A stretch of DNA of 64,000 bases from Tardiphaga sp. vice304. Its GTDB lineage: Bacteria; Pseudomonadota; Alphaproteobacteria; Rhizobiales; Xanthobacteraceae. Below are positions 1 to 64,000 of this stretch, piece after piece. The first letter of the stretch is position 1. Each line of letters starts with the position of its first letter. A program made the translations under genes and the position numbers. The stretch is from assembly GCF_007018905.1 (NCBI RefSeq), contig NZ_CP041402.1:4080001-4144000 (forward strand), written 5' to 3'. The notes beneath the pieces are model-generated. The model ran no database searches and was not told where the DNA came from. It saw only the letters and a list, made by a program, of their open reading frames with translations.

Positions 1-1
1 T

Positions 2-3000
2 CTGACGTCGTCGCTGACCGAAGGCGCCGTGCATGCGATCCATGCGATCGACGATCGTCTCAGCTACTTCACCACGACCCTGACCGAAGGCACCACGCAG
101 GCGATCGAAGCCATCGACCGACGCATCGCCAGCGTCAGCGAGACGATCGACGATCGCAGCAATCACCTGACCGACAGCGTCACGGCGCGCTTCCAGGCGA
201 TCCACCACGGCTTCGAGGGCCGGATCGGCGTCGTCGCCACCGAGATCGATACCCGCGTCGGCCAGTTCGAGGAGCTGCTCGGCTCGCGCATCGAGGCGGT
301 CGCCGGACGCATCGAAACCTCCGGCCGCACCGCGAGCGACCAGCTCATGGCCCGCGCCGAAGAACTCTCGACGGGGATCAAGAGCCATGTCGAGAGCGCC
401 GAACGCTCGCTCACGCAGCTCGTGGTATCGACCAGCGAAACCATCCAGGCCGGTACCCGCGCCGCGCAGGATTCGCTGCTGTCGGTGGCCGGCGATGTAG
501 GCTCCCAGCTCCGCCTGACGGCGACCGATGTCGAGACCACGCTATCGACCGTCAGCGCCAATGCTGCGAGCTCGATCCTGTCCAGCGCCCGCGAAGCGCA
601 GGCCACGCTGATCGACTCCTCGTCCGAGGCGTCGGCGCAGATCAAGTCGCTGTCGGCCGATGTCGAGCGCACCCTGACCGCGGCCGGCGCCGCCACCGCG
701 ATGTCCGTCACCAGCGGCGCCCGCGACGCGCAGTCTACCCTGCTGGCCACCACCACCGAGGTCGCCCAGCAGATCCAGTCGCTGTCGGCCGACGTCGAGC
801 GCACCCTGACCGCCGCCGGCTCCGCGACCGCCGACTCCATCCTCGCCGGCGCCCGCGCCGCGCAGAGCACCCTGGTCACCGCCTCGACCGACACCTCGCA
901 GCAGGTCCGGACACTGGCCGCCGATGTCGAACGCACGCTGATCGCTGCCGGCAACGCCAGCGCGGAGTCGATCCTCGCCAGCACCCGCAATGTGCAGACG
1001 TCGCTGATCGACGCCTCGTCGGAAGCTACCAACCACGTCCGCAACCTCGCCGCCGACATCGAGCGCAGCCTGACCGGCGCCGGCAGCACCACCGCCGATG
1101 CAATCATCGCCAGCGCCCGCCAAGCGCAGTCGGTGCTGGCCGAGGTCTCCACCGAAGCCGCCGACCACGTTCGCAACCTCGCCGCGGACGTCGAACGCAG
1201 CCTCACCGCGGCCGGCAACGCCACCGCGGAGTCCATCGTTGCCGGTGCCCGCGAAGCGCAGACCACGCTGGTCAATGCCTCCTCGGACGCCACCACCCAG
1301 GTCCGGTCGCTGGCGATCGACGTCGAGCGCAGCCTCGCCGCCGCAGGCGCGGATGCTGCCGCCTCGATCGTCGGCAGCGCCCGCGACGCGCAATCCTCGT
1401 TGACCACCTCTTCCGCCGATACCGCCGAACAGATGAAGGCAATCTCCGCCGAGATGCAGCGTCTGCTTTCGGCCACCACCGCCAGCACGACGGAAAACAT
1501 CCAGGCCAGCGCCCTCGCCGCGCAGACCTCGCTGGTCGCCGCTTCCAACGAGATCAGCACCAAGATCAAGACCACCTCGTCGGAGATCGAGCGTTCGGTG
1601 TTCGCCGCCTCGGGCAGCTTCGGCACCACGATGACCGGCAAGACCGACGAGATCGTCTCTTACGTGCAGCAGCAGACCGACCGGCTGTCGCAGATGGTCG
1701 ATGCCAAGCGCGGCTCGCTGGTCGAGGCGCTCGGCTCCAAGGCCAATCAGCTCACGATCGATATCGATCGCGTCACCGCCGATGCGCTGAAGGCGATCGA
1801 GAGCCGCGGCCACACCTTTGCGCAATCGATGGTGACGAACTCCTCGGATGTCGCGCGCAGCATCACCACTGCCGGCGAACTGGCCTCCGGCGCCGTCAAC
1901 AAGTCGCTGAAGGACCTCGAGTCCAGTTCGCGTGCGGCGATCGAGCAGTCCCGCCAGGTGTCGATCGCGGCCGTGACCGAGATGCAGGAAACCAGCAAGA
2001 TCCTGCGCACCGATACCGTTGCGCTGTTCGAGCGGCTGCGCGAGGGCAACATCCTGCTGCAGGAAGTCCTGACCGGCGCGCACGACAACCTCAACTCGCT
2101 GGAGCGTGCGCTGGTCACCCGCGTCGCCGACTTCGTCTCGACCATGAACGACGTCACCTCGCGCAATGGCGTGGCGACGCAGATGCTGGACGATCAACTC
2201 ACCACCTTCACCGCGAAGACCTCGCGCGCGCTGGAAGATCTGAGTTCGCTGTCGACCGAGTTCGAAAGCCACGGCCGCGCGCTGGTCGATGCCTCGAGCC
2301 TGGTCGAGCAGAGCAACCGCACCACTTCGGTCTCGGTAAACGAGCGCAAGGCGGCGCTGGAATCGCTGGTCACCACCATCGACGCCCGCACCAACGACCT
2401 CGATCAGCGCCTGACCCGCTTCACCGGCCTGCTCGATGAATCGCTGGCCGCCGCCGAGGAGCGCGCCCGTGACATCGCCCGCGTCGTCGCCGAAACCGCC
2501 GGCGCCGGCTCGACCGCGATCAACCGCCAGTTCGAGGCCGTGCGCAGCGCCGCCGAGGAAGAGCGTCGCCTGACCTCGCAGGCGATGGCCGAGATCTACC
2601 AGCAAGGCACCCAGGAAGCCGATGCGATGTTCAAGCAGTCGGCCGACAAGTTCGCCTCGATGGTGGCGAGCATGAAGTCGATGGCCGCCGAAATGCATAA
2701 CGAGCTGGAGAACACCCGCAGCGAATTGCGCCGCGGCGTGTTCGAGATGCCGCAGGAGGCCGCCGAAAGCACCGCGCAGATGCGCAAGGTGATAGTCGAC
2801 CAGATCGAGGCATTGGCCGAACTGAACCGGATCGTCGCCCGCCACGGCCGCGGCGCCGATGTTGTGCAGACCAATCGGGCCAGCGTGATGCGAGAAGAAG
2901 AGCCGGTGATGGCTATCGCCAACGCGCGCAGCGAGCCGGTGGCCCGCAACGAGCCGGCCCCGCGTCCGGCGCCGCGGCCGGCGATGGGAAGCTCTTCGAG

Positions 3001-3520
3001 CCTGCCGATGCCGGATATCGGCGGCCCCGCGCCGCGCCGCACCGAAGCGCCGCCGGTCGCCCCCTCAGGCTCCGACGAGGGCCGTGACGGCTGGCTGTCG
3101 GACCTGCTTGGCCGCGCCGACCATGGCGAGGAAGACCGCGAGCCGCCGCGTCGCGCGCCGGCGCCGCAGCCCGCCGCCTCTGCCAATCCGCTGGATTCAT
3201 TGTCGCTCGACATCGGCCGGCTGATGGACCGTACGCTGGCGGCCGAGATGTGGGATCGCTACCAGCGCGGTGAGCGCAAGGCGTTTAGCAAGCGGCTCTA
3301 CACGCCGGCCGGCCAGAAGGCGTTCGACGAAGTCAGCCGCAAGTACCGCGCCGACCGCCCATTCAAGCAGACGGTGGACCGCTACATCACCGAGTTCGAA
3401 CGCCTGCTCGACGAAGTCGCCCGCGACGAACGCGGCCCGGCGGCGCTGCGCAGCCACCTGACCTCGGAAACCGGGCTCGTCTACACGCTGCTCGCGCATT
3501 CCGCGGGCCGGCTGGGCTAA
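2..3520 (+). CDS. Giant alanine-rich coiled-coil repeat protein (5' end outside window)
   Basis: The frame is already open at base 2, so the gene starts upstream; the GTG at 29 is only the first internal start-like codon. The visible part is about 1,170 residues, almost all predicted helix rich in Ala, Ser, Thr, Glu and Arg with no membrane segment. Bases 515-1570 encode eight copies of a 44-residue repeat with a core like DVERTL. After more coiled coil there is a Pro/Arg/Ala-rich linker (bases about 2890-3180) and a compact, charged C-terminal domain of about 110 residues (bases about 3190-3517) with motifs AEMWDRYQRGER and YTPAGQKAFDEV. Large proteins of this build occur in Rhizobiales without an agreed function; a cytoskeletal or cell-pole scaffold role is only a guess. 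A strong terminator follows. Confidence 0.85.
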   Translation: MTSSLTEGAVHAIHAIDDRLSYFTTTLTEGTTQAIEAIDRRIASVSETIDDRSNHLTDSVTARFQAIHHGFEGRIGVVATEIDTRVGQFEELLGSRIEAVAGRIETSGRTASDQLMARAEELSTGIKSHVESAERSLTQLVVSTSETIQAGTRAAQDSLLSVAGDVGSQLRLTATDVETTLSTVSANAASSILSSAREAQATLIDSSSEASAQIKSLSADVERTLTAAGAATAMSVTSGARDAQSTLLATTTEVAQQIQSLSADVERTLTAAGSATADSILAGARAAQSTLVTASTDTSQQVRTLAADVERTLIAAGNASAESILASTRNVQTSLIDASSEATNHVRNLAADIERSLTGAGSTTADAIIASARQAQSVLAEVSTEAADHVRNLAADVERSLTAAGNATAESIVAGAREAQTTLVNASSDATTQVRSLAIDVERSLAAAGADAAASIVGSARDAQSSLTTSSADTAEQMKAISAEMQRLLSATTASTTENIQASALAAQTSLVAASNEISTKIKTTSSEIERSVFAASGSFGTTMTGKTDEIVSYVQQQTDRLSQMVDAKRGSLVEALGSKANQLTIDIDRVTADALKAIESRGHTFAQSMVTNSSDVARSITTAGELASGAVNKSLKDLESSSRAAIEQSRQVSIAAVTEMQETSKILRTDTVALFERLREGNILLQEVLTGAHDNLNSLERALVTRVADFVSTMNDVTSRNGVATQMLDDQLTTFTAKTSRALEDLSSLSTEFESHGRALVDASSLVEQSNRTTSVSVNERKAALESLVTTIDARTNDLDQRLTRFTGLLDESLAAAEERARDIARVVAETAGAGSTAINRQFEAVRSAAEEERRLTSQAMAEIYQQGTQEADAMFKQSADKFASMVASMKSMAAEMHNELENTRSELRRGVFEMPQEAAESTAQMRKVIVDQIEALAELNRIVARHGRGADVVQTNRASVMREEEPVMAIANARSEPVARNEPAPRPAPRPAMGSSSSLPMPDIGGPAPRRTEAPPVAPSGSDEGRDGWLSDLLGRADHGEEDREPPRRAPAPQPAASANPLDSLSLDIGRLMDRTLAAEMWDRYQRGERKAFSKRLYTPAGQKAFDEVSRKYRADRPFKQTVDRYITEFERLLDEVARDERGPAALRSHLTSETGLVYTLLAHSAGRLG
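515..1570 (+). repeat. Eight tandem 132-bp (44-residue) repeats inside the coiled-coil gene
   Basis: Repeat units begin at 515, 647, 779, 911, 1043, 1175, 1307 and 1439, and a degenerate ninth starts at 1571. Each unit encodes a variant of S-L-A-A-D-V-E-R-T/S-L-T-A-A-G followed by a helical stretch with A-Q-S/T-T/S-L. The units are exactly 44 codons long with no indels, which equals four 11-residue (hendecad) turns, the periodicity of right-handed coiled coils and apolipoprotein-like helices. Central copies are most alike, consistent with recent duplication or conversion. Confidence 0.9.
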
Positions 3521-3542
3521 GTTCGGCGCAACTATCAAATGC

Positions 3543-3574
3543 AAAAGCGGAGGCAGCGATGCCTCCGCTTTTTT
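3543..3574 (+). terminator. Rho-independent terminator of the coiled-coil gene
   Basis: A perfect 13-bp inverted repeat (3543-3555 with 3560-3572), stem core AGCGGAGGCA, has a four-base GCGA loop and runs into six T residues. It lies 22 bases after the stop codon. Confidence 0.93.
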
Positions 3575-3617
3575 GTGTCGTAGACATTCGAAAACATGGA
3601 ACGCGCCGCGGCGCATG

Positions 3618-3829
3618 GTCCCCCTCCCCCTCGCGGGGAGGGTCGGCCGAACGAGCGATGATGCAATAGCATCATCGAGAGTGGAGGCCGGGGTGGGGGT
3701 GCCACGGGGCGACAGAGCTTGTGGCTACCCCCACCCGTCACGTTTGTTCGCGGAATTTATCATCGGGCCGGCGAAGCCGGACCCGGTGGATCTCAACGCG
3801 CCACCCTCCCCGCAAGGGGGATGGGAAAA
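3618..3829. repeat. Large imperfect palindromic intergenic repeat
   Basis: This fills most of the 359-bp gap between the coiled-coil gene and the mutarotase gene. It begins with a GGGGAGGG-type hairpin, has an internal inverted pair (GGTGGGGGTGCCAC and GTGGCTACCCCCACC) and ends with CCCTCCCCGCAAGGGG. It belongs to the same general class as the elements at 24812-24944, 58541-58703 and 63670-63812. No gene is visible in it. Confidence 0.65.
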
Positions 3830-3879
3830 GATCCGCGCTCGCGGAGTCGTTCGCGCTCCAATTGCCGAAGCAATCGCGC

Positions 3880-4755
3880 CTACAAAAACCCGATGCGCTG
3901 GGTGAAATTCCGCGTCTGGCCCACCGCGATGTGCATCACGCCGGGCTTGTCGGCGAACTCGCCGTCGAAGTCCACCGGGCTCGCCCAGCCCTGCCACGGC
4001 TCGATGCAGATGAACGGCGCGCCCGACGGCTTCGACCAGATGCCGAGCTCGTGGAAACCCTGCCAGTCCATCAGGATGGTCGGGCCGCCCGGCCCGCTAT
4101 AGCTCAGCGAGGTCGAGGCAAGCTGGTCGATGATCACCGCGTCCTGCGCAAACAGCGCTTCCGACAGCGCCAGCGCGCCGCCCTGCACCGGCGTCGGCTC
4201 AGACCTGGCGCGCAGCAGCCCGTCCGTGAGGCGACGGATCGGCGCCGGCTCGGCGGTGCCGAAGGTGATGCAATGATCCTCCTTGTCGGCGCCCGCCATC
4301 AGCGGCCAGTTGAACGCCGGATGAGTGCCGATCGAGGCCGGCATCATCTCGTGGCCGGAGTTGGTGATCGCGTAAGTGATGACGAGATAGTCGCCCTCGA
4401 TCGCGTAAGTGACGTCGAACTGAAACGCGAAAGGGTATTTGGCGCGGCTGGCCTCGTTGTCGCGCAGCACCAGCGAGCAGGAGGTACGTCCCTGCCCGGC
4501 CCAGGCGAAGCGCTGGTCGCGGGCGAAGCCGTGCTGGGTCATCGCATAGGTCTGGCCGCGGTGGCGCAGCACGTCGCCGTTGAGGCGGCCGACGATCGGA
4601 AACAGGATCGGCGCGTGGCGCGGCCATTCCGGACCGGCCTGCCACAGAACTTCAAAACCGTTGATGTTCTTCAGTGAGCAGAGTTCGGCGCCATTGGCCT
4701 TGATGGTCGCGGTGACACGGCCGTTACTGATGGTGTATCGGTCCATCTCATCCAT
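3880..4755 (-). CDS. Aldose 1-epimerase (galactose mutarotase)-like protein
   Basis: The 291-residue protein matches the bacterial aldose 1-epimerase / LacX-like family, which interconverts sugar anomers or binds phosphosugars. Visible family features are WPRHAPILFPIVGRL in the N-terminal third, the His-containing QHGFARD segment, the mid-protein GTHPAFNWPL segment and the Glu-containing CIEPWQGW near the C-terminus; His and Glu are the usual catalytic acid and base. No signal peptide is seen. The ATG at 4755 follows GGGGTGAC; an ATG three codons later is also possible. It lies 13 bases behind mlaD on the same strand and is probably co-transcribed with the lipid transporter, although the real substrate cannot be read from the sequence. 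Confidence 0.85.
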   Translation of the reverse strand: MDEMDRYTISNGRVTATIKANGAELCSLKNINGFEVLWQAGPEWPRHAPILFPIVGRLNGDVLRHRGQTYAMTQHGFARDQRFAWAGQGRTSCSLVLRDNEASRAKYPFAFQFDVTYAIEGDYLVITYAITNSGHEMMPASIGTHPAFNWPLMAGADKEDHCITFGTAEPAPIRRLTDGLLRARSEPTPVQGGALALSEALFAQDAVIIDQLASTSLSYSGPGGPTILMDWQGFHELGIWSKPSGAPFICIEPWQGWASPVDFDGEFADKPGVMHIAVGQTRNFTQRIGFL

Positions 4756-4768
4756 GCGTCACCCCAAA

Positions 4769-5701
4769 TTATTGTCGCCGCCTTCTTGGCGGAGCAGGTT
4801 CAGCCGCCTGCGACGGCGGCGCCGCGGCCGGCGCAGGCTGGGTGCCAGAACCGGTACTGGCACCGAACAGCAGGCGCGTCGGATTGCGGTCGAGATTGTT
4901 CACCGCGCGGCTGATGTCGGCGAGCGTGCGGCGGCCGTCGAGGATCAGCGCGCCGGAGCGCTTGTCGAGATTTTCCGTCAGCTCGTAGAACGACTTCACC
5001 GCCGCCGTCAGCTGGCCGCCATCCTTGCCGCCGGCCAGCGTATCGAGGCCGAGCAGGATGTTGTCGGTGCGCGCGACGACGCCGTCCGCCTTGCTCATGA
5101 TGCCGTCGGTCTTGCCCATCACGCTGTCGATCTTCAGCATGATGCCGTCGATCACTTCGGAGTTGCGCGCCAGCGTGGCGGTGAAGGTCTCGACGTTGCG
5201 CAGCGAGTTCTTCAGCGATTCCTGGTTCTCGTTGACCATGCGGTTGACGTTCTGCAGCGTCGCCTTGATGGCCTGCGAGATGTCCTGCACCGAATCCGGA
5301 TCCGCCGTGAGCACGCGGACGCCATCGGTGTCGGTCGGCACGGCGGGCGCCGCTTCGTCGCCGCCCTTCAGCGAGATCGCGGCCACGCCGGTGAGGCCCT
5401 GGAATTCCAGGCCGACCAGCGTGTCCTTGCGGATCGGGGCGTTGTTCTCGACCATCGTCAGCGCGACCACGCGCCTAGGATTGTCCAGCTTGACCGATAC
5501 GACCTCGCCGACCCGGATGCCGTTGAAATTGACGCTGCCGCCGTTGCGCAGGCCCGAGGCCGCGCCTTCGAACACGATCCGCAGCGGGGTGCGCAGCTTG
5601 GTCGAGTGCAGATTCTGGAACCACAGCACGAAGCCGAACGCCGCGGCAATCACCGCCAGCGTGAATGTTCCGATCAGGACGAAGTTCGCCCGCGTTTCCA
5701 T
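4769..5701 (-). CDS. mlaD: MlaD/MCE-family lipid-binding protein of ABC transporter
   Basis: This is a 310-residue MCE protein. One N-terminal transmembrane anchor (about residues 7-28) is followed by the MlaD domain (about 38-115, with GSVNFNGIRVGEV and GLEFQGLTGVAAISLKGG). A long periplasmic helical region follows, with repeated short units on the KTDGIMSKADGVVARTDN pattern, then a Pro/Ala-rich tail. MCE rings carry phospholipids between inner-membrane permease and outer membrane. I start at ATG 5701 (METRANF), preceded at a distance by GGAG; a TTG one codon upstream is less likely. It sits 17 bases after the ATPase gene, in the order permease, ATPase, MlaD typical of Rhizobiales. Confidence 0.9.
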   Translation of the reverse strand: METRANFVLIGTFTLAVIAAAFGFVLWFQNLHSTKLRTPLRIVFEGAASGLRNGGSVNFNGIRVGEVVSVKLDNPRRVVALTMVENNAPIRKDTLVGLEFQGLTGVAAISLKGGDEAAPAVPTDTDGVRVLTADPDSVQDISQAIKATLQNVNRMVNENQESLKNSLRNVETFTATLARNSEVIDGIMLKIDSVMGKTDGIMSKADGVVARTDNILLGLDTLAGGKDGGQLTAAVKSFYELTENLDKRSGALILDGRRTLADISRAVNNLDRNPTRLLFGASTGSGTQPAPAAAPPSQAAEPAPPRRRRQ

Positions 5702-5718
5702 CAAACCAACTCCAGTAA

Positions 5719-6489
5719 CTAAACGAGGACAGCGCGTGCGCGCTTGCCGTGAAAATATTCACGCAGCCAGGGATGCTCCGACGCCAGCATGTCGTTCATC
5801 GTGCCGTGCGCGATGATCTTGCCGTCGCCGAGAACCGCGATGCGGTCGCAAGCGGTATGCAGGCTGTCCAGATCATGGGTTACCATGAATACGGTCAGGC
5901 CCAAAGTTCGTTGCAGCGTCCGCACCAGTTCGTCGAACTCACCGGCACCGATCGGATCGAGGCCCGAGGTCGGCTCGTCGAGGAACACGATCTCCGGATC
6001 TAGCGCGAGCGCGCGGGCCAGCGCGACGCGCTTGATCATGCCGCCGGACAGTTCCGACGGCATCCGGTCGGCGACCTCCGGCTTGAGACCCACCATCGCC
6101 AGCTTGGCGATGGTGATCTCGTCGAGCAGGCGCTCCGATACTTTGAGGTATTCGCGGATCGGGAACTGCACGTTCTGCCGCACGCTGAGCGACGAGAACA
6201 GCGCGCCATGCTGGAACAGGATGCCCCAGCGCCGCTCGACGCCGCGGCGCTCCTTGGTATCGGCGCCGTCGAGGTCGATGCCGAACACGTCGATCTGGCC
6301 GGACAGCTTCGGCACCAACCCGATGATGGTCCGCATCAGGACCGACTTGCCGGCGCCGGAGGCGCCGACGAAGCCGAGGATCTCGCCGCGGGCCACGTCG
6401 AGGTCGAGGCCATCCAGCACGCGGCGCTCGCCGAACTTCACCGTGAGGCCGTTGACGCGAATGATGGGTTCGTGTGTCGCAGCCGGCAT
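5719..6489 (-). CDS. mlaF: MlaF-type ABC transporter ATPase
   Basis: The 256-residue nucleotide-binding subunit energises lipid transport by the MlaE/MlaD complex. It shows Walker A GASGAGKS (about residue 39), the Q-loop region, signature LSGGMIKRVALARAL, Walker B IVFLDEPTSGLDP and the switch His in MVTHDLDS. The methionine in LSGGM is usual for Mla/Ttg2A ATPases. The ATG at 6489 is one base after the permease stop (TGACATG), which supports translational coupling; a TTG 21 bases upstream is less likely. Confidence 0.93.
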   Translation of the reverse strand: MPAATHEPIIRVNGLTVKFGERRVLDGLDLDVARGEILGFVGASGAGKSVLMRTIIGLVPKLSGQIDVFGIDLDGADTKERRGVERRWGILFQHGALFSSLSVRQNVQFPIREYLKVSERLLDEITIAKLAMVGLKPEVADRMPSELSGGMIKRVALARALALDPEIVFLDEPTSGLDPIGAGEFDELVRTLQRTLGLTVFMVTHDLDSLHTACDRIAVLGDGKIIAHGTMNDMLASEHPWLREYFHGKRARAVLV

Positions 6490-6490
6490 G

Positions 6491-7624
6491 TCAGATCCCG
6501 ATCGCGGCAAAGAAGATCGCGAAAACGCCGTCCATCACGATCACGAAGAAGATACCCTTCACCACCGACGAGGTGGTGTGCTGACCGAGCGACTCCGCGC
6601 TGCCCTGCACGGTGAGACCCTCGACGCAGGCGACGATGCCGATCACGGCGGCCATCACCGGCGCCTTCAGCATGCCGACGGTGAAATGGTTGATCGAGAT
6701 CGCATCGCGCAGCCGGGCGAGAAACGCTTCCGGATCGACGCCGCCATAGGCCCACGCCACCAGCCCGCCGCCGTACAAAGCGGCAATGCCGCCGAGGAAG
6801 GTCAGGATCGGCAGGCCGATCACCAGCGCGATCATGCGCGGCAGGATCAGGACCTCGATCGGATCGAACCCCATGGTGCGCAACGCATCGATTTCCTCGC
6901 GCATTTTCATCGAGCCGAGTTCGGCGGTGTAGGCGCTGCCGGAGCGGCCGGCGACCATGATGGCCACCAGCAGCACGCCGAGTTCGCGCAGCACCAGGAC
7001 GCCGAGCATGTCGACGACGAACACGTCGGCGCCGAACTGGCGGAAGTGGAAGATGCCCTGCTGCGCGACGATGCAGCCGATCAGGAAGGTGATCAGCACC
7101 ACGATCGGCACCGCGTTCCAGCACACCTGTTCGAGGTGGTGGATCATCGAGGTGAAGCGGAACCGCGACGGATGCAGGGTGACCCGCGTCAGCGCAGCCA
7201 GCACCGCGCCGATCATCCCGACCAGCGCGATCACCGTGGCGCCGACGCCGTACACGGCACGGCCGATGCGGTCGAGCATGGCGGTCAGCGCCGACGGCGT
7301 CGGCTCCGGGGCGCCGGCCGGCTGGACGCGGCGGACTTCGTCGACCAGGCTGGAATAGTTCGCCGACAGCCCGGCGATCTCCGCCTCGGCCCCGCCATTG
7401 GTGAGGCTGCGGCGCAGGCGCTCGATCAGCCAAGCGCCGAAGGTGTCGAGCTTGGACACCTCCGAGACGTCGATGAAGATATTGGGGCGGCTGCCGGTGA
7501 GCTTTTCGGCGTCGGAGACGATCTGCTCGAGATCCGGCGCGAACCGCGCCGTCCACGATCCCGAAGCGCACAGCGCCAGCCCATCGCCCCTGGCGATCTG
7601 TTCAAGGTTCGGCCCGCCGCTCAC
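6491..7624 (-). CDS. mlaE: STAS-MlaE fusion, lipid ABC transporter permease
   Basis: The inner-membrane permease of the Mla-type phospholipid transporter. The first about 110 residues form a STAS domain (TFGAWLIERLRRSL and IDVSEVSKLDTF), equivalent to separate MlaB. The MlaE permease follows, with several hydrophobic segments and the conserved GRSGSAYTAELGSMK loop and EIDALRTMGFDPIEVLILPR segment. I chose GTG at 7624 because AGGAG lies seven bases upstream; an in-frame ATG-like extension to 7711 lacks a ribosome site. It is the first gene of permease, ATPase, mlaD, mutarotase. The 186-bp divergent region to the epimerase gene at 7811 is AT-rich and must hold both promoters. Confidence 0.92.
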   Translation of the reverse strand: MSGGPNLEQIARGDGLALCASGSWTARFAPDLEQIVSDAEKLTGSRPNIFIDVSEVSKLDTFGAWLIERLRRSLTNGGAEAEIAGLSANYSSLVDEVRRVQPAGAPEPTPSALTAMLDRIGRAVYGVGATVIALVGMIGAVLAALTRVTLHPSRFRFTSMIHHLEQVCWNAVPIVVLITFLIGCIVAQQGIFHFRQFGADVFVVDMLGVLVLRELGVLLVAIMVAGRSGSAYTAELGSMKMREEIDALRTMGFDPIEVLILPRMIALVIGLPILTFLGGIAALYGGGLVAWAYGGVDPEAFLARLRDAISINHFTVGMLKAPVMAAVIGIVACVEGLTVQGSAESLGQHTTSSVVKGIFFVIVMDGVFAIFFAAIGI

Positions 7625-7810
7625 ACTTTGCTCCTGGATTTCGTCCGCACCCGCGATTTTCAAGCCGCTGGGGCCGGTTCCGCCCTGACAGACACGGATA
7701 ATGCGTCCCAAACAAGTTCACGGCCGGTCCAGACATACCTATACGCAATGGATAGTTCTATTTTGTTAACGTTAAAGGTGATCCGATAGGGCTCCTTCGG
7801 AGACCACACC

Positions 7811-8815
7811 TTGCCTGGTATCGACATGCCGAACCTCACCCTTCTCACCGCCCGGATCGAACACTGGCCGATCGCCGGTGCCTTCACCATCAGCCGCGGC
7901 GCCAAGACCGAGGCGGTCACCGTGGTCGCCGAGATCCGCCGCGGCGATGTGACCGGGCGCGGCGAATGCGTGCCCTATGCGCGCTACGGCGAGACGCCGG
8001 AGGCGACGCTGGCCGCGATCCTGGCGATGCAGGACCGGTTCGGCGCCGGGCTGGACCGGCTGGCGATGCAGACCGTCATGCCAGCCGGCGCCGCCCGCAA
8101 CGCGCTGGATTGCGCCTTGCTCGACCTCGAAGCCAAGACGGCCGGAAGGCGGATTTGGGACGTGCTGGGCCGGAACGAACCGCACCCCTGCACCTCCGCC
8201 TATACGATTTCGCTCGGCACCCCCGACGCGATGGCGGCGGCGACCGCCAAAGCGGCGTATCGCCCGCTGCTCAAGATCAAGCTCGGCAGCGACGATGATG
8301 CCGCCCGCATCAAGGCTGTGCGTCGCGAAGCGCACGAGAGCCAGCTGATCGTCGATGCCAACGAGGCCTGGACCCCGGAGAACCTCGAACGCAATCTCGC
8401 CGCCTGCGAGGAAGCCGGCGTCACGCTGGTCGAGCAGCCGCTGCCGGCCGGACAGGATGACGCACTCGCGCATGTTCGCCGGCCGATGGCGGTTTGCGCC
8501 GACGAAAGCGTGCATGAATTGTCGTCGCTGGCCGGGCTGCGCGGGCGCTACGATGCCATCAATATCAAGCTCGACAAGGCCGGCGGCCTGACCCAGGCGC
8601 TGTCGATGGCGGATGCGGCAGAAGCGCTGGGCTTCGAGATCATGGTCGGTTGCATGGTCGCGACCTCGCTGTCGATGGCGCCGGCCATGCTGCTGGCGCC
8701 GCAGGCGCGGTTCGTCGATCTCGACGGTCCGCTGCTACTCGCCGCCGACCGTGACGACGGGCTGCGCTACGAGGAAAGCACCGTCTATCCGCCCGACGCT
8801 GCACTCTGGGGCTGA
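7811..8815 (+). CDS. Dipeptide epimerase-like enolase-superfamily enzyme
   Basis: This 334-residue protein belongs to the muconate-lactonising / L-Ala-D/L-Glu epimerase group. The catalytic barrel carries LKIKLG (Lys-x-Lys general base), metal ligands in LIVDANEAW, LVEQPLP and VCADES, and the second Lys in INIKLDKAGG. The probable role is epimerising L-Ala-D-Glu from murein turnover, but other dipeptides or muconates are possible in this family. TTG at 7811 is preferred because GGAGA lies seven bases upstream; ATG at 7826 would shorten it by five residues but has no ribosome site. It overlaps the 3' end of the convergent MFS gene by 31 bases. Confidence 0.88.
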   Translation: MPGIDMPNLTLLTARIEHWPIAGAFTISRGAKTEAVTVVAEIRRGDVTGRGECVPYARYGETPEATLAAILAMQDRFGAGLDRLAMQTVMPAGAARNALDCALLDLEAKTAGRRIWDVLGRNEPHPCTSAYTISLGTPDAMAAATAKAAYRPLLKIKLGSDDDAARIKAVRREAHESQLIVDANEAWTPENLERNLAACEEAGVTLVEQPLPAGQDDALAHVRRPMAVCADESVHELSSLAGLRGRYDAINIKLDKAGGLTQALSMADAAEALGFEIMVGCMVATSLSMAPAMLLAPQARFVDLDGPLLLAADRDDGLRYEESTVYPPDAALWG

Positions 8816-9999
8816 TCGCGGGCGACATAGGGCGCATCGGCGCGGTGCCGCCCGAACCACATCGCAGCGGCCCCCGCCAGCGCCAGCGCCGCCATCGCGT
8901 AATAGGCGCCCTGCCCGTAGCGCGCATAGATGAGGCCGGAGACGATCGCCGCCGAACTCATCACGATGCCCGTGCAGGCGGTGAGATAACCCTGCGCGGT
9001 GGCGGTGAAGTGGCCCGGCACATGCCGCACCAAGAGCCCCATGATGCCGACCTGGGTCAGCCCGAAGGTCAGGCCGTGCATCGCCTGAACGGCCGCGAGC
9101 ACTGCGATGTCCGGCTGCTGCGCGGTGATCACCCAGCGGATCAGGCCGCACAGGCCGCCCAGCACCACCAGCAGCGGCGGGGCCCAAGTAAAGCGCGGCG
9201 AGGCCGCGAACACCACGATCTCGGCCAGCACACCGAGCGACCACAGGCCGGCGATGGTCAGTCCGCCTACCCCGGTGCTTTGCCAGGTGATCGAGGCGAA
9301 AGTGTAATAGGCAGCATGGCTGCCCTGGATCATCGCCGAGGCCGCCATGATGGTGAGAAAGCCACGTTCGCGCAGCAGCGACCTGGACGAGACCGCCGTT
9401 CGCGCCGGGCCGGGTGTCGAGACCGGCTCGAGCCGCAGACTGGCCAGCGCGCCCAGCATGGCCATGCCGGCGATGATCCAGATCAGATGTCTGGCCGCAA
9501 TCACCTCGACCAGCAGGCCGCAGGCCAGCGCGCCGACCACGAAGGCCGCCGAGCCCCACAGACGCATCGGCCCGTAATCCAGGCCATAGCGCGCGACGCC
9601 CTTGAGCGCGTAGCCGTCGGTGAGCGGCACCAGCGGCGTCCAGGCGCAGGCGGTGAGCGCAAAGGCGATCAGGATCAGGATCGGCGTCTCGAGCAGGCCG
9701 ACCACCGAAAAACCCAGCGCGGTGAGGAATGCCGTGCCGATCATGGCGCCGCGCAACGCGCGATGTCGCTCGGCCAGCCCGGTGATGAACGGCAGCACCG
9801 TAAAGCGGGTCACGGAGGGCACCGCGGTGATCAGCCCGATCCAGGACGGATCGATGCCGACTGCCTTCAACCAGACCGGAAAGAATGGCAGGTAAGTGCC
9901 GACGGAGCCGAACACCGCGCCGTAGAACAGTGCCAGCCGCGTGGCGAAGCGCCGGCCAGCCATTTGCGAAGCGATCGGGGGCGCGGATTCGGCTATCAT
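8785..9999 (-). CDS. MFS transporter, phenylpropionate-permease (HcaT)-like
   Basis: The 404-residue protein has twelve hydrophobic segments. Its N-terminal helix (RLALFYGAVFGSVGTYLPFFPVWLKAVG) has the look of the MFS_1-like / HcaT family, in which the short loop between helices 2 and 3 (TGLAERHRALRGA) replaces the classic motif. The substrate is unknown; HcaT itself is linked to 3-phenylpropionate uptake. The 3' end overlaps the epimerase gene by 31 bases, so the pair is convergent and shares no visible terminator. It may export or import the epimerase's product, but only proximity suggests this. Confidence 0.83.
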   Translation of the reverse strand: MIAESAPPIASQMAGRRFATRLALFYGAVFGSVGTYLPFFPVWLKAVGIDPSWIGLITAVPSVTRFTVLPFITGLAERHRALRGAMIGTAFLTALGFSVVGLLETPILILIAFALTACAWTPLVPLTDGYALKGVARYGLDYGPMRLWGSAAFVVGALACGLLVEVIAARHLIWIIAGMAMLGALASLRLEPVSTPGPARTAVSSRSLLRERGFLTIMAASAMIQGSHAAYYTFASITWQSTGVGGLTIAGLWSLGVLAEIVVFAASPRFTWAPPLLVVLGGLCGLIRWVITAQQPDIAVLAAVQAMHGLTFGLTQVGIMGLLVRHVPGHFTATAQGYLTACTGIVMSSAAIVSGLIYARYGQGAYYAMAALALAGAAAMWFGRHRADAPYVARDQPQSAASGG

Positions 10000-10073
10000 C
10001 AGTCCATTGCGATTCGCTAGGGATCGTGGTGATCGTTACATATCGCGTAAAGTTCTGCGCCGCGAGTTGATCC

Positions 10074-11369
10074 ATGGCCGAAGAAGCATTTGCCCTGTCG
10101 CCGATTTCCGCCCGACCCAACGTCCCGGGCGAGGCGGATTACGATGCGATCCGCGAGGCCTTCATGGAGACCGCGCGGGGCCGCTGGTTTCTCAATGAAT
10201 ACGCCAAGCGCAACCGCCACGCCGACACCGGCATGGTGCTCGAAGCCGTGGCCCGGATCGAGGCCGGCCTCAAGGCGCAGAAGCAGACGCCCGCCGGCCT
10301 CAGCCTGAGCCAGGCGCTGGGCAGCATCCGTTCCGCCCTGCGCCAGGCCAAGGCCACCGCGATCGAGTCGCTGCCGCGCCATGACATCGACGACACGCTG
10401 ACGGCCGCCCGCAACGGCGCGCGCATCGTGCGCGAGATCGCCTGGACGCTGCGCGAATGCGGCGCCGATGTGCGGATCTGCGATCTGCTGGACACCCAGG
10501 TTACGGCGATCGAGGCCGGCCAGCCAAATGCCGGCGACGACGGCCGCGAAGCGGTGCTGGCGAGCTACGACGTCTTGATGCAGACGATCGAACAGCTCGC
10601 TGACGGCCGCACGACGGCCGCGGGCGCAGAAGCCGATACCCCACCCGCCGCCGAGATGCCGACGCCGGAAGAAGCGCGGGCCTCGGTCACCCCGCTGTTC
10701 AAGGCGCCGGCGCCCGATCTTGTCGCCGAAGCCGCGGAGCTGCCGGAGTCTGTCATCGAGCAGGCGGCCATGCCCGAGCCGGCGGTCGAGCGGATGATCG
10801 CGCCGGCCGTTGAAATGGCCCCGGCCGCCATCGCACCGATCGCGGAATCGACGGCCGAGCTAGCCGTGAGCATCGCCGAAACGTCGCGGGCAGAACTGGC
10901 CGGTGAAAGTGCCGTCGCCGAAGCCGAGACGGCGTTGGAGACGGCGCTCGAAGCCGATGCCTATGATCTCGCGGTGCTCGACCGGGTAGCGATGGAAATG
11001 GCCGTGCAGGACCCGAGCGAGCCGGAAACCTCGGAGCTCGATACGCTCGAGCCGGAGATGGATGCTCCGGAGATCGACGAGTTGCAGATCGACGAGCCGG
11101 AAATTGCGCCCCCCACAGCCGTTGCCGCCAGACTGCCGGCCGTCATGCCGACACCAATCCCCGCAATCGTATCCTTGGCGCCGGCGCCCGAACCGATCCC
11201 GGAGCCCGCGCCTCAGCCAAAGCCTCAGGCCGAGCCTGCCTATCATCCCTCGCTGGGTGCGGCGCTGATCGCCAGTGGCGTGATCTCCAACCCCAACGCG
11301 CCGGCCGCCGATCCGCTGGCCGCGATCCGCCGCATGAGCCAGTCCGAAAAGATCGCGTTCTTTTCATAG
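10074..11369 (+). CDS. Unknown protein, conserved N-terminus and acidic Ala/Pro/Glu tail
   Basis: I do not recognise a characterised family. About the first 185 residues are helical and well ordered, with FMETARGRWFLNEYAKRNR near residue 30 and regular heptads around residues 70-130. From about residue 185 to 410 it is a low-complexity stretch of Ala, Glu and Pro (repeated PAVE, EPE, PAP patterns). It ends in a conserved-looking tail, DPLAAIRRMSQSEKIAFFS. There is no signal peptide or membrane helix. The shape, an ordered N-terminus, a disordered linker and a short C-terminal motif, suggests a cytoplasmic adaptor. It is divergent from the MFS gene. Confidence 0.72.
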   Translation: MAEEAFALSPISARPNVPGEADYDAIREAFMETARGRWFLNEYAKRNRHADTGMVLEAVARIEAGLKAQKQTPAGLSLSQALGSIRSALRQAKATAIESLPRHDIDDTLTAARNGARIVREIAWTLRECGADVRICDLLDTQVTAIEAGQPNAGDDGREAVLASYDVLMQTIEQLADGRTTAAGAEADTPPAAEMPTPEEARASVTPLFKAPAPDLVAEAAELPESVIEQAAMPEPAVERMIAPAVEMAPAAIAPIAESTAELAVSIAETSRAELAGESAVAEAETALETALEADAYDLAVLDRVAMEMAVQDPSEPETSELDTLEPEMDAPEIDELQIDEPEIAPPTAVAARLPAVMPTPIPAIVSLAPAPEPIPEPAPQPKPQAEPAYHPSLGAALIASGVISNPNAPAADPLAAIRRMSQSEKIAFFS

Positions 11370-11398
11370 TCGGTCGGAAGTGCACGGGCTGCGGTGGA

Positions 11399-12454
11399 CT
11401 ACTTCCGCACCAGATGTTTGGTCGGCGTCACTGTGGTGGCGGGGACGGCCTCCGAGATCGCGAACGTCAGCCAGGTGTTCCAGCCGGATGGCCGGTTTTC
11501 GGCGGCAAACTCGCCATATCCTTTCAGTCCGAGAAACGCTTGATTACTTGCGATCGGGAAAATATAGCCGACTTGCGGGCCGACACCGAAAACCCGGGAG
11601 CGGAAGCTGCCGAGAATGGCCGGCTGTCCTGAGTCGTCCGTAATCTGCTGATAGGCGTAGCCGACGAGGCCGACGAAGACCTGCTTCGACAAAAATTGCG
11701 ACGCTCCCCAGTCGAAATGGAAATCGACGCCGCTCTGGTACTGCGTATCCGGGTTCTTGAAGTTGTAGGTCAAGCCGCCGACGCCGGAAAACTCGATCCC
11801 GGTTGCGGGATTGAAGTAGGTGTAACCTCCGCCGAGGTCGAGCGCACCGTGACCGAGACCGATATTGGAGAGACGGCCGGGACTGTAGTCTCCGACCGGT
11901 ATGCCGCCAGCAGCGTAGGCCATATAGTTGTGAACGCCGTTATTCCATTTCAGCTTCAGGGTCGGAAAGAGGTCTCCATAGGATGTGAGATCGTCTTCCA
12001 GAAATCCATTTCGCGTGGTCACGATGGGGCCAACGGCAGACGTCAGGGTACCCGAGAGACTGGCAGCGTTCCTGCCGTAGACGCTGGCGAGCGTTGCCGA
12101 CAACTGGCCGCCGAGAATCGGGGTCGCGAAGGTGTAGGTCGGCGCAAGGAGCACGAGGTCGGCCTGAGCGCCCAATGCCACATTCAGATTGATATTGACG
12201 TTCGGCGAAAGCCGTCCGGCCTGGAATTGCCGCGACGCCGCAGTGGCGCCCGATGCATCCAGGCTCGCATGGTAGTAGATCGCGCCTATGGACCATCCTG
12301 GCGTCGTCGGTGTTGCAGCAAGGCTGCCGTACAGCCCCGGCAACCAGAACGAAATGCCGTTCTCGTCGGCGACAGACATTTTCGGAGCAAGCAAGGCAAG
12401 TGCGGCGGCAACAGCGCCAATCAGCCGTGGCCAGCTAAGAAGGTCGCGTTTCAT
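11399..12454 (-). CDS. Outer-membrane MetA-pathway (phenol-degradation type) transporter
   Basis: This 351-residue protein starts with a signal peptide (MKRDLLSW then a hydrophobic stretch cut after SVA, about residue 29). Alternating hydrophobic strands typical of a beta-barrel follow. Strand motifs such as NINLNVALGAQADLVLLAPTY, GHGALDLGGGYTYFN and VFGVGPQVGYIFPI fit the MetA-pathway of phenol degradation / SphA-like family (PF13557 type), thought to be an outer-membrane channel for hydrophobic compounds. It is the last gene of a minus-strand run with the DUF1254 protein and arylsulfatase, so a shared substrate is possible. Confidence 0.8.
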   Translation of the reverse strand: MKRDLLSWPRLIGAVAAALALLAPKMSVADENGISFWLPGLYGSLAATPTTPGWSIGAIYYHASLDASGATAASRQFQAGRLSPNVNINLNVALGAQADLVLLAPTYTFATPILGGQLSATLASVYGRNAASLSGTLTSAVGPIVTTRNGFLEDDLTSYGDLFPTLKLKWNNGVHNYMAYAAGGIPVGDYSPGRLSNIGLGHGALDLGGGYTYFNPATGIEFSGVGGLTYNFKNPDTQYQSGVDFHFDWGASQFLSKQVFVGLVGYAYQQITDDSGQPAILGSFRSRVFGVGPQVGYIFPIASNQAFLGLKGYGEFAAENRPSGWNTWLTFAISEAVPATTVTPTKHLVRK

Positions 12455-12589
12455 GGTTATCGCCTTTCAGATTTAACGGTCTTAGCTAATCCCTTTGGTA
12501 CACAATCAACTGCTTTCAGACTCTGTGCGATCAATCGGATCGGCCTCTGCTTCAGCGCCACCTTTTAACCCTTGTCAGCGAAGACGAAG

Positions 12590-14101
12590 CTACTTCTGCA
12601 ACTCAATTTCTCCGGGCCGCCAAGTCTTGTCGAACCACGGCTGTGTCGGCCCATAGAGGCGCAGAAGGGTATTCCAGCTCGTCCCAGGGGCCGTCTGCAC
12701 CCAGTTCTTTTCCAGTCCCGCGGGAGCCGTCGGGCCGAAGAAGACGTCAACCGAACTGTCGGCGTTCACCTTGAGGCCTTCGGTCTGGCTGCCGACTGTC
12801 GGGAATTGCTGGTCGATCTGGATCATCGACCGGGTCTGGTTGTCGTAGAGGATCACCGACCAAAAGTTCTTGATCGGAATGTTCGGCGGCAAATGCAACT
12901 TGTACGACTTGCCGCCATCAAGCGCATCGCCCTTCGAATCGACGAACGCCGCCATGTATTGCGATCCTTCACCAACGGTTCTTGAATCCATCGCTGGTGT
13001 GACCCCTGTGGCGTAAAAGAAAAAGCCCGAGTAGCCGTTCAATTGGCGGGCACCTTTTTCCGCGAACTTATAGCCGCCAATGAAGCCAAGCCGCCAATTG
13101 CTCTTGCTGTCAGGGTAATAATAGCCGTCTGGCCCGCGCCACTTGTACATGATGGTGCGCGCTGTAGCGTCGCCAACGACTGCGGCTTCCGTCAGCATTT
13201 TCTTCATGCGGTCATCGGGCGCAAACGGCTTGCCTTTCGCAATACCGATTGACGCCCAGAATCCGAGCGTCGTCGCATCGACGCTGTCAGTTGGCTCGTC
13301 CTGCACGACCTTGTTGAGAAGCTCCCAGAACCGATAGTCCGCGGGTCCGACCATGTTGAACGGCTTGCCGGACATATCGATGAAAGTCAGCTTTGGCGGA
13401 TTGGCCGCCTGCTTGAGCGGGTAAATCTTCGTGAATTTCTTGACGGCCTCTACACCCGGCTTCGGATCGCCATTCACCAGGAAAGTCCGCCATGCCGTCC
13501 AGACGCTGAACGAGTTTGGACGAATGATGAAGTAGCCTTTCGGCACCTCACCCTTGTAGCCCGGCGGCAGGAAGAGATATTTCCCACCTGCTCCGCGATC
13601 CGGACCGGTGAGGCCGATGTCACCATTCCAGTTATACCAAATGTCATCAGCCAGCCCGAGCACCTTGGGGGGCGCTTCGACGACAACAGGCCCGTCACGA
13701 AGGTTCAGCCAGAACCAGGTATAGGGTGTGTTGTTGTTGGCAGTGAGTTCAGTGGTACGAGAGTCGACCAGCTTCTCCCAGATCGGCACAGTCCTGTTGG
13801 CGGGGCCGAGCTGCAGAATGTTGTCGCGGTTGGCGACCTGATTCACCACGGGAAGCGCGAGCAGATAGGCCTGGACAGCTCGCTGGAAGTCGAGATTATC
13901 GTATAGCTTGTCGACGGTCGCCGCGTCAGGGAAGCCGCCGAAGAAACTCAGAGTCCCAAGGCGGGTTTCCACTTTGTCGGGAATAGCGACGCCTGGAGGG
14001 ACCGGCGTTTGCATCTTGTACTGCTGGCCATGTACAGGAAATCCGGAGAGCGCCATCAACGATAGTACGGAGAATGTCAGTCCAATCGATTTCATCGCCA
14101 T
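12590..14101 (-). CDS. DUF1254/DUF1214 secreted protein
   Basis: The protein is 503 residues long with an N-terminal signal peptide ending near PVHGQQ (about residue 26). The N-terminal half fits DUF1254 (QRAVQAYLLALPVVN, NRTVPIWEKLVDSRTTELTAN) and the C-terminal quarter fits DUF1214 (NFWSVILYDNQTRSMIQ). These domains are paired in many bacterial envelope proteins of unknown activity. ATG 14101 directly follows AAAGGCAGG; the ATG two codons later has better spacing and is equally plausible. It lies between the arylsulfatase and the MetA-like channel on one strand. Codon use is noticeably less GC-biased than in the genes left of 11.4 kb. Confidence 0.85.
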   Translation of the reverse strand: MAMKSIGLTFSVLSLMALSGFPVHGQQYKMQTPVPPGVAIPDKVETRLGTLSFFGGFPDAATVDKLYDNLDFQRAVQAYLLALPVVNQVANRDNILQLGPANRTVPIWEKLVDSRTTELTANNNTPYTWFWLNLRDGPVVVEAPPKVLGLADDIWYNWNGDIGLTGPDRGAGGKYLFLPPGYKGEVPKGYFIIRPNSFSVWTAWRTFLVNGDPKPGVEAVKKFTKIYPLKQAANPPKLTFIDMSGKPFNMVGPADYRFWELLNKVVQDEPTDSVDATTLGFWASIGIAKGKPFAPDDRMKKMLTEAAVVGDATARTIMYKWRGPDGYYYPDSKSNWRLGFIGGYKFAEKGARQLNGYSGFFFYATGVTPAMDSRTVGEGSQYMAAFVDSKGDALDGGKSYKLHLPPNIPIKNFWSVILYDNQTRSMIQIDQQFPTVGSQTEGLKVNADSSVDVFFGPTAPAGLEKNWVQTAPGTSWNTLLRLYGPTQPWFDKTWRPGEIELQK

Positions 14102-14186
14102 CCTGCCTTTCAAACGCCAGCCAACTCCCAATTCTAAAAGGTATGCGCGGCGCCAAGAATCCGGTCAGGGCACGCTGCGCGTCTCA

Positions 14187-16628
14187 TCAATCGGACAACC
14201 CCTTCTTCAAGACGGCTTCCTTTCCGGCCCGCACGGCTTCTTCCCCATCGGCCTTTTTCATTTCCTTCAACTCGATCGTCACCTGGCTGATCTTGCCGGT
14301 GAATTTGAAAGGCACCTTGTAGGCTTCGGTGACCGGCGTGCCTTCATCGGCGCCAACATCGGCGCCTTCATCGGCGGAGAATCCACAGCATTGGGTACGT
14401 TCGATACGTCCGGTGGCGACACGCTTGCCGTTGACAAACAGCGAACCGATCCCGCCTTTACCGATGCCGCCGCCGTCATAGGCAAACTCAAAGCGGATCG
14501 TGGCTTTCCCTGCAGGCAACGCCTGCTTGGCTGCTACCGTAAATCGCTGCAAACCGAGGAAATTGTAAGTGTATGTCGGCTTGCCGTCCTTGATATAAAG
14601 GCTCCAGCCGCCGAACCGGCCGGCCTGCGCAAGGATGGCCCCGCTAGCTCCTGCCTTCGGAATTTCCACATCGGCGGTGATCGTGTGCGAGCGGTTCTTC
14701 GTATTCATGAAGACATTCTCGGACATTCCGAGCATGCCGTCGTGCACCGTCAGCGAGGTGCGGCCGGCCATCAGGTCGGGCCGTCCGACAAGAGCCGGAT
14801 TAAGACGCTCCAAGGTTCTATCGTCGAGCGGCAGCACCGAATACTTGACCGCTTCTTTCAGAAAGAGCTCCTGAAGCTCCTTGAGCTTGTCGGGATTCCT
14901 GGCGGCCAGATCGTTCGCAAGGCTGAAGTCCGACCGCGTGTCGTACAATTCCCAGACATCTTGCTCGAGCGGCCTGCGATTCTTGGTTTCCCACGCCGCC
15001 CGGTGGATTGTGCCGGCGAGCCAACCATCGCTGTAGATGGCGCGATTGCCGAAAATCTCGAAATACTGGGTAGTGTGCGTGCTCGGTTCCCTGGCGTTGG
15101 CAAAGCTATAGGCCATGCTCACGCCTTCAATCGGCGTTTGCACCGTTCCGTTCACGCTCTTCGGCTCCGGCAGCTTCGCGGCTTCGAGGATGGTCGGTAC
15201 AATGTCTATGACATGATGCCATTGCGACCGCACCTCACCCTTCGCCGCGATTCCCTTCGGCCAATGAACCACCATGCCGTTGCGGGTCCCGCCGTAGCTT
15301 GAGGCGATCTGTTTGGTCCATGTGAAGGGCGTGTCACCAGCGACCGCCCATCCGGCCGCGTAATGGCTGTAGGTCATCGGGCTGCCGAGTTCATCGTAGT
15401 GCTTGAGGATGTCTTGGACCGTCTCCTGTACACCGTTGAAATAGGTCATCTCGTTGAACAACCCGTTCATGCCGCCTTCCGCACTCGCGCCGTTGTCGCC
15501 GAGGATGTAGAACACCAGCGTGTTATCGAGTTGCCCAGTCGCCTGGATGGCATTGACCAGCCGTCCGATTTCGGTATCGGCATATTCGGCAAAGCCGGCG
15601 AACACTTCCATCTGGCGCGCGAAGAGTTTTTTCTCGTCAGGGCTTAACGTCACCCAATCCTTGATGGCTTCGGGTTTGGGAGCGAGCTTGGTACCAGCCG
15701 GAACCACGCCGAGACGTATCTGACGGGCCAACGTTTCCTCGCGGAGTTTGTCCCAGCCCTGGTCGAATTTTCCCTTGTACTTGGTGATCCATTCCCTCGG
15801 CACGTGGTGGGGGGCATGGGTAGCGCCGGGCGCAAAGTACATGAAGAACGGCTTATCGGGTGTCAGCGACTTCTGGTACTGCATCCAGTCGATCGCCTTG
15901 TTTGTCATGTCAGTCATGAAGTTGTACTTGGGATCTTTCGACGGCTCGACCTGGGTCATTCCGTCATAGATCAGCGGCGCCCATTGGTTGGTCTCGCCGC
16001 CCATGAATCCGTAAAACTTGTCGAAGCCCTGACGGGTGGGCCACCGGTCGGTCGGGCCGGATGGGCTTACTTCCCATGCCGCGGTTTCGTGGTTTTTTCC
16101 GAAATGAGCGGTGCTGTAGCCATTGAGCCTCAACATCTCTGCAACAGTGGCTACGCTGTTCGGGCGCTGCCCGGTCTGGCCCGGAAAGGTCGTCGCAGTT
16201 TCGGCAATCGATCCAAAATTGTTCATGTGATGGTTACGGCCGCTCAGCAGCGCCGATCGGGTCGGCGAACAGAGCGCCGTGGTATGAAACTCGTTGTAGC
16301 GAAGACCCTCACCAGCCAGACGATCTACCGTCGGCATGCTGATCGGACCGCCGAAAGCACTGGATTGCCCAAAGCCCATATCGTCGATCAGAACGATGAG
16401 AACGTTGGGCGCTGCTGCAGGTGGCTTTACTTCGAACCGGGGCGGCGGCGTTGCATTTCGGGCGTCGAACTCAGTGGAGTGCGGATACTGCGGCTCCGGA
16501 ATCGGGAGCACGGTTCGATCGGTCGGATACACGACACTTGGAGATTTTGTTTGCTGCGCATTCGCAGGAATTCCCAATGGCGCGAGCAAGGGCAGCGCGA
16601 CGATAGACGTGATAAAAATACGTCTCAT
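14187..16628 (-). CDS. Periplasmic arylsulfatase (type I, formylglycine)
   Basis: The 813-residue sulfatase hydrolyses sulfate esters. It has a signal peptide cleaved near ANAQQ (about residue 24), a metal-binding LIDDMGFGQ segment (about 80-88), and the formylglycine motif C-S-P-T-R with Cys at about residue 120. The GRNHHMNNFG active-site segment follows, and the mid-protein metal-binding LGDNGASAEGG is present. The C-terminal about 200 residues form a beta-rich extension. ATG 16628 is chosen because GGAGG precedes it by nine bases; the open frame runs to 17054 but that part reads as noise. No formylglycine-generating enzyme lies in the window, so activation must be encoded elsewhere. The gene is probably for sulfur scavenging or use of a sulfated carbon source. 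Confidence 0.93.
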   Translation of the reverse strand: MRRIFITSIVALPLLAPLGIPANAQQTKSPSVVYPTDRTVLPIPEPQYPHSTEFDARNATPPPRFEVKPPAAAPNVLIVLIDDMGFGQSSAFGGPISMPTVDRLAGEGLRYNEFHTTALCSPTRSALLSGRNHHMNNFGSIAETATTFPGQTGQRPNSVATVAEMLRLNGYSTAHFGKNHETAAWEVSPSGPTDRWPTRQGFDKFYGFMGGETNQWAPLIYDGMTQVEPSKDPKYNFMTDMTNKAIDWMQYQKSLTPDKPFFMYFAPGATHAPHHVPREWITKYKGKFDQGWDKLREETLARQIRLGVVPAGTKLAPKPEAIKDWVTLSPDEKKLFARQMEVFAGFAEYADTEIGRLVNAIQATGQLDNTLVFYILGDNGASAEGGMNGLFNEMTYFNGVQETVQDILKHYDELGSPMTYSHYAAGWAVAGDTPFTWTKQIASSYGGTRNGMVVHWPKGIAAKGEVRSQWHHVIDIVPTILEAAKLPEPKSVNGTVQTPIEGVSMAYSFANAREPSTHTTQYFEIFGNRAIYSDGWLAGTIHRAAWETKNRRPLEQDVWELYDTRSDFSLANDLAARNPDKLKELQELFLKEAVKYSVLPLDDRTLERLNPALVGRPDLMAGRTSLTVHDGMLGMSENVFMNTKNRSHTITADVEIPKAGASGAILAQAGRFGGWSLYIKDGKPTYTYNFLGLQRFTVAAKQALPAGKATIRFEFAYDGGGIGKGGIGSLFVNGKRVATGRIERTQCCGFSADEGADVGADEGTPVTEAYKVPFKFTGKISQVTIELKEMKKADGEEAVRAGKEAVLKKGLSD

Positions 16629-16744
16629 ATCAGCGACCTCCAGAATGTAGATAAACAAAAAGTTTTTTCGCAATATGCAGTAATAGTATGCGCATTCGCG
16701 CGTCTCGTCAGTTCGGCAACGGACACACTGACCGGAATCAGCAA

Positions 16745-16996
16745 TCAGCGACGGCCAATGCGATTGACGGGACCGCCGCGATTCATCGGCGTTCGCCGCA
16801 CCGCAACGCCGGGAGTGACGACAGCGCGCGCCACCGGTCGCGGCCCTAGCACGACGCCGGGTCTCACAATGCATCCGACGGGGTATGCAACGTACTGGCA
16901 ATATACTACTGCATGCGCGTCTACCGTGCTCGCTGCTACAAATCCCGTGACGACCACAGTCGTTAGAAATGCCGAAAATGCGACTGATAGCTTCAT
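16745..16996 (-). CDS. Small secreted protein with Cys pair and Arg/Pro/Val-rich tail
   Basis: The 83-residue product has a clear signal peptide (about residues 1-27, ending VDAHA). The mature part carries two cysteines nine residues apart in VYCQYVAYPVGCIVRPG, then a basic Arg/Pro/Val tail. ATG 16996 follows GGAGG by eight bases; an ATG seven codons upstream overlaps that ribosome site and is unlikely. Similar short proteins occur in Bradyrhizobium genomes without assigned function. It is immediately upstream of the arylsulfatase on the same strand (116-bp gap) and divergent from the multihaem cytochrome. Confidence 0.72.
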   Translation of the reverse strand: MKLSVAFSAFLTTVVVTGFVAASTVDAHAVVYCQYVAYPVGCIVRPGVVLGPRPVARAVVTPGVAVRRTPMNRGGPVNRIGRR

Positions 16997-17187
16997 CTTG
17001 GGTACCTCCAGTTTCATTTTTTCTCAAACTGCTACGATCCGAACGACCTAACATTGACGTGTGTCAACGATCCGGCGCGAGCGCTCTGCGCCGATGCTTG
17101 ACTTGAAGCCGAGTTAGCCGATGATACGGACGATCTTCGTGGGAACGGCTTGGTCATAGCCTTCCGTTCTCAGCGCTAGGCGGTGTC

Positions 17188-19671
17188 GTGGCACGCAGAA
17201 AACGCAGATCAGTCTCTAAATCTGGATCGGAGAGAGGGCCGTCTGGAGAGCCGTCGCCGGTGGTATTGGCGTCAGCGCGAGCTCCAGTGAACTCAGATGG
17301 CGAGTTGATGCCGAAGCGCGCGATATGGACTGCGGTGACAGTCATTGCGGCGGTTGGGTTCGCCTTCTGCGCTGTTCTCTATTTCCTCGGCGGCAGCGAA
17401 TGGGCCTTGAACCGAAAAGAGTCTTCGGTCGCGACCTTCGTCGGGAGTGAGACATGCGCTGGCTGTCACCAGGGGGAGGCCAAGCTGTGGAATGCATCGC
17501 AATATAAGGCGGCGATGCAACATGCGACCGACGCTACTGTGCTCGGAAATTTCAACGATGTAAGCTTCGACCACTACGGAATTCGCTCGCGCTTCTTTCG
17601 CAAGGACAACAAATTCCTGGTCGAGACCGACGGCCCCGATGGCAAGCTTGCCATCTTCGAGGCGAAATACACCTTTGGCGTCGATCCGCTGCAGCAATAT
17701 CTTGTTGAATTCCCTGACGGTCGCATTCAGGCGCTTCCGATCGCTTGGGACAGTCGGTCCAAGGACAGCGGTGGACAACGCTGGTTGCACCTGTCTCCGG
17801 CCGAGGAAATCAAGCACGACGATGTTCTGCATTGGACCAGGCTGAACCAGAACTGGAATTTCATGTGCGCGGAATGTCACTCGACCGGCCTGCGCAAGAA
17901 TTACGATGCCCGGACGGACCGCTTTGCCACGACGTGGGCGGAGATCAGCGTGGGTTGCGAGGCCTGTCATGGGCAGGGCTCGCGCCACGCCGCCTGGGCG
18001 CGCGAGCAAAGCAGCCGGTGGGTATTTCGCCAGCGCCAGGACCCTAGCAAGGGACTGCTGGTTCGTTTTGACGAGCGATCCGGCATCACTTGGCCAATCG
18101 ATCACCGGACCGGAAACGCACGGCGCTCCGCGGAGCCGGCGACGCTCCGCAAGGAAGTCGAGACCTGTGGCCTCTGTCACGCCCGGCGGGCCGGGTCTCA
18201 TGAGGACTGGATACCCGGTGAATGGCTCTCGCAAACCCACGTGGTTGAGCCGCTCGCGCGCGGCACCTATCATGCCGACGGGCAGATCCGCGACATCGAG
18301 GAGCCGTATAATTATACGCCGTTCAAGCAAGGCAAGATGTTTGCTGCCGGCGTCACCTGCAGCGACTGCCACGATCCGCACAGCGCAAAGCTTCGGCTGT
18401 CGGGCGAGGCTGTCTGTCTGCAATGTCACGCGCCCGACAAATATTCCGACTTGAAACATCGCCGTCACGCCGCGGGCGACGCGGCGCCGACTTGCATTTC
18501 CTGCCACATGCCGGTCCGAACATACATGGTGGTCGATACCAGACACGATCACAGCTTCAGGGTCCCTCGCCCCGATCTTTCGGTCACGCTGGGAACGCCG
18601 AACGCCTGCAACGACTGCCACCGTGACAAGTCACCGCAATGGTCGGCTGCTGCCGTCGAACGATGGTTCGGGCCAGACCGCAAGGGATTCCAGGCTTTTG
18701 GTGCGGCATTTCACGCCGCCCGCAGCGACCAGGCCGACGCCGCCGCGCTGCTCTCGGTGTTGGCGGCAGATCGCCAGGCGCCGGCCGTGGCGCGCTCCAG
18801 CGCACTCGACGAACTGGCCTCGCGCGCTACACCGAAGACCGTCGCGACGGCCCGCACGGCGCTCGTCGATCCCGATCCAATGGTGCGGATCAGCGCCCTT
18901 AACATGCTGCAAAACTTGCCCGGTGAGCCGGTCTGGTCGCTTGTGGCACCGCTGTTGTCAGATCCCGTCCGGGGCGTTCGCATCAGAGCGGTTTCTTTGC
19001 TCGCGGGCGTCGCTTCCGCAAGCCAGCCTCCACCGGATCGTGCAGGCTTTGATAAGGCCGCGGCCGAATTCATCGCCGATCAGCGCGCCAACGCGATGAG
19101 ACCGGAAGCCCGGACCACGCTCGGGGATTTTCTTGTGCGGCGGGCCAGGATGCAGGAAGCCGAGGACGAATACAGGGCTGCCCTCAGGCTCAGTCCGCTC
19201 CATACCACGGCGGCGATCAACCTCGCAGATCTCTATCGGCAACGCGGCCGGGACGGTGAAGGCGAAATAGTCCTGAACACGGCGCTCGCGGTCTCACCGC
19301 GCGACGCAGCCCTCCACCATGCGCTGGGCCTGGTACTGACACGACTGAAACGGCCCGAAAGTGCGCTCGACGAGTTGCGTCAAGCCAGGGAACTCGAGCC
19401 GAACCAGCCGCGCTATGGCTACGTCTATGCCGTCGCGCTGCATTCCGCTGGCCGTTATGAGGAAGCGATGACCGTCTTGAAGGAAGCGCTGCGCAACCAT
19501 CCGACCGATCGCGAGGTCCTTCAGGCCCTCGTCTCGTTCAGCCGCAACGCCGGGGATGCAGCTGCGGCGCTCGGCTACGCGGAACAACTCGCGACGGTCG
19601 GGCCACCCGACCCGAATCTAGCTAATCTGATTGAGGGACTTCGCCGAGCTATCCCGCTTAGCAAACCATAA
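17188..19671 (+). CDS. Eight-haem c-type cytochrome with HEAT and TPR repeats
   Basis: The 827-residue protein has a basic N-terminus, one membrane anchor (about 46-68) and eight CxxCH haem-binding motifs (first Cys at about 90, 227, 257, 327, 391, 410, 436, 474), as in cytochrome c554 / doubled-CxxCH proteins. Residues about 510-610 look like HEAT repeats and about 640-815 like tetratricopeptide repeats. It is therefore a membrane-anchored periplasmic electron carrier with a docking scaffold. GTG 17188 gives an unusually long basic lead; ATG 17308 (MPKRAIW), directly before the membrane segment, may be the true start. The redox partner is unknown. It is divergent from the small secreted protein. 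Confidence 0.88.
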   Translation: MARRKRRSVSKSGSERGPSGEPSPVVLASARAPVNSDGELMPKRAIWTAVTVIAAVGFAFCAVLYFLGGSEWALNRKESSVATFVGSETCAGCHQGEAKLWNASQYKAAMQHATDATVLGNFNDVSFDHYGIRSRFFRKDNKFLVETDGPDGKLAIFEAKYTFGVDPLQQYLVEFPDGRIQALPIAWDSRSKDSGGQRWLHLSPAEEIKHDDVLHWTRLNQNWNFMCAECHSTGLRKNYDARTDRFATTWAEISVGCEACHGQGSRHAAWAREQSSRWVFRQRQDPSKGLLVRFDERSGITWPIDHRTGNARRSAEPATLRKEVETCGLCHARRAGSHEDWIPGEWLSQTHVVEPLARGTYHADGQIRDIEEPYNYTPFKQGKMFAAGVTCSDCHDPHSAKLRLSGEAVCLQCHAPDKYSDLKHRRHAAGDAAPTCISCHMPVRTYMVVDTRHDHSFRVPRPDLSVTLGTPNACNDCHRDKSPQWSAAAVERWFGPDRKGFQAFGAAFHAARSDQADAAALLSVLAADRQAPAVARSSALDELASRATPKTVATARTALVDPDPMVRISALNMLQNLPGEPVWSLVAPLLSDPVRGVRIRAVSLLAGVASASQPPPDRAGFDKAAAEFIADQRANAMRPEARTTLGDFLVRRARMQEAEDEYRAALRLSPLHTTAAINLADLYRQRGRDGEGEIVLNTALAVSPRDAALHHALGLVLTRLKRPESALDELRQARELEPNQPRYGYVYAVALHSAGRYEEAMTVLKEALRNHPTDREVLQALVSFSRNAGDAAAALGYAEQLATVGPPDPNLANLIEGLRRAIPLSKP

Positions 19672-19823
19672 GAGACCGCAATAACTCTGGCCGGCTGTCT
19701 CAAGAAGTCGATGCAGGGCTGTCTCTGCCCGCACGTCCGTTGCGGGGCAATCGCAGCACTTCCCCCTGCGCAACTCCGTCCATGTCGGCCGTGCTGCCTA
19801 ACGGCGAAATTAGATCCAGAAGA

Positions 19824-20825
19824 TCAATTGCCTGGCCAATTCGCGTTGATCACATTCGCATACAGATCCGCATCGACATTGCCGCCGGATAATACGATCA
19901 CCGCGACCTTGCCGCGAGCATCGATCTTGCCGGTCATCAAGGCCGCCAGCGCCACCGCGCCGCCGGGCTCGACCACCAGCTTGAGATCGCGGAACGCGAA
20001 GGCCATCGCCTTGGCAACTTCTTCATCCGTCGCACTGACGCCGCCGGCAAGCAGCTGGCTGTTGACTGCAAACGTCAATTCGCCGGGCATCATGGCCATC
20101 AGCGCGTCGCAGAACGTCTTGCCATCATTGGGATGCGCCACGCGCTGGCCGGCACGCAGCGACAGCGTGTGGTCGTCGAAGCCGGCCGGCTCCGCAACAA
20201 TGATCGACGTCTCCGGAAACTTCGCCTTCACCGATAGGGCAATGCCGGCGATCAGCCCGCCACCCGATGCTTGCGCCGAGACGATATCCGGCGCCACGCC
20301 CAAGACCGCCAGGTCTTCGGCGATCTCGCGGCCGACGGTGCCCTGCCCGGCCATCACAAACAGATCGTCATAGGGCGGCACCAGCGTCGCGCCGCGCTTG
20401 CCAGCGATCGCGCTGGCGATGGCTTCGCGGTCCTCGGTATAGCGATCGTACAACACGACCTCGGCGCCATAGCCGCGGGTTCGTTCGCGCTTGGAGGCGG
20501 GCGAATCGGCGGGCATCACGATGGTCGCCTGCATGCCCAGGATCTGCGCCGCCGCGGCGACGCCCTGCGCGTGGTTGCCAGACGAGAACGCCACCACGCC
20601 GCCGCCGCGCGCGGCCTGCGGGATCGAGGCCAGCTTGTTAAAGGCGCCGCGAAACTTGAACGAGCCGGTCCGCTGCAGCACTTCGGGCTTGATGAAGATG
20701 CGCCCGCCGGTCAGCGCATCGAGCGCAGGCGAGGTCAGCAACGGCGTCCGCACCGCATAGGGCGCAATCACCTCGGCTGCGGCATCGATATCGGCGACGG
20801 AGATCGGCATTGGGGCATGTGTCAT
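19824..20825 (-). CDS. Threonine dehydratase-like PLP enzyme
   Basis: The 333-residue fold-type II PLP enzyme lacks a C-terminal regulatory ACT domain and so resembles catabolic threonine/serine dehydratases or serine racemase. The PLP lysine lies in GSFKFRGA (about residue 58), followed by SSGNHAQGVA and the phosphate-binding ASGGGLIAG. It converts threonine or serine to the 2-oxo acid and ammonia; exact substrate preference cannot be read. ATG 20825 is used, and the longer open frame to 20978 overlaps the glycosyltransferase gene. An ATG five codons on (MPISVAD) is an alternative. Confidence 0.88.
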   Translation of the reverse strand: MTHAPMPISVADIDAAAEVIAPYAVRTPLLTSPALDALTGGRIFIKPEVLQRTGSFKFRGAFNKLASIPQAARGGGVVAFSSGNHAQGVAAAAQILGMQATIVMPADSPASKRERTRGYGAEVVLYDRYTEDREAIASAIAGKRGATLVPPYDDLFVMAGQGTVGREIAEDLAVLGVAPDIVSAQASGGGLIAGIALSVKAKFPETSIIVAEPAGFDDHTLSLRAGQRVAHPNDGKTFCDALMAMMPGELTFAVNSQLLAGGVSATDEEVAKAMAFAFRDLKLVVEPGGAVALAALMTGKIDARGKVAVIVLSGGNVDADLYANVINANWPGN

Positions 20826-20856
20826 GCCGCTTTGTATCGCGCGCCGTCGCAGGCGA

Positions 20857-21906
20857 TCAAGTCGCGATCGCGGGATGCTCCGGCGACGGTTTGGCATTTC
20901 CGCCCGGCTCGGCGCGGACCCGGCTGATATTGCCGATGAAGGCCCGGGCCGAGGCCTCCCAGGTGTGAGAAGCGGCAAACCGCAGGCAGGCCTGCGGCAG
21001 CAATTGCAAGGCGCCGAGGCAGGCCTCCCGCAGGTCGTCGCTGAGGACGCCGACCGGGGCGGCGCCGATCACGTCGCGCGGTCCCGTCACCGGGAATGCC
21101 GCGACCGGCACGCCGCTCGCCAATGCTTCGAGCAGCACCAGCCCGAAGGTGTCGGTCTTGCTGGGAAACACGAAGACGTCGGCGCCGGCATAGGCCGCGG
21201 CCAGCGCCTCGCCCTGCAGCGCGCCGAGGAAGATCGCCTTGGGATATTTTGCTTCCAGCATGGCTCGCGCCGGGCCGTCGCCGACAACAACCTTGCTGCC
21301 CGGCAGATCGAGGTCGAGGAAGGCTTCGAGATTCTTCTCGACGGCGACGCGGCCGACCGACAGGAAGATCGGCTTCGGAAATCCGAGATCGACCGGGCGG
21401 GGATGGAACAGCGTGGCATCGACGCCGCGCGACCACAGCACGACGTTGCGAAAGCCGCGGCCGCGCAACTCGTTGGCCAGCGCCGGCGTCGCGGCCATTA
21501 CCGCGGAACTGGCGCCATGGAAGCGACGCAACCCCGCCCAGATCCAGGATTCCGGGATCGGCAGCCGCGCCGAAATATATTCCGGAAAGCGGGTGTGGAA
21601 ACTCGTGGTGAAGGGAATGCGGCGGCGCCGGCAATAGGCCCGCACGGCAAATCCAATCGGGCCTTCGGTGGCGATGTGAATGTTGTCGGGCCGAGCCTCC
21701 TCGATCAGCCGCGCAATCTTGCGACGTCCCGGAAAGGCGACGCGCAAATCGGCGTAGCTCGGCAGCGCGAAGGTACGAAACGATTTTGGCGTCAGAAAAC
21801 TCACTTCGACGCCGAGGCCCTTCGCGGCTTCCGCCATCATCGTCAACGTCCGCACGACGCCGTTGACTTGCGGGTGCCAGGCGTCGGTGGCGACGAGGAC
21901 GCGCAT
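20857..21906 (-). CDS. Glycosyltransferase family 4 (mannosyl/sugar-lipid type)
   Basis: The 349-residue GT-B enzyme has N-terminal VATDAWHPQVNGVVRTL, acceptor-side FTTSFHTRFPEYI, and the nucleotide-sugar-binding C-terminal segment VFPSKTDTFGLVLLEALASG with the E-x7-E arrangement. It most resembles GDP-mannose- or UDP-sugar-dependent alpha-glycosyltransferases acting on lipids. Its ATG overlaps the stop of the LpxH-like phosphatase (TGATG), so the two are translationally coupled and likely act in one envelope-lipid step. A GTG one codon upstream is possible. Confidence 0.9.
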   Translation of the reverse strand: MRVLVATDAWHPQVNGVVRTLTMMAEAAKGLGVEVSFLTPKSFRTFALPSYADLRVAFPGRRKIARLIEEARPDNIHIATEGPIGFAVRAYCRRRRIPFTTSFHTRFPEYISARLPIPESWIWAGLRRFHGASSAVMAATPALANELRGRGFRNVVLWSRGVDATLFHPRPVDLGFPKPIFLSVGRVAVEKNLEAFLDLDLPGSKVVVGDGPARAMLEAKYPKAIFLGALQGEALAAAYAGADVFVFPSKTDTFGLVLLEALASGVPVAAFPVTGPRDVIGAAPVGVLSDDLREACLGALQLLPQACLRFAASHTWEASARAFIGNISRVRAEPGGNAKPSPEHPAIAT

Positions 21907-22715
21907 CACGCCGCCCTGGTGGCGACCGCACGCACCGGCACGGCGCGCCGCAGCGGATCGGTCCAGGTGATGATCTCGAAGCGGCCGTCTTCATGCTCGG
22001 CAAGCGCGGTGCAGCTCTCGACCCAGTCGCCGCAATTCATATAGCGGACGCCGTGATTGTCGCGGATGGCGGCGGTGTGGATGTGGCCGCAGATCACGCC
22101 GTCGGCGCCCTGCCGGCGGGCTTCCGTCGCCAGCGTCTCCTCGAACGCGCCGATGAAGTTGACGGCGTTCTTGACCTTCAGCTTGGCCCATTGCGACAGC
22201 GACCAGTAGGGAACGCCGAACCAGCGCCGGAAGGCGTTGACCAGCCGGTTCATCTGGATCGCGAAATCATAGGCCTTGTCGCCGAGATGGGCGAGCCAGC
22301 GTGCATTCTGCACCACGAGATCGAAGATATCGCCGTGGATCACCAGATAGCGCTTGCCGTCGACGCCGGTGTGAATCGCGGTCTCGACCACGTCGATGCC
22401 GCCGAAATGGGTGCCGTAGTAATTGCGCAGGAATTCGTCGTGATTGCCGGGCACATAGATGATCTTGGCGCCCTTGCGGGCCTTGCGCAGCATCTTCTGC
22501 ACGAAGTCATTATGCGATTGCGGCCAGTGCCAGCCGGACTTCAGCGCCCAGCCATCGACGATGTCGCCAACGAGATAGATGGTGTCGGCGTCGTGGGTGC
22601 GCAGAAAATCCAGTAGCCGGTCGGCCTGCGATCCCCGTGCGCCCAGATGGACGTCGGAGATAAACAAGGTGCGAAAGCGTCGTTCGTTGCCTTCACTCAT
22701 CACGTCTGTTTCCAT
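21906..22715 (-). CDS. LpxH-like metallophosphoesterase (UDP-diacylglucosamine hydrolase family)
   Basis: A calcineurin-like phosphoesterase of 269 residues. Metal-binding motifs are SDVHLGARGSQ, YLVGDIVDGW, YVPGNHDE, VIHGDIFD and CGHIHTA, the arrangement seen in LpxH and the LpxH2-type paralogues often paired with a glycosyltransferase. It could hydrolyse UDP-2,3-diacylglucosamine or another lipid pyrophosphate; pairing with GT4 suggests a glycolipid path. ATG 22715 and ATG 22700 are both possible; the second has GGAAA ten bases before it. Confidence 0.88.
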   Translation of the reverse strand: METDVMSEGNERRFRTLFISDVHLGARGSQADRLLDFLRTHDADTIYLVGDIVDGWALKSGWHWPQSHNDFVQKMLRKARKGAKIIYVPGNHDEFLRNYYGTHFGGIDVVETAIHTGVDGKRYLVIHGDIFDLVVQNARWLAHLGDKAYDFAIQMNRLVNAFRRWFGVPYWSLSQWAKLKVKNAVNFIGAFEETLATEARRQGADGVICGHIHTAAIRDNHGVRYMNCGDWVESCTALAEHEDGRFEIITWTDPLRRAVPVRAVATRAA

Positions 22716-22754
22716 AAAGAGCGACTAGCGGAGTCTCATGACACCATGGTGACG

Positions 22755-23408
22755 CTAGGCCGCTTGTTCCTCGCGTTCGAACGTTACCAGGGTGTAGATG
22801 CCGAACGGCGCCAGTCTGCGCCGCTCGACCAGGATGGATTGCGAGGTGGCCTGCGACCACGCCTGCAGCCGCGCGAAGGGAAATTCCGGGCGCAGCCCCA
22901 TCGCGCGGGTCTTTACCGCCGCCCAGCGCTCGACCGCGGCGGCCAGGCCGGTCTCGGAATACAGATGGTTGACCAGAATGATGCGACCGCCCGGCTTCAC
23001 CACGCGATGGCACTCCGACAGCACCTGCTCGGGATTTTCCACCAGCGTGATGACGAATTGGGCGACGACGCATTCGAACGTCGCGTCAGCGAATTCCATC
23101 GCATGCGCATCCATCTGCTGCACCGAGCGGACCCACGGATAGCGCCCGCTGGCCATTTTGGCACGGGCCTTGTCGAGCATCGGCGCGCTGAGGTCGATGC
23201 CGGTGATTTCGGTCGTGGCATCGTAGTCGTCGAACGACAGGCCGGTGCCGACGCCGACCTCGAGGATCTTGCCGCCGACGCTGCGAGCCGCCGCAGCCGC
23301 CGCGCGACGGCCCTTCAGCATCACCGGACCGCACACCGCATCATAGATCGGCGCCCACTTCGCATAGGCGTTCGCGACTACCGACGTATCTAGATCCAGC
23401 GTCGTCAT
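22755..23408 (-). CDS. pmtA: SAM-dependent methyltransferase, probable phosphatidylethanolamine N-methyltransferase (PmtA-like)
   Basis: The 217-residue class I methyltransferase carries the SAM-binding motif EVGVGTGLSFDDY (about residue 50), the acidic motif II GIDLSAPML, and the post-motif HRVVKPGGRIILVNH. The opening AYAKWAPIYDAVCGPV resembles Rhodobacter-type PmtA, which makes phosphatidylcholine precursors from phosphatidylethanolamine. A ubiquinone-type methyltransferase is the main alternative. It lies upstream of the LpxH-like/glycosyltransferase pair with a 39-bp gap, consistent with an envelope-lipid cluster. Confidence 0.75.
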   Translation of the reverse strand: MTTLDLDTSVVANAYAKWAPIYDAVCGPVMLKGRRAAAAAARSVGGKILEVGVGTGLSFDDYDATTEITGIDLSAPMLDKARAKMASGRYPWVRSVQQMDAHAMEFADATFECVVAQFVITLVENPEQVLSECHRVVKPGGRIILVNHLYSETGLAAAVERWAAVKTRAMGLRPEFPFARLQAWSQATSQSILVERRRLAPFGIYTLVTFEREEQAA

Positions 23409-23515
23409 GCGCCCATCCGTTCAGCGGGTCCGGGAGAATCGGACACCTCGTTGGCTGACCGGGTGGTATCAAGCGAGTGCGACAAAGCGACGACAGGATG
23501 TCGCAGCGCACCTTC

Positions 23516-23602
23516 GTAGCCCGGATGGAGCGCAGCGAAATCCGGGGTCGACAGTCTGGTAGAAGCGCTTTCCCCGGATGTCGCTCCGCTCATCCGGGCT
23601 AC
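23516..23602. repeat. REP-like palindrome with GTAGCCCGGATG ends
   Basis: The ends are inverted copies: GTAGCCCGGATGGAGCG at the left and CGCTCCGCTCATCCGGGCTAC at the right, with an inner pair around CCGGGG/CCCCGG. It sits in the short gap between the methyltransferase and thiD genes and could fold in the transcript. Confidence 0.8.
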
Positions 23603-23611
23603 AAAAGAGCG

Positions 23612-24412
23612 CTAATAATACTTGTGAAAATGGTGCACCGGCCCGTGGCCGTGCCCGACCGTGAAGCGATCCGCGGCCTCGATCGCCGCGCTGACATAGG
23701 CCTTGCCGAACCGCACCGCGCGCTCCAGCGACTTCCCCTTCGCCAGCGCCGCAGCGATGGCCGAGGACAGCGAGCATCCGGTGCCGTGGGTGTTTCGCGT
23801 CTCGACGCGCGGCGCCGGCAGCGCCAGCGTGGCATCGGATGTGACGAAATAATCGATGCTCTGCGCACCCGTGCCGTGGCCACCCTTGATCAGCACCGCC
23901 TTGCAACCGAGCGTCAGCAGCCGCCTTCCCTGCGCCTCGATCTCCGTCTCGCTCACCGCGATCGCCGCGTCGAGCAAAGCGGCGGCCTCCGGCAGATTGG
24001 GCGTGATGAGATCGGCGAGCGGAATGAGCTGTGCGCGCAGCGCCTCGACGGCCTCGGGCGCCAGCAGGCGATCGCCGGAGGTGGCGACCATCACTGGATC
24101 GAGCACCACATGCTTCGGCGTCCAGCGCACGATCCCGGCGGCGATCGCAGCGATCACGTCCTGCTGCGACACCATGCCGATCTTGACGGCGCCGACCTCG
24201 AGATCACCGAACACCGCATCGATCTGCTCGGTGACGAACCCCGCCGGCACCGGGAACACGCCGGTGACGCCGCGTGTATTCTGCGCCGTCAGCGCCGTGA
24301 TCGCCGAGGCGCCATAGACGCCGCAGGCGGCAAAGGTCTTTAGATCGGCCTGAATGCCGGCGCCGCCCGAGGAATCCGAACCGGCAATCGTCAATGCTAC
24401 GGGCGTGGGCAT
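23612..24412 (-). CDS. thiD: Hydroxymethylpyrimidine / phosphomethylpyrimidine kinase
   Basis: The 266-residue ribokinase-fold enzyme phosphorylates HMP and HMP-P in thiamine biosynthesis. Characteristic features are IAGSDSSGGAGIQADLKTF at the N-terminus, ALTAQNTRGV, DPVMVATSGDRLL, the pyrimidine-pocket TPNLPEAAAL and the anion-hole RNTHGTGCSLSSAIAA. No other thi gene is adjacent, and I see no TPP-riboswitch CTGAGA element upstream, so regulation is not evident. Confidence 0.95.
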   Translation of the reverse strand: MPTPVALTIAGSDSSGGAGIQADLKTFAACGVYGASAITALTAQNTRGVTGVFPVPAGFVTEQIDAVFGDLEVGAVKIGMVSQQDVIAAIAAGIVRWTPKHVVLDPVMVATSGDRLLAPEAVEALRAQLIPLADLITPNLPEAAALLDAAIAVSETEIEAQGRRLLTLGCKAVLIKGGHGTGAQSIDYFVTSDATLALPAPRVETRNTHGTGCSLSSAIAAALAKGKSLERAVRFGKAYVSAAIEAADRFTVGHGHGPVHHFHKYY

Positions 24413-24563
24413 GGAAACTCGCTTGAAAGCCGGCGGATACCGCCTGATCCATGAGTCCTAGCCCGGCGAGCCCGGAGCGGCAACCGGGCGCCGCCGCGGC
24501 TTGCCACGGCCCCCCGTTTTGGGCTTGATGGCGGCGAAATCGAATACGTTGCGGAGAATCCCG

Positions 24564-24800
24564 ATGGTCCCCTTCTTTGTCCAGTTCAAGTGCAAGCTTG
24601 GCCAGTCCTACGCCGTCGCCAATGCGCTGGCCGAAGCCGAGATCGCCTCGGAGATTTACTCGACGGCCGGGCATTACGATCTGCTGGTGAAATTCTACGT
24701 CGATAACGCCACCGACATCGGCCATTTCGTCAACGAAAAGGTGCAGACCATCCCGGGCATCCAGGACACCCACACGATCATCACGTTCAAGGCGTTCTGA
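24564..24800 (+). CDS. Stand-alone Lrp/AsnC ligand-binding (RAM) domain protein
   Basis: The 78-residue protein consists of only the alpha/beta sensor half of Lrp/AsnC regulators (FVQFKCKLGQSYAVANALAE, GHYDLLVKFYVDN, HTIITFKAF) and has no DNA-binding helix-turn-helix. ATG 24564 is preceded by GGAGA with seven-base spacing, so this is a real short gene and not a truncated regulator. Such proteins oligomerise and bind amino acids; one may modulate full-length Lrp proteins such as that at 27461-27922, but this is inference. Confidence 0.87.
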   Translation: MVPFFVQFKCKLGQSYAVANALAEAEIASEIYSTAGHYDLLVKFYVDNATDIGHFVNEKVQTIPGIQDTHTIITFKAF

Positions 24801-24811
24801 GACGGTCTCTT

Positions 24812-24944
24812 CACCTCTCCCCGCCGGGGAGAGGTCGGCGCGAAGCGCCGGGTGAGGGGGCGCCGCGCCATCGATAGTCCGTAACCCCTCACCCGGATGT
24901 CTTCGCTACGCTCCGCCATCCGACCTCTCCCTATGGGAGAGGTG
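24812..24944. repeat. Palindromic intergenic repeat with CACCTCTCC ends
   Basis: Outer arms are CACCTCTCC and GGAGAGGTG, with inner GGTGAGGGGGCG and CCCCTCACCCGG also inverted. The first hairpin (CCTCTCCCCGCCGGGGAGAGG) could terminate the AsnC-domain gene. It resembles the elements at 58541 and 63670. Confidence 0.83.
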
Positions 24945-24966
24945 CGCTGAGCATCAGCCGTCTCGC

Positions 24967-27324
24967 CTACACCGCCATCTTCCGGTGCAGCACCGGAACG
25001 CCGCTGAGGCCTTCGGCCGCATCGATGATCGCATTGGCGTCGATGCCGTGGTGGCGGTAGAGATCGCCGATGGTGCCGGTCTGGCCGAAGCTCTCGACCC
25101 CCAGCGCTTCGAGCCGGTGGCCGCCGACGCTGCCGAGCCAGCCCAGCGTCGCCGGATGGCCATCGATCACGCTGACGATGCCGCAATCGCGCGGCAGCGG
25201 CGCCAGCAGTTTCTCGATATGGCTGAGATGCGATTTGTCGCGCCGGCCGCGGCGGATTTTTCGCGCGGCCGTCCAGCCGGCCTGCAGCCGGTCGGCCGAG
25301 GTGATCGCCAGCAGGCCGATGTCGCGGTGGCTGTCGCCGAGCAGGCCCGTGGCCTCGATCGCCTCCGGTGCCACCGCGCCGGTATAGGCAATCACCAGAT
25401 CGCAATTGGCGCCAGGCTTGCGCAGCCAGTAAGCGCCGTCGGTGATGCCCTGCTGCAATTCCGGCGTCATCATCCGCTGCGGCTGCTCGATCGTCCGCGT
25501 CGACAGCCGCAAATAGACCGCGCCGCCGTCATCCGCCTGCATATGCGCAAAGCCCCAGCCCATGATCACCGCCAACTCATCGACAAAGGCCGGCTCGAAC
25601 GCGGCCAGCCCATCCTGCGCGAGGCCGATCAGCGGCGTGACGATCGACTGGTGCGCGCCGCCTTCCGGCGCCAGCGTCACGCCGGACGGCGTCGCCGCCA
25701 CCATGAAGCGGGCGTCCTGATAACAGGCGTAGTTGAGCTGATCGAGCGCGCGGCTGATGAACGGATCGTACAAGGTCGCGATCGGCAGCAGCCTGACGCC
25801 GTTGATCGACGACGACAAGCCCAATGCCGACATCAGCAGGAACAGGTTGCTCTCGGCGATGCCGAGTTCGAGATGCTGGCCCTTCGGCGAAAAATCCCAG
25901 TTGAAAGTCGAGGGGATCTTTTCGCTGCGGAACAGGTCGGCCTTCTCCGCGCGCGCAAACAGCCCGCGGCGATTGACCCAGGCACCGAGATTGGTCGAGA
26001 CGGTGACGTCCGGCGACGCCGTGACGATGCGCGACGCCAACTCCGTGTCGCCGCGCGCCAGTTCATGCAGCACTAGGCCGAAGCCCTGCTGCGTCGACAT
26101 CGACGGCGCCGGCTTGAAGGCGAGCTGCGCGGGCACCTCGATCGCCGGCGCGTTCAGGCGGCGCTTGCCCTGCTGGATGAACGGCACGTCTTTCAGGAAC
26201 GCGTCGAGCAGGCTCGCATCCTGAGTCAGCCCCTCATATTTGTCCCACTCATGCCCGGGCCGGATGTGCTGCGTCTCGCGCCACTTCTCCATCTGGGTCG
26301 GCGTCATCAGGCCGGCATGGTTGTCCTTGTGGCCCTGGAACGGAAGGCCGACGCCCTTGATGGTGTAGGCGATGAAGCACACCGGGCGGTCATGATCGAT
26401 CGCCTCGAAGGCCTCCACCATGCTGGCCATGTCGTGGCCGCCGAGATTGGACATCAGCGCCAATAACTCCTCATCGGAGCGCGCCTCGATCAGCCGTGAC
26501 ACTGGACCCTGATCGCCGATCTCGTCACTGAGGCGCTTGCGAAATGCGGCGCCGCCCTGAAAACACAAGGCCGCATACATCTGGTTCGGACAGTTATCGA
26601 TCCAATGGCGCAGCGCCTCGCCGCCGGGCTCCGCGAACGCCGTCTGCATCAGCCGGCCGTATTTCACGATCACCACGTCCCAACCGAAATTGCGGAACAT
26701 GGATTCGAATTTTTCCCACAGCCCCTCGCGGACCACGGCATCCAGACTCTGGCGGTTGTAGTCGACGATCCACCAGGTGTTGCGCAGGCCATGTTTCCAG
26801 CCTTCCAGCAGCGCCTCGAAGATATTGCCCTCGTCCATCTCGGCATCGCCGACCAATGCGATCATGCGGCCTTCGCGGCGGTCCTTCAGCCAGCCATGCG
26901 CGCTGACGTAGTCCTGCACCAATGACGAGAACAGCGTCTGCGCCACGCCGAGCCCGACCGAGCCGGTGGAGAAGTCGACGTCGTCGATGTCCTTGGTGCG
27001 CGACGGATAGCTTTGCGCGCCCTTGAAGCCGCGGAAACTCTCCAGCTTGTCCCGCGTCTGGTGATCGAACAGATACTGGATGGCATGGAACACCGGCGAG
27101 GCGTGCGGCTTCACCGCGACGCGGTCTTCTGGCTTGAGCACCGCGAAGTACAGCGCCGACATGATCGTCGCCAGGGACGCGGACGAGGCCTGATGGCCGC
27201 CGACCTTGAGGCCATCGGCGTTGGGGCGGATGTGGTTGGCGTTGTGAATGGTCCAGGACGACAGCCACAGCACCTTGCGCGCCAGCGCGGTCAGGGTCTG
27301 CAGCCGGCGGGGCTCGATCGGCAT
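24967..27324 (-). CDS. AceE-like 2-oxoacid dehydrogenase E1 / transketolase-family enzyme
   Basis: This 785-residue thiamine-diphosphate enzyme resembles homodimeric pyruvate dehydrogenase E1 more than classic transketolase. The TPP/Mg site is GDAEMDEGNIFEA with DYNRQSLD; other AceE-like segments are HASPVFHAIQYL, FSTGSVGLG and the C-terminal SIVTPLIGLAQDGL. It is shorter than E. coli AceE (about 890 residues). No E2 or E3 gene is nearby. It is divergent from an Lrp regulator, the layout of the mdeB/mdeR type of 2-oxobutyrate dehydrogenase in Pseudomonas. A branched or short 2-oxoacid substrate is therefore plausible but unproven. ATG 27324 is chosen; the frame to 27585 crosses the divergent promoter region. 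Confidence 0.82.
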   Translation of the reverse strand: MPIEPRRLQTLTALARKVLWLSSWTIHNANHIRPNADGLKVGGHQASSASLATIMSALYFAVLKPEDRVAVKPHASPVFHAIQYLFDHQTRDKLESFRGFKGAQSYPSRTKDIDDVDFSTGSVGLGVAQTLFSSLVQDYVSAHGWLKDRREGRMIALVGDAEMDEGNIFEALLEGWKHGLRNTWWIVDYNRQSLDAVVREGLWEKFESMFRNFGWDVVIVKYGRLMQTAFAEPGGEALRHWIDNCPNQMYAALCFQGGAAFRKRLSDEIGDQGPVSRLIEARSDEELLALMSNLGGHDMASMVEAFEAIDHDRPVCFIAYTIKGVGLPFQGHKDNHAGLMTPTQMEKWRETQHIRPGHEWDKYEGLTQDASLLDAFLKDVPFIQQGKRRLNAPAIEVPAQLAFKPAPSMSTQQGFGLVLHELARGDTELASRIVTASPDVTVSTNLGAWVNRRGLFARAEKADLFRSEKIPSTFNWDFSPKGQHLELGIAESNLFLLMSALGLSSSINGVRLLPIATLYDPFISRALDQLNYACYQDARFMVAATPSGVTLAPEGGAHQSIVTPLIGLAQDGLAAFEPAFVDELAVIMGWGFAHMQADDGGAVYLRLSTRTIEQPQRMMTPELQQGITDGAYWLRKPGANCDLVIAYTGAVAPEAIEATGLLGDSHRDIGLLAITSADRLQAGWTAARKIRRGRRDKSHLSHIEKLLAPLPRDCGIVSVIDGHPATLGWLGSVGGHRLEALGVESFGQTGTIGDLYRHHGIDANAIIDAAEGLSGVPVLHRKMAV

Positions 27325-27460
27325 GGCGCTCTCGCTTGGTGGGTGTTGTTGCTGCCAGTCTAGCAGCGCGCCCGCGCGAAACTTCTCAATTATCGGCGAC
27401 AAGTGGCAGTAAATTGGGATAAACTGGGCGCCACAACCCTCAATCTCGGGAATTCTTTCC

Positions 27461-27922
27461 ATGACTTCGCTCGACGCCATCGACCGCAAGATTCTCGGGG
27501 TGTTGCAGGCCGATGGCCGGACCACCATGCAGGACCTTGCCGAACAGGTCGGGCTGTCGGTCTCGCCCTGCCACCGCCGGGTCAAGCTGCTCGAGCAGCG
27601 CGGCGTGATCAGCCGCTACATGGCGCTGGTCGACCAGAAGTCGCTGGGCCTTCACGTCAGCGTGTTCATCTCGATCAAGCTGGTGCGGCAGAAGGAAGAA
27701 GACCTCGAGCGTTTCGCCAGGGCGATTTCGGGCTGGGAGGAAGTGCTGGAGTGTTACCTGATGACCGGCAACCGCGACTATTTGCTGCGCGTGGTCGCCG
27801 CCGACCTGGCGTCCTACGAGACCTTCCTGAAGACTAGGCTGACGCGGCTCGACGGCATCGCCTCGATCGAATCCAGCTTCGCGCTCAGTCAGGTGAAGTA
27901 CACGATCGCCCTGCCGGTCTGA
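27461..27922 (+). CDS. Lrp/AsnC family transcriptional regulator
   Basis: The 153-residue regulator has an N-terminal winged HTH (IDRKILGVLQADGRTTMQDLAEQVGLSVSPCHRRVKLLE, continuous in the protein) and a C-terminal RAM domain (about 68-150, with CYLMTGNRDYLLRVVA). It probably senses an amino acid and controls the divergent AceE-like gene across the 136-bp intergenic region, as Lrp-type local regulators commonly do. Confidence 0.93.
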   Translation: MTSLDAIDRKILGVLQADGRTTMQDLAEQVGLSVSPCHRRVKLLEQRGVISRYMALVDQKSLGLHVSVFISIKLVRQKEEDLERFARAISGWEEVLECYLMTGNRDYLLRVVAADLASYETFLKTRLTRLDGIASIESSFALSQVKYTIALPV

Positions 27923-27947
27923 GTGCGGGGCTTCGGGGGACGGCCGG

Positions 27948-28892
27948 CTACGCGCCTGGATAGGGCTCCGCCGGCATCGCGATGGCGGCGCGGCGGACGC
28001 GTTCGCGGTGCGCGGTATAGACGCCGCTGGAGATGATGATCGCCGCACCGCCCAGCGTCCACAGGTCCGGTAGCTCGCCGAAGATCAGGAAGCCAAGGAT
28101 GGAGACCCACAGCAGCTGGCTGTAGGAGAACGGCGCCAGCACCGAGGCGTCGGCATAGCGGAAGGCGCGCACCACGATCCAGTGGCCGATGGTCGACGAC
28201 ACGCCGATCGCGCAACCGATGCCGAGTTCGCGCCAGCCCGGATTGACCCAGACCAGCGGCACGAACACCGACAGGATCAGGAAACCGACCAATGCCGCGA
28301 AGGCCATCGTGGTGACGGCGCTGTCATGTCCGGTAATGCGCCGCGTCAGCACCAGCGCACCGGCCCATCCCAGCGCCGACAGGATCGGCAGGATCGCCGT
28401 CGTCTGGAATGCCGCGCTGCCCGGACGCACGATCACCAGCACGCCGATCAGCCCGACAATGGTCGCCGCCCAGCGCCGCGGCCCGACCTTCTCGCCGAGA
28501 AAGACGATCGACAGGCCGGTGACGAAGATCGGCGCGACGAAGGCCGTGGCGGTGGCTTCGGCGATCGGCAGCGCGCCGAGCGCGAGGATGAAGAAGATGG
28601 AGGACGACAGCATCGCTACGCCGCGTAGCACCTGGAACACCGGCCGCGTCGAGCGCATCGCGCCCGGCGTGACCAGCACGACCGGCAGCATGATCAGCAC
28701 GAAGACCGTGAAGCGCAGCCAAGCGATCTCGATCGCCGGCAGATCGCGCGACAAATATTTCGCCATGGCGTCCGATGACGCCAGGAAGATGGTCGAGCCC
28801 ATCACCATCGCGATACCGCGGAACGGCCGATCGGCATGGCCCTTCACCCCGGCGCGGACAACGGACTTTGGCGGCGGAACATGGGTGGTCAC
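27948..28892 (-). CDS. DMT-superfamily (EamA) exporter
   Basis: The 314-residue protein has ten predicted membrane helices in two EamA repeats (first about 22-160, second about 165-300). Family-like segments are SSDAMAKYLSRDLPAIEIAWLR and EATATAFVAPIFVTGLSIVFLGEKVG. Substrates of such exporters are usually amino acids or metabolites and are not predictable here. The GTG start at 28892 has only a weak ribosome site. It converges with the Lrp gene. Confidence 0.9.
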   Translation of the reverse strand: MTTHVPPPKSVVRAGVKGHADRPFRGIAMVMGSTIFLASSDAMAKYLSRDLPAIEIAWLRFTVFVLIMLPVVLVTPGAMRSTRPVFQVLRGVAMLSSSIFFILALGALPIAEATATAFVAPIFVTGLSIVFLGEKVGPRRWAATIVGLIGVLVIVRPGSAAFQTTAILPILSALGWAGALVLTRRITGHDSAVTTMAFAALVGFLILSVFVPLVWVNPGWRELGIGCAIGVSSTIGHWIVVRAFRYADASVLAPFSYSQLLWVSILGFLIFGELPDLWTLGGAAIIISSGVYTAHRERVRRAAIAMPAEPYPGA

Positions 28893-29064
28893 GGGAAACC
28901 AATCGTGGGCTGCGGGCTCGCCGCACAGCGCCAGCCCGAATCAGATGCCAGAGCACCAGACGACGATCCCGGTTTCGCGACAACTGCCGATATCAGGCAG
29001 CTAATATGCACCCGGCTGCCCATTCGCGGTTACCGCCGCCCCGCAACAGACCAACCGGCGGCCA

Positions 29065-29901
29065 TCACAGCATCGGCAGGCTCGACGGCTCGCGACCGAG
29101 CGGAAAGGCTTTGTCAATCTCGGCCTGTTCTCCGGCACTGAGCTGCAGTTCGCCAGCCGCGGCATTATCGGCGGCATGCGCGGCCGAGGAGGCTTTCGGG
29201 ATCGCGAATAGCGCAGGTTGCCGCGTCAGGAACGCCAGCGCGACCTGGCGCGGCGTCGCCTGATGCGCGGCAGCGATGCTGGCCAGCACTTGTCCCGCCG
29301 GCGAACGCGGGCTCGGGAACTCATTGTGACCGAACGGCGAATAGGCGACGACGGCCACACCATGCTGTTCGCACCATGGAATGACGCGGTGCTCGATGGC
29401 GCGTTCCTGCAGGTGATACAGCACCTGGTTGCAGGCGATCGCGCCCTTGTCCGCGACCTTTGCCACGGCGGCAAGATCGTCGGCGTCGAAATTGCTGACG
29501 CCCCAAGAGCGGATCTTGCCGGCGGCTTTCAGTTCCTCGAAGGCGGCGACCGTCTCGGCGAGCGGCGTCTGGCCTCGCCAGTGCAGCAAATAGCAATCGA
29601 GGTGGTCGGTGCCAAGACGTTGCAGCGAACGCTCGCACGCCTGGATCGTACCGCGCTTAGAAGCGTTGCTTGGCAGCACCTTGGAAACCAGGAACACGTC
29701 GTCGCGCCGGCCCTGGATGGCATCGGCCACGACCAGTTCGGCGTCGTCATACATCTCGGCGGTATCGATATGGGTCATGCCGAGGTCGAGGCCGTGACGC
29801 AACGCCGCCGTCGCGGCGGCGAGATCGCCGCGGTCGATGTACCAGGTGCCCTGCCCGATGACGGAGACGTTGGGGCCGTTGCCGAATTTCTGCTGCCGCA
29901 C
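29065..29901 (-). CDS. Aldo/keto reductase
   Basis: The 278-residue NADPH-dependent TIM-barrel reductase shows the catalytic Asp and Tyr in HIDTAEMYDDAE, the Lys in LVSKVLPSNAS, and His in CYLLHWRG. IRSWGVSNFDADDL, which follows, is the family signature, and the C-terminal IPKASSAAHAADN binds the cofactor phosphate. It resembles the YeaE / 2,5-diketo-gluconate reductase group. GTG 29901 is supported by GGAGG five bases upstream. Confidence 0.93.
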   Translation of the reverse strand: MRQQKFGNGPNVSVIGQGTWYIDRGDLAAATAALRHGLDLGMTHIDTAEMYDDAELVVADAIQGRRDDVFLVSKVLPSNASKRGTIQACERSLQRLGTDHLDCYLLHWRGQTPLAETVAAFEELKAAGKIRSWGVSNFDADDLAAVAKVADKGAIACNQVLYHLQERAIEHRVIPWCEQHGVAVVAYSPFGHNEFPSPRSPAGQVLASIAAAHQATPRQVALAFLTRQPALFAIPKASSAAHAADNAAAGELQLSAGEQAEIDKAFPLGREPSSLPML

Positions 29902-29990
29902 GCACGCCTCCGCTGCACCGTGCGTCCGATGTTCGACGACGGGGACCAGTATCTAGCGGATTCTGCCATACGTGTCGCCGCCATCTCCCC

Positions 29991-30129
29991 TGTCATCCCG
30001 GATAAGTGAGCGTCAGCGAACGCATATCCGGGATCCAAACGCCGTGCAGGCCTGCTTTGCCGAAACGCTGAGGCCATCGCACCTCACGAAGGACGGGGGT
30101 TATGGGTCCCGGCGTTCGCCGGGACGACA
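29991..30129. repeat. Palindromic repeat, TGTCATCCCGG ends
   Basis: The left end TGTCATCCCGGAT and right end CCGGGACGACA form imperfect inverted arms, with nested hairpins ATCCGGGA and TCCCGGCGTTCGCCGGGA. It occupies the gap between fmdB and the aldo/keto reductase gene and belongs to the same GTCAT...ATGAC class as the elements at 30514, 35582 and 40139. Confidence 0.75.
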
Positions 30130-30187
30130 TTTGGGGCTCAGTGGCTGATCATCCACGGCCGCGCCGTCGGGAGCTTTTCGCTCCCGA

Positions 30188-30478
30188 TCACGTCTGCTTG
30201 ACCAGCCGCGACGGCTTCTTGCCGGAGCAGCAGCCACAGCCGGCGCCATGCGCGGCCTTGTATTCCGCGGAACTCTTCGGCGCATGGCGGCTGCGTTCGT
30301 TGGTGGCGTGGGCCTTGCGTTTGTCCGCGGGCATGCAGAAGAACGCCGGCGCCATCAGCATCACCCGCGGCGCTTCGGCAGCGCATTGCGGGCAGTCATG
30401 CGGCTCTTCGCATTCGGCCATCGGCCGCATCTCGGTGAACGGGCCGCAATCATTGCAAAGATATTCATAGACCGGCAT
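30188..30478 (-). CDS. fmdB: FmdB-family zinc-ribbon protein
   Basis: The 96-residue protein opens with MPVYEYLCNDCG and continues to CPQC, the CxxC...CxxC zinc ribbon of the FmdB regulatory family. The C-terminus carries an extra GCGCCSGKK cysteine cluster. FmdB is typically encoded beside the formamidase/acetamidase gene fmdA and thought to regulate it; here fmdA remains only as a 3' fragment, about 190 bases upstream. ATG 30478 is used; a TTG four codons upstream is less likely. Confidence 0.88.
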   Translation of the reverse strand: MPVYEYLCNDCGPFTEMRPMAECEEPHDCPQCAAEAPRVMLMAPAFFCMPADKRKAHATNERSRHAPKSSAEYKAAHGAGCGCCSGKKPSRLVKQT

Positions 30479-30513
30479 GTGAGTATCCAACGCTGAAGCA
30501 AGGACCTATCCCC

Positions 30514-30607
30514 GTCATTGCGAGGAGCGAAGCGACGCGGCAATCCAGTTCTTTGCTTCAGCACGCAAAGACTGGATTGCTTCGTCGCAAGGGCTCCTCG
30601 CAATGAC
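30514..30607. repeat. Palindromic repeat with GTCATTGCGAGGAGCG ends
   Basis: The left arm GTCATTGCGAGGAGC is inverted at the right end as GCTCCTCGCAATGAC, with an inner pair CAATCCAGT / ACTGGATTG. It lies between fmdB and the fmdA fragment. A second copy of the same element is at 40139-40232. Confidence 0.88.
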
Positions 30608-30669
30608 GCGGATAGTGCGGTGAAAAAAGAGGCTACGAGACGGCGACAAGTGTCCCGCAGCCCAAGGTG

Positions 30670-31374
30670 CTATTTGTCCGGCGACAGCGGCATCTGGATT
30701 TTTCCGTCGATGTGCTTGATGGGTCCGGCTGACGACGGGTTGATATCAAAGTCGAAGATCTGCGTCGGCAACCATAGTGTGGCGCAGGCGTTGGGCACGT
30801 CGAGGACACCGGAGATATGGCCGTGCACCGGCGCCGTGCCGAGAATCGAATAGGCCTGGGCGCCGGGATAGCCGAACTTCTTCAGATATTCGATGGCGTT
30901 CAGACACGCCTGGCGATAGGCGATGTGGACGTCGAGGTAATGCTGCTTGCCGGCCTCGTCGACCGAGATGCCTTCGAAGATCAGGTAGTCATTGTAGTTC
31001 GGCGTCATCGGCGACGGCTTGAACACCGGATTCTTGATAGCGTATTTCGACGCGCCGTACTTGATGACATCGACCTTGATGTGAAGCCAGCCGGCCATCT
31101 CGATGGCGCCGCAGAAGGTGATCTCGCCATCGCCCTGACTGAAGTGCAGGTCTCCCATCGAGAGACCGCCACCCGGCACATAGACCGGGAGGTACACCTT
31201 GGAGCCGCGCGACAGATCCTGGATGTCGCAATTGCCGCCATGCTCGCGCGGCGGCACGGTGCGGGCGCCCTCGGCCGCGGCCTTGTCGCGGGCGTCGCCT
31301 TTCAGCCGGCCCATATGGGCGGTCGGGCCGAACGGCGGGTTAGCGAGGCCGGGCACGCGGGTCGGGTTAAGGAC
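30670..31374 (-). pseudogene. fmdA: 5'-truncated formamidase/acetamidase (FmdA) fragment
   Basis: The readable product (228 residues from the first ATG, a few more in frame upstream) matches the C-terminal half of the FmdA/AmdA acetamidase-formamidase family. It has TVPPREHGGNCDI, GDLHFSQGDGEITFCGAIEM, YLDVHIAYRQACLNAIEYL and IFDFDINPSSAGP. Family members are about 400 residues, so roughly the first 170-180 residues, including the early catalytic-site part, are missing. Homology stops near 31370, exactly where a LuxR-type fragment on the opposite strand begins. It is a remnant of a deletion or insertion; translation from an internal ATG cannot be excluded. Confidence 0.85.
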
Positions 31375-31608
31375 AATGCTGCCTATCTGCCGTCGGAGTT
31401 CAGCCGCGACCTCGGCCTCACCGGTCGCGAAGGCGAGGTGTTGTCATGGCTCAGCAAGGGCAAGAGCAACCGTGATATCGCCCAGATCCTGGGCCTTAGC
31501 CCGCGTAAGGTCGATGAACATCTGGAACAGATCTGCGCCAAGCTCCGCGTTGAGAACCGTACGGCAGCGGCCGCGATCGCAGTGAACGCTAGTCACAGGA
31601 AGGCGTAG
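31369..31608 (+). pseudogene. LuxR-type HTH C-terminal fragment
   Basis: About 80 codons encode a complete LuxR/GerE helix-turn-helix (LTGREGEVLSWLSKGKSNRDI, with AQILGLSPRKVDEHL and AKLRVENRTAAA) ending at a proper stop. The sensor half is absent: upstream the frame runs into the antisense of the fmdA fragment. An open frame does continue to 30817, but that part is a shadow of fmdA. No ribosome site or start is evident at the junction, so it is called a remnant. Confidence 0.8.
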
Positions 31609-31624
31609 ATTCTTCGGAGGACCC

Positions 31625-31918
31625 TTGCGTCTATCTCAATTTGAGATACGCTTTGAAATAAGGTTTATTTCGACCAGCGCTCTTGTCGCCTTCACGGCTA
31701 GGCATCCGGCTGCGGGAATGCCGCTACAGGTCTGGCGCCGCATCATCGAGTCGCGGGCTTTCGCAGGATTTTCCGACATCAGGAAGACGTTCAACTCCGT
31801 CGACCGCGTTGAAAATTTCTACGTCTTCGATATCGGCGGCAATAAATACCGGATCGTCGCCGCGCTTCATTTTGACAAGCAGCGGCTCTACGTGAGGTAT
31901 GTCTTCACCCACAAGTAG
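31625..31918 (+). CDS. higB: HigB-type mRNA interferase toxin
   Basis: The 97-residue protein fits the HigB toxin family: SALVAFTARHPAAGMPLQVWRRII, then FNSVDRVENFYVFDIGGNKYRIVAALHFDKQRLYVRYVFTHK in the protein, with the basic residues that cleave mRNA on ribosomes. Usual family members begin at a Met just before a segment like RFIS; here that codon is ATA (31658), and the only standard in-frame start is TTG 31625, preceded by GGAGG at four-base spacing. That adds an N-terminal repeat-like EIRFEIRF. The antitoxin gene follows eight bases later. Confidence 0.85.
   Translation: MRLSQFEIRFEIRFISTSALVAFTARHPAAGMPLQVWRRIIESRAFAGFSDIRKTFNSVDRVENFYVFDIGGNKYRIVAALHFDKQRLYVRYVFTHK
31632..31648. promoter_or_regulatory. 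Palindrome, candidate antitoxin operator
   Basis: TATCTCAATTTGAGATA is a perfect inverted repeat with 8-bp arms around one central base. It sits at the 5' edge of the toxin gene, where HigA-type antitoxins usually bind to repress their own operon. It overlaps the proposed N-terminal extension of HigB, which argues that transcription or translation may begin downstream. Confidence 0.55.
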
Positions 31919-31926
31919 TACGATTC

Positions 31927-32352
31927 ATGGACGCCTTGATACTGACCCTCGATGAGGTCGCCGACATTACCGGGCATCTGAACGCAATCTCTGCCCGTAT
32001 CCCGTTGCATCCCATCAAGACCAAGCGCGACTACAAGGCGGCTTTGTCCGCGTTGAACGCATTGCTCGATGCGGGCGGCGCCGATGAAAAGGATCCGCTG
32101 TCCTCCCTCGTCGCGCTGCTCGGCGAGCGGATCGGCGACTACGAGGATGTCCATATGGCTCCTGCGCAGGCTTCGCCGCCCGATACGTTGCGGCTTCTGA
32201 TGAATCAGCACGGGCTCAGCCAGCGCGATCTCCCGGAAGTGGGAAGCCAGGGCGTGCTATCAGAAATCCTCAGTGGAAAGCGCGACCTCAACGTCCGGCA
32301 GATTAAATGGCTGTCCGAGTGGTTTAATGTCGGACCGCAGGTTTTCGTTTGA
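31927..32352 (+). CDS. higA: HigA-type antitoxin with C-terminal HTH
   Basis: The 141-residue partner of HigB. The N-terminal half is helical (LDEVADITGHLNAI, RDYKAALSALNALLDAG) and likely wraps the toxin. The C-terminal part is an XRE-like helix-turn-helix (LRLLMNQHGLSQRDLPEVGSQGVLSEILSGKR in the protein). This toxin-first order and build match HigBA modules. It should repress the operon, probably through the palindrome at 31632. The pair lies directly beside the truncated fmdA/LuxR junction. Confidence 0.87.
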   Translation: MDALILTLDEVADITGHLNAISARIPLHPIKTKRDYKAALSALNALLDAGGADEKDPLSSLVALLGERIGDYEDVHMAPAQASPPDTLRLLMNQHGLSQRDLPEVGSQGVLSEILSGKRDLNVRQIKWLSEWFNVGPQVFV

Positions 32353-32498
32353 GTTGAGCGCGCAACGACACGCGCCGTCTCTCCATCTCGACCTTGCTCC
32401 CCTACTCCATCGTGCTATGAATCCTTCCGGCGCATCCTCGGGCAACGAGGAGCGACCCAACATTGACGCCGGGTCCGGCAGTCCAGGGAGGATGACAC

Positions 32499-33821
32499 AT
32501 GGCTTTTCACGGCCCGACCCGTCGTGCCTTTGTGCAGGGGACGCTCGCCACCGGCGCGCTCGGTCTCACCGGAATTCCAGCCTTCGCCGATCCCGCCTGG
32601 AAGAAATACGCCGGCACCACGATCGAGGCCAACCTGATCAAGGGGCCGCGCGGCGACCTGCTTCAAAAATATGCAGGAGAGTTTACCGAGCTGACCGGCA
32701 TAAAGGTCGAATCGGAAGTCATCCCCGAGCAGCAGCAGCGCCAGAAGGCCGTCATAGAGCTCACCTCCGGCAAACCCAGCTTCGACGTCGTCCACGTCAG
32801 CTATCACGTGCAGAAGCGGCAGTTCGAAAAGGCCGGCTGGCTCGCAGACCTCAGTAGCTTCCTGAAGGATCCGAACCTGACCGCGCCGGACCTGCGGGTG
32901 GATGACTTTTCCGCCGGCGGCCTGCAATTCGCGCAGAACGAAAAGGGCGAGATGCACTCGCTGCCGTGGTCGGTGGATTATTTCATCCTGTACTACAACA
33001 AGGAGATGTTCGCCAAAAAGAACATTGCCGTACCAAAGACCTTCGACGAGATGGCGGCCGCTGCCGAAAAACTCAACGATCCCGCGAACGGCGTCTATGG
33101 CTTCACCGGCCGCGGGTTGCGCAATGCCAACATGACGCTGTGGACCAATTTTTTCCTGAATTACGGCGGCGAATTCCTCGACGCCAAGGGCAACATTCTG
33201 ACCGATGGCTCGGAGGCCATCGAGGCCACCAAAATGTATCAGCGGCTGCTCACCAAGACCGCGCCTCCCGGGGTCGCCGGATTCAACTGGATGGAGTCCA
33301 TGGCCACGCTGACCCAGGGCCGCGCCGCGATGTGGATCGACGGCGTCGGCTGGGCGCCGCCGATCGAGGATCCGAATGCATCGCGCGTGGTCGGCAAGAT
33401 CGGATACACCGTCGTTCCAGCCGGCCCCAAGGGCCAGTTCTCTGCTGCCTATGGCGACGGCATCGGCATTGCCAAGACCAGCACGAAGAAGGAAGCCGCC
33501 TACCTGTATTGCCAGTGGGCGGTCTCCAAGACCATGGGGGCCCGTTTGCTGCAGAGTGGCGGCGGCGTGCCGTTCCGCAACTCGATCCTCAACGACGAGA
33601 CCGTGCGCAAGGGCGTCAAGAACCAGGAGTGGCTGGATTCGGTGATCGCCTCGGCCAAGATCAGCAAGCTCGGCCTTCCCGTGATCGTACCTGTCGCCGA
33701 ATTTCGGGATCTGGTCGGGGCTGCAGTCACCGCCACGTTGTCCGGAGCAGACCCGGCGACCGAGTTGAAGAAGGCCCACGACCAGTTCAGGCCGATTCTG
33801 GAGCGCAGCGAAAAAACGTGA
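32499..33821 (+). CDS. Sugar ABC transporter substrate-binding protein (Tat signal)
   Basis: The 440-residue family 1 extracellular solute-binding protein has a twin-arginine signal (PTRRAFVQG, then a hydrophobic stretch ending IPAFAD at about residue 28). The mature part shows NLIKGPRGDLLQKYAGEFTELTGIKVE and YGFTGRGLRNANMTLWTNFF features of sugar or polyol binders. GGGAGG precedes the ATG by eight bases. Its stop overlaps the GTG of the first permease gene (GTGA). The ligand is unknown. Confidence 0.92.
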   Translation: MAFHGPTRRAFVQGTLATGALGLTGIPAFADPAWKKYAGTTIEANLIKGPRGDLLQKYAGEFTELTGIKVESEVIPEQQQRQKAVIELTSGKPSFDVVHVSYHVQKRQFEKAGWLADLSSFLKDPNLTAPDLRVDDFSAGGLQFAQNEKGEMHSLPWSVDYFILYYNKEMFAKKNIAVPKTFDEMAAAAEKLNDPANGVYGFTGRGLRNANMTLWTNFFLNYGGEFLDAKGNILTDGSEAIEATKMYQRLLTKTAPPGVAGFNWMESMATLTQGRAAMWIDGVGWAPPIEDPNASRVVGKIGYTVVPAGPKGQFSAAYGDGIGIAKTSTKKEAAYLYCQWAVSKTMGARLLQSGGGVPFRNSILNDETVRKGVKNQEWLDSVIASAKISKLGLPVIVPVAEFRDLVGAAVTATLSGADPATELKKAHDQFRPILERSEKT

Positions 33822-34753
33822 GCGAACTGACAGCCGTCCGGCCGGCCGCGGTCGAGGCCAAGTTGACAACTGAGCAGTGGCGGCCGATCTCTTATTGGCC
33901 GTTCGTCATCCCGGCGATGATCGTCGTACTGGCCGTGATCATCTTTCCCTGGATCTACACGATCTGGATGAGCCTGCACGAATGGAAAGTCGGCTCGCAG
34001 CCTGCCTTCGTCGGCTTTGCAAACTACCTGCGCTTGCCGACCGATGCACGGTTCGTCGAGTCGGTCTGGCACACGCTGGTCTATACTGCGCTATCGGTGG
34101 CGTTACCGCTCATTCTCGGCACAATGGCGGCGGTCATCTTCAATACAAAGTTTCCGCTGCGCGGCTTCTTCCGCGGGCTGTTCATCCTGCCGATGATGGC
34201 GACCCCGGTGGCTATCGCTCTGGTATGGACCATGATGTTCCACCCGCAGCTCGGCATTCTCAACTATCTGCTGTCGCTGGTCGGGCTGCCGCCATCGCTG
34301 TGGGTGTTCCACCCGGCGACCGCGATCCCGTCCCTGGTGCTGGTGGAAACGTGGCAGTGGACGCCGCTGGTGATGCTGATCGTGCTGGGTGGCCTGTCCG
34401 CAATCCCGTCAGAGCCTTATGAAAGTGCGCAGATCGACGGCGCCACGCCGTGGCAGACCTTTCGCTACATTTCGCTGCCGATGATCATGCCTTTCCTGTT
34501 CATCGCGGCGATGATCCGAATGATCGATGCCGTGAAAAGCTTCGATATCATCTTTGCCATTACGCAAGGTGGACCCGGCAGCGCGTCGGAGACCATCAAC
34601 CTTTATCTCTACAGCGTCGCCTTCGTCTATTACGACGTCGGCTACGCCTCGGCGATCGTGGTAGTTTTCTTCGCGCTGATCGTGGTGCTGGCCGGCGCGC
34701 TGTTGCATTTGCGCCAGCGCACCCACTGGAACGACACCGGGGGCAGCGGTTGA
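33818..34753 (+). CDS. Sugar ABC transporter permease 1
   Basis: The 311-residue MalF-type inner-membrane permease has six membrane segments and the EAA loop EPYESAQIDGATPWQTFRYI (about residues 205-225) that contacts the ATPase. Translation starts at GTG 33818, overlapping the binding-protein stop by four bases. The longer open frame from 32966 is out-of-frame noise across the binding-protein gene. It couples to permease 2 by a TGATG overlap. Confidence 0.93.
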   Translation: MSELTAVRPAAVEAKLTTEQWRPISYWPFVIPAMIVVLAVIIFPWIYTIWMSLHEWKVGSQPAFVGFANYLRLPTDARFVESVWHTLVYTALSVALPLILGTMAAVIFNTKFPLRGFFRGLFILPMMATPVAIALVWTMMFHPQLGILNYLLSLVGLPPSLWVFHPATAIPSLVLVETWQWTPLVMLIVLGGLSAIPSEPYESAQIDGATPWQTFRYISLPMIMPFLFIAAMIRMIDAVKSFDIIFAITQGGPGSASETINLYLYSVAFVYYDVGYASAIVVVFFALIVVLAGALLHLRQRTHWNDTGGSG

Positions 34754-35565
34754 TGAGAACCCTTCTACACCGAATCGGCCTGACGTTCGCAATCTTCGTC
34801 ATCGTGTCGCCGGCGATACTGTTCTTCCTCTGGATGTTCTCGCTGTCGATCAAGTTCGAGATCGACAACGCATCCTATCCGCCGGTGTTCATCCCCGACC
34901 GCTTCAACTGGGGCAACTACGCCGCAGTGCTGGAGTCAAAAAGGTTCGCGACGTATTTCTTCAACACGCTGATCGTCACCGGCGCCGCGACATTGTTCGC
35001 ACTGATCGTCGGCGTGCCCGCGGGTTACGGCATCGCTCGCATGCGCGCCCGCAAAGCGGCGGTGGTCATCCTGATCGCGCGCATCACACCCGGGCTTTCC
35101 TATCTCATTCCACTGTTCCTGCTGTTCCAGTGGCTGGGCCTGCTGGGCACGCTTTGGCCGCAGATCATCATCCACCTCGTGGTGACCGTTCCGATCGTCA
35201 TCTGGATCATGATCGGCTATTTCGAGACCACGCCGATGGAGCTCGAGGAATCGGCGATCATCGACGGCGCCACCCGCTGGCAGGTGTTTCGCCACGTCGC
35301 CTTGCCGATTGCGCGGCCTGGCATCGCCGTGGCCTTTATTCTGGCGGTGATCTTCTCATGGAACAACTTCGTCTTCGGCATCGTGCTGGCCGGCCGCGAG
35401 ACCCGCACGCTGCCGGTGGCGGTCTACAACATGATCTCGTTCGACCAATTGAGCTGGGGCCCGCTGGCAGCGGCGGCACTGATCGTCACCTTTCCTGTGC
35501 TGTTGCTGACGGTGTTCGCGCAACGCCAGATCGTGGCAGGATTGACGGCGGGCGCGGTGAAGTGA
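34753..35565 (+). CDS. Sugar ABC transporter permease 2
   Basis: The 270-residue MalG-type permease has six membrane segments and the EAA loop ELEESAIIDGATRWQVFRHV (about 178-198). ATG 34753 overlaps the permease 1 stop. No nucleotide-binding subunit follows: the next sequence is a palindromic repeat and then the convergent nasC gene. The importer must borrow an MsmK/UgpC-type ATPase encoded elsewhere. Confidence 0.93.
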   Translation: MRTLLHRIGLTFAIFVIVSPAILFFLWMFSLSIKFEIDNASYPPVFIPDRFNWGNYAAVLESKRFATYFFNTLIVTGAATLFALIVGVPAGYGIARMRARKAAVVILIARITPGLSYLIPLFLLFQWLGLLGTLWPQIIIHLVVTVPIVIWIMIGYFETTPMELEESAIIDGATRWQVFRHVALPIARPGIAVAFILAVIFSWNNFVFGIVLAGRETRTLPVAVYNMISFDQLSWGPLAAAALIVTFPVLLLTVFAQRQIVAGLTAGAVK

Positions 35566-35581
35566 CGGCGCTCTTGGCGTC

Positions 35582-35698
35582 GTCATCCCGGGGCGGGCGC
35601 GGCGCCAGCCGCGAACGAACCCGGGATCTCGACATGTTCATCAAGGCATCTCGGGCTTCCGGGTTCGCTCGGGCTGCGCCCTCGCGCCCCGGAATGAC
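35582..35698. repeat. Palindromic repeat with GTCATCCCGGGGCG ends
   Basis: GTCATCCCGGGGCG at the left is matched by CGCCCCGGAATGAC at the right, with inner GAACCCGGGA and TTCCGGGTTCG segments. It sits between the convergent permease 2 and nasC genes, where its hairpin may serve as a bidirectional transcript end. Confidence 0.85.
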
Positions 35699-35706
35699 AA
35701 TTTCTT

Positions 35707-38403
35707 TCAGTTCACCGCCACCAACTGCTTTGGCTTAGCCACCCCCGCAATCAGCCGGTTCAGTTCCGGAATGCACGAGCCGCAATTGGTGCCGGCCTTG
35801 AGCTGCGCCCCGATCTCTGCGGCACTGCCTGCCCCCGCGGCGATGGCATCGCAGATCGTGGTGCGACCGACGCCGAAGCACGCGCAGACGATGGGGCCGG
35901 CGCTGGCATGGCCATCGACGGATTTGCCGGACAGCAGCATGCGGCGCTGGTCGTCGCTGACCGCCTCCGCGGCGAACAGCGTCTTGACCGAATCCCAGTC
36001 CACGCCATCCATTGCAGGACCGATGAAGAGGCAGGTCTCGATCCTGTCATCGACGAACGACGCCGCACGGAACACGCCGCGGGCGGTGTCCTCGAACTCG
36101 GCAACGTCGTCGCCGCGCAAGGGCTGAAGCCATTCCTTCCACGTCGCGACATCGGAATTGTGCGCGATGACATAGCCGACGCCGCCCGCGACGGCGATCC
36201 GCGTCCACAGCGCTTGCTCAGGCAAGTCCAGCGGCCTGCGTGACAGCACGAAGCCGCGCTGCGCATAGGCCATTGGCGCGATCGACACCGGCGTTGCCTT
36301 GTTTTCGGGCTGGCCGGAGAACGGATCGACGAACGGCGCCACCAGTGCGCCGACTCGCGCAAAGGACGCGGTTTCGTCATTCCAGTGGATCGGCGCGAAC
36401 AGCAGGCCGCGCTGCTGGCGCGGGCTGATGACCACCTTCAGGACGCAGGTGCCGTAATCGGTCGTGAGATTCGCATAGCCGCCCTCGCTGACTCCGGCCG
36501 GCACGGCATCATCCGGATGGATCTCGACAAACGGCTCCGGCAGATGTTGGCCTAGCCGCGGGCTGAGGCCGGTGCGGGTCATGGTGTGCCACTGGTCGCG
36601 GATGCGGCCGGTGTTCAATCGCAACGGCCGTGTCGCCGAAGTCGCGCTGCGCAGCGCGGGCATCTCCACGGCGATAAAGCGCGCGCGAAAATCCTTGGCG
36701 TAGAATCCGCCTTCGGCGAAAAAGCGCGGCTGCGGCTGCGTGGTGCCTTCGCGTAGCGGCCACAGCACCGGCGCCATGCTGTCGAAGCCGTCGTCGGAGA
36801 CTTTGGCCAGCCCGCCGATATCGAAATCGCGGCGGCCATTGTTCTCGAACGCCGACAGCGCGGCATGTTCGCGAAAGATGTCTGCCGCCGAGCTGTAGTT
36901 GAAGCCCGCGCCGAAGCCGAGACGTCTGGCGACCTCGCTTAAAATCCACCAGTCCGGCATCGCCTCGCCGGCCGGCTTCAGGAACGAGCGCTGCCGCGAT
37001 ATCCGGCGTTCCGAATTGGTAACGGTGCCGGACTTCTCACCCCAAGCGTGAGCCGGCAGCAGCACATGCGCGCCGGCGTTCACGGTGTCGTTGGACCGCA
37101 CATTCTCCGACACCACGAACAGGTCGAGCGTGCCGACGGCCGCGCGCACGGCATCCGCGTTGGGCAGTGACACGACGGGGTTGGTGCCGATCACCCAGAG
37201 CGCCTTAATTCCGCCGCGGGCGATCGCCTCGAACATCTGCACCGCCTTGAGGCCTTCGTGCGTGGCGACGCGCGGCGCCTTCCAGAACCGGCGGACGCGA
37301 TCGATTTCCGGCGGGGTAAACCCCATATGCGCGGCGAGCTGGTTGGCAAGGCCGCCGACCTCGCGGCCGCCCATCGCGTTCGGCTGCCCGGTCAGCGAGA
37401 ACGGGCCCATGCCGATCCGCCCGATCCGCCCCGTCGCCAGATGGCAGTTGAGGATGGCGTTGACCTTGTCGGTGCCCTGCGCCGACTGGTTGACGCCCTG
37501 CGAATACAGCGTGACGACGCGCGGCGTATTGCGGAACAGGTGAAAGAAGGCTGCGACATCGGTCTCCGGCAGGCCGGTCGCCAACGCCGTTGCCGCCACG
37601 CTGCCGGCGATGTTTCGCGCGCGGGCCAGTGCCGCGTCGAAGCCCATCGTATGTGCGTCGATATAGTCCTGATCGAGGGCGCCGTTGTCCGCGAGGTATG
37701 CCAGCAATCCACTGAACAATGCCGTGTCGGTGCCGGGCTTCAGGCCGAGGAACAGGTCGTCGTCGCCCGCCGTACCGGTGCGGCGCGGATCGATCACCAC
37801 GATGCGGGCGCCGCGCGCCTGCTTATTGGCGAGCATGCGCTGGTACAAGACCGGATGGCACCACGCGGCGTTGGAGCCGGCCAGCACCAGCAGGTCGGCC
37901 TCGTCGAGATCTTCATAGCAACCCGGCACGGTGTCGGCGCCGAACGCGCGCTTGTGGCCGGCGACCGACGACGCCATGCAGAGCCGCGAATTGGTATCGA
38001 CATTGGCGCTGCCGATGAATCCCTTCATCAGCTTGTTGGCGACGTAATAATCCTCGGTCAGCAATTGCCCGGACAGATAGAACGCCACCGAGTCCGGACC
38101 GTGTTGCCTGATGATGGCACGAAAGCGATCCGCCGCATGGTCCAGCGCGGTGCCCCACGCCACCTGCTGCATTGCGCCGGATTCACCACGAATCATCGGA
38201 TGCAGCAGTCGTTCGCTCTGACCTAGCGTCTCGCCGAGCGCGGAGCCCTTCGAGCACAGCCGGCCGAAATTGGCGGGATGCTCGGGATCACCGGCGATCA
38301 CCGCACCACCGGTCCCGTCGGGCGTGGCCAGCACGCCGCAGCCGACGCCGCAATAGGGACAACTCGTCTTGGTGGCGCGAAGGTTCGGGTCCATCGCCGT
38401 CAT
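35707..38403 (-). CDS. nasC: Assimilatory nitrate reductase, molybdopterin catalytic subunit
   Basis: The 898-residue cytoplasmic enzyme reduces nitrate to nitrite. An N-terminal [4Fe-4S] site (CPYCGVGCGV with a later LCSKGSAL Cys) precedes the bis-MGD molybdopterin domain (SRLCMASSVAGHKRAFG region, GSNAAWCHPVLYQRM). A C-terminal BFD-like [2Fe-2S] domain, IVCACFGVGRTTICDAI with TNCGSCIPEL, completes it as in NasA/NasC. ATG 38403 overlaps the flp stop (TGATG). No signal peptide is present, which fits assimilation and not periplasmic respiration. It is the last gene of the nrtABC-globin-flp-nasC run. Confidence 0.94.
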   Translation of the reverse strand: MTAMDPNLRATKTSCPYCGVGCGVLATPDGTGGAVIAGDPEHPANFGRLCSKGSALGETLGQSERLLHPMIRGESGAMQQVAWGTALDHAADRFRAIIRQHGPDSVAFYLSGQLLTEDYYVANKLMKGFIGSANVDTNSRLCMASSVAGHKRAFGADTVPGCYEDLDEADLLVLAGSNAAWCHPVLYQRMLANKQARGARIVVIDPRRTGTAGDDDLFLGLKPGTDTALFSGLLAYLADNGALDQDYIDAHTMGFDAALARARNIAGSVAATALATGLPETDVAAFFHLFRNTPRVVTLYSQGVNQSAQGTDKVNAILNCHLATGRIGRIGMGPFSLTGQPNAMGGREVGGLANQLAAHMGFTPPEIDRVRRFWKAPRVATHEGLKAVQMFEAIARGGIKALWVIGTNPVVSLPNADAVRAAVGTLDLFVVSENVRSNDTVNAGAHVLLPAHAWGEKSGTVTNSERRISRQRSFLKPAGEAMPDWWILSEVARRLGFGAGFNYSSAADIFREHAALSAFENNGRRDFDIGGLAKVSDDGFDSMAPVLWPLREGTTQPQPRFFAEGGFYAKDFRARFIAVEMPALRSATSATRPLRLNTGRIRDQWHTMTRTGLSPRLGQHLPEPFVEIHPDDAVPAGVSEGGYANLTTDYGTCVLKVVISPRQQRGLLFAPIHWNDETASFARVGALVAPFVDPFSGQPENKATPVSIAPMAYAQRGFVLSRRPLDLPEQALWTRIAVAGGVGYVIAHNSDVATWKEWLQPLRGDDVAEFEDTARGVFRAASFVDDRIETCLFIGPAMDGVDWDSVKTLFAAEAVSDDQRRMLLSGKSVDGHASAGPIVCACFGVGRTTICDAIAAGAGSAAEIGAQLKAGTNCGSCIPELNRLIAGVAKPKQLVAVN

Positions 38404-39611
38404 CACGCGGCCTCGGCGAGCGAGCGGCCGAACATCAGGTTCGTTCTAAGCCGGGCGACATCGGCACCGCTGCGGATCAATTCGAGATACCACAACGCAT
38501 CGTGGGTATCACCGACGAGCACCGCGCCCGTCAGCCGGCCTTCGGCGATCACCAGCTTCTTGTAGATGCCGTGGCGGATGTCGTTGAGCAGCAATGTCTC
38601 GCTGCCTGCGGCCGCCACAAAGTCACCGGCCGAGAACACGCTGACGCCGGACACTTTCAAGTTGGTGGCGAGCACGCTGCCTTCATAGGCAGCGCTGCCG
38701 CCTGCGAGATGCTGCGCCAACACTTTGGCCTGTTCATAGGCCGGCGCGACCAGCCCGTAACAAGTGCCGCGATGCTCGGCACATTCGCCGAGCGCAAAGA
38801 TGTTCTCGGTTCCGGTCGCCATCCGGTCATCGACCACGATGCCGCGATTGACTGGCACGCCGGCCTCTCTCGCCAGCGACGCATTGGGCCGGATGCCCGC
38901 CGCGAAGATCACGGCATCGGTCTCAAGCCGGCGACCGTCCGTCAGTTCAACCCCTTGCACGGATCCATCGCCACAGATCCGGGCCGTGTTGGCCTCAAGC
39001 AGCACCGTGACGCCCTTGCGCTCCACAAGTGTTCTCAGCAGCGCGGCGGCAGCGGCATCGAGCTGTCGCTCCATCAAACGGTCCATCAAATGGATCAGCG
39101 TCACGCTCGCGCCGGCCTTGGCGAGGCCGTATGCCGCCTCCAGCCCGAGCAGCCCGCCACCCACCACCACGACGCGCTTGTTCTGTGCGGCAAGGTCGAG
39201 CAGCCCATCGACATCGTGGCTGTCACGAAACGTGTGCACGCCGGCGAGCTCGGCGCCGGGCACCGGCAGCCGCAGCGCCGAGGAGCCGGTGGCAAACACC
39301 AGCTTCGAGAACGGCACAGGCTTGCCGGTCGAGGTCCGGACTTCGCGTGCGGTCATGTCGATCGAAACTGCCGTTGCGCCGTATTTCAGCGTGACGCCGC
39401 GGTCGCGCCACCATGATGCCGGGCGCAGCTCGATCTCGTCATGGGTCGCCTCGCCGGCCAGCACCGAGGACAGCAGCACGCGGTTATAGGCCAGCCGCGG
39501 CTCGTCGCCGATCACCGCGATGGCATAGCGGCCGAGCGCGCATTGTGCGAGCTCGTCGACCAGCTTTGCCGCCGCCATGCCGTTGCCGATGATGACCAGC
39601 GCTTCGCTCAC
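38403..39611 (-). CDS. flp: FAD/NAD(P)H oxidoreductase of the nitrate-assimilation cluster
   Basis: The 402-residue flavoprotein resembles the N-terminal half of NirB and rubredoxin reductases. FAD-binding IIGNGMAAAKLVDEL is at the N-terminus, the NAD(P)H-binding VVVGGGLLGLEAAYGLA is mid-protein, and the second FAD motif is FALGECAEH. In B. japonicum the equivalent Flp passes electrons to NasC and is linked to the haemoglobin. Nine bases separate it from the globin gene, and its stop overlaps the nasC start. Confidence 0.92.
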   Translation of the reverse strand: MSEALVIIGNGMAAAKLVDELAQCALGRYAIAVIGDEPRLAYNRVLLSSVLAGEATHDEIELRPASWWRDRGVTLKYGATAVSIDMTAREVRTSTGKPVPFSKLVFATGSSALRLPVPGAELAGVHTFRDSHDVDGLLDLAAQNKRVVVVGGGLLGLEAAYGLAKAGASVTLIHLMDRLMERQLDAAAAALLRTLVERKGVTVLLEANTARICGDGSVQGVELTDGRRLETDAVIFAAGIRPNASLAREAGVPVNRGIVVDDRMATGTENIFALGECAEHRGTCYGLVAPAYEQAKVLAQHLAGGSAAYEGSVLATNLKVSGVSVFSAGDFVAAAGSETLLLNDIRHGIYKKLVIAEGRLTGAVLVGDTHDALWYLELIRSGADVARLRTNLMFGRSLAEAA

Positions 39612-39620
39612 GTTTTTTCC

Positions 39621-40046
39621 TTACTCGGCCGCCTGCGCACCATGCGCCTCGGAAATCATGTAGCCCGACAGCGTGCCGTAGGCGGTCGTCCAGGCGTCTG
39701 CGAGTTCGGGGTTCCAGGCCTCGCTGAGACCCTTCTCCAGCGTCCATGGCAAGGCAGATCCGACGATCGGATAGTGCTCGTCCTTGGCGCCGTAGCCGAC
39801 GTGCCGTTTGGCCAGCGCGCTAGCGGCGGGCAGCACGGTTTCCAGCCGCGACAGCCCGGTCACCACGATGCCGAGCGTCTCCATCAGCTTGCGACGCTGC
39901 TCGGCCATATCGGCATCGTGAAACATCGGCTTCACATCAGGCGCGATCTCGAACAGGCGATCGTAGAACAGCACCGCCGCTTGATCGGCGATCGGGACGA
40001 CTTTGGCGAAGCTCTGCTGTATCAATTCGGTCTGCTGCGGCGTCAT
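39621..40046 (-). CDS. bjgb: Single-domain bacterial haemoglobin (Bjgb-like)
   Basis: The 141-residue globin has the globin E/F-helix arrangement, with the likely proximal His in LAKRHVGYGAKDEHY, distal-side residues around MFHDADMAEQRRKLM, and no reductase domain. In B. japonicum the equivalent protein detoxifies nitric oxide made during nitrate use, with Flp as probable reductase. ATG 40046 follows GGGAGA at six-base spacing. Confidence 0.92.
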   Translation of the reverse strand: MTPQQTELIQQSFAKVVPIADQAAVLFYDRLFEIAPDVKPMFHDADMAEQRRKLMETLGIVVTGLSRLETVLPAASALAKRHVGYGAKDEHYPIVGSALPWTLEKGLSEAWNPELADAWTTAYGTLSGYMISEAHGAQAAE

Positions 40047-40070
40047 GGTGGTCTCCCTCTCTCCACTGTC

Positions 40071-40090
40071 GTCCCCGCGAAAGCGGGGAC
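40071..40090. repeat. Short GC-rich palindrome
   Basis: GTCCCCGCGAAAGCGGGGAC is an inverted repeat with eight-base arms around a GAAA-type loop, in the gap between nrtC and the globin gene. It could fold in the transcript and attenuate readthrough. Confidence 0.7.
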
Positions 40091-40138
40091 CCATACCCTC
40101 AGGAAGCAAGAATGAAACGCGGCTCTGTCGCTTTCACC

Positions 40139-40232
40139 GTCATTGCGAGGAACCTCTTGGCGAGGAAGCGATCCAGCCTTGCCTAGTTTGCGGCTCTCTG
40201 GATTGCCGCGCCGCTTCGCTCCTCGCAATGAC
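40139..40232. repeat. Palindromic repeat with GTCATTGCGAGG ends (second copy)
   Basis: The left end GTCATTGCGAGGAAC and right end GCTCCTCGCAATGAC are inverted, with inner GATCCAG/CTGGATT. It is the same element as that at 30514-30607 and lies in the 213-bp nrtC-globin gap. Confidence 0.85.
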
Positions 40233-40259
40233 GGGGAGATGCCATTGCGTGGAGCGCCC

Positions 40260-41054
40260 CTACGCCGCCTCGACGAATTTGTGGCGCTCGTACAGAAATT
40301 CCAGCACGCGCTTGCGGCAGCTCAGATAGACAGGATCGGTCGCGAGCTCGAGCCGCCTGCGCGGCCGCGCCAGCGGCACGTCGAGCACTTCGCCGATCGT
40401 GGCGCTGGGGCCGTTCGTCATCATCACGATGCGGTCCGATAGCAACACCGCCTCGTCGACGTCATGGGTGATCATGACGATGGTGTTGCCTAGCTTCTGG
40501 TGCAGCGCCATCACCGAATCCTGCAGATGCGCGCGGGTCAGCGCGTCCAGCGCACCAAAGGGCTCGTCGAGCAGCAACACCTTCGGCTCCATCGCCAGCG
40601 CGCGCGCAATGCCGACGCGCTGCTTCATGCCGCCGGAGATCTCCGAAGGCCGCTTGTCCTTGGCGTGGGTCATCTGCACGAGGTTGAGATTATGCACGAT
40701 CCAGGCCTCGCGTTCCTTCTTGCTCTTCGACCGGGCGAACACCTTGTCGACGCCGAGCTGAACGTTCTGATAGACGGTGAGCCACGGCAGCAGGCTGTGG
40801 TTCTGAAACACCACGGCGCGGTCCGGCCCCGGCGAATTGACCTCGCGGTCCTCCAGCAGTACGCCGCCCATCGTCGCGGTGGTCAGGCCGGCGATGATGT
40901 TGAGCATCGTCGACTTGCCGCAGCCGGAGTGGCCGATGATCGAGACGTATTCGCCCTTGGCCAGCGTCAGGTTGATGTCCTTCAGCACCTCGGACGATAC
41001 GTTGCCGCGGGTAAAAACCTTGTCGATGTGATCGAGCTTCAGATAGGGCTTCAT
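40260..41054 (-). CDS. nrtC: Nitrate ABC transporter ATP-binding protein
   Basis: The 264-residue ATPase energises nitrate uptake. Walker A is GHSGCGKST, signature ISGGMKQRVGIARAL, Walker B VLLLDEPFGALDAL, and the switch His lies in MITHDVDEAV. It lacks the NrtA-like C-terminal extension found in cyanobacterial NrtC. ATG 41054 follows AAGGAAAC; the open frame to 41786 is a shadow of nrtB. Gap to nrtB is 26 bases. Confidence 0.94.
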   Translation of the reverse strand: MKPYLKLDHIDKVFTRGNVSSEVLKDINLTLAKGEYVSIIGHSGCGKSTMLNIIAGLTTATMGGVLLEDREVNSPGPDRAVVFQNHSLLPWLTVYQNVQLGVDKVFARSKSKKEREAWIVHNLNLVQMTHAKDKRPSEISGGMKQRVGIARALAMEPKVLLLDEPFGALDALTRAHLQDSVMALHQKLGNTIVMITHDVDEAVLLSDRIVMMTNGPSATIGEVLDVPLARPRRRLELATDPVYLSCRKRVLEFLYERHKFVEAA

Positions 41055-41080
41055 GATCGTTTCCTTGGCTGACCCAAATT

Positions 41081-42007
41081 TCAACTGACTGAAGTGCCGT
41101 GGGTGACGAGGTTGCCTAAGCCGGCGATCATGCGGTCGAGAATGAAGCCGATGATGCCGACGTAGAACAGCGACAGGATGATTTCGCTGATATGCGAAGA
41201 ATTCCAGGCGTCCCAGATGAAAAAGCCGATGCCGACGCCGCCGATCAACATTTCTGCCGCGATGATCGCCAGCCAGGAAAGCCCGATGCCGATACGCAGG
41301 CCGGTGAAGATATAGGGCGCCGCCGCCGGCAGCATCACCTTGGTGAAGAACTCGATCGGGTTGAGCTGCACCACGGCCGCGACGTTGCGATAGTCCTGCG
41401 GAATGTTGCGGATGCCGACCGCAGTATTGATGATGATCGGCCAGATCGAGGTGATGAAGATCACGAAGATCGCCGACGGCTGGCCGTCGCGGAACGCGGC
41501 AAGCGCCAGCGGCAGCCAGGCCAAAGGCGGGATGGTGCGCAGCACCTGGAAGATCGGATCGAGCCCGCGCATCGCCCAGACCGACTGGCCGACCAGCGTG
41601 CCCAAGGCGATGCCGGCGATAGCGGCCAGCGAATAGCCGTAGGCGACGCGCAGCAGGCTGGCGGAGAGATGCCAGAACAGGCCCTTGTCGATGCCGCCCC
41701 GGTCGAAGAACGGATCGAAGATCAACTCCTTGGTGTCGGCATAGACCTTTGACGGCGGCGGCAGGGTCGATCCCGCGCGCCGGCACACCAGCTCCCAGAA
41801 CACCATCAGCAGCACGAAAACCACCAGCGGCGGGATCACGCGAACCGCGACCTCGCCGGCCATCTTGCGGAATTTGCCGGGACCGGCAGGTCTCGCCGGA
41901 GACATCGCGACGACCGGCAAACCCGCCTTCGGTGCGGCGATGGCCGCACCGGATTTCGGGTTTGCCAAAGCTGCCGCGGTTTCGGTGTTGATGGCTTGCA
42001 TGTTCAT
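41081..42007 (-). CDS. nrtB: Nitrate ABC transporter permease
   Basis: The 308-residue NrtB/SsuC-type permease has six membrane segments after a cytoplasmic Ala/Pro-rich lead of about 50 residues. The coupling loop IPQDYRNVAAVVQLNPIEFF (about 213-232) stands for the EAA motif of this family. ATG 42007 is set by GGAGAC seven bases upstream. It is between nrtA and nrtC in the usual order. Confidence 0.94.
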   Translation of the reverse strand: MNMQAINTETAAALANPKSGAAIAAPKAGLPVVAMSPARPAGPGKFRKMAGEVAVRVIPPLVVFVLLMVFWELVCRRAGSTLPPPSKVYADTKELIFDPFFDRGGIDKGLFWHLSASLLRVAYGYSLAAIAGIALGTLVGQSVWAMRGLDPIFQVLRTIPPLAWLPLALAAFRDGQPSAIFVIFITSIWPIIINTAVGIRNIPQDYRNVAAVVQLNPIEFFTKVMLPAAAPYIFTGLRIGIGLSWLAIIAAEMLIGGVGIGFFIWDAWNSSHISEIILSLFYVGIIGFILDRMIAGLGNLVTHGTSVS

Positions 42008-42058
42008 CGCAATGTCTCCGTGCTCAGTTCATCGTCGGGCAAGTCGCGGCTGAACGGT

Positions 42059-43366
42059 TCAGACCTCGACGCGCTTGATGGCGAGCGACTTCAGGTAGGC
42101 TGCGGGGTTCTCCGGATCGAACACCTTGCCGTCGAAGAAGGTCTCCTTGCCGCGCGAGGTCGAGGTCGGCATCGCAGTGACGCCCATCTCCTTGGCGGCT
42201 TCCTTCCAGAGGTCTTCGCGGTTGACCTTGGCGATCAGCGCCTTGGAGTCGAAGCCGGCGTCGTACTTGCCCCAGCGGATGTCCTCGGTCATGAACCACA
42301 GGTCATGGCTCTGGTAGGGGTAGGAGGCGAAGTCGTCCCAGAACTTCATGATGTGCGGCGAATTCTCGACGACGCGGCCGGTGCCGTAGTCGAACTTGCC
42401 CCTGACGCGGTCGGTGACGTCTTCCACCGGGCAGTTGATCCACTGCCGCTTGGCGTTGATCGCGGCGACCTCGTCGCGGTTTTCCGACTTCTCGCAGAAT
42501 TGCTGCGCTTCCATCACCGCCATCAGCAGCGCCTTGGCGGCCCTGGGGTTCTTGTCGACCCAGGCGGCGCGCATGCCGAGCGACTTCTCCGGATGCTTGT
42601 TCCAGAGTTCGCCGGTGGTCAGCGCGGTGTAGCCGATGTTCTGGTGGATCAACTGCAGGTTCCACGGCTCGCAGACGCAGAAGCAGTCCATCGTGCCGAC
42701 CTTCATGTTGGCGACCATCTGAGGCGGCGGCACCACGATGGTTTCGATGTCCTTGTCGGGATCGATGCCGCCGGCAGCCAGCCAATAGCGGATCCACAAA
42801 TCATGCGTACCGCCGGGGAAGGTCATCGCCGCCTTGACCGACTTGCCGGTGGCTTTCTTCTTCTCGATCGCCGCCTTGAACGGCGCGGTGTCGAGGCCGA
42901 TCTTGAGCTCGGCATATTCCTTGCCGACCGAGATGCTCTGGCCGTTCAGATTGAGGCGCGCCAGGATGTACATCGGCGTCGGCACGTTATTCTGCGTGAC
43001 CTTGCCGGCGGAAATCAAATAGGGCATCGGCGTCAGGATATGGGCGCCGTCGATACCGTTGCCTTCGGAGCCGAGCACCAGATTGTCGCGCGTGGTGCCC
43101 CACGACGCCTGCTTCAGGACTTCGGTTTCCGGCAGGCCGTATTTGGCGAAAATGCCCTTCTCCTTGGCAATGAACAGCGGGGCCGCATCGGTCAGCGCGA
43201 TGAAGCCTAGCTTGGCGCCCTTCACTTCGGGGCCTGCGCCCTGCGCGAAGGCGCCGGCGGGGAAATTCAGCTTCACGGCGGCCAGCAGGGCTGCGGTCCC
43301 GGCGCCGGCCTTCAGCAATTGGCGGCGGCTCAACTTGCGGGGCAATGGGGTCACTGACTTCGTCAT
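42059..43366 (-). CDS. nrtA: Nitrate ABC transporter substrate-binding protein
   Basis: The 435-residue periplasmic nitrate-binding protein has a Tat signal (KLSRRQLLKAG, hydrophobic core, cut after GAFA near residue 41) and NrtA features: LGFIALTDAAPLFIAKEKGIF, ASWGTTRDNLVLGSEGNGID, TFPGGTHDLWIRYWLAAGGI and CVCEPWNLQLIHQNIGYT. ATG 43366 is favoured because it places the Tat motif normally; upstream in-frame codons to 43486 lack a signal. It is the first gene of the nitrate run, preceded by a candidate sigma-54 promoter and leader hairpin. Confidence 0.95.
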   Translation of the reverse strand: MTKSVTPLPRKLSRRQLLKAGAGTAALLAAVKLNFPAGAFAQGAGPEVKGAKLGFIALTDAAPLFIAKEKGIFAKYGLPETEVLKQASWGTTRDNLVLGSEGNGIDGAHILTPMPYLISAGKVTQNNVPTPMYILARLNLNGQSISVGKEYAELKIGLDTAPFKAAIEKKKATGKSVKAAMTFPGGTHDLWIRYWLAAGGIDPDKDIETIVVPPPQMVANMKVGTMDCFCVCEPWNLQLIHQNIGYTALTTGELWNKHPEKSLGMRAAWVDKNPRAAKALLMAVMEAQQFCEKSENRDEVAAINAKRQWINCPVEDVTDRVRGKFDYGTGRVVENSPHIMKFWDDFASYPYQSHDLWFMTEDIRWGKYDAGFDSKALIAKVNREDLWKEAAKEMGVTAMPTSTSRGKETFFDGKVFDPENPAAYLKSLAIKRVEV

Positions 43367-43470
43367 CGTCGCGATCGTCCTTTCAAGCCTGAAGGCCAGC
43401 ATCGCCATTTCCACCCCGTTACGTCGCAGCGCGCTTCGGACCGGAAGGCGAACAGACATAGCGGCGCGTC

Positions 43471-43485
43471 TGGGGGACGCCCCCA
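43471..43485 (-). promoter_or_regulatory. GC-rich leader hairpin upstream of nrtA
   Basis: TGGGGG and CCCCCA pair across a three-base loop about 105 bases before the nrtA start. If transcription starts at the sigma-54-like site near 43545, this hairpin lies in the leader RNA. In B. japonicum nitrate genes respond to the NasS-NasT antitermination pair, so it may be a control structure; the sequence alone shows only the hairpin. Confidence 0.4.
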
Positions 43486-43544
43486 TGATGGCAGTGCGGC
43501 GTGTGATGGATGGTGACGGCTACAATGGCGTCAGTAAGAACTAT

Positions 43545-43559
43545 TCAAACTTCGTGCCA
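43545..43559 (-). promoter_or_regulatory. Candidate sigma-54 (-24/-12) promoter of nrtA
   Basis: TGGCACGAAGTTTGA on the minus strand matches the TGGCACG-N4-TTGC consensus at every fixed position except the last, where A replaces C. Nitrate assimilation in Bradyrhizobium is known to be under nitrogen (NtrC/RpoN) control, which fits. It lies about 180 bases before the nrtA start. The -12 mismatch lowers confidence. Confidence 0.5.
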
Positions 43560-43776
43560 CAATGGATACGCGTTGAAAGCTGATTTTTTACATAAGCTTA
43601 GGTATTCGGCCGAAGAACAGTGCCAGGCGCCGGCGCACCCAAAACTTGCGCAACGCTCAATTCTTGTGCGACGCACCCGAAGCAGGCAGGCGGCGGCACG
43701 ATGCCGTGATGCGCCGCCACAGGAGACCGGCATCGGTGCTAAGAGAGAGCGAACTCCCGATCGAACGGACCCGCGA

Positions 43777-44223
43777 ATGCCCCTATCCGCCCCATATCCC
43801 GATCCGATTCCCGCAGCACTGCGAGACGCCGCGACCACGCTGAAGGCTGCGCTCGCGGTATCGGCAGCCGCCATCCTGTCGCAGGCCGAGGCCGACCTAA
43901 AGGCCAACGCCGCCGCGGCGATCCAACATTTCGACATGCTCGGGCGAAAACTCGACGCGCTGCGCACCGATGCGCTCAATGCGGGCATCGGCGTCGTCGC
44001 CCGGCGAATCGACGTCACCAAGGCGAGCCTGTTCGAAGTGGTCGGAAGCCCCGAGCGTGACGGCCTGGCAATTTTCGCCGAGCGCGTCGGCGAACTCGGG
44101 GCGGAGCTGAATGCGGTGATGGCAAAAGCCGGCCAGGCGCCCGAACCGCCGTTTCAATTCGACCAATTCTTCCTGGAGAGCATGCACGACCTCGGCCAGC
44201 GCGACTGGAGCGAGGGAGCCTGA
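43777..44223 (+). CDS. Unknown Ala-rich helical protein
   Basis: The 148-residue product is not a family I recognise. It is helical and rich in Ala, with heptad-like segments (LRDAATTLKAALAVSAAAILSQ in the protein) and a C-terminal FDQFFLESMHDLGQRDW. It has no signal or membrane segment. GC-rich third positions suggest a real gene. ATG 43777 has no clear ribosome site; the frame is open further upstream but across the nrtA promoter region. It is divergent from nrtA. Confidence 0.5.
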   Translation: MPLSAPYPDPIPAALRDAATTLKAALAVSAAAILSQAEADLKANAAAAIQHFDMLGRKLDALRTDALNAGIGVVARRIDVTKASLFEVVGSPERDGLAIFAERVGELGAELNAVMAKAGQAPEPPFQFDQFFLESMHDLGQRDWSEGA

Positions 44224-44371
44224 GCGACGGGTCAGGCGATGTCGCCGACGCGGCGAAAAGCGCCAGACAGTATGGTAATCGTGGCCAACGCGTAAGATCG
44301 CAAGGCCAATCCGCTCGTTCATGTCCCCTGTCCCGCGCTCGGGCTCGACAACATACTGGAGTGATATTGCG

Positions 44372-45622
44372 ATGCAGTCCCGAAACTCGCTCTCCGCGTC
44401 TTCGCCCGAACAGGCCGGCATGTCCGGCGCAGCGTTGGCTAGCGTCGATGCCCATCTGAAGCGCAACTACATCGACGCCGGTCGCTTTGCCGGCACGCAG
44501 CTCCTGGTCTGGCGACGCGGCTGCATCGCGCACCATGCCGTGCAGGGCCTCGCCGATGTCGAGCGCAACATCCCGTTGGGTGAGGACAGCATCTTCCGGA
44601 TCTATTCGATGACCAAGCCGATCACCTCGGTGGCCTTCATGATGCTGGTGGAGGAAGGCCGCGTCGCGCTCGACGAGCCCGTGCACAAGTACATTCCGCA
44701 ATGGAAAGATCTCGGCGTGTACCGCAGCGGCGTAACGGCGCCGTTTCTGACCCGGCCACCGGCGCGGCCGATGCTGGTGATCGACCTGTTGCGCCATACG
44801 TCGGGGCTGACCTACGGCTTCCAGCAGCGCACCAATGTCGATGCCGCCTACCGCGCGCTCAAGATCGGCGAGATCGAGAAGGCCGGCACCATGGCCTCGA
44901 TGGTCGCCGACCTTGCGACCATCCCGCTGGAATTCTCGCCGGGCGACGCCTGGAATTATTCGGTATCCACCGACGTGCTTGGTTATCTCATCGAGAAGAT
45001 TGCGGGGCAGCCATTCGACCAATTCCTGCAGCAGCGCATCTTCGATCCGCTGGGCATGGCCGATACAGGTTTTCATGTGCCTGCCGAAAAGGCGCACCGG
45101 CTGGCGGCCTGCTACGCCGTCGATGGCCGCGGCGGCAAGGTGCTTCAGGACGATCCCGCCACCAGTTCATTCCTGACGCCGCCATCGTTCATCTCCGGCG
45201 GCGGCGGGCTGTGCTCGACCATGGCCGACTATCTCACCTTCTGCCGCGCCTTGCTGAATCGCGGCGAACTGGACGGCGTGCGCCTGATCGGCCCGAAGAC
45301 GCTGGCGCTGATGACGGCTAACCATCTGCCAGGACACCGTGATCTTACGGAGATGTCGACGTCGATGTTCTCAGAAGCCAACTATGCCGGGATCGGTTTT
45401 GGCCTCGGCCTTTCGGTAACTATGGATCCAGCCCGGGCGATGATCGCCGGCAGCGCCGGCGAGTATGCCTGGGGCGGCGCCGCGGGCACCGCGTTCTGGA
45501 TCGATCCAGCCGAAGACATGATCGCGATCCTGATGACCCAGTTACTACCATCCAGCGCCACTCAGGTGCGCCGCGAACTGCGCAGCATGATTTATGCAGC
45601 CATCACCGACAGTAATATTTGA
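44372..45622 (+). CDS. Serine hydrolase, class C beta-lactamase / esterase fold
   Basis: The 416-residue protein has the active-site S-x-x-K in YSMTKPITSVAF (about residue 75) and the second motif Tyr in WNYSVSTDVLGYLIE (about residue 195). GEYAWGGAAGTAFWIDP near residue 370 stands in place of the KTG motif, which is typical of EstB-like esterases and DD-peptidase relatives. No signal peptide is seen, so a cytoplasmic esterase is more likely than a true beta-lactamase. ATG 44372 is ten bases after GGAG and is preferred to the ATG at 44321. Confidence 0.87.
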   Translation: MQSRNSLSASSPEQAGMSGAALASVDAHLKRNYIDAGRFAGTQLLVWRRGCIAHHAVQGLADVERNIPLGEDSIFRIYSMTKPITSVAFMMLVEEGRVALDEPVHKYIPQWKDLGVYRSGVTAPFLTRPPARPMLVIDLLRHTSGLTYGFQQRTNVDAAYRALKIGEIEKAGTMASMVADLATIPLEFSPGDAWNYSVSTDVLGYLIEKIAGQPFDQFLQQRIFDPLGMADTGFHVPAEKAHRLAACYAVDGRGGKVLQDDPATSSFLTPPSFISGGGGLCSTMADYLTFCRALLNRGELDGVRLIGPKTLALMTANHLPGHRDLTEMSTSMFSEANYAGIGFGLGLSVTMDPARAMIAGSAGEYAWGGAAGTAFWIDPAEDMIAILMTQLLPSSATQVRRELRSMIYAAITDSNI

Positions 45623-46283
45623 CGACCGTGACGACGCCGTGATTTTGACAGCATCGGTATGCAATAAGTTCTTTGGGCAAAATTGCGACGCCGAGTGAAT
45701 TGGTACGGTCTCATGCTGGATACCGCAGACTGCCAGCACAATGCCGCTGCTATCAGTGGTGGCATAATCGCCTGCGGTGCTCGGTTGCGCGCGGACATAA
45801 TTTGAAACCAACCGGTCGCGGCTAGCTTGAACGGAACCGAATGCACGAGAACGTGATGTAGCAGGCTGCCCGCCAGACGCTAAGGATAAACGTGACGGTT
45901 CCGGCGATGCTCCAGCTGAATCCATGCGCGTGGGGTGAGACACATCGGTAGTCTGGACTGTGTCAAAAAGGACAGGACTGGAATTGCTTCCGGGCTACAT
46001 TTCGCAGTGAGCGGGAATTCTGGCATTCGGCATAGTGATTCACATCGACCTATCTGCGGTTTTGACGCTGCAACCCGTTACCTCCGAGTTACGACATGAT
46101 CTTGTTGATCGTCGAATCCTTTACCCTGTTGAATTTCGGTGGTTGAAAGATGAATTCTTCCATCCCCTCGCGCTCAGGCTGTGTATAAGGATGGGCGATT
46201 GGCCGAAGGTTGAGGACCAGGCGACAAAAAAAGCAAACAAGAAAATATCAGATTTTCCGTATCAACAAACTGAATGGTGACGA
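45623..46283. other. Gene-poor, AT-richer intergenic region
   Basis: No convincing gene is seen in these about 660 bases. Short open frames at 45545-45943 (minus) and 46035-46280 (plus) lack ribosome sites and family-like sequence. The stretch after about 46030 is visibly less GC-rich than its surroundings and likely carries the promoter of the XRE gene. Confidence 0.6.
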
Positions 46284-46664
46284 ATGAAGCAGCGCAGCGC
46301 CGGCAAACCCGACATCGAGATGGGCAAAAGAATCCGCCTTCGTCGTGTCGAGCAGAAAATCTCGCAGGCGGATTTGGGCGAGCAATTGGGCGTCAGTTTC
46401 CAGCAGGTCCAGAAGTACGAAAAAGGCGTGAATCGCGTTGGTGCAGCACGTTTGCAGCAAATTGCGACCGCGCTCGACGTCCCGGTGACGTTCTTCTACG
46501 ACGGCGACGGCAAGACGCGCGAAGTCGAAAGCCTGCTGTTTCTCGACAGCGCCTTCAGCCTGCGCCTGCTGCGCGCGTATAGCCGAATCAAGAGCCAGAC
46601 CGTTCAGCGCCAGATGGTCGCTTTGATGGAGTCGATCGCGGACGAAGAGAAATTGCCCGCCTAA
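46284..46664 (+). CDS. XRE-family transcriptional regulator
   Basis: The 126-residue regulator has an N-terminal helix-turn-helix (GKRIRLRRVEQKISQADLGEQ, with GVSFQQVQKYEKGVNRVGA in one protein chain) like phage repressors. A C-terminal helical stretch of about 45 residues (SAFSLRLLRAYSRI) follows. Single-domain proteins like this are frequent in Bradyrhizobium and Sinorhizobium. The target is unknown; GGTGA just precedes the ATG. Confidence 0.92.
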   Translation: MKQRSAGKPDIEMGKRIRLRRVEQKISQADLGEQLGVSFQQVQKYEKGVNRVGAARLQQIATALDVPVTFFYDGDGKTREVESLLFLDSAFSLRLLRAYSRIKSQTVQRQMVALMESIADEEKLPA

Positions 46665-46834
46665 GCCGCAGGCTATCTTCTCTGATTCGCTAAATTGGAT
46701 AGCTTTCTCAGCCACTGAGAAGTTCTGCGCTGTGCCCCGCGCGCGCTGACACGCGCGGCGGCGGGCCGGCCTTCCTTGCGATCACAGGAATGAGTGACCG
46801 GCGCGCCGCCGGCGCATTTTCCATCCAGTGAGAA

Positions 46835-47896
46835 TTACGGCGTCAGCACGGCGCGGCCGATAAGTCTGCCGGCCCGAAGATCGTCCAGCGCTGCGTTGGC
46901 CTGCGCAAACGGCAGCGGGATCACCGGGATCGGCGCGACGTGCCTGGTCCGCACCAGTTCGAGCAATTCACGGGTTTCACGCAGATTGCCGACATAGCTG
47001 CCCTGGATGGTCAACGCCTTCATCGCGATCAAGGGCAGCGCCCAGGTGGCGCCGCCACCGAACAGCCCGACCATGATCAATTTGCCGCCTTTCGACAGCG
47101 CATCGAAGCCGAGTTGCGTCGTCGAGGGCGTACCGACCAGATCGATCACCGACAGGATAGGCCCGCCTGCGGCTTTGGCGAGTTGCTCCAGCGCGTCCGG
47201 CGCGTTGCCATCGACAGCACCCAGCGCGCCAGCCTTGATCGCAGCCTCGCGCTTGCGGGCGTCGATATCGACGACGATGGCGCCCTTGCCGCCCATCGCC
47301 TTGAGCAGCGCGAGTGCCATCAGGCCGAGGCCGCCGGCGCCGAAAATCACGATCGGATTGCCGAGATCGCTTTCGACTTTCTTCAACGCACTGTAGGTCG
47401 TGACGCCGGAGCAGGCATAGGGCGCGGCGGTGACGGGATCGAGCCCCTGCAGATCGAGCAGATAGCGCGGATGCGGCACCAGGATGTGGTCGGAATAGCC
47501 GCCGTCGCAATGCACGCCGAGACAGTTCGGCTTCAGGCACATGTTCTCGTCGCCGGCCAGACACACCGCGCACTTGCCGCAGCCGATCCAGGGATAGACC
47601 AGCGCGATGTCGCCGATCTTCACGCCCGGCTCGTTCTGCGCGTCCGGGCCGAACGCCACGACCTCGCCGACCGTTTCATGGCCCATCGTCCGCGGCAGCG
47701 AAATGCCGCGGTCCTTCAGCGACAGCCTCTTGCGGCCGTGGCCGAGCTCATAGCCGCCCTCCCAGATATGCAGGTCGCTGTGGCATACGCCCGCGGCCTT
47801 GACGCGAACCAGCACCTGCGTGCCGGTCGGCTGCGGCGTGTCGATCTCGGCAAGCACCAGCGGTGCCTCGAATTCAGCGACCTGATAGCTCTTCAT
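46835..47896 (-). CDS. Zinc-dependent alcohol dehydrogenase
   Basis: The 353-residue medium-chain dehydrogenase has catalytic zinc ligands in GVCHSDLHIWEG and GHETVGEV. The structural-zinc cysteines are CGKCAVCLAGDENMC, and the nucleotide-binding motif is GAGGLGLMALALL. It oxidises a primary alcohol or reduces an aldehyde with NAD(H). AGAGG precedes the ATG by six bases. It follows the CoxL-like gene by 35 bases on the same strand, so an alcohol-aldehyde-acid route is possible. Confidence 0.93.
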   Translation of the reverse strand: MKSYQVAEFEAPLVLAEIDTPQPTGTQVLVRVKAAGVCHSDLHIWEGGYELGHGRKRLSLKDRGISLPRTMGHETVGEVVAFGPDAQNEPGVKIGDIALVYPWIGCGKCAVCLAGDENMCLKPNCLGVHCDGGYSDHILVPHPRYLLDLQGLDPVTAAPYACSGVTTYSALKKVESDLGNPIVIFGAGGLGLMALALLKAMGGKGAIVVDIDARKREAAIKAGALGAVDGNAPDALEQLAKAAGGPILSVIDLVGTPSTTQLGFDALSKGGKLIMVGLFGGGATWALPLIAMKALTIQGSYVGNLRETRELLELVRTRHVAPIPVIPLPFAQANAALDDLRAGRLIGRAVLTP

Positions 47897-47931
47897 GGTG
47901 TTCCTCTCCGGTGGTTTCTTGTTGTATTTTT

Positions 47932-50256
47932 TTAAGCTTGGGGGCCGGCGCTCCGGATCGCGTCCCAGATTTTCAGCGGCGATAGCGGCGTGTCGAGCTG
48001 GGTGATGCCATAGCCGCTCAGCGCATCGAGCACGCCGTTGGTGATGCAGGGCGGCCCGCCGATCGCGCCAGACTCGCCGCAGCCTTTCGAACCCAGGGGA
48101 TTGGTCACGCAGGGCGCCGAGCCATCGAGCGTAACCGACAGCGGCGGCACGTCGGCGGCGCGCGGGATGCAGTAGTCCTGATAGGTCGCAGTGAGCAACT
48201 GACCTTCCGCATCGTAATGCACGCCTTCATACAGCGCCTGGCCAATGCCCTGCACGACGCCGCCATGCACCTGGCCGATGACGAGCATCGGGTTCACCGC
48301 GACGCCGACATCGTCGACCGTGGTATACTTCACCACATTGGTGATGCCGGTCTCCGGATCGATCTCGACTTCGCAGATATGCGTGCCGTTCGGCCAGGTC
48401 GGGCCGTCGGCCACGCCGGTGGATTCGACGCTGAGCTCGGCGCCGCTCTCGGCCTTGGCGATCTCGAACAGGCCGATCTTCTTGTCGGTGCCGACCACGG
48501 TGAGGTAGCCGCCGGCATATTCGATGTCGTCGACGGAGGCTTCCAGCAAATGCGACGCCTTCTCGCGCGCCTTGGCGATCATGTCCTGCGCCGAGACGAC
48601 CGCCGCGGTGCCGCCGACGAACAGCGAGCGCGAACCGACGCTGCCCATGCCGACGATGACGTCGGTATCCCCTTGGATCACGTCGATCTTGTCCATGCCG
48701 ATGCCTAGCGATTCCGCGACCAGCTGCGAATAGGCGGTCTGCAGCCCCTGCCCCATCGCCTGCGTTCCGGAATGCAGGATGACGCGGCCCTCGGCGGTCG
48801 CGCGCAGTTTCACGGTTTCCTTGGTGCCGGGGCCGCCGGTCCATTCGATGTAGCTGGTCAGGCCGCGGCCGTAGAGCAGGCCCTTCTTCTTCGCCGCCTT
48901 CTTGCGGGCGGCAAAACCATCCCAGTCGGACAGTTCGGACGCCCGCTCCAGCATATGCGCGAAAGCGCCGCTGTCATAGGTCTGGCCGACCGCGTTCTTG
49001 TAGGGAAACTGCGCCGGCTTGATGTAGTTGACCTTGCGGATCGTGCGCGGATCCATGCCGATCTGCCGTGCCGCGGCGTCCATCAGCCGCTCCATGATGA
49101 ACACTGCCTCGGGTCGCCCGGCGCCGCGATAGGCGCCGACCGGCGCGGTATGCGTCATCACCGCCTTGATGTCGTAATGCACGTTCTGCAAATCGTAGAC
49201 GCTCGTCTGCACGAAGGGTCCGAGCACCAGCGGAATGATCACGCCGGTGCCGGACATGTAGGCGCCGGTGCCGCCGACCGACTTGACGCGATAGGCCTGG
49301 ATGCGGCCTTTCGCATCGAGTGCGATGGCGGCGATCGAGGTGAGGTCGCGGCCATGCGTGCCGCCGACGAAATCGTCGGTGCGGTCACCGCGCCAGCGAA
49401 TGGTGCGGCCGAGCTTGACCGCCGCATAGGCGACGATGCCGTCTTCCGGATACAGGCTGGTCTTCTGGCCGAAGCCGCCACCGATATCACCGACCACCAC
49501 GCGGATGCTGTCCTTCGGCCGCTTCAGGATCGAATCCGCCAGGATGTCGCGGGTCGAGGCCGGCGTCTGACTCTGCACGAACAGCGTGAGTTTGCCGGAC
49601 TTCTTGTCGACTTCGGCAATCGTGCTGCGCGGCTCCATCGCCGAGGGGACCAGGCGCTGGCTGGTGACGTCGAGCGAGACGACGTGCTTCGCCGCAGCGA
49701 AGGCGGCATCTACATTGGCGGCGTCGCCATAGCTCATCACGGCGACGATATTGTCCGGGGCATCCGGCCACACCTTCGGCGCGCCGGGCTCGGTCGCCGT
49801 GGCAAGATCTACCACCGCCGGCATAACCTCATATTGCACGTCGATCGCTTCGGCGGCGAGTTGCGCGGCCGTGCGCGAGGTTGCGACGATGGCGGCGACC
49901 GTTTCGCCGGCATAGCGCACGATCTCGTGCGCCAGCAAACGGCGCGGCGGAAAGGTCGCCGGCGAGCCGTCGGGCCGCTTGAAGATCGGCAGCGTCGGCA
50001 GCGTGCCTACGTCTTCGGCGACCAGGTCCGCGCCGGTGTAGATGGCGGTGACGCCGGGCATCGCTTTCGCAGCGGCGCAATCGATCGAGATGATTTTCGC
50101 GTGGGCATGCGGCGAGCGCAGCACATGCAGCCACAACGCGCCGTCTTCCGGCTTGTCGTCGATGAAAAGGCCCTTCCCGGTGAGAAGTCGCTTGTCCTCA
50201 AGGCGCTTGGGCGAGAGGCCAGCGCCGAAACGCAGATTACCGGGCAGAATGTTCAT
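47932..50256 (-). CDS. CoxL/aldehyde-oxidase-family molybdenum hydroxylase large subunit (orphan)
   Basis: The 774-residue protein is a complete Mo-cofactor-binding subunit of the xanthine dehydrogenase / CO-dehydrogenase family. It has GGGFGQKTSLYPED, the active-site loop GAYRGAGRPEAVF, VQGDTDV and GCGESGAIGG near the C-terminus with the catalytic Glu. The AYRGAGR loop is that of form II CoxL-like enzymes, which generally are not CO dehydrogenases. The expected FAD (medium) and FeS (small) partners are not adjacent. Its neighbours are a DapA-like aldolase upstream and an alcohol dehydrogenase downstream. Confidence 0.92.
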   Translation of the reverse strand: MNILPGNLRFGAGLSPKRLEDKRLLTGKGLFIDDKPEDGALWLHVLRSPHAHAKIISIDCAAAKAMPGVTAIYTGADLVAEDVGTLPTLPIFKRPDGSPATFPPRRLLAHEIVRYAGETVAAIVATSRTAAQLAAEAIDVQYEVMPAVVDLATATEPGAPKVWPDAPDNIVAVMSYGDAANVDAAFAAAKHVVSLDVTSQRLVPSAMEPRSTIAEVDKKSGKLTLFVQSQTPASTRDILADSILKRPKDSIRVVVGDIGGGFGQKTSLYPEDGIVAYAAVKLGRTIRWRGDRTDDFVGGTHGRDLTSIAAIALDAKGRIQAYRVKSVGGTGAYMSGTGVIIPLVLGPFVQTSVYDLQNVHYDIKAVMTHTAPVGAYRGAGRPEAVFIMERLMDAAARQIGMDPRTIRKVNYIKPAQFPYKNAVGQTYDSGAFAHMLERASELSDWDGFAARKKAAKKKGLLYGRGLTSYIEWTGGPGTKETVKLRATAEGRVILHSGTQAMGQGLQTAYSQLVAESLGIGMDKIDVIQGDTDVIVGMGSVGSRSLFVGGTAAVVSAQDMIAKAREKASHLLEASVDDIEYAGGYLTVVGTDKKIGLFEIAKAESGAELSVESTGVADGPTWPNGTHICEVEIDPETGITNVVKYTTVDDVGVAVNPMLVIGQVHGGVVQGIGQALYEGVHYDAEGQLLTATYQDYCIPRAADVPPLSVTLDGSAPCVTNPLGSKGCGESGAIGGPPCITNGVLDALSGYGITQLDTPLSPLKIWDAIRSAGPQA

Positions 50257-50333
50257 CAGGAGGTCCTTTGGCAGACAGGCTGCACTGCGTTCTAACCCAT
50301 AAGCCGCGCGGCAGCCAACATCCCCGCCGCAGG

Positions 50334-51212
50334 TCAGCCGAGCTCCCGCAGCACCGCTTCGATGACCCGGCGTTCATCCGCCGTGAGCGCCGCCTGCGGC
50401 GCGAGGGGATCGCCGACCTCATAGCCCTGGATCGACAGCCCGGTCTTGATGCAGGCGGCCAGATTGTAACGTGCGAAGGCTTCGTTGAGCCGCCACATCC
50501 GGCGTTGCAGCGCCATCGCCTCGTTCCAGCGCTGCGCCTTGCACAGGTCGTACAATTCCACGCTCTGCTTCGGCGCCACGCAGGCCGGACCGGCCATCCA
50601 GCCGACGCCGCCGATCAGCATCACAGCCGCGGGAATGTGCGCGGAGGCCGCAAACACCTGCAGCTCGCTGCCGCAGCGGTTGATGATCGACAGCAGCCGC
50701 CCGGTATTGGTCGAGGCGTCCTTGATGTAGCGAATCCGCGGATGTTCGGCGAGCCGCGCGACGACGTCGAGCGTCAGATCGGAACGCTGGAATTGCGGAT
50801 TGGTGTAGATCACGACAGGGATATCGACGGCATCCGCAATGGCGCGAAAATAGGATTCGACCTGGGCGTCCTTGAGCGGGAAATACGCCTCTAGAATCGC
50901 GAGAATGCCGTCGGCTCCGAGTTTCTGGTACGATTTCGCCTGCGCCACGGCGTCCACCGTCGATGTCGAGGCAACACCGGCCACCACCGGCACGCGCCCC
51001 TGCGCGGCTTCGATCGTCGCCTGCACCACCGTGCGGCGCTGCTCGCGGCCAAGATAGGCGATCTCGCCGGTCGAGCCGAGTGGCGTGAGGCCGTGCACGC
51101 CGGCCCCGATCAGTTCATCGCACAACCGGCCGAGCACCTCGGTGCGGATCCTTCCGTCGGCGTCCGTGGGCGAGACCAGATACGGAAAGACGCCGTGGAA
51201 AGCGGCGCTCAC
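50334..51212 (-). CDS. DapA/N-acetylneuraminate-lyase family aldolase
   Basis: The 292-residue TIM-barrel lyase or synthase has the substrate-binding [10 protein letters not shown], the catalytic Tyr in [10 protein letters not shown] (about residue 135) and the Schiff-base Lys in IRYIKDAST (about residue 164). In this family the reaction varies (dihydrodipicolinate synthase, keto-acid aldolase, dehydratase). The operon, not lysine synthesis, should guide its role. GTG 51212 overlaps the stop of the preceding gene by four bases (GTGA), with AAGGA upstream. Confidence 0.9.
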
Positions 51213-51604
51213 CCGGCGTCCTTCAACACGCCTTCCGCCTTCAGCACCTCATGTGCGGCCTTGAACGCCTCAAGCCCTGCGGGAATGCCGGAATACACCG
51301 TGGCATGCAGCAGGATCTCCTTGATCTCCTCGACGGTGACGCCGTTGGTCAGCGCGCCCTTGACATGCAGCTTCAGCTCGTTCGGGGCCTTGAGAGCCGT
51401 GAGCATCGCCAGATTGAGCATACTGCGGGTCTTGCGATCGAGCCCCGGCCGTGTCCAGGCATAGCCCCAGCACCACGACGTCGTGATGTCCTGAAACGCC
51501 ATCATGAAATCGTCGGCCTTCGCACGGCTGCCATCGACATAGTCCTTGCCCAGCACGTCGCGCCGGACCTCGAGGCCCTGTTTGAAAAACTCGCTGTCGC
51601 CCAC
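51209..51604 (-). CDS. Carboxymuconolactone-decarboxylase family protein
   Basis: The 131-residue all-helical protein fits the CMD/PcaC family: [23 protein letters not shown] and [21 protein letters not shown] (one chain) with the His-bearing [13 protein letters not shown]. PcaC decarboxylates 4-carboxymuconolactone, but many homologues are unassigned or peroxidase-like. GTG 51604 follows GGAGG by six bases. It is coupled to the DapA-like gene. Confidence 0.9.
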
Positions 51605-51708
51605 CGCATCCTCCTGATTTTTTTACTCGTTAAGACCAGCTTCGGGAGCCGCCGCGCGAATGTCAACGGGCACGAGCCTGCGTCGACGACGCGCGGAGGA
51701 TAGTGGTG

Positions 51709-52971
51709 TCAGGCGTTCGCCCGGAAATTCTCGATCAGCCGCAGCAGCACGCGCGCGCCGGCTTCGACATCCGCCGGCTCGACGTGCTCGGCGGGATGGT
51801 GGCTGATACCGCCGCGGCAGCACACGAACAGCATCGCCACGTCAGCGATGTCGATCATCGCCATGCCGTCATGGCCTGCCCCGCTCGGCAATTCGAACAC
51901 CGGGTAGCCCTCGTCCTTCACCGCCTCGGCGACCTGCTGCTGCAACCAAGCCGCGCAAGGCACGGTGCGGTTCTCATGGGTGACGTTGATCTCCAGCGCC
52001 AGATGCCGGCGCCTGGCGATCTCCTCGATCTGGCGCACCACGTCGGCGACCGCCAGCTTGCGAAAGGAATCGCGCGGGCTGCGCATGTCGATGGTGAACG
52101 ACACCATGCCTGGAATCACATTGGTCGCGCCCGGCATCGCGTTGATGTAGCCGACCGTGCCGACCAGCCCGTCCCGGTCGCTGGCGCAGAATTCCTCGAT
52201 CGCCACGATGCATTCCGCCGCCCCCGCCAGCGCGTCGCGACGCAGCGCCATCGGCACGGTGCCGGCGTGGCCGGCCATGCCGCGCAGCTCCACCGCCAGC
52301 CGCGTCGCCCCGGCAATCGCGGTGACCACGCCGACCGGAAGCTGCTTGGCTTCCAGCACCGGCCCCTGCTCGATATGCAGCTCGACATAACCCAGCAGTT
52401 CGCTGCGCGCCCGCGCCGCGGCACCGATGTGCTCGGGGTCGAGCCCGAACGCGACCATCGCCTCACGCATGGTGAGGCCCGAGCGGTCCTTGCTGCCCAG
52501 CGCACTTTCATTGAAGGTGCCGGCGACGGCGCGGCTGCCGAGCAGCGTCGAGGCGAATCTCACGCCCTCCTCATCGGCAAAGCCGGTCACTTCCAGCGCG
52601 AAGGGCAACCGCTTGCCGCGCCGGTTGAGGTCGCCGACGCAGGCGATGGCGGCGATCACCCCGAGCGGCCCGTCCCAGCGGCCGGCGTCGCGGACGGTGT
52701 CGAAATGCGAGCCGATCATCAGGCACGGCAGGCCCGGCCGGTCGCCTTCGTAGCGTCCGCAGACATTGCCGATTGCGTCGAGCTGTGCGGTCATTCCCGC
52801 GTCGCGCATCCAGCCCATCAGCAGCTCCGCCGCGGCCCGGTGCTCGGCCGTGAGGAAGACGCGCGTGATAACGTCCGCCGTCTCCGAAATCGCCGCCAGC
52901 CTATGGATGCGTTCGACGATCTCGGCGCCGAGCGACACGATCGGGGCGACTTTCGCTTCCATGGCAATCAT
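51709..52971 (-). CDS. M20-family amidohydrolase (allantoate / N-carbamoyl-amino-acid type)
   Basis: The 420-residue Zn enzyme has metal-site segments GSHFDTVRDAGRWDGPLGV, TGFADEEGVRF and ELHIEQGPVLE, and the dimerisation-domain NVIPGMVSFTIDMRSP. This matches the hydantoinase/carbamoylase group that includes allantoate amidohydrolase. Purine genes across the divergent promoter and a uricase at the right edge favour allantoate as substrate, while the minus-strand aldolase/decarboxylase run allows an N-carbamoyl amino acid instead. Confidence 0.88.
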   Translation of the reverse strand: MIAMEAKVAPIVSLGAEIVERIHRLAAISETADVITRVFLTAEHRAAAELLMGWMRDAGMTAQLDAIGNVCGRYEGDRPGLPCLMIGSHFDTVRDAGRWDGPLGVIAAIACVGDLNRRGKRLPFALEVTGFADEEGVRFASTLLGSRAVAGTFNESALGSKDRSGLTMREAMVAFGLDPEHIGAAARARSELLGYVELHIEQGPVLEAKQLPVGVVTAIAGATRLAVELRGMAGHAGTVPMALRRDALAGAAECIVAIEEFCASDRDGLVGTVGYINAMPGATNVIPGMVSFTIDMRSPRDSFRKLAVADVVRQIEEIARRRHLALEINVTHENRTVPCAAWLQQQVAEAVKDEGYPVFELPSGAGHDGMAMIDIADVAMLFVCCRGGISHHPAEHVEPADVEAGARVLLRLIENFRANA

Positions 52972-53091
52972 GCTTCTTTGGTGGCCCGCGACATTGCCGC
53001 GGTGAGGGACGTTTCAGTATAATTCGGCTATTGGCTCAGGCCAATCCGCAGTGTCCGAGCGCCTTTCAGCGAACAGAGGACAGGAGAGACA

Positions 53092-53583
53092 ATGAACGAT
53101 CAGTCCACGCGTGACGAGTTCTATCTCCGCCGCGCCTTCGACGCCAGCCACCGCGCGGTGGCCAACGGCAACCACCCGTTCGGTGCCGTGCTGGTCGATT
53201 CCGAAGGCCAGTTGCTGCTGGAAACAGAGAACGGCTTCATGCCCTCGCATGACGGCACCGCCCATGCAGAAAGGCTGTTGTGCTCGGCCGCAGCGACCAG
53301 CCTGTCGGCCGCGGTGCTGGCGGGCAGCACGCTTTATTCATCGGCCGAACCGTGCGCGATGTGTGCTGGTGCAATCTACTGGGTGGGCATCGGCCGCGTC
53401 GTGTTTGGCCTGGGCGAATCCAGATTGAAAGCCATCACCGGGGCGCATCCGGAAAACCCCACGCTCGACCTGCCCTGCCGCACGGTGTTCGCGGCGGGCC
53501 AGAAGACGATCGAGGTGATCGGCCCGCTGCTGGAGGACGAAGCCGCAGCCCAGCATGAAGGTTTCTGGGCGACGCAGGACTAG
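53092..53583 (+). CDS. Cytidine/deoxycytidylate-fold nucleoside deaminase (guanine-deaminase-like)
   Basis: The 163-residue zinc deaminase has the catalytic Glu and His ligand in TAHAERLLCSAA and the Cys ligands in EPCAMCAGAIYW. NHPFGAVLVD at the N-terminus matches the tRNA-adenosine / guanine deaminase group. Placed before a nucleoside importer and xanthine dehydrogenase, it most likely turns guanine into xanthine. AGGAGAG sits five bases before the ATG. It opens the plus-strand purine run. Confidence 0.9.
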   Translation: MNDQSTRDEFYLRRAFDASHRAVANGNHPFGAVLVDSEGQLLLETENGFMPSHDGTAHAERLLCSAAATSLSAAVLAGSTLYSSAEPCAMCAGAIYWVGIGRVVFGLGESRLKAITGAHPENPTLDLPCRTVFAAGQKTIEVIGPLLEDEAAAQHEGFWATQD

Positions 53584-53804
53584 CTAGCGGCGTCGCCGTC
53601 CGCGCGGCACCACGCCTGCTGCAGCAAGGACTGAGGCACGGACCCCGCCGCTTGACACACCCTGTGCGGGTTTGACGCCGACAATTGATGCAGAACGTGA
53701 GATTTGCTGAAACGCTGTGCACATGATGACGCTTTTTAGAGATTTACGCTGCATTCCGGTTTAGCACACAATTACCCACTCGCTTCTCCAACGCCTGGTT
53801 GTGC

Positions 53805-55376
53805 ATGCTCGATCCGATGCCTTCCCATCTGTGGACCGGACAAACGCCGCTGCTGCAGACCGTCGGTCTGACCAAGCGCTATGGCAGTTTCCTCGCCAAC
53901 GATGCGATCGACATCGAGATCTGGCCGCAGCAGATCCACGCGCTGCTTGGCGAGAACGGCGCAGGCAAATCGACATTCGTGAAAACCATCTACGGCCTGA
54001 TCCAGCCTAGCGAAGGCGAGATGCTCTGGCAGGGTGAGAAGATGGTGCTGACCGGTCCGCATGATGCCCGCGCCCGCGGCATCGGCATGGTGTTCCAGCA
54101 CTTTTCACTGTTCGACAATCTGACCGTGGCGGAGAACGTCGCGCTCGGGCTCGACGGCCGGGAATCCTTCAAGGCGATGTCGGCGCGGCTGGAGGAGGTC
54201 TCCCGCACCTACGGCCTGCCGCTCGATCCCAAGCGCGAGGTCTGGCAACTCTCGGTCGGCGAGCGCCAGCGCATCGAGATCGTCCGCGTGCTGATGCAAA
54301 ACCCGAAATTCCTGATCCTGGACGAACCCACCGCGGTGCTGACGCCGCAGGAAGCGGACCAGTTGTTCGTGGTGCTGGATCGTCTGAAGTCGGAGGGCCG
54401 CTCGATCCTCTACATCAGTCACAAGCTGGACGAGGTGAAGCGGCTGTGCGACACCGCCACCATCCTGCGCGGTGGCAAGAAGATCTCCACCTGCAACCCG
54501 CGCGAAGAAACCGCGGCGTCACTGGCGAGGATGATGGTCGGCGCCGAGATCAAGCAGGTGCGCGCCGCCGCCGGCCGCACGACCACGGTGCCGCGCCTGG
54601 TCGTCAACGATCTCAACCTCGCGCCCGACGAACCGCATGGCGTGTACCTCGAGAACATCTCACTTGAATTGAAGGGCGGCGAAATCCTGGGGATTGCCGG
54701 CGTCGCCGGCAACGGCCAGGACGAGTTGTTTGCCGCCCTCTCCGGCGAGCGGCAGACCAAGGACCCCGGCACCATCGTGATCGACGGACACGCCGCCGGC
54801 CATCTCTCGATCACCAGCCGGCGCCAACTCGGCGCGGCCTTCGTGCCGGAAGAGCGGCTCGGCCACGGCACCGCGCCGCGGATGCGGCTTTCGGAAAATG
54901 CCCTGCTCACCGGCCATGCGGCGTCCGGCATGGTGCAGCTCGGCTTCATCAATATCGGCGCCACGCTGTCCGCTGTCGATCGCGCGACCGAGGCATTCGA
55001 TGTCCGCAAGGCCAAGCGCGATCCGGAAGCCGCATCATTGTCCGGCGGCAATTTGCAGAAATTCATCGTTGGCCGCGAGATCCTGCGCAATCCGGTTTTG
55101 CTGGTGGTGAGCCAGCCGACCTGGGGCGTCGACGCGGGTGCCGCCGCGGTGATCCGCCAGGCGCTGCTCGATCTCGCCGGCGCCGGCTGCGCCATTCTCG
55201 TTACCAGCCAGGACCTCGACGAACTCGCCGAGATCGCCGACCGTATCGCGGTGATGTTCCACGGCCGCCTCTCCGAGCCGCTGGTGGCTGCGGACGCCAG
55301 CCGCGAAATGCTCGGCCTGTTGATGGGCGGCAGTACGCTTGCACCGAAGGAGCCCGTTGATGCAATTGGTGCTTGA
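53805..55376 (+). CDS. Nucleoside (BMP-type) ABC importer ATPase, duplicated
   Basis: The 523-residue ATPase has two fused nucleotide-binding domains. The first is intact (Walker A LGENGAGKSTF, signature LSVGERQRIEIVR, Walker B FLILDEPTAVL). The second has a degenerate Walker A (GIAGVAGNGQDELF) and LSGGNLQKFIVGREIL, as usual in YufO/NupA and RbsA-type proteins. It drives purine nucleoside uptake. ATG 53805 or ATG 53817 are both possible; no clear ribosome site is present. Its 3' end overlaps the first permease by 17 bases. Confidence 0.92.
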   Translation: MLDPMPSHLWTGQTPLLQTVGLTKRYGSFLANDAIDIEIWPQQIHALLGENGAGKSTFVKTIYGLIQPSEGEMLWQGEKMVLTGPHDARARGIGMVFQHFSLFDNLTVAENVALGLDGRESFKAMSARLEEVSRTYGLPLDPKREVWQLSVGERQRIEIVRVLMQNPKFLILDEPTAVLTPQEADQLFVVLDRLKSEGRSILYISHKLDEVKRLCDTATILRGGKKISTCNPREETAASLARMMVGAEIKQVRAAAGRTTTVPRLVVNDLNLAPDEPHGVYLENISLELKGGEILGIAGVAGNGQDELFAALSGERQTKDPGTIVIDGHAAGHLSITSRRQLGAAFVPEERLGHGTAPRMRLSENALLTGHAASGMVQLGFINIGATLSAVDRATEAFDVRKAKRDPEAASLSGGNLQKFIVGREILRNPVLLVVSQPTWGVDAGAAAVIRQALLDLAGAGCAILVTSQDLDELAEIADRIAVMFHGRLSEPLVAADASREMLGLLMGGSTLAPKEPVDAIGA

Positions 55377-56451
55377 GAAGCGCAGCGAGCGATCCACCGC
55401 CATCGCGCTGGTGTCGCCTGTCATCGCGATCGGCCTGACGATCGTAACAATGAGCGTGCTGTTTCTACTGCTTGGCAAAAATCCGATCACCGCGCTCGGC
55501 GTGTATTTTGTGACGCCACTGACCGACAGCTACTCATTGCAGGAGATCGCGGTGAAAGCCGCGCCGCTGGCGATGATCGCGATCGGCCTGTCGATGTGTT
55601 ACCTGGCCAATGTCTGGAACATCGGCGCCGAGGGCCAGCTCCTGATCGGCGCGGTCGCCGGCAGTTGGCTCGCGGTGAAGACGCAGGGCACCGATGCCGG
55701 AATCTGGGTGATGCCCATGATGCTGCTGATCGGCGCGGCCGCCGGCGCGCTCTATGCGCTGATCCCGGCAATCTGCAGGGTGCGGTTCGGCGCCAGCGAA
55801 ATCCTCGTCAGCCTGATGCTGGTCTATGTCGCCGAATTGTTTCTCGATTATCTGGTGCGCGGGCCGTGGCGGGATCCCAATGGCTTCAACTTCCCGACGA
55901 CCGCTGAATTCGACCCCGTAGCCACCGTGCCGCTGATCTTCGAGGGCGGGCGACTGCATCTCGGCGTCGTCATCACGCTGGTCGTCGTCGCCGCCGCGGC
56001 CGTGCTGCTCGGCCGCACCATCAAGGGCTTCGAGATCCGCGTCGTCGGCGCCGCCCCGCGCGCCGCGCGGTTCGGCGGCTTCCGGTCGAACCGGCTGATC
56101 TTGCTGACCTTCGCGATCTCCGGCGCGCTGGCCGGCCTCGCCGGGATCATCGAGGTCGCCGGCCCGATCGGACACCTGCAGCCGGGCATCTCGCCGGGCT
56201 ACGGCTTCACCGCGATCATCGTCGCGTTTCTCGGGCGACTAAACCCGGTTGGAATATTAATTGCTGGACTGTTCCTGGCCCTGACCTTCATCGGCGGCGA
56301 ACAGGCGCAGATTGCGATGAAGATCCCGCTCGACATGACCAAGGTGTTCCAGGGCATCCTGCTGTTCTACGTGCTGGCCTGTGACTCGCTCATCCTGTAC
56401 CGGATCAAGCTCGTCATGCCGCAGCGAAAGGCCGCCGATGGGATTGCTTGA
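55360..56451 (+). CDS. Nucleoside ABC importer permease 1
   Basis: The 363-residue YufP/NupB-like permease has about ten hydrophobic segments, with the family segment LCMLANVWNIGAEGQLLIGA in near form (CYLANVWNIGAEGQ) and FRSNRLILLTFAISGALAGLAG. ATG 55360 follows AAGGAG by eight bases and overlaps the ATPase 3' end; it overlaps permease 2 by 14 bases. Confidence 0.93.
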   Translation: MQLVLEKRSERSTAIALVSPVIAIGLTIVTMSVLFLLLGKNPITALGVYFVTPLTDSYSLQEIAVKAAPLAMIAIGLSMCYLANVWNIGAEGQLLIGAVAGSWLAVKTQGTDAGIWVMPMMLLIGAAAGALYALIPAICRVRFGASEILVSLMLVYVAELFLDYLVRGPWRDPNGFNFPTTAEFDPVATVPLIFEGGRLHLGVVITLVVVAAAAVLLGRTIKGFEIRVVGAAPRAARFGGFRSNRLILLTFAISGALAGLAGIIEVAGPIGHLQPGISPGYGFTAIIVAFLGRLNPVGILIAGLFLALTFIGGEQAQIAMKIPLDMTKVFQGILLFYVLACDSLILYRIKLVMPQRKAADGIA

Positions 56452-57355
56452 GGCCATCATATTGGCGGTGCTGGCGGCGTCGACGCCGCTGCTGCTGGCT
56501 GCCACCGGCGAACTGATCACCGAACGCGCCGGCGTGCTCAATCTCGGCGTCGAGGGCATGATGATCATGGGTGCGGCCTGCGGCTTCGGCGGCGCGCTGT
56601 ATTCGGGCTCGATCCTCATTGGCGCGCTGTGCGGCATCGCCGCCGGCGTCGCACTATCGCTGGTGTTCGCGTTGATGGCGCTGGGCCTCGCCGTCAACCA
56701 GGTCGCCACCGGGCTGGCGCTGACCATTCTCGGCGTCGGCACCTCCGGCCTGATCGGCGCCGGCTTCGTCGGCGAGCGCATCACGCCGGCACCCAAGCTC
56801 TACATCCCGGGCCTCACCGACATCCCCTTCGTCGGCCGGATCCTGTTCGGCGAGGACGCCTTCGTCTACCTCTCGCTGCTGCTGGTGATCGCCGTCTGGT
56901 GGTTCCTGTACCGCACCCGCGCCGGGCTGATCCTGCGCGCGGCCGGCGACAACCACGCCTCCGCGCATGCGCTGGGCTATCCCGTGCTCACCATCCGGCT
57001 CTATGCGGTGATGTTTGGCGGCGGCTGCGCGGGCCTCGCCGGCGCCTATCTGCCGCTGGCCTATACGCCGTTCTTCATTCCCGGCATGACCGCCGGCCGC
57101 GGCTGGATCGCGCTGGCGCTGGTAGTGTTCTCGTCATGGCGGCCGGGCCGGCTGCTGATCGGCGCCTATCTGTTCGGCGCGGTGACGATCCTGCAATTGC
57201 ACGCGCAGGGCTGGGGCGTCGGCGTGCCGTCGCAATTGATGTCGGCGATGCCCTATCTCGCCACCATCATCGTGCTGGTTCTGATCTCACGGGCGCGAAC
57301 CGGCGGTTCGACCGCGCCCGCAGCCTTGGGGACGGTGTTCGTTCCCGATCGATAA
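56438..57355 (+). CDS. Nucleoside ABC importer permease 2
   Basis: The 305-residue YufQ/NupC-type permease begins MGLLEAIILAVLAASTPLLL and contains the family hallmark ERAGVLNLGVEGMMIMGA with eight or so membrane segments. ATG 56438 is six bases after AAAGG inside the end of permease 1. It is translationally coupled and forms the membrane channel with permease 1. Confidence 0.93.
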   Translation: MGLLEAIILAVLAASTPLLLAATGELITERAGVLNLGVEGMMIMGAACGFGGALYSGSILIGALCGIAAGVALSLVFALMALGLAVNQVATGLALTILGVGTSGLIGAGFVGERITPAPKLYIPGLTDIPFVGRILFGEDAFVYLSLLLVIAVWWFLYRTRAGLILRAAGDNHASAHALGYPVLTIRLYAVMFGGGCAGLAGAYLPLAYTPFFIPGMTAGRGWIALALVVFSSWRPGRLLIGAYLFGAVTILQLHAQGWGVGVPSQLMSAMPYLATIIVLVLISRARTGGSTAPAALGTVFVPDR

Positions 57356-57424
57356 ACCCGAAGCGCGCGCGGTGGGGACGCGCACTTCGTACCAACAACA
57401 AACCCTCGGTCATCGGAGAAACGC

Positions 57425-58504
57425 ATGAAAAAGTTTATCCTTGCTGCAACAGCCGCCCTGCTGGCCGGCGCCGCCAGCATCTACGGCGCGCAGGCCGCCG
57501 AAAAACTCAAGGTCGGCTTCATCTATCTCGGCCCGATCGGCGATCTCGGCTGGACCTACCAGCATGATCTCGCCCGCCTCGCGATGATCAAGGAATTCGG
57601 CGACAAGGTCGAAACCACCTATCTCGAAAACGTCAGCGAGGGCCCGGACTCCGAGCGCTCGATCGAGCAGCTCGCGCGCGCCGGCAACAAGCTGATCTTC
57701 ACCACGTCGTTCGGCTACATGGAGCCGACACTGAAGGTCGCCAAGCGGCATCCCAATGTGCATTTCGAGCACGCCACCGGCTACAAGCGCGACAAGAACA
57801 TGTCGACCTATTCCGGCAAGTTCCATGAAGGTCGCTATATTCAGGGCGTGATCGCCGGCAAGATGTCGAAATCCGGCACGCTCGGCTATATTGGCTCGTT
57901 CCCGATCCCCGAAGTTATCGCCGGCATCAACGCCACGATTCTGGGCGCGCAGACCGTCAACCCGAACATCAAGGTCAAGATCATCTGGGCCAATACCTGG
58001 TTCGACCCGGGCAAGGAAGCCGACGCCGCCAAGGCGCTGATCGACCAGGGCGCCGACGTGATCATGCAGCACACCGACAGCCCCGCCGCGATGCAGATCG
58101 CTGCCGAGCGCGGCAAGCTGGCCTTCGGGCAGGATTCCGAAATGATCAAGTTCGGCCCGAAGACGCAATTGACCTCGATCATGAACAACTGGGCGCCGTA
58201 CTACATCCAGCGCGTCAAGGCCGAGCTCGACGGCAGCTGGAAGTCGGAAAACACCTGGCACGGCTTGAAGGAGGTAATGGTAGTGATGGCGCCCTACACC
58301 AACATGCCCGACGACGTAAAGAAGCTGGCGATTGAGACCGAGGCCGCGATCGTCGCCGGCACGCTGAATCCGTTCAAATGCCCGATCATGGGCCAGGACG
58401 GCAAGGAAGTGGAATGCAAGGGCGGCGACCATCTCGCCGACGGCCAGGTGCTCGGCATGAACTTCTACGTCAAGGGCATCGACGACAAGGTGCCGGGGAA
58501 ATAA
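57425..58504 (+). CDS. BMP-family nucleoside-binding lipoprotein-like protein
   Basis: The 359-residue substrate-binding protein of the BMP (PnrA) family has a Sec signal cut after AQAA (about residue 25). Family segments are GFIYLGPIGDLGWTYQHD, FTTSFGYMEPTLKVA, GYIGSFPIPEVIAGINA and GADVIMQHTDSPAAMQ. No lipobox Cys is evident, so it is probably soluble periplasmic, not a lipoprotein. It supplies purine nucleosides to the importer. A repeat element follows. Confidence 0.93.
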   Translation: MKKFILAATAALLAGAASIYGAQAAEKLKVGFIYLGPIGDLGWTYQHDLARLAMIKEFGDKVETTYLENVSEGPDSERSIEQLARAGNKLIFTTSFGYMEPTLKVAKRHPNVHFEHATGYKRDKNMSTYSGKFHEGRYIQGVIAGKMSKSGTLGYIGSFPIPEVIAGINATILGAQTVNPNIKVKIIWANTWFDPGKEADAAKALIDQGADVIMQHTDSPAAMQIAAERGKLAFGQDSEMIKFGPKTQLTSIMNNWAPYYIQRVKAELDGSWKSENTWHGLKEVMVVMAPYTNMPDDVKKLAIETEAAIVAGTLNPFKCPIMGQDGKEVECKGGDHLADGQVLGMNFYVKGIDDKVPGK

Positions 58505-58540
58505 CGGCGCACTTTCGATACCAGCCACTCAAGCTGCAGT

Positions 58541-58703
58541 CCCCCCTCTCCCCTGCGCGAAGCGAAGCTTCGCTAGGTGGGAGAGGGTGGATCGACCGCG
58601 TAGCGGTCGAGACGGGTGAGGGGTAACAGCGAACTCCGAGCCAAAGCCCCCTCATCCGTCACGGCCTTCGGCCGTGCCACCTTCTCCCACAAGGGGAGAA
58701 GGA
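58541..58703. repeat. Palindromic intergenic repeat
   Basis: The element carries CCCCTCTCCC with inverted GGGGAGAAGG, several nested hairpins (AGCGAAGCTTCGCT, CCGCGTAGCGG, GGCCTTCGGCC) and the shared core GGGTGAGGGG. It is the same class as 24812-24944 and 63670-63812 and separates convergent genes. Confidence 0.78.
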
Positions 58704-58717
58704 AGAAAAAAGAGCCC

Positions 58718-60058
58718 CTACCCCGCCTGCATCGCCTTTGCCGCAGCACTATGCCGTCGGATTAGATCGCCCACGTCCATCCCCGGAATCGCGCCATCGA
58801 TCACCCGCCACGCCCCGCCGACCATTACCCTGTCCGCGCGATACGCCCCGCACAGCACCAAGGCCGCCAGCGCGTCGCCGTGGCCGGAGAAGCGCAACTC
58901 GTCGAGCTTGAACAACGCGAGGTCCGCCATCTTGCCGACCGCGATCTCGCCCAGTTCCGGCCGGCCGACACAGGCAGCCGAGCCCTTGGTCGCCCAGCGC
59001 AGCGCGTCCTTGTGGCTGACGCGGCCGACGCCGTAGCGGGCGCGCTGCAGCAGGAAGGCGGTACGCACCTCCTGCATCAAATTGGAGCCATCATTCGACG
59101 CCGAACCGTCGACGCCGAGCCCGATCGACACGCCGGCATCTTCCATCTCGCAGACCGGGCAGCCGCCCGAAGCCAATAGCTGGTTGCTGCACGAGCAATG
59201 GCTGATGCTCGTCTTCGCCTTGCCGAGCCGCACCATCTCCGGCGCATCGAAATGGATGCCATGCGCCAGCCAGGTGCGATGGTTGAGCCAGCCGGTCTGT
59301 TCGAGATAATCCAGCGGCCGGCAGCCGTAGATCTCCTCGCAATAGCGGTTCTCGTCCTGCGTCTCGCCGAGATGGGTGTGCAGCCGCACGTCGAGCCGTT
59401 CCGCCAGCGCGGCGGTCGATCGCATCAGCGAGGTCGTCACCGAGAATGGCGAGCACGGCGCCAGCGCGATCTGCACCATGGCGTCCTCGCCGCGCTCGTG
59501 GAACTTCGCCACCACGCGCTCGCTGTCGGCCAGTATCGTATCTTCGTCCTGCACCACGCTGTCCGGCGGCAGCCCGCCATCCTTCACCGAGCGGTTCATC
59601 GATCCGCGCGTCAGCAGCACGCGCATGCCGAGCCTCCGCGCAACGCCGACCTCGATGTCGACGGATTGTTCCAGCCCGGCGGGGAAGACGTAATGATGGT
59701 CCGTGGTGGTGGTGCAGCCCGACAGCAGCAATTCGGTCATCGCCACGGTGACGCCGAGTTCGAGCGATTCGGGGGTCAGCCGTGCCCACACCGGATAGAG
59801 CGCCTGCAGCCATGGGAACAGTTCGCGGTCGAGCGCCGCCGGCAGCGCCCGCGTCAGCGTCTGGTAGAAATGGTGGTGGGTGTTAATCAGCCCCGGCAGT
59901 ACGACATGTTCGGAGGCATCGAACATCGTGACACCCGGCATCTTCGGCGTGCCGCCCGCCGGAACCATTTCGACGATTCGCCCGCCGCTGACGACGAGGC
60001 CGCCTTCGGCGCCCTCGGCGAGAATGGCCAGCGGGTTTTTGATCCAGGTCGCCGTCAT
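58718..60058 (-). CDS. 8-oxoguanine-deaminase-like amidohydrolase
   Basis: The 446-residue TIM-barrel hydrolase has metal ligands in LINTHHHFYQTL, HTHLGETQDE, WLAHGIHFD and LGVDGSASNDGS, and the active-site WLQALYPVWARL segment. This is the subgroup of guanine/8-oxoguanine and related aminohydrolases. Its product would be urate from 8-oxoguanine or xanthine from guanine. ATG 60058 follows GAGGA at suitable distance; a longer frame to 60127 is unlikely. It is divergent from the xanthine dehydrogenase genes. Confidence 0.88.
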   Translation of the reverse strand: MTATWIKNPLAILAEGAEGGLVVSGGRIVEMVPAGGTPKMPGVTMFDASEHVVLPGLINTHHHFYQTLTRALPAALDRELFPWLQALYPVWARLTPESLELGVTVAMTELLLSGCTTTTDHHYVFPAGLEQSVDIEVGVARRLGMRVLLTRGSMNRSVKDGGLPPDSVVQDEDTILADSERVVAKFHERGEDAMVQIALAPCSPFSVTTSLMRSTAALAERLDVRLHTHLGETQDENRYCEEIYGCRPLDYLEQTGWLNHRTWLAHGIHFDAPEMVRLGKAKTSISHCSCSNQLLASGGCPVCEMEDAGVSIGLGVDGSASNDGSNLMQEVRTAFLLQRARYGVGRVSHKDALRWATKGSAACVGRPELGEIAVGKMADLALFKLDELRFSGHGDALAALVLCGAYRADRVMVGGAWRVIDGAIPGMDVGDLIRRHSAAAKAMQAG

Positions 60059-60223
60059 GCGTTCGTCCTCTTCCTCGGCGCCGTAGCCGGCCGCCTTGCA
60101 ATTCACAGTCCGGCCAAGAATACTCAATGGATCGGCTCGAGTTGGCGTCGGTCTTGCAAAGACTTAGCCCATCAAGCCGACGTCGTGCAAAAGCGGCCCT
60201 GAAGTGAAAGCGCGAACCTATCC

Positions 60224-61042
60224 ATGGATCTGAACACGGTCACGTCGGTGGCGCGCCCGCAAGCGCGGGAACAGTTGCCCCAATGGACGGCCGGCGACGC
60301 GTGGCTGGCGGGCGGCACCTGGCTGTTCTCCGAACCGCAGGCCCATCTCACGCGACTGATCGACCTTGCCGACCTCAACTGGCCCGCGCTGACCATCACC
60401 GACAGCCATCTACAGATCGCCGCGACCTGCACCGTCGCCCAGCTCGATGCGCTGGCCTGCCCGCCGGACTGGATCGCGGCGCCGCTCATCAACCAGTGCT
60501 GCCGCGCTTTTCTGGCGTCGTTCAAGATCTGGAAGACGGCGACGATCGGCGGCAATCTGTGCTGCTCGCTGCCGGCCGGCCCGATGATCTCGCTGACCGC
60601 GGCGCTCGAAGGCCAGTGCACGATCTGGAATGCCGATGGCAGCGAGACCCGGCTGCCCGTCACCGATTTCATTTTGGGCGACCAGCGCAATGCGCTGGCG
60701 CCGGGCGACCTGTTGCGCAGCCTCGACATCCCGCTTGCCGCCCTGCGGCGCCGCTCCGCGTTCCGGCAGATCGCGCTCACCCCGGTCGGTCGCTCCGCCG
60801 CGCTGCTGATCGGCGCCGTCAAGGAAAACGGCTTGCTGCTTACCGTGACGGGCTCGACCGTGCGGCCAGTCCAGCTCGGATTCGCGACAATGCCTCGAAC
60901 GGAGCAACTGCACGAAGCGATCCTGAATGCCATTCCCGACAATCTCTATCACACCGATGTCCACGGCAAGCCGGCCTGGCGCAAGCACATGACGCTGCGT
61001 TTTGCCGAAGAGATCCGTGCCGAACTCGGCGGCACGCCATGA
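60224..61042 (+). CDS. Xanthine-dehydrogenase FAD-binding subunit (YgfM/CoxM-like)
   Basis: The 272-residue FAD-binding subunit has DAWLAGGTWLFSEPQ near residue 30 and TATIGGNLCCSLPAG near residue 106, the two FAD pyrophosphate motifs, with a small C-terminal CO-dehydrogenase-flavoprotein domain. It accepts electrons from the FeS/Mo subunit. Its stop overlaps the next gene's start by four bases (ATGA). The pair resembles E. coli ygfM-xdhD. Confidence 0.9.
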   Translation: MDLNTVTSVARPQAREQLPQWTAGDAWLAGGTWLFSEPQAHLTRLIDLADLNWPALTITDSHLQIAATCTVAQLDALACPPDWIAAPLINQCCRAFLASFKIWKTATIGGNLCCSLPAGPMISLTAALEGQCTIWNADGSETRLPVTDFILGDQRNALAPGDLLRSLDIPLAALRRRSAFRQIALTPVGRSAALLIGAVKENGLLLTVTGSTVRPVQLGFATMPRTEQLHEAILNAIPDNLYHTDVHGKPAWRKHMTLRFAEEIRAELGGTP

Positions 61043-63645
61043 GCTACCGGATCAACGACCACGACTTCACAGAGCAGCCCCGCGCCGGCCAGTGCCTGCG
61101 CACCTTTTTGCGCGAGCTCGGCCATTACGGCGTCAAGAAGGGCTGCGATGCCGGCGACTGCGGCGCCTGCACGGTGCTGATCGACGGCGAGCCGGTACAT
61201 TCCTGCCTGATCCCGGCGTTTCGCGCCGACGGCCACGCCGTCACCACCATCGAGGGCCTTGCGCCCGACGGCGACACCCATCCGATGCAGCAGGCGTTTC
61301 TTGACGCGCAGGCGTTCCAGTGCGGCTTCTGCACCGCGGGCATGATCATGACCTGCGTCTCGCTGAACCAGGCGCAGCGCCAGGACCTGGGTCACGCGCT
61401 GAAAGGCAATTTATGCCGCTGCACCGGCTATCGCGCGATTGCGGATGCGCTTGATGGCAAGACCTATGTCGAGCACGCCGAGCCCGGCACCGCCTTCGGC
61501 CGCAGCCTGCCGGCGCCCGCCGGTCCGCTCGTGGTGAAAGGCGCGGCGCGCTACACCTTCGATATCGCGATGGACGACGTCTTGCAGATCAGGATCCTGC
61601 GCTCGCCACACCCGCATGCCAACATCGTCACGATCGACGCGAGCGAGGCCCTGGCCATGCCGGGCGTCCACGCCGTGCTGACGCATGAGGACGCGCCGAC
61701 CAGACTGTTCTCGACCGCGCGGCACGAGGTCACCGAGGTGGACCCCGAGGACACTCGCATCCTCGACCATGTCGTGCGCTTCATCGGCCAGAAAGTCGCC
61801 GCCGTCGTCGCCGACAGCGAGGCGATCGCCGAGGAGGCCTGCCGCCGCATCAAGGTGGTCTACGACATTTTGCCCGCGGTGTTCGATCCCGAACTGGCGA
61901 TTGCCGACGGCGCGCCGCTGATCCATCCCGACAAGACGCCTGCGCACCGCGTAGCCGAGTCCGCGCGCAATATCGTGGCGCAGACCCATGCCGAGGTCGG
62001 CGATGTCGCAGCAGCTCTGGCGGCGTCCGCGGTCACCTACGAAAACATTTTCGTCACCCAGCGCGTCCAGCACGGCCACCTCGAAACCCATGGCGGCATG
62101 GCCTGGGTCGACGATACCGGCCTGCTCAACATCCGCTCCAGCACGCAGGTGCCGTTCCTGACGCGGCGCGCGCTGGCAGGATTGTTCGATCTGCCGACCG
62201 AAAAAATCAGGGTGTTCTGCGAGCGCGTCGGCGGCGGCTTCGGCGGCAAACAGGAAATGTTCGTCGAGGACATTCTGGCGCTGTGCGCGCTGAAGACCGG
62301 ACGCAAGGTGAAGTGGGAGCTGACCCGCGAGGAACAGTTCATCGGTACCGCCACGCGGCATCCGATGCGCGTCAGGATTCGCGCCGGCGCCGACGCCGAT
62401 GGCAAGCTGACCGCCTTGCATCTCGATGTGCTCAGCAACACCGGCGCCTATGGCAACCATGCCGGCCCCGTTCTGTTTCACGCCTGCAGCGAATGCATCA
62501 GCGTCTACAAGTGCGACAACAAGAAAGTCGATGGCGTCGCAGCCTACACCAACACCCTGCCGTCCGGCGCATTTCGCGGCTACGGCCTGCCGCAGACGCA
62601 GTTTGCGGTGGAATCGGTGATCGACGAACTGGCGCGCCAGCTTGGCCTCAGCCCGTATGAATTCCGTCGTCGTAACGTCGTCAAACCGGGCGATCCGATG
62701 ATCTCGGCGACAGGCCCGCAGCATGCCGATGTATTGTACGGCAGCTACGGACTCGACCAGTGCCTCGACCTCGTCGAACACGCCATGCAGGAACCGACCG
62801 CGCACGATCTCTCGTCGGACTGGCTGACCGGCGACGGCATCGCGCTCACCATGATCGACACCGTGCCGCCCGGCGGCCATATCGCCGACGTGACGATCGA
62901 GATCCGCGACGACGGCGATTTCGACCTCACCGTGGGCACCGCCGAATTCGGCAACGGCACGGCCACCGTGCACCGCCAGATTGCCGCCACCGCGCTGGGC
63001 TGCACGGTCGAGCAGATCCACCTCCGGCAATCCGACACGGCCCATGGCGGCCACGACACCGGCGCCTATGGCAGCGCCGGCACGTTTGTCGCGGGAAACG
63101 CCACGCTGGATGCAGCGCGAAAACTGGCCGTCGCGATCCAGGCCAACGACGGCACGCGCCGCGCCGATGGCACCTCCGGCGGCACGCCGCGCTCGGTCGC
63201 CTTCAACGTCCAGGGCTTTCGCGTCGCTGTGAACAAAGGCACCGGCGAGATCAGGATTCTCAAGAGCGTCCAGGCAGCGGACGCTGGCGCCGTCGCCAAT
63301 CCGATGCAGCTGCGCGGCCAGATCGAAGGCGGCGTCGCGCAGGCGCTCGGTGCGGCGCTGTACGAGGAGATGGTGATCGACGATGGCGGCCGGGTGGTGA
63401 ACCCGAAATTCCGCGACTATCATTTGCCATCGTTCGCCGACGTGCCGCGCACCGATGTGTACTTCGCGCAGACCTATGATTCGATCGGCCCGCTGGGCGC
63501 CAAGTCGATGAGCGAGAGCCCGTACAATCCGGTGGCGCCCGCGATGGGCAATGCGCTGGCGGATGCGACAGGGATCCGCTTCACCCAGGTCCCGTTCAAG
63601 CCGGACAGGATCTTTCAGGCATTACATGCGAAGTATGGGAAGTAG
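61039..63645 (+). CDS. Fused FeS-molybdenum subunit of xanthine dehydrogenase (XdhD-like)
   Basis: The 868-residue fusion joins a small [2Fe-2S] subunit (residues about 1-155) to the molybdopterin subunit (about 165-868). Ferredoxin-type Cys lie in KGCDAGDCGACTVLIDG and the second cluster in QCGFCTAGM with CRCTGY. The Mo part carries GGGFGGKQEMFVE, SGAFRGYGLPQTQF and the final KSMSESPYNPVAPAMGNAL, with Glu as probable base. With the separate FAD subunit it should oxidise hypoxanthine or xanthine to urate, as suggested for E. coli XdhD/YgfM. ATG 61039 is set by the 4-base overlap; the frame open from 60283 is a shadow. Confidence 0.92.
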   Translation: MSYRINDHDFTEQPRAGQCLRTFLRELGHYGVKKGCDAGDCGACTVLIDGEPVHSCLIPAFRADGHAVTTIEGLAPDGDTHPMQQAFLDAQAFQCGFCTAGMIMTCVSLNQAQRQDLGHALKGNLCRCTGYRAIADALDGKTYVEHAEPGTAFGRSLPAPAGPLVVKGAARYTFDIAMDDVLQIRILRSPHPHANIVTIDASEALAMPGVHAVLTHEDAPTRLFSTARHEVTEVDPEDTRILDHVVRFIGQKVAAVVADSEAIAEEACRRIKVVYDILPAVFDPELAIADGAPLIHPDKTPAHRVAESARNIVAQTHAEVGDVAAALAASAVTYENIFVTQRVQHGHLETHGGMAWVDDTGLLNIRSSTQVPFLTRRALAGLFDLPTEKIRVFCERVGGGFGGKQEMFVEDILALCALKTGRKVKWELTREEQFIGTATRHPMRVRIRAGADADGKLTALHLDVLSNTGAYGNHAGPVLFHACSECISVYKCDNKKVDGVAAYTNTLPSGAFRGYGLPQTQFAVESVIDELARQLGLSPYEFRRRNVVKPGDPMISATGPQHADVLYGSYGLDQCLDLVEHAMQEPTAHDLSSDWLTGDGIALTMIDTVPPGGHIADVTIEIRDDGDFDLTVGTAEFGNGTATVHRQIAATALGCTVEQIHLRQSDTAHGGHDTGAYGSAGTFVAGNATLDAARKLAVAIQANDGTRRADGTSGGTPRSVAFNVQGFRVAVNKGTGEIRILKSVQAADAGAVANPMQLRGQIEGGVAQALGAALYEEMVIDDGGRVVNPKFRDYHLPSFADVPRTDVYFAQTYDSIGPLGAKSMSESPYNPVAPAMGNALADATGIRFTQVPFKPDRIFQALHAKYGK

Positions 63646-63669
63646 CTGGAACGCCAAACCAGGTGGCCT

Positions 63670-63812
63670 CTTCCTTCTCCCCTTGTGGGAGAAGGTGGCG
63701 CGCACGAAGTCCGCGTCGGATGAGGGGTTATTGGGCTCGGAGTTTGTGTTTACCCCTCACCCGTCCGCGCTGGCGCGCGGCCACCCTCTCCCACAAGGGG
63801 AGAGGGAAGAAA
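63670..63812. repeat. Palindromic intergenic repeat
   Basis: TTCCTTCTCCCCTTGTGGGAG at the left pairs with CTCCCACAAGGGGAGAGGGA at the right, with an inner ATGAGGGGTT / ACCCCTCACCCG inversion. It is the closest match in this window to the element ending at 58703, sharing CTCCCACAAGGGGAGA, and separates the convergent XDH and uricase genes. Confidence 0.88.
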
Positions 63813-63816
63813 GATC

Positions 63817-64000
63817 CTACCGCTCCACCGTACATTCGATCTGGCCGTGCGGCTCGTCGGTCGGCAGGAACACGTCGTTGTTGTTGTCCAGCCCGAATGG
63901 CTGCAGGTTCATCAAGAGGTAGTGGATGTTCGGGCATGACATGCTGATCTCGGAGATCTCCGGCACCGCGGCCAGCGCCGCCTCCCCCATATGAAACAGG
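63817..64000 (-). CDS. Uricase (factor-independent urate hydroxylase), C-terminal part
   Basis: The minus strand from the right edge to a TAG at 63817-63819 encodes about 60 residues that match the C-terminus of uricase. Features are AALAAVPEISEISMSCPN, HYLLMNLQPFGLDNNNDVF and PTDEPHGQIECTVER, the last being the conserved end of PucL/uricase. The rest of the gene is outside the window. It converts urate to 5-hydroxyisourate and completes the local purine path. It converges with the xanthine dehydrogenase gene across the repeat at 63670. Confidence 0.88.
   Translation of the reverse strand, partial: LFHMGEAALAAVPEISEISMSCPNIHYLLMNLQPFGLDNNNDVFLPTDEPHGQIECTVER

Follow-up and report, generated by a model that had tools for sequence, protein, structure and literature searches.

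A solo CoxL-type molybdopterin subunit conserved beside a DapA-fold lyase in Tardiphaga, with possible partner subunits encoded in trans

Large (L) subunits of the CoxL family work with an iron-sulfur subunit (S) and usually also with a flavin subunit (M). The sharing of one M-S pair by different L subunits is already known in principle, in an archaeon: the report on the Sulfolobus tokodaii enzymes GAOR2 and GAOR3 describes different L subunits that use the same M and S, with the L genes located far away (PMC4726530). The literature searched, which covered few subscription papers, yielded no case of such sharing in bacteria. An S-M pair named in a study of the Bradyrhizobium diazoefficiens NasT regulon (PMC6759348) was not used, its gene order being opposite by the locus numbers if these follow the usual convention.

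The locus described here lies in a stretch of 64,000 nt (the window) from the genome of Tardiphaga sp. vice304 (G000; 5.79 Mb, a single contig). It comprises the following features:

46835..47896, minus strand: Zn-dependent medium-chain alcohol dehydrogenase (ADH), last gene of the unit (PF08240/PF00107)
47932..50256, minus strand: solo CoxL-type molybdopterin large subunit of family A, core gene (PF01315/PF02738/PF20256, tree)
50334..51212, minus strand: DapA-fold class I lyase predicted not to be a true DapA, core gene (PF00701, 3eb2, active-site survey)
51209..51604, minus strand: CMD-family (PcaC-like) protein, a recent addition (PF02627; found in two of the 17 other Tardiphaga genomes)
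51709..52971, minus strand: amidohydrolase of the M20 family, hydantoinase/carbamoylase (allantoate amidohydrolase) type, which opens the unit (PF01546, NF006775, TIGR01879, 3n5f)
52972..53091, no strand assigned: intergenic region between the divergent genes, with promoter-like sites on either strand (consensus matches only)
53092..53583, plus strand: cytidine/guanine-deaminase-fold protein, first gene of a purine-type cluster, outside the unit (PF00383)

All five minus-strand reading frames are open at these ends and every product exceeds its curated Pfam cut-off (ADH_N: 85 bits; MoCoBD_1/2: 234/250; DHDPS: 180; CMD: 75; Peptidase_M20: 83), which bears out the sequence-only reading of the window as containing five genes with short gaps or overlaps. 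The distances are 104 bp between M20 and CMD, a 4-bp overlap of CMD and DapA, 77 bp between DapA and CoxL, and 35 bp between CoxL and ADH. A promoter consensus scan reported 4 promoter-like sites against 0.9 expected, all of them consensus matches only; two fall within the CoxL gene, a divergent pair is positioned between M20 and the purine-side gene (plus strand 52994-53023, minus strand 53044-53016), and the gaps between the five genes contain none.

The M20 protein scores above the cut-offs of both NF006775 (allantoate amidohydrolase; 565 bits, cut-off 479), from which its activity is only predicted, and TIGR01879 (391 bits, cut-off 204). The closest solved structure is that of an N-carbamoyl-L-amino acid hydrolase (3n5f), and inspection by eye found the motifs that we take to bind the metal. 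The CMD protein falls below the cut-off for PcaC, 4-carboxymuconolactone decarboxylase (TIGR02425: 134 bits, cut-off 156), and the ADH reaches no NCBIfam cut-off at all (best: AdhP, 153 bits against 344). On the other side of the divergent region, the cluster encodes, besides the deaminase-fold protein (TadA model: 72 bits, under the cut-off of 150), an ABC transporter of the PnrA/Bmp type, a xanthine-dehydrogenase-like enzyme and an amidohydrolase.

Comparison with 17 other Tardiphaga genomes, i.e. all those returned by the genus search, revealed that the genus conserves M20, DapA, CoxL and ADH as a unit. M20 adjoins DapA in all 17 genomes, and CoxL and ADH follow downstream in 15, the contigs of the other two (G013 and G006) stopping before these genes. 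Conservation of the gene order, suggested earlier as a check on the whole set, therefore holds for these four genes and fails for CMD, which is present in only 2 of the 17 genomes (G012 and G016) and which we reject as a core member. In these two genomes a gene for a 300-residue dehydrogenase, absent from the window, is inserted between CMD and DapA; that of G016 is of the hydroxyisobutyrate/tartronate-semialdehyde-reductase type. The M20 match is partial in G001, and the DapA gene is broken in the draft genome G009. A gene that resembles the DctA-type C4-dicarboxylate carriers (named by eye) was observed after ADH in G011, G015 and G016, with remnants in G012.

The divergence from a purine-type cluster is an accurate description of the window, but as a link it is weak: the deaminase gene is directly beside M20 in 9 of the 17 genomes and farther away in a tenth, while several contigs end too early for a judgement. 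M20 thus accompanies DapA (17/17) more steadily than it does the purine cluster (9/17). The statement that no known pathway could be named for this set of genes agrees with a literature search on the set, which returned no paper.

For the analysis beyond Tardiphaga, the best 80 of 371 DapA loci found were used, a sample biased towards close relatives. A CoxL match with >65% identity is located downstream of DapA in 77 of these 80 loci (four of the matches are partial, at contig ends), with a gap of at most 500 bp in 58 of the 77. Among the three loci without CoxL, two are on contigs that end first, and one (L036) lacks it despite sufficient room. Of the 80 loci, only 10 have a close M20 gene and 9 a close ADH gene, which in one case (L030) is situated upstream. 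DapA and CoxL therefore constitute the core of the operon, and they are its older part, with CMD as a recent addition. The conserved genes that follow CoxL in Bradyrhizobium and Rhodopseudomonas were considered as further partners and dismissed, as they encode LemA/TPM-domain proteins and acyl-CoA dehydrogenases.

Among 119 genomes of the family, DapA matches with at least 73% identity occur in 43, and one more match has 52% identity. DapA is present in 25 of the 26 genomes with solo A (the exception is G061), adjacent to it in 18 and unlinked in 7, and 19 genomes possess DapA without solo A. We inspected 20 further DapA loci, 14 from genomes without solo A and 6 from genomes with an unlinked solo A. 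In six of them (G027, G028, G051, G095, G115 and G131; TctA and TctC of G115 were confirmed by profile), genes of the tctA- and tctC-type tricarboxylate transporter lie directly upstream of DapA, which points to a carboxylate substrate.

The DapA-like protein matches the PDB entry 3eb2 over its full length (544 bits; next chain: 146 bits). It does not reach the cut-off of the dapA model (TIGR00674: 155 bits, cut-off 206). In all 117 distinct full-length relatives Lys164, Tyr136, Tyr110 and Thr48 are invariant, so that the catalytic Lys/Tyr/Thr set that generally characterizes class I (Schiff-base) members of the DapA fold is present, and in all 117 a Phe occupies the position of Arg138 of DapA (presumably so in the E. 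coli numbering). The Schiff-base residues are thus retained and the substrate site of DapA is not, and on these grounds together with the model score we reject the assignment as a true DapA (dihydrodipicolinate synthase).

What the CoxL gene lacks is, in our opinion, more informative than anything else about the locus. The gene had been treated as a complete enzyme, and this did not withstand the analysis: the profile search detected no S or M gene within 10 kb of it, and the nearest S/M domains, 10-11 kb off and on the opposite strand, belong to the xanthine-dehydrogenase-like gene. Likewise, none of the 80 DapA-CoxL loci contains a CoxM or CoxS match in the region covered (up to 10 kb on each side). 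The protein scores far below the cut-off for the large subunit of CO dehydrogenase (CODH; TIGR02416: 487 bits, cut-off 991), and its loop AYRGAGR aligns with the Cys-bearing loop of CODH (8uem, 1ffu) but is devoid of the Cys, which we take to be the Cu ligand. The low score, the absence of this Cys and the lack of linked coxM/coxS lead us to reject CO dehydrogenase as its name. The window's CoxL is predicted not to be a CO dehydrogenase, just as the adjoining DapA-like protein is predicted not to be a dihydrodipicolinate synthase. The (A/P)YRGAGR loop and the GxGES/A motif, presumably the active-site loop and the motif with the catalytic glutamate, are kept in every row of the solo families A, B and C (defined below) in the tree set.

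The glyceraldehyde dehydrogenase models gave the best matches for this L protein and for the orphan M and S described below, all under the cut-offs (L: 587 against 790, NF041018; M: 215 against 350; S: 211 against 290 bits). We do not use these matches as evidence, as control genes from other operons of the same genome give them too (4/4 M, 2/2 S and 2/4 L).

Nine genomes were searched with the L, Fe-S and FAD profiles, and in eight of them the neighbors within 10 kb were counted (G062 was omitted as too fragmented). The window's genome contains 10 CoxL-type L genes, which belong to 6 complete sets, 1 partial set and 3 solo genes:

solo A: the window's CoxL
solo B: L120:6473-8770, beside MurJ
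solo C: L121:6226-8865

The same genome contains one M-S pair without L. A second apparent L-less M-S (window position 60.3 kb) turned out to be the xanthine-dehydrogenase-like gene, the L domain of which was not among the matches listed, and an S gene at G000 3854335 was discarded as part of another enzyme, whose L gene is adjacent. Exactly three solo L genes and one L-less M-S pair are present in all five complete genomes, from five genera (G000, G041, G059, G081 and G121). Each of the five has families A and B, and four (G000, G041, G081, G121) also have C, while the third solo L of G059 is divergent and stands in tandem with A. The L genes are thus far from S and M, with G102 as an exception in degree, and the pairs are fewer than the solo L genes. 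In the outgroups, the counts of solo L and L-less M-S are 1 and 0 in G030 (a B-type L), 0 and 0 in G110, and 5 and 1 in G054, where the M-S pair is only 32-44% similar to the orphan pair; G030 and G054 thus possess solo L genes without an orthologous orphan pair. In G020, family B is represented by two solo L genes and family C by one, yet the best M of that genome has only 37% identity. These three genomes count against the sharing of the orphan pair.

The L-less M-S pair of the window's genome is located at G000 4003437-4004818, ~123 kb from the window's CoxL, in a cluster with the order coxG, S, M, a CoxD-like AAA ATPase, CoxE, XdhC/CoxI and a MocA-like gene. All 14 genomes examined show this L-less order (G000, G041, G059, G081, G121, G062, G103, G098, G127, G090, G061, G109, G033 and G107); they were taken from the 31 that contain this M at 77% identity or more. 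In one genome (G019) the same cluster retains an L gene between S and M, which suggests, from this single case, that L was probably lost from the orphan cluster. The Fe-S cysteines and FAD-binding motifs of the pair look intact by eye.

In the tree of L proteins, solo A, B and C group together with the L proteins of two complete S-L-M operons (support 100/100), to the exclusion of six further L genes from operons of the window's genome and of one of the solo L genes of G054. The orphan S and M group with their counterparts from complete S-L-M operons as well (99/97 for S; 92/93 for M, which is under the 95 mark). Among the 119 family genomes (solo A counted at 68% identity or more, best 8 candidates listed per genome), solo A is present in 26, and all 26 contain the orphan M with an identity of at least 80%, a co-occurrence that is weaker than it looks because of shared ancestry; among the 93 genomes without A, the orphan M at this level is found in only four (G062, G090, G098 and G127), whose other L proteins have 45-46% identity. 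G103 and G098 have the L-less cluster alongside solo B and a further L of the group that stands next to its own M, so that the only evident partner of the orphan pair there is solo B, in trans. In G120, the orphan M and the L of the solo group are both absent (best matches 34% each), and its genus mates G042, G081 and G102 have them.

We lean, by a little, towards the explanation that the unit is a catabolic operon, in which a lyase and a solo L that borrows the orphan M-S pair in trans were supplemented with M20 and ADH. M20 would probably cleave off a ureido or N-acyl group and so free the starting acid. As the Schiff-base lysine is present and the arginine of DapA is absent, the lyase most likely acts on a 2-oxo acid, and may split or dehydrate it to yield pyruvate and an aldehyde. 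The solo L, predicted to bind molybdopterin, most likely converts this aldehyde to an acid; its FAD (M) and iron-sulfur (S) partners most likely come in trans from the orphan cluster ~123 kb away, and the electrons from the Mo enzyme would leave via the borrowed S and M. The ADH probably interconverts an alcohol and the aldehyde. The DapA-CoxL pair would have gained M20 upstream and ADH downstream in Tardiphaga. The solo L proteins B and C probably use the same orphan pair. A wider version, which we hold only tentatively and at somewhat less than an even chance, is that one M-S module with its maturation genes serves three interchangeable solo L subunits, and that the window's L takes the aldehyde produced by an undescribed DapA-fold aldolase. 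The lineage for which this wider version is meant is Tardiphaga/Bradyrhizobium/Rhodopseudomonas, where each L has a different gene context.

The partner of the solo L could also be sought elsewhere. The M and S of a complete S-L-M operon (G000:C1 14.3-18.0 kb, L127) are the closest in-genome relatives of the orphan M and S (57% and 60%), so a fit to the solo L is plausible; moreover, in the genus g26 solo A is only ~7, ~21 and ~27 kb away from such an M (in G102, G042 and G081, respectively), and G030 combines a solo L with complete operons and is without an L-less M-S pair. We nevertheless regard the use of these subunits instead of the orphan pair as unlikely, for it would leave a conserved orphan M-S without a partner in 14 of the 14 genomes examined, and G098 and G103 retain the other L-M set in addition to the orphan pair, with one solo L. 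That the solo CoxL acts alone with some soluble acceptor, or has lost its redox function, would be in line with the lack of a linked partner in all 80 loci; it appears very unlikely to us, since the loop and the glutamate motif are preserved in all solo A, B and C rows, and the orphan M-S would again stay unexplained. To our knowledge, the known members of the CoxL family use an Fe-S domain or subunit, which speaks against this explanation as well.

A different objection concerns the pathway: the adjacency of DapA and CoxL may reflect shared regulation or inheritance without a single pathway, with M20 serving purine (allantoate) breakdown and the rest being an unrelated unit. M20 does pass the cut-off for allantoate amidohydrolase and diverges from a purine-type cluster, DapA lies apart from solo A in 7 of the 25 genomes that have both, and in 6 of the 20 other loci DapA follows a tricarboxylate transporter. 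Set against the presence of M20 beside DapA throughout Tardiphaga, with the deaminase directly beside it in only 9 genomes, and against gaps that contain no promoter-like sites, this possibility seems to us a rather poor one. If the wider version, with one M-S module for three solo L subunits, is true, the system would be a modular Mo hydroxylase of bacteria, present throughout the lineage, and its substrate range would evolve by the addition of L genes alone. Several sources name bacterial CoxL-like genes of this kind CO dehydrogenase despite the lack of nearby S and M, and this annotation becomes testable should the solo L proteins depend on a common M-S module. Such borrowing would also explain in a simple way how enzymes of this kind might acquire new substrates. 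The locus would moreover give a metabolic setting to 3eb2, a solved structure without a function.

Compared with the described systems, M20 resembles allantoate amidohydrolase and N-carbamoyl amino acid hydrolase in the model cut-offs that it passes and in its metal-ligand motifs, but differs in being tied more steadily to DapA-CoxL-ADH than to its purine-type neighbor. The DapA-like protein belongs to the same orthologue group as 3eb2, an entry named only as a putative synthetase and for which the literature search found no paper naming it. With the aerobic CODH CoxL and the form II CoxL-like proteins, the window's CoxL shares the family and the order of domains, and its presumed partner cluster likewise contains coxG, coxD-, coxE- and XdhC/CoxI-type genes; it differs in the AYRGAGR sequence that replaces the Cys loop and in having no linked coxM/coxS. 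The closest likeness of arrangement is to GAOR2/GAOR3, where, according to that report, an L of the xanthine-oxidoreductase family is also distant from an adjacent M/S pair and more than one L exists per pair (PMC4726530). In contrast to that archaeal case, the arrangement described here, in which sharing is predicted, is bacterial, extends over several genera and usually comprises three solo L genes per pair; the M-S genes stand within a cox maturation cluster without L, and across much of the lineage one of the L genes keeps its place next to a DapA-like gene.

Beyond the solo A gene (CoxL) of the operon, further large (L, molybdenum) subunit genes with neither a FAD (M) nor an Fe-S (S) subunit gene nearby were found in other genomes. 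Genome G059 carries a second solo L gene (L130:12443-14995; 44% to solo A) about 1.6 kb from its solo A gene, so that the two form a tandem solo-L pair; in the tree this second gene has a long branch and an uncertain position. Genome G020 (contigs C2, C4 and C7; L194-L196) possesses two solo B genes and one solo C gene and lacks an M gene of this clade, which makes it a possible test case for the idea that solo L proteins share the M-S pair of a distant, L-less cluster.

The DapA-like lyase gene was encountered in several settings. At the Bradyrhizobium loci L147, L148 and L149, among others from this genus, a gene for a trypsin/PDZ protease separates DapA from CoxL, and at some loci of this set a glyoxalase-family gene lies upstream. 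At six loci (L172, L173, L176, L179, L180 and L181, from G027, G028, G051, G095, G115 and G131) tricarboxylate transporter genes directly precede the DapA-like gene, and several of them also have AMP-binding acyl-CoA ligase genes and a MurJ-like flippase gene close by. Genome G016 carries another DapA copy (L117:9950-11429; 70% similar), followed by a gene whose likeness to CoxG was judged by eye; at a distance of 6-9 kb there are also an L gene and a small gene resembling S.

On the purine side of the window, the xanthine-dehydrogenase-like gene (60224-63645) looks split in two, one part being a FAD-domain ORF and the other encoding a protein in which the Fe-S and Mo parts are fused. The long ORF that starts at 60283 is probably over-extended, and the FAD-domain ORF is placed as follows:

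probably 60224-61042, in a different frame: FAD-domain ORF of the xanthine-dehydrogenase-like pair

Immediately downstream of the ADH gene there is a gene for a probable XRE-type regulator (46284-46664, plus strand), recognized by visual inspection of its sequence. The neighboring cluster (35707-43486) encodes a molybdopterin oxidoreductase with a BFD domain, a rubredoxin-reductase-type protein and an NMT1-type ABC transporter, and it resembles a nitrate assimilation cluster.
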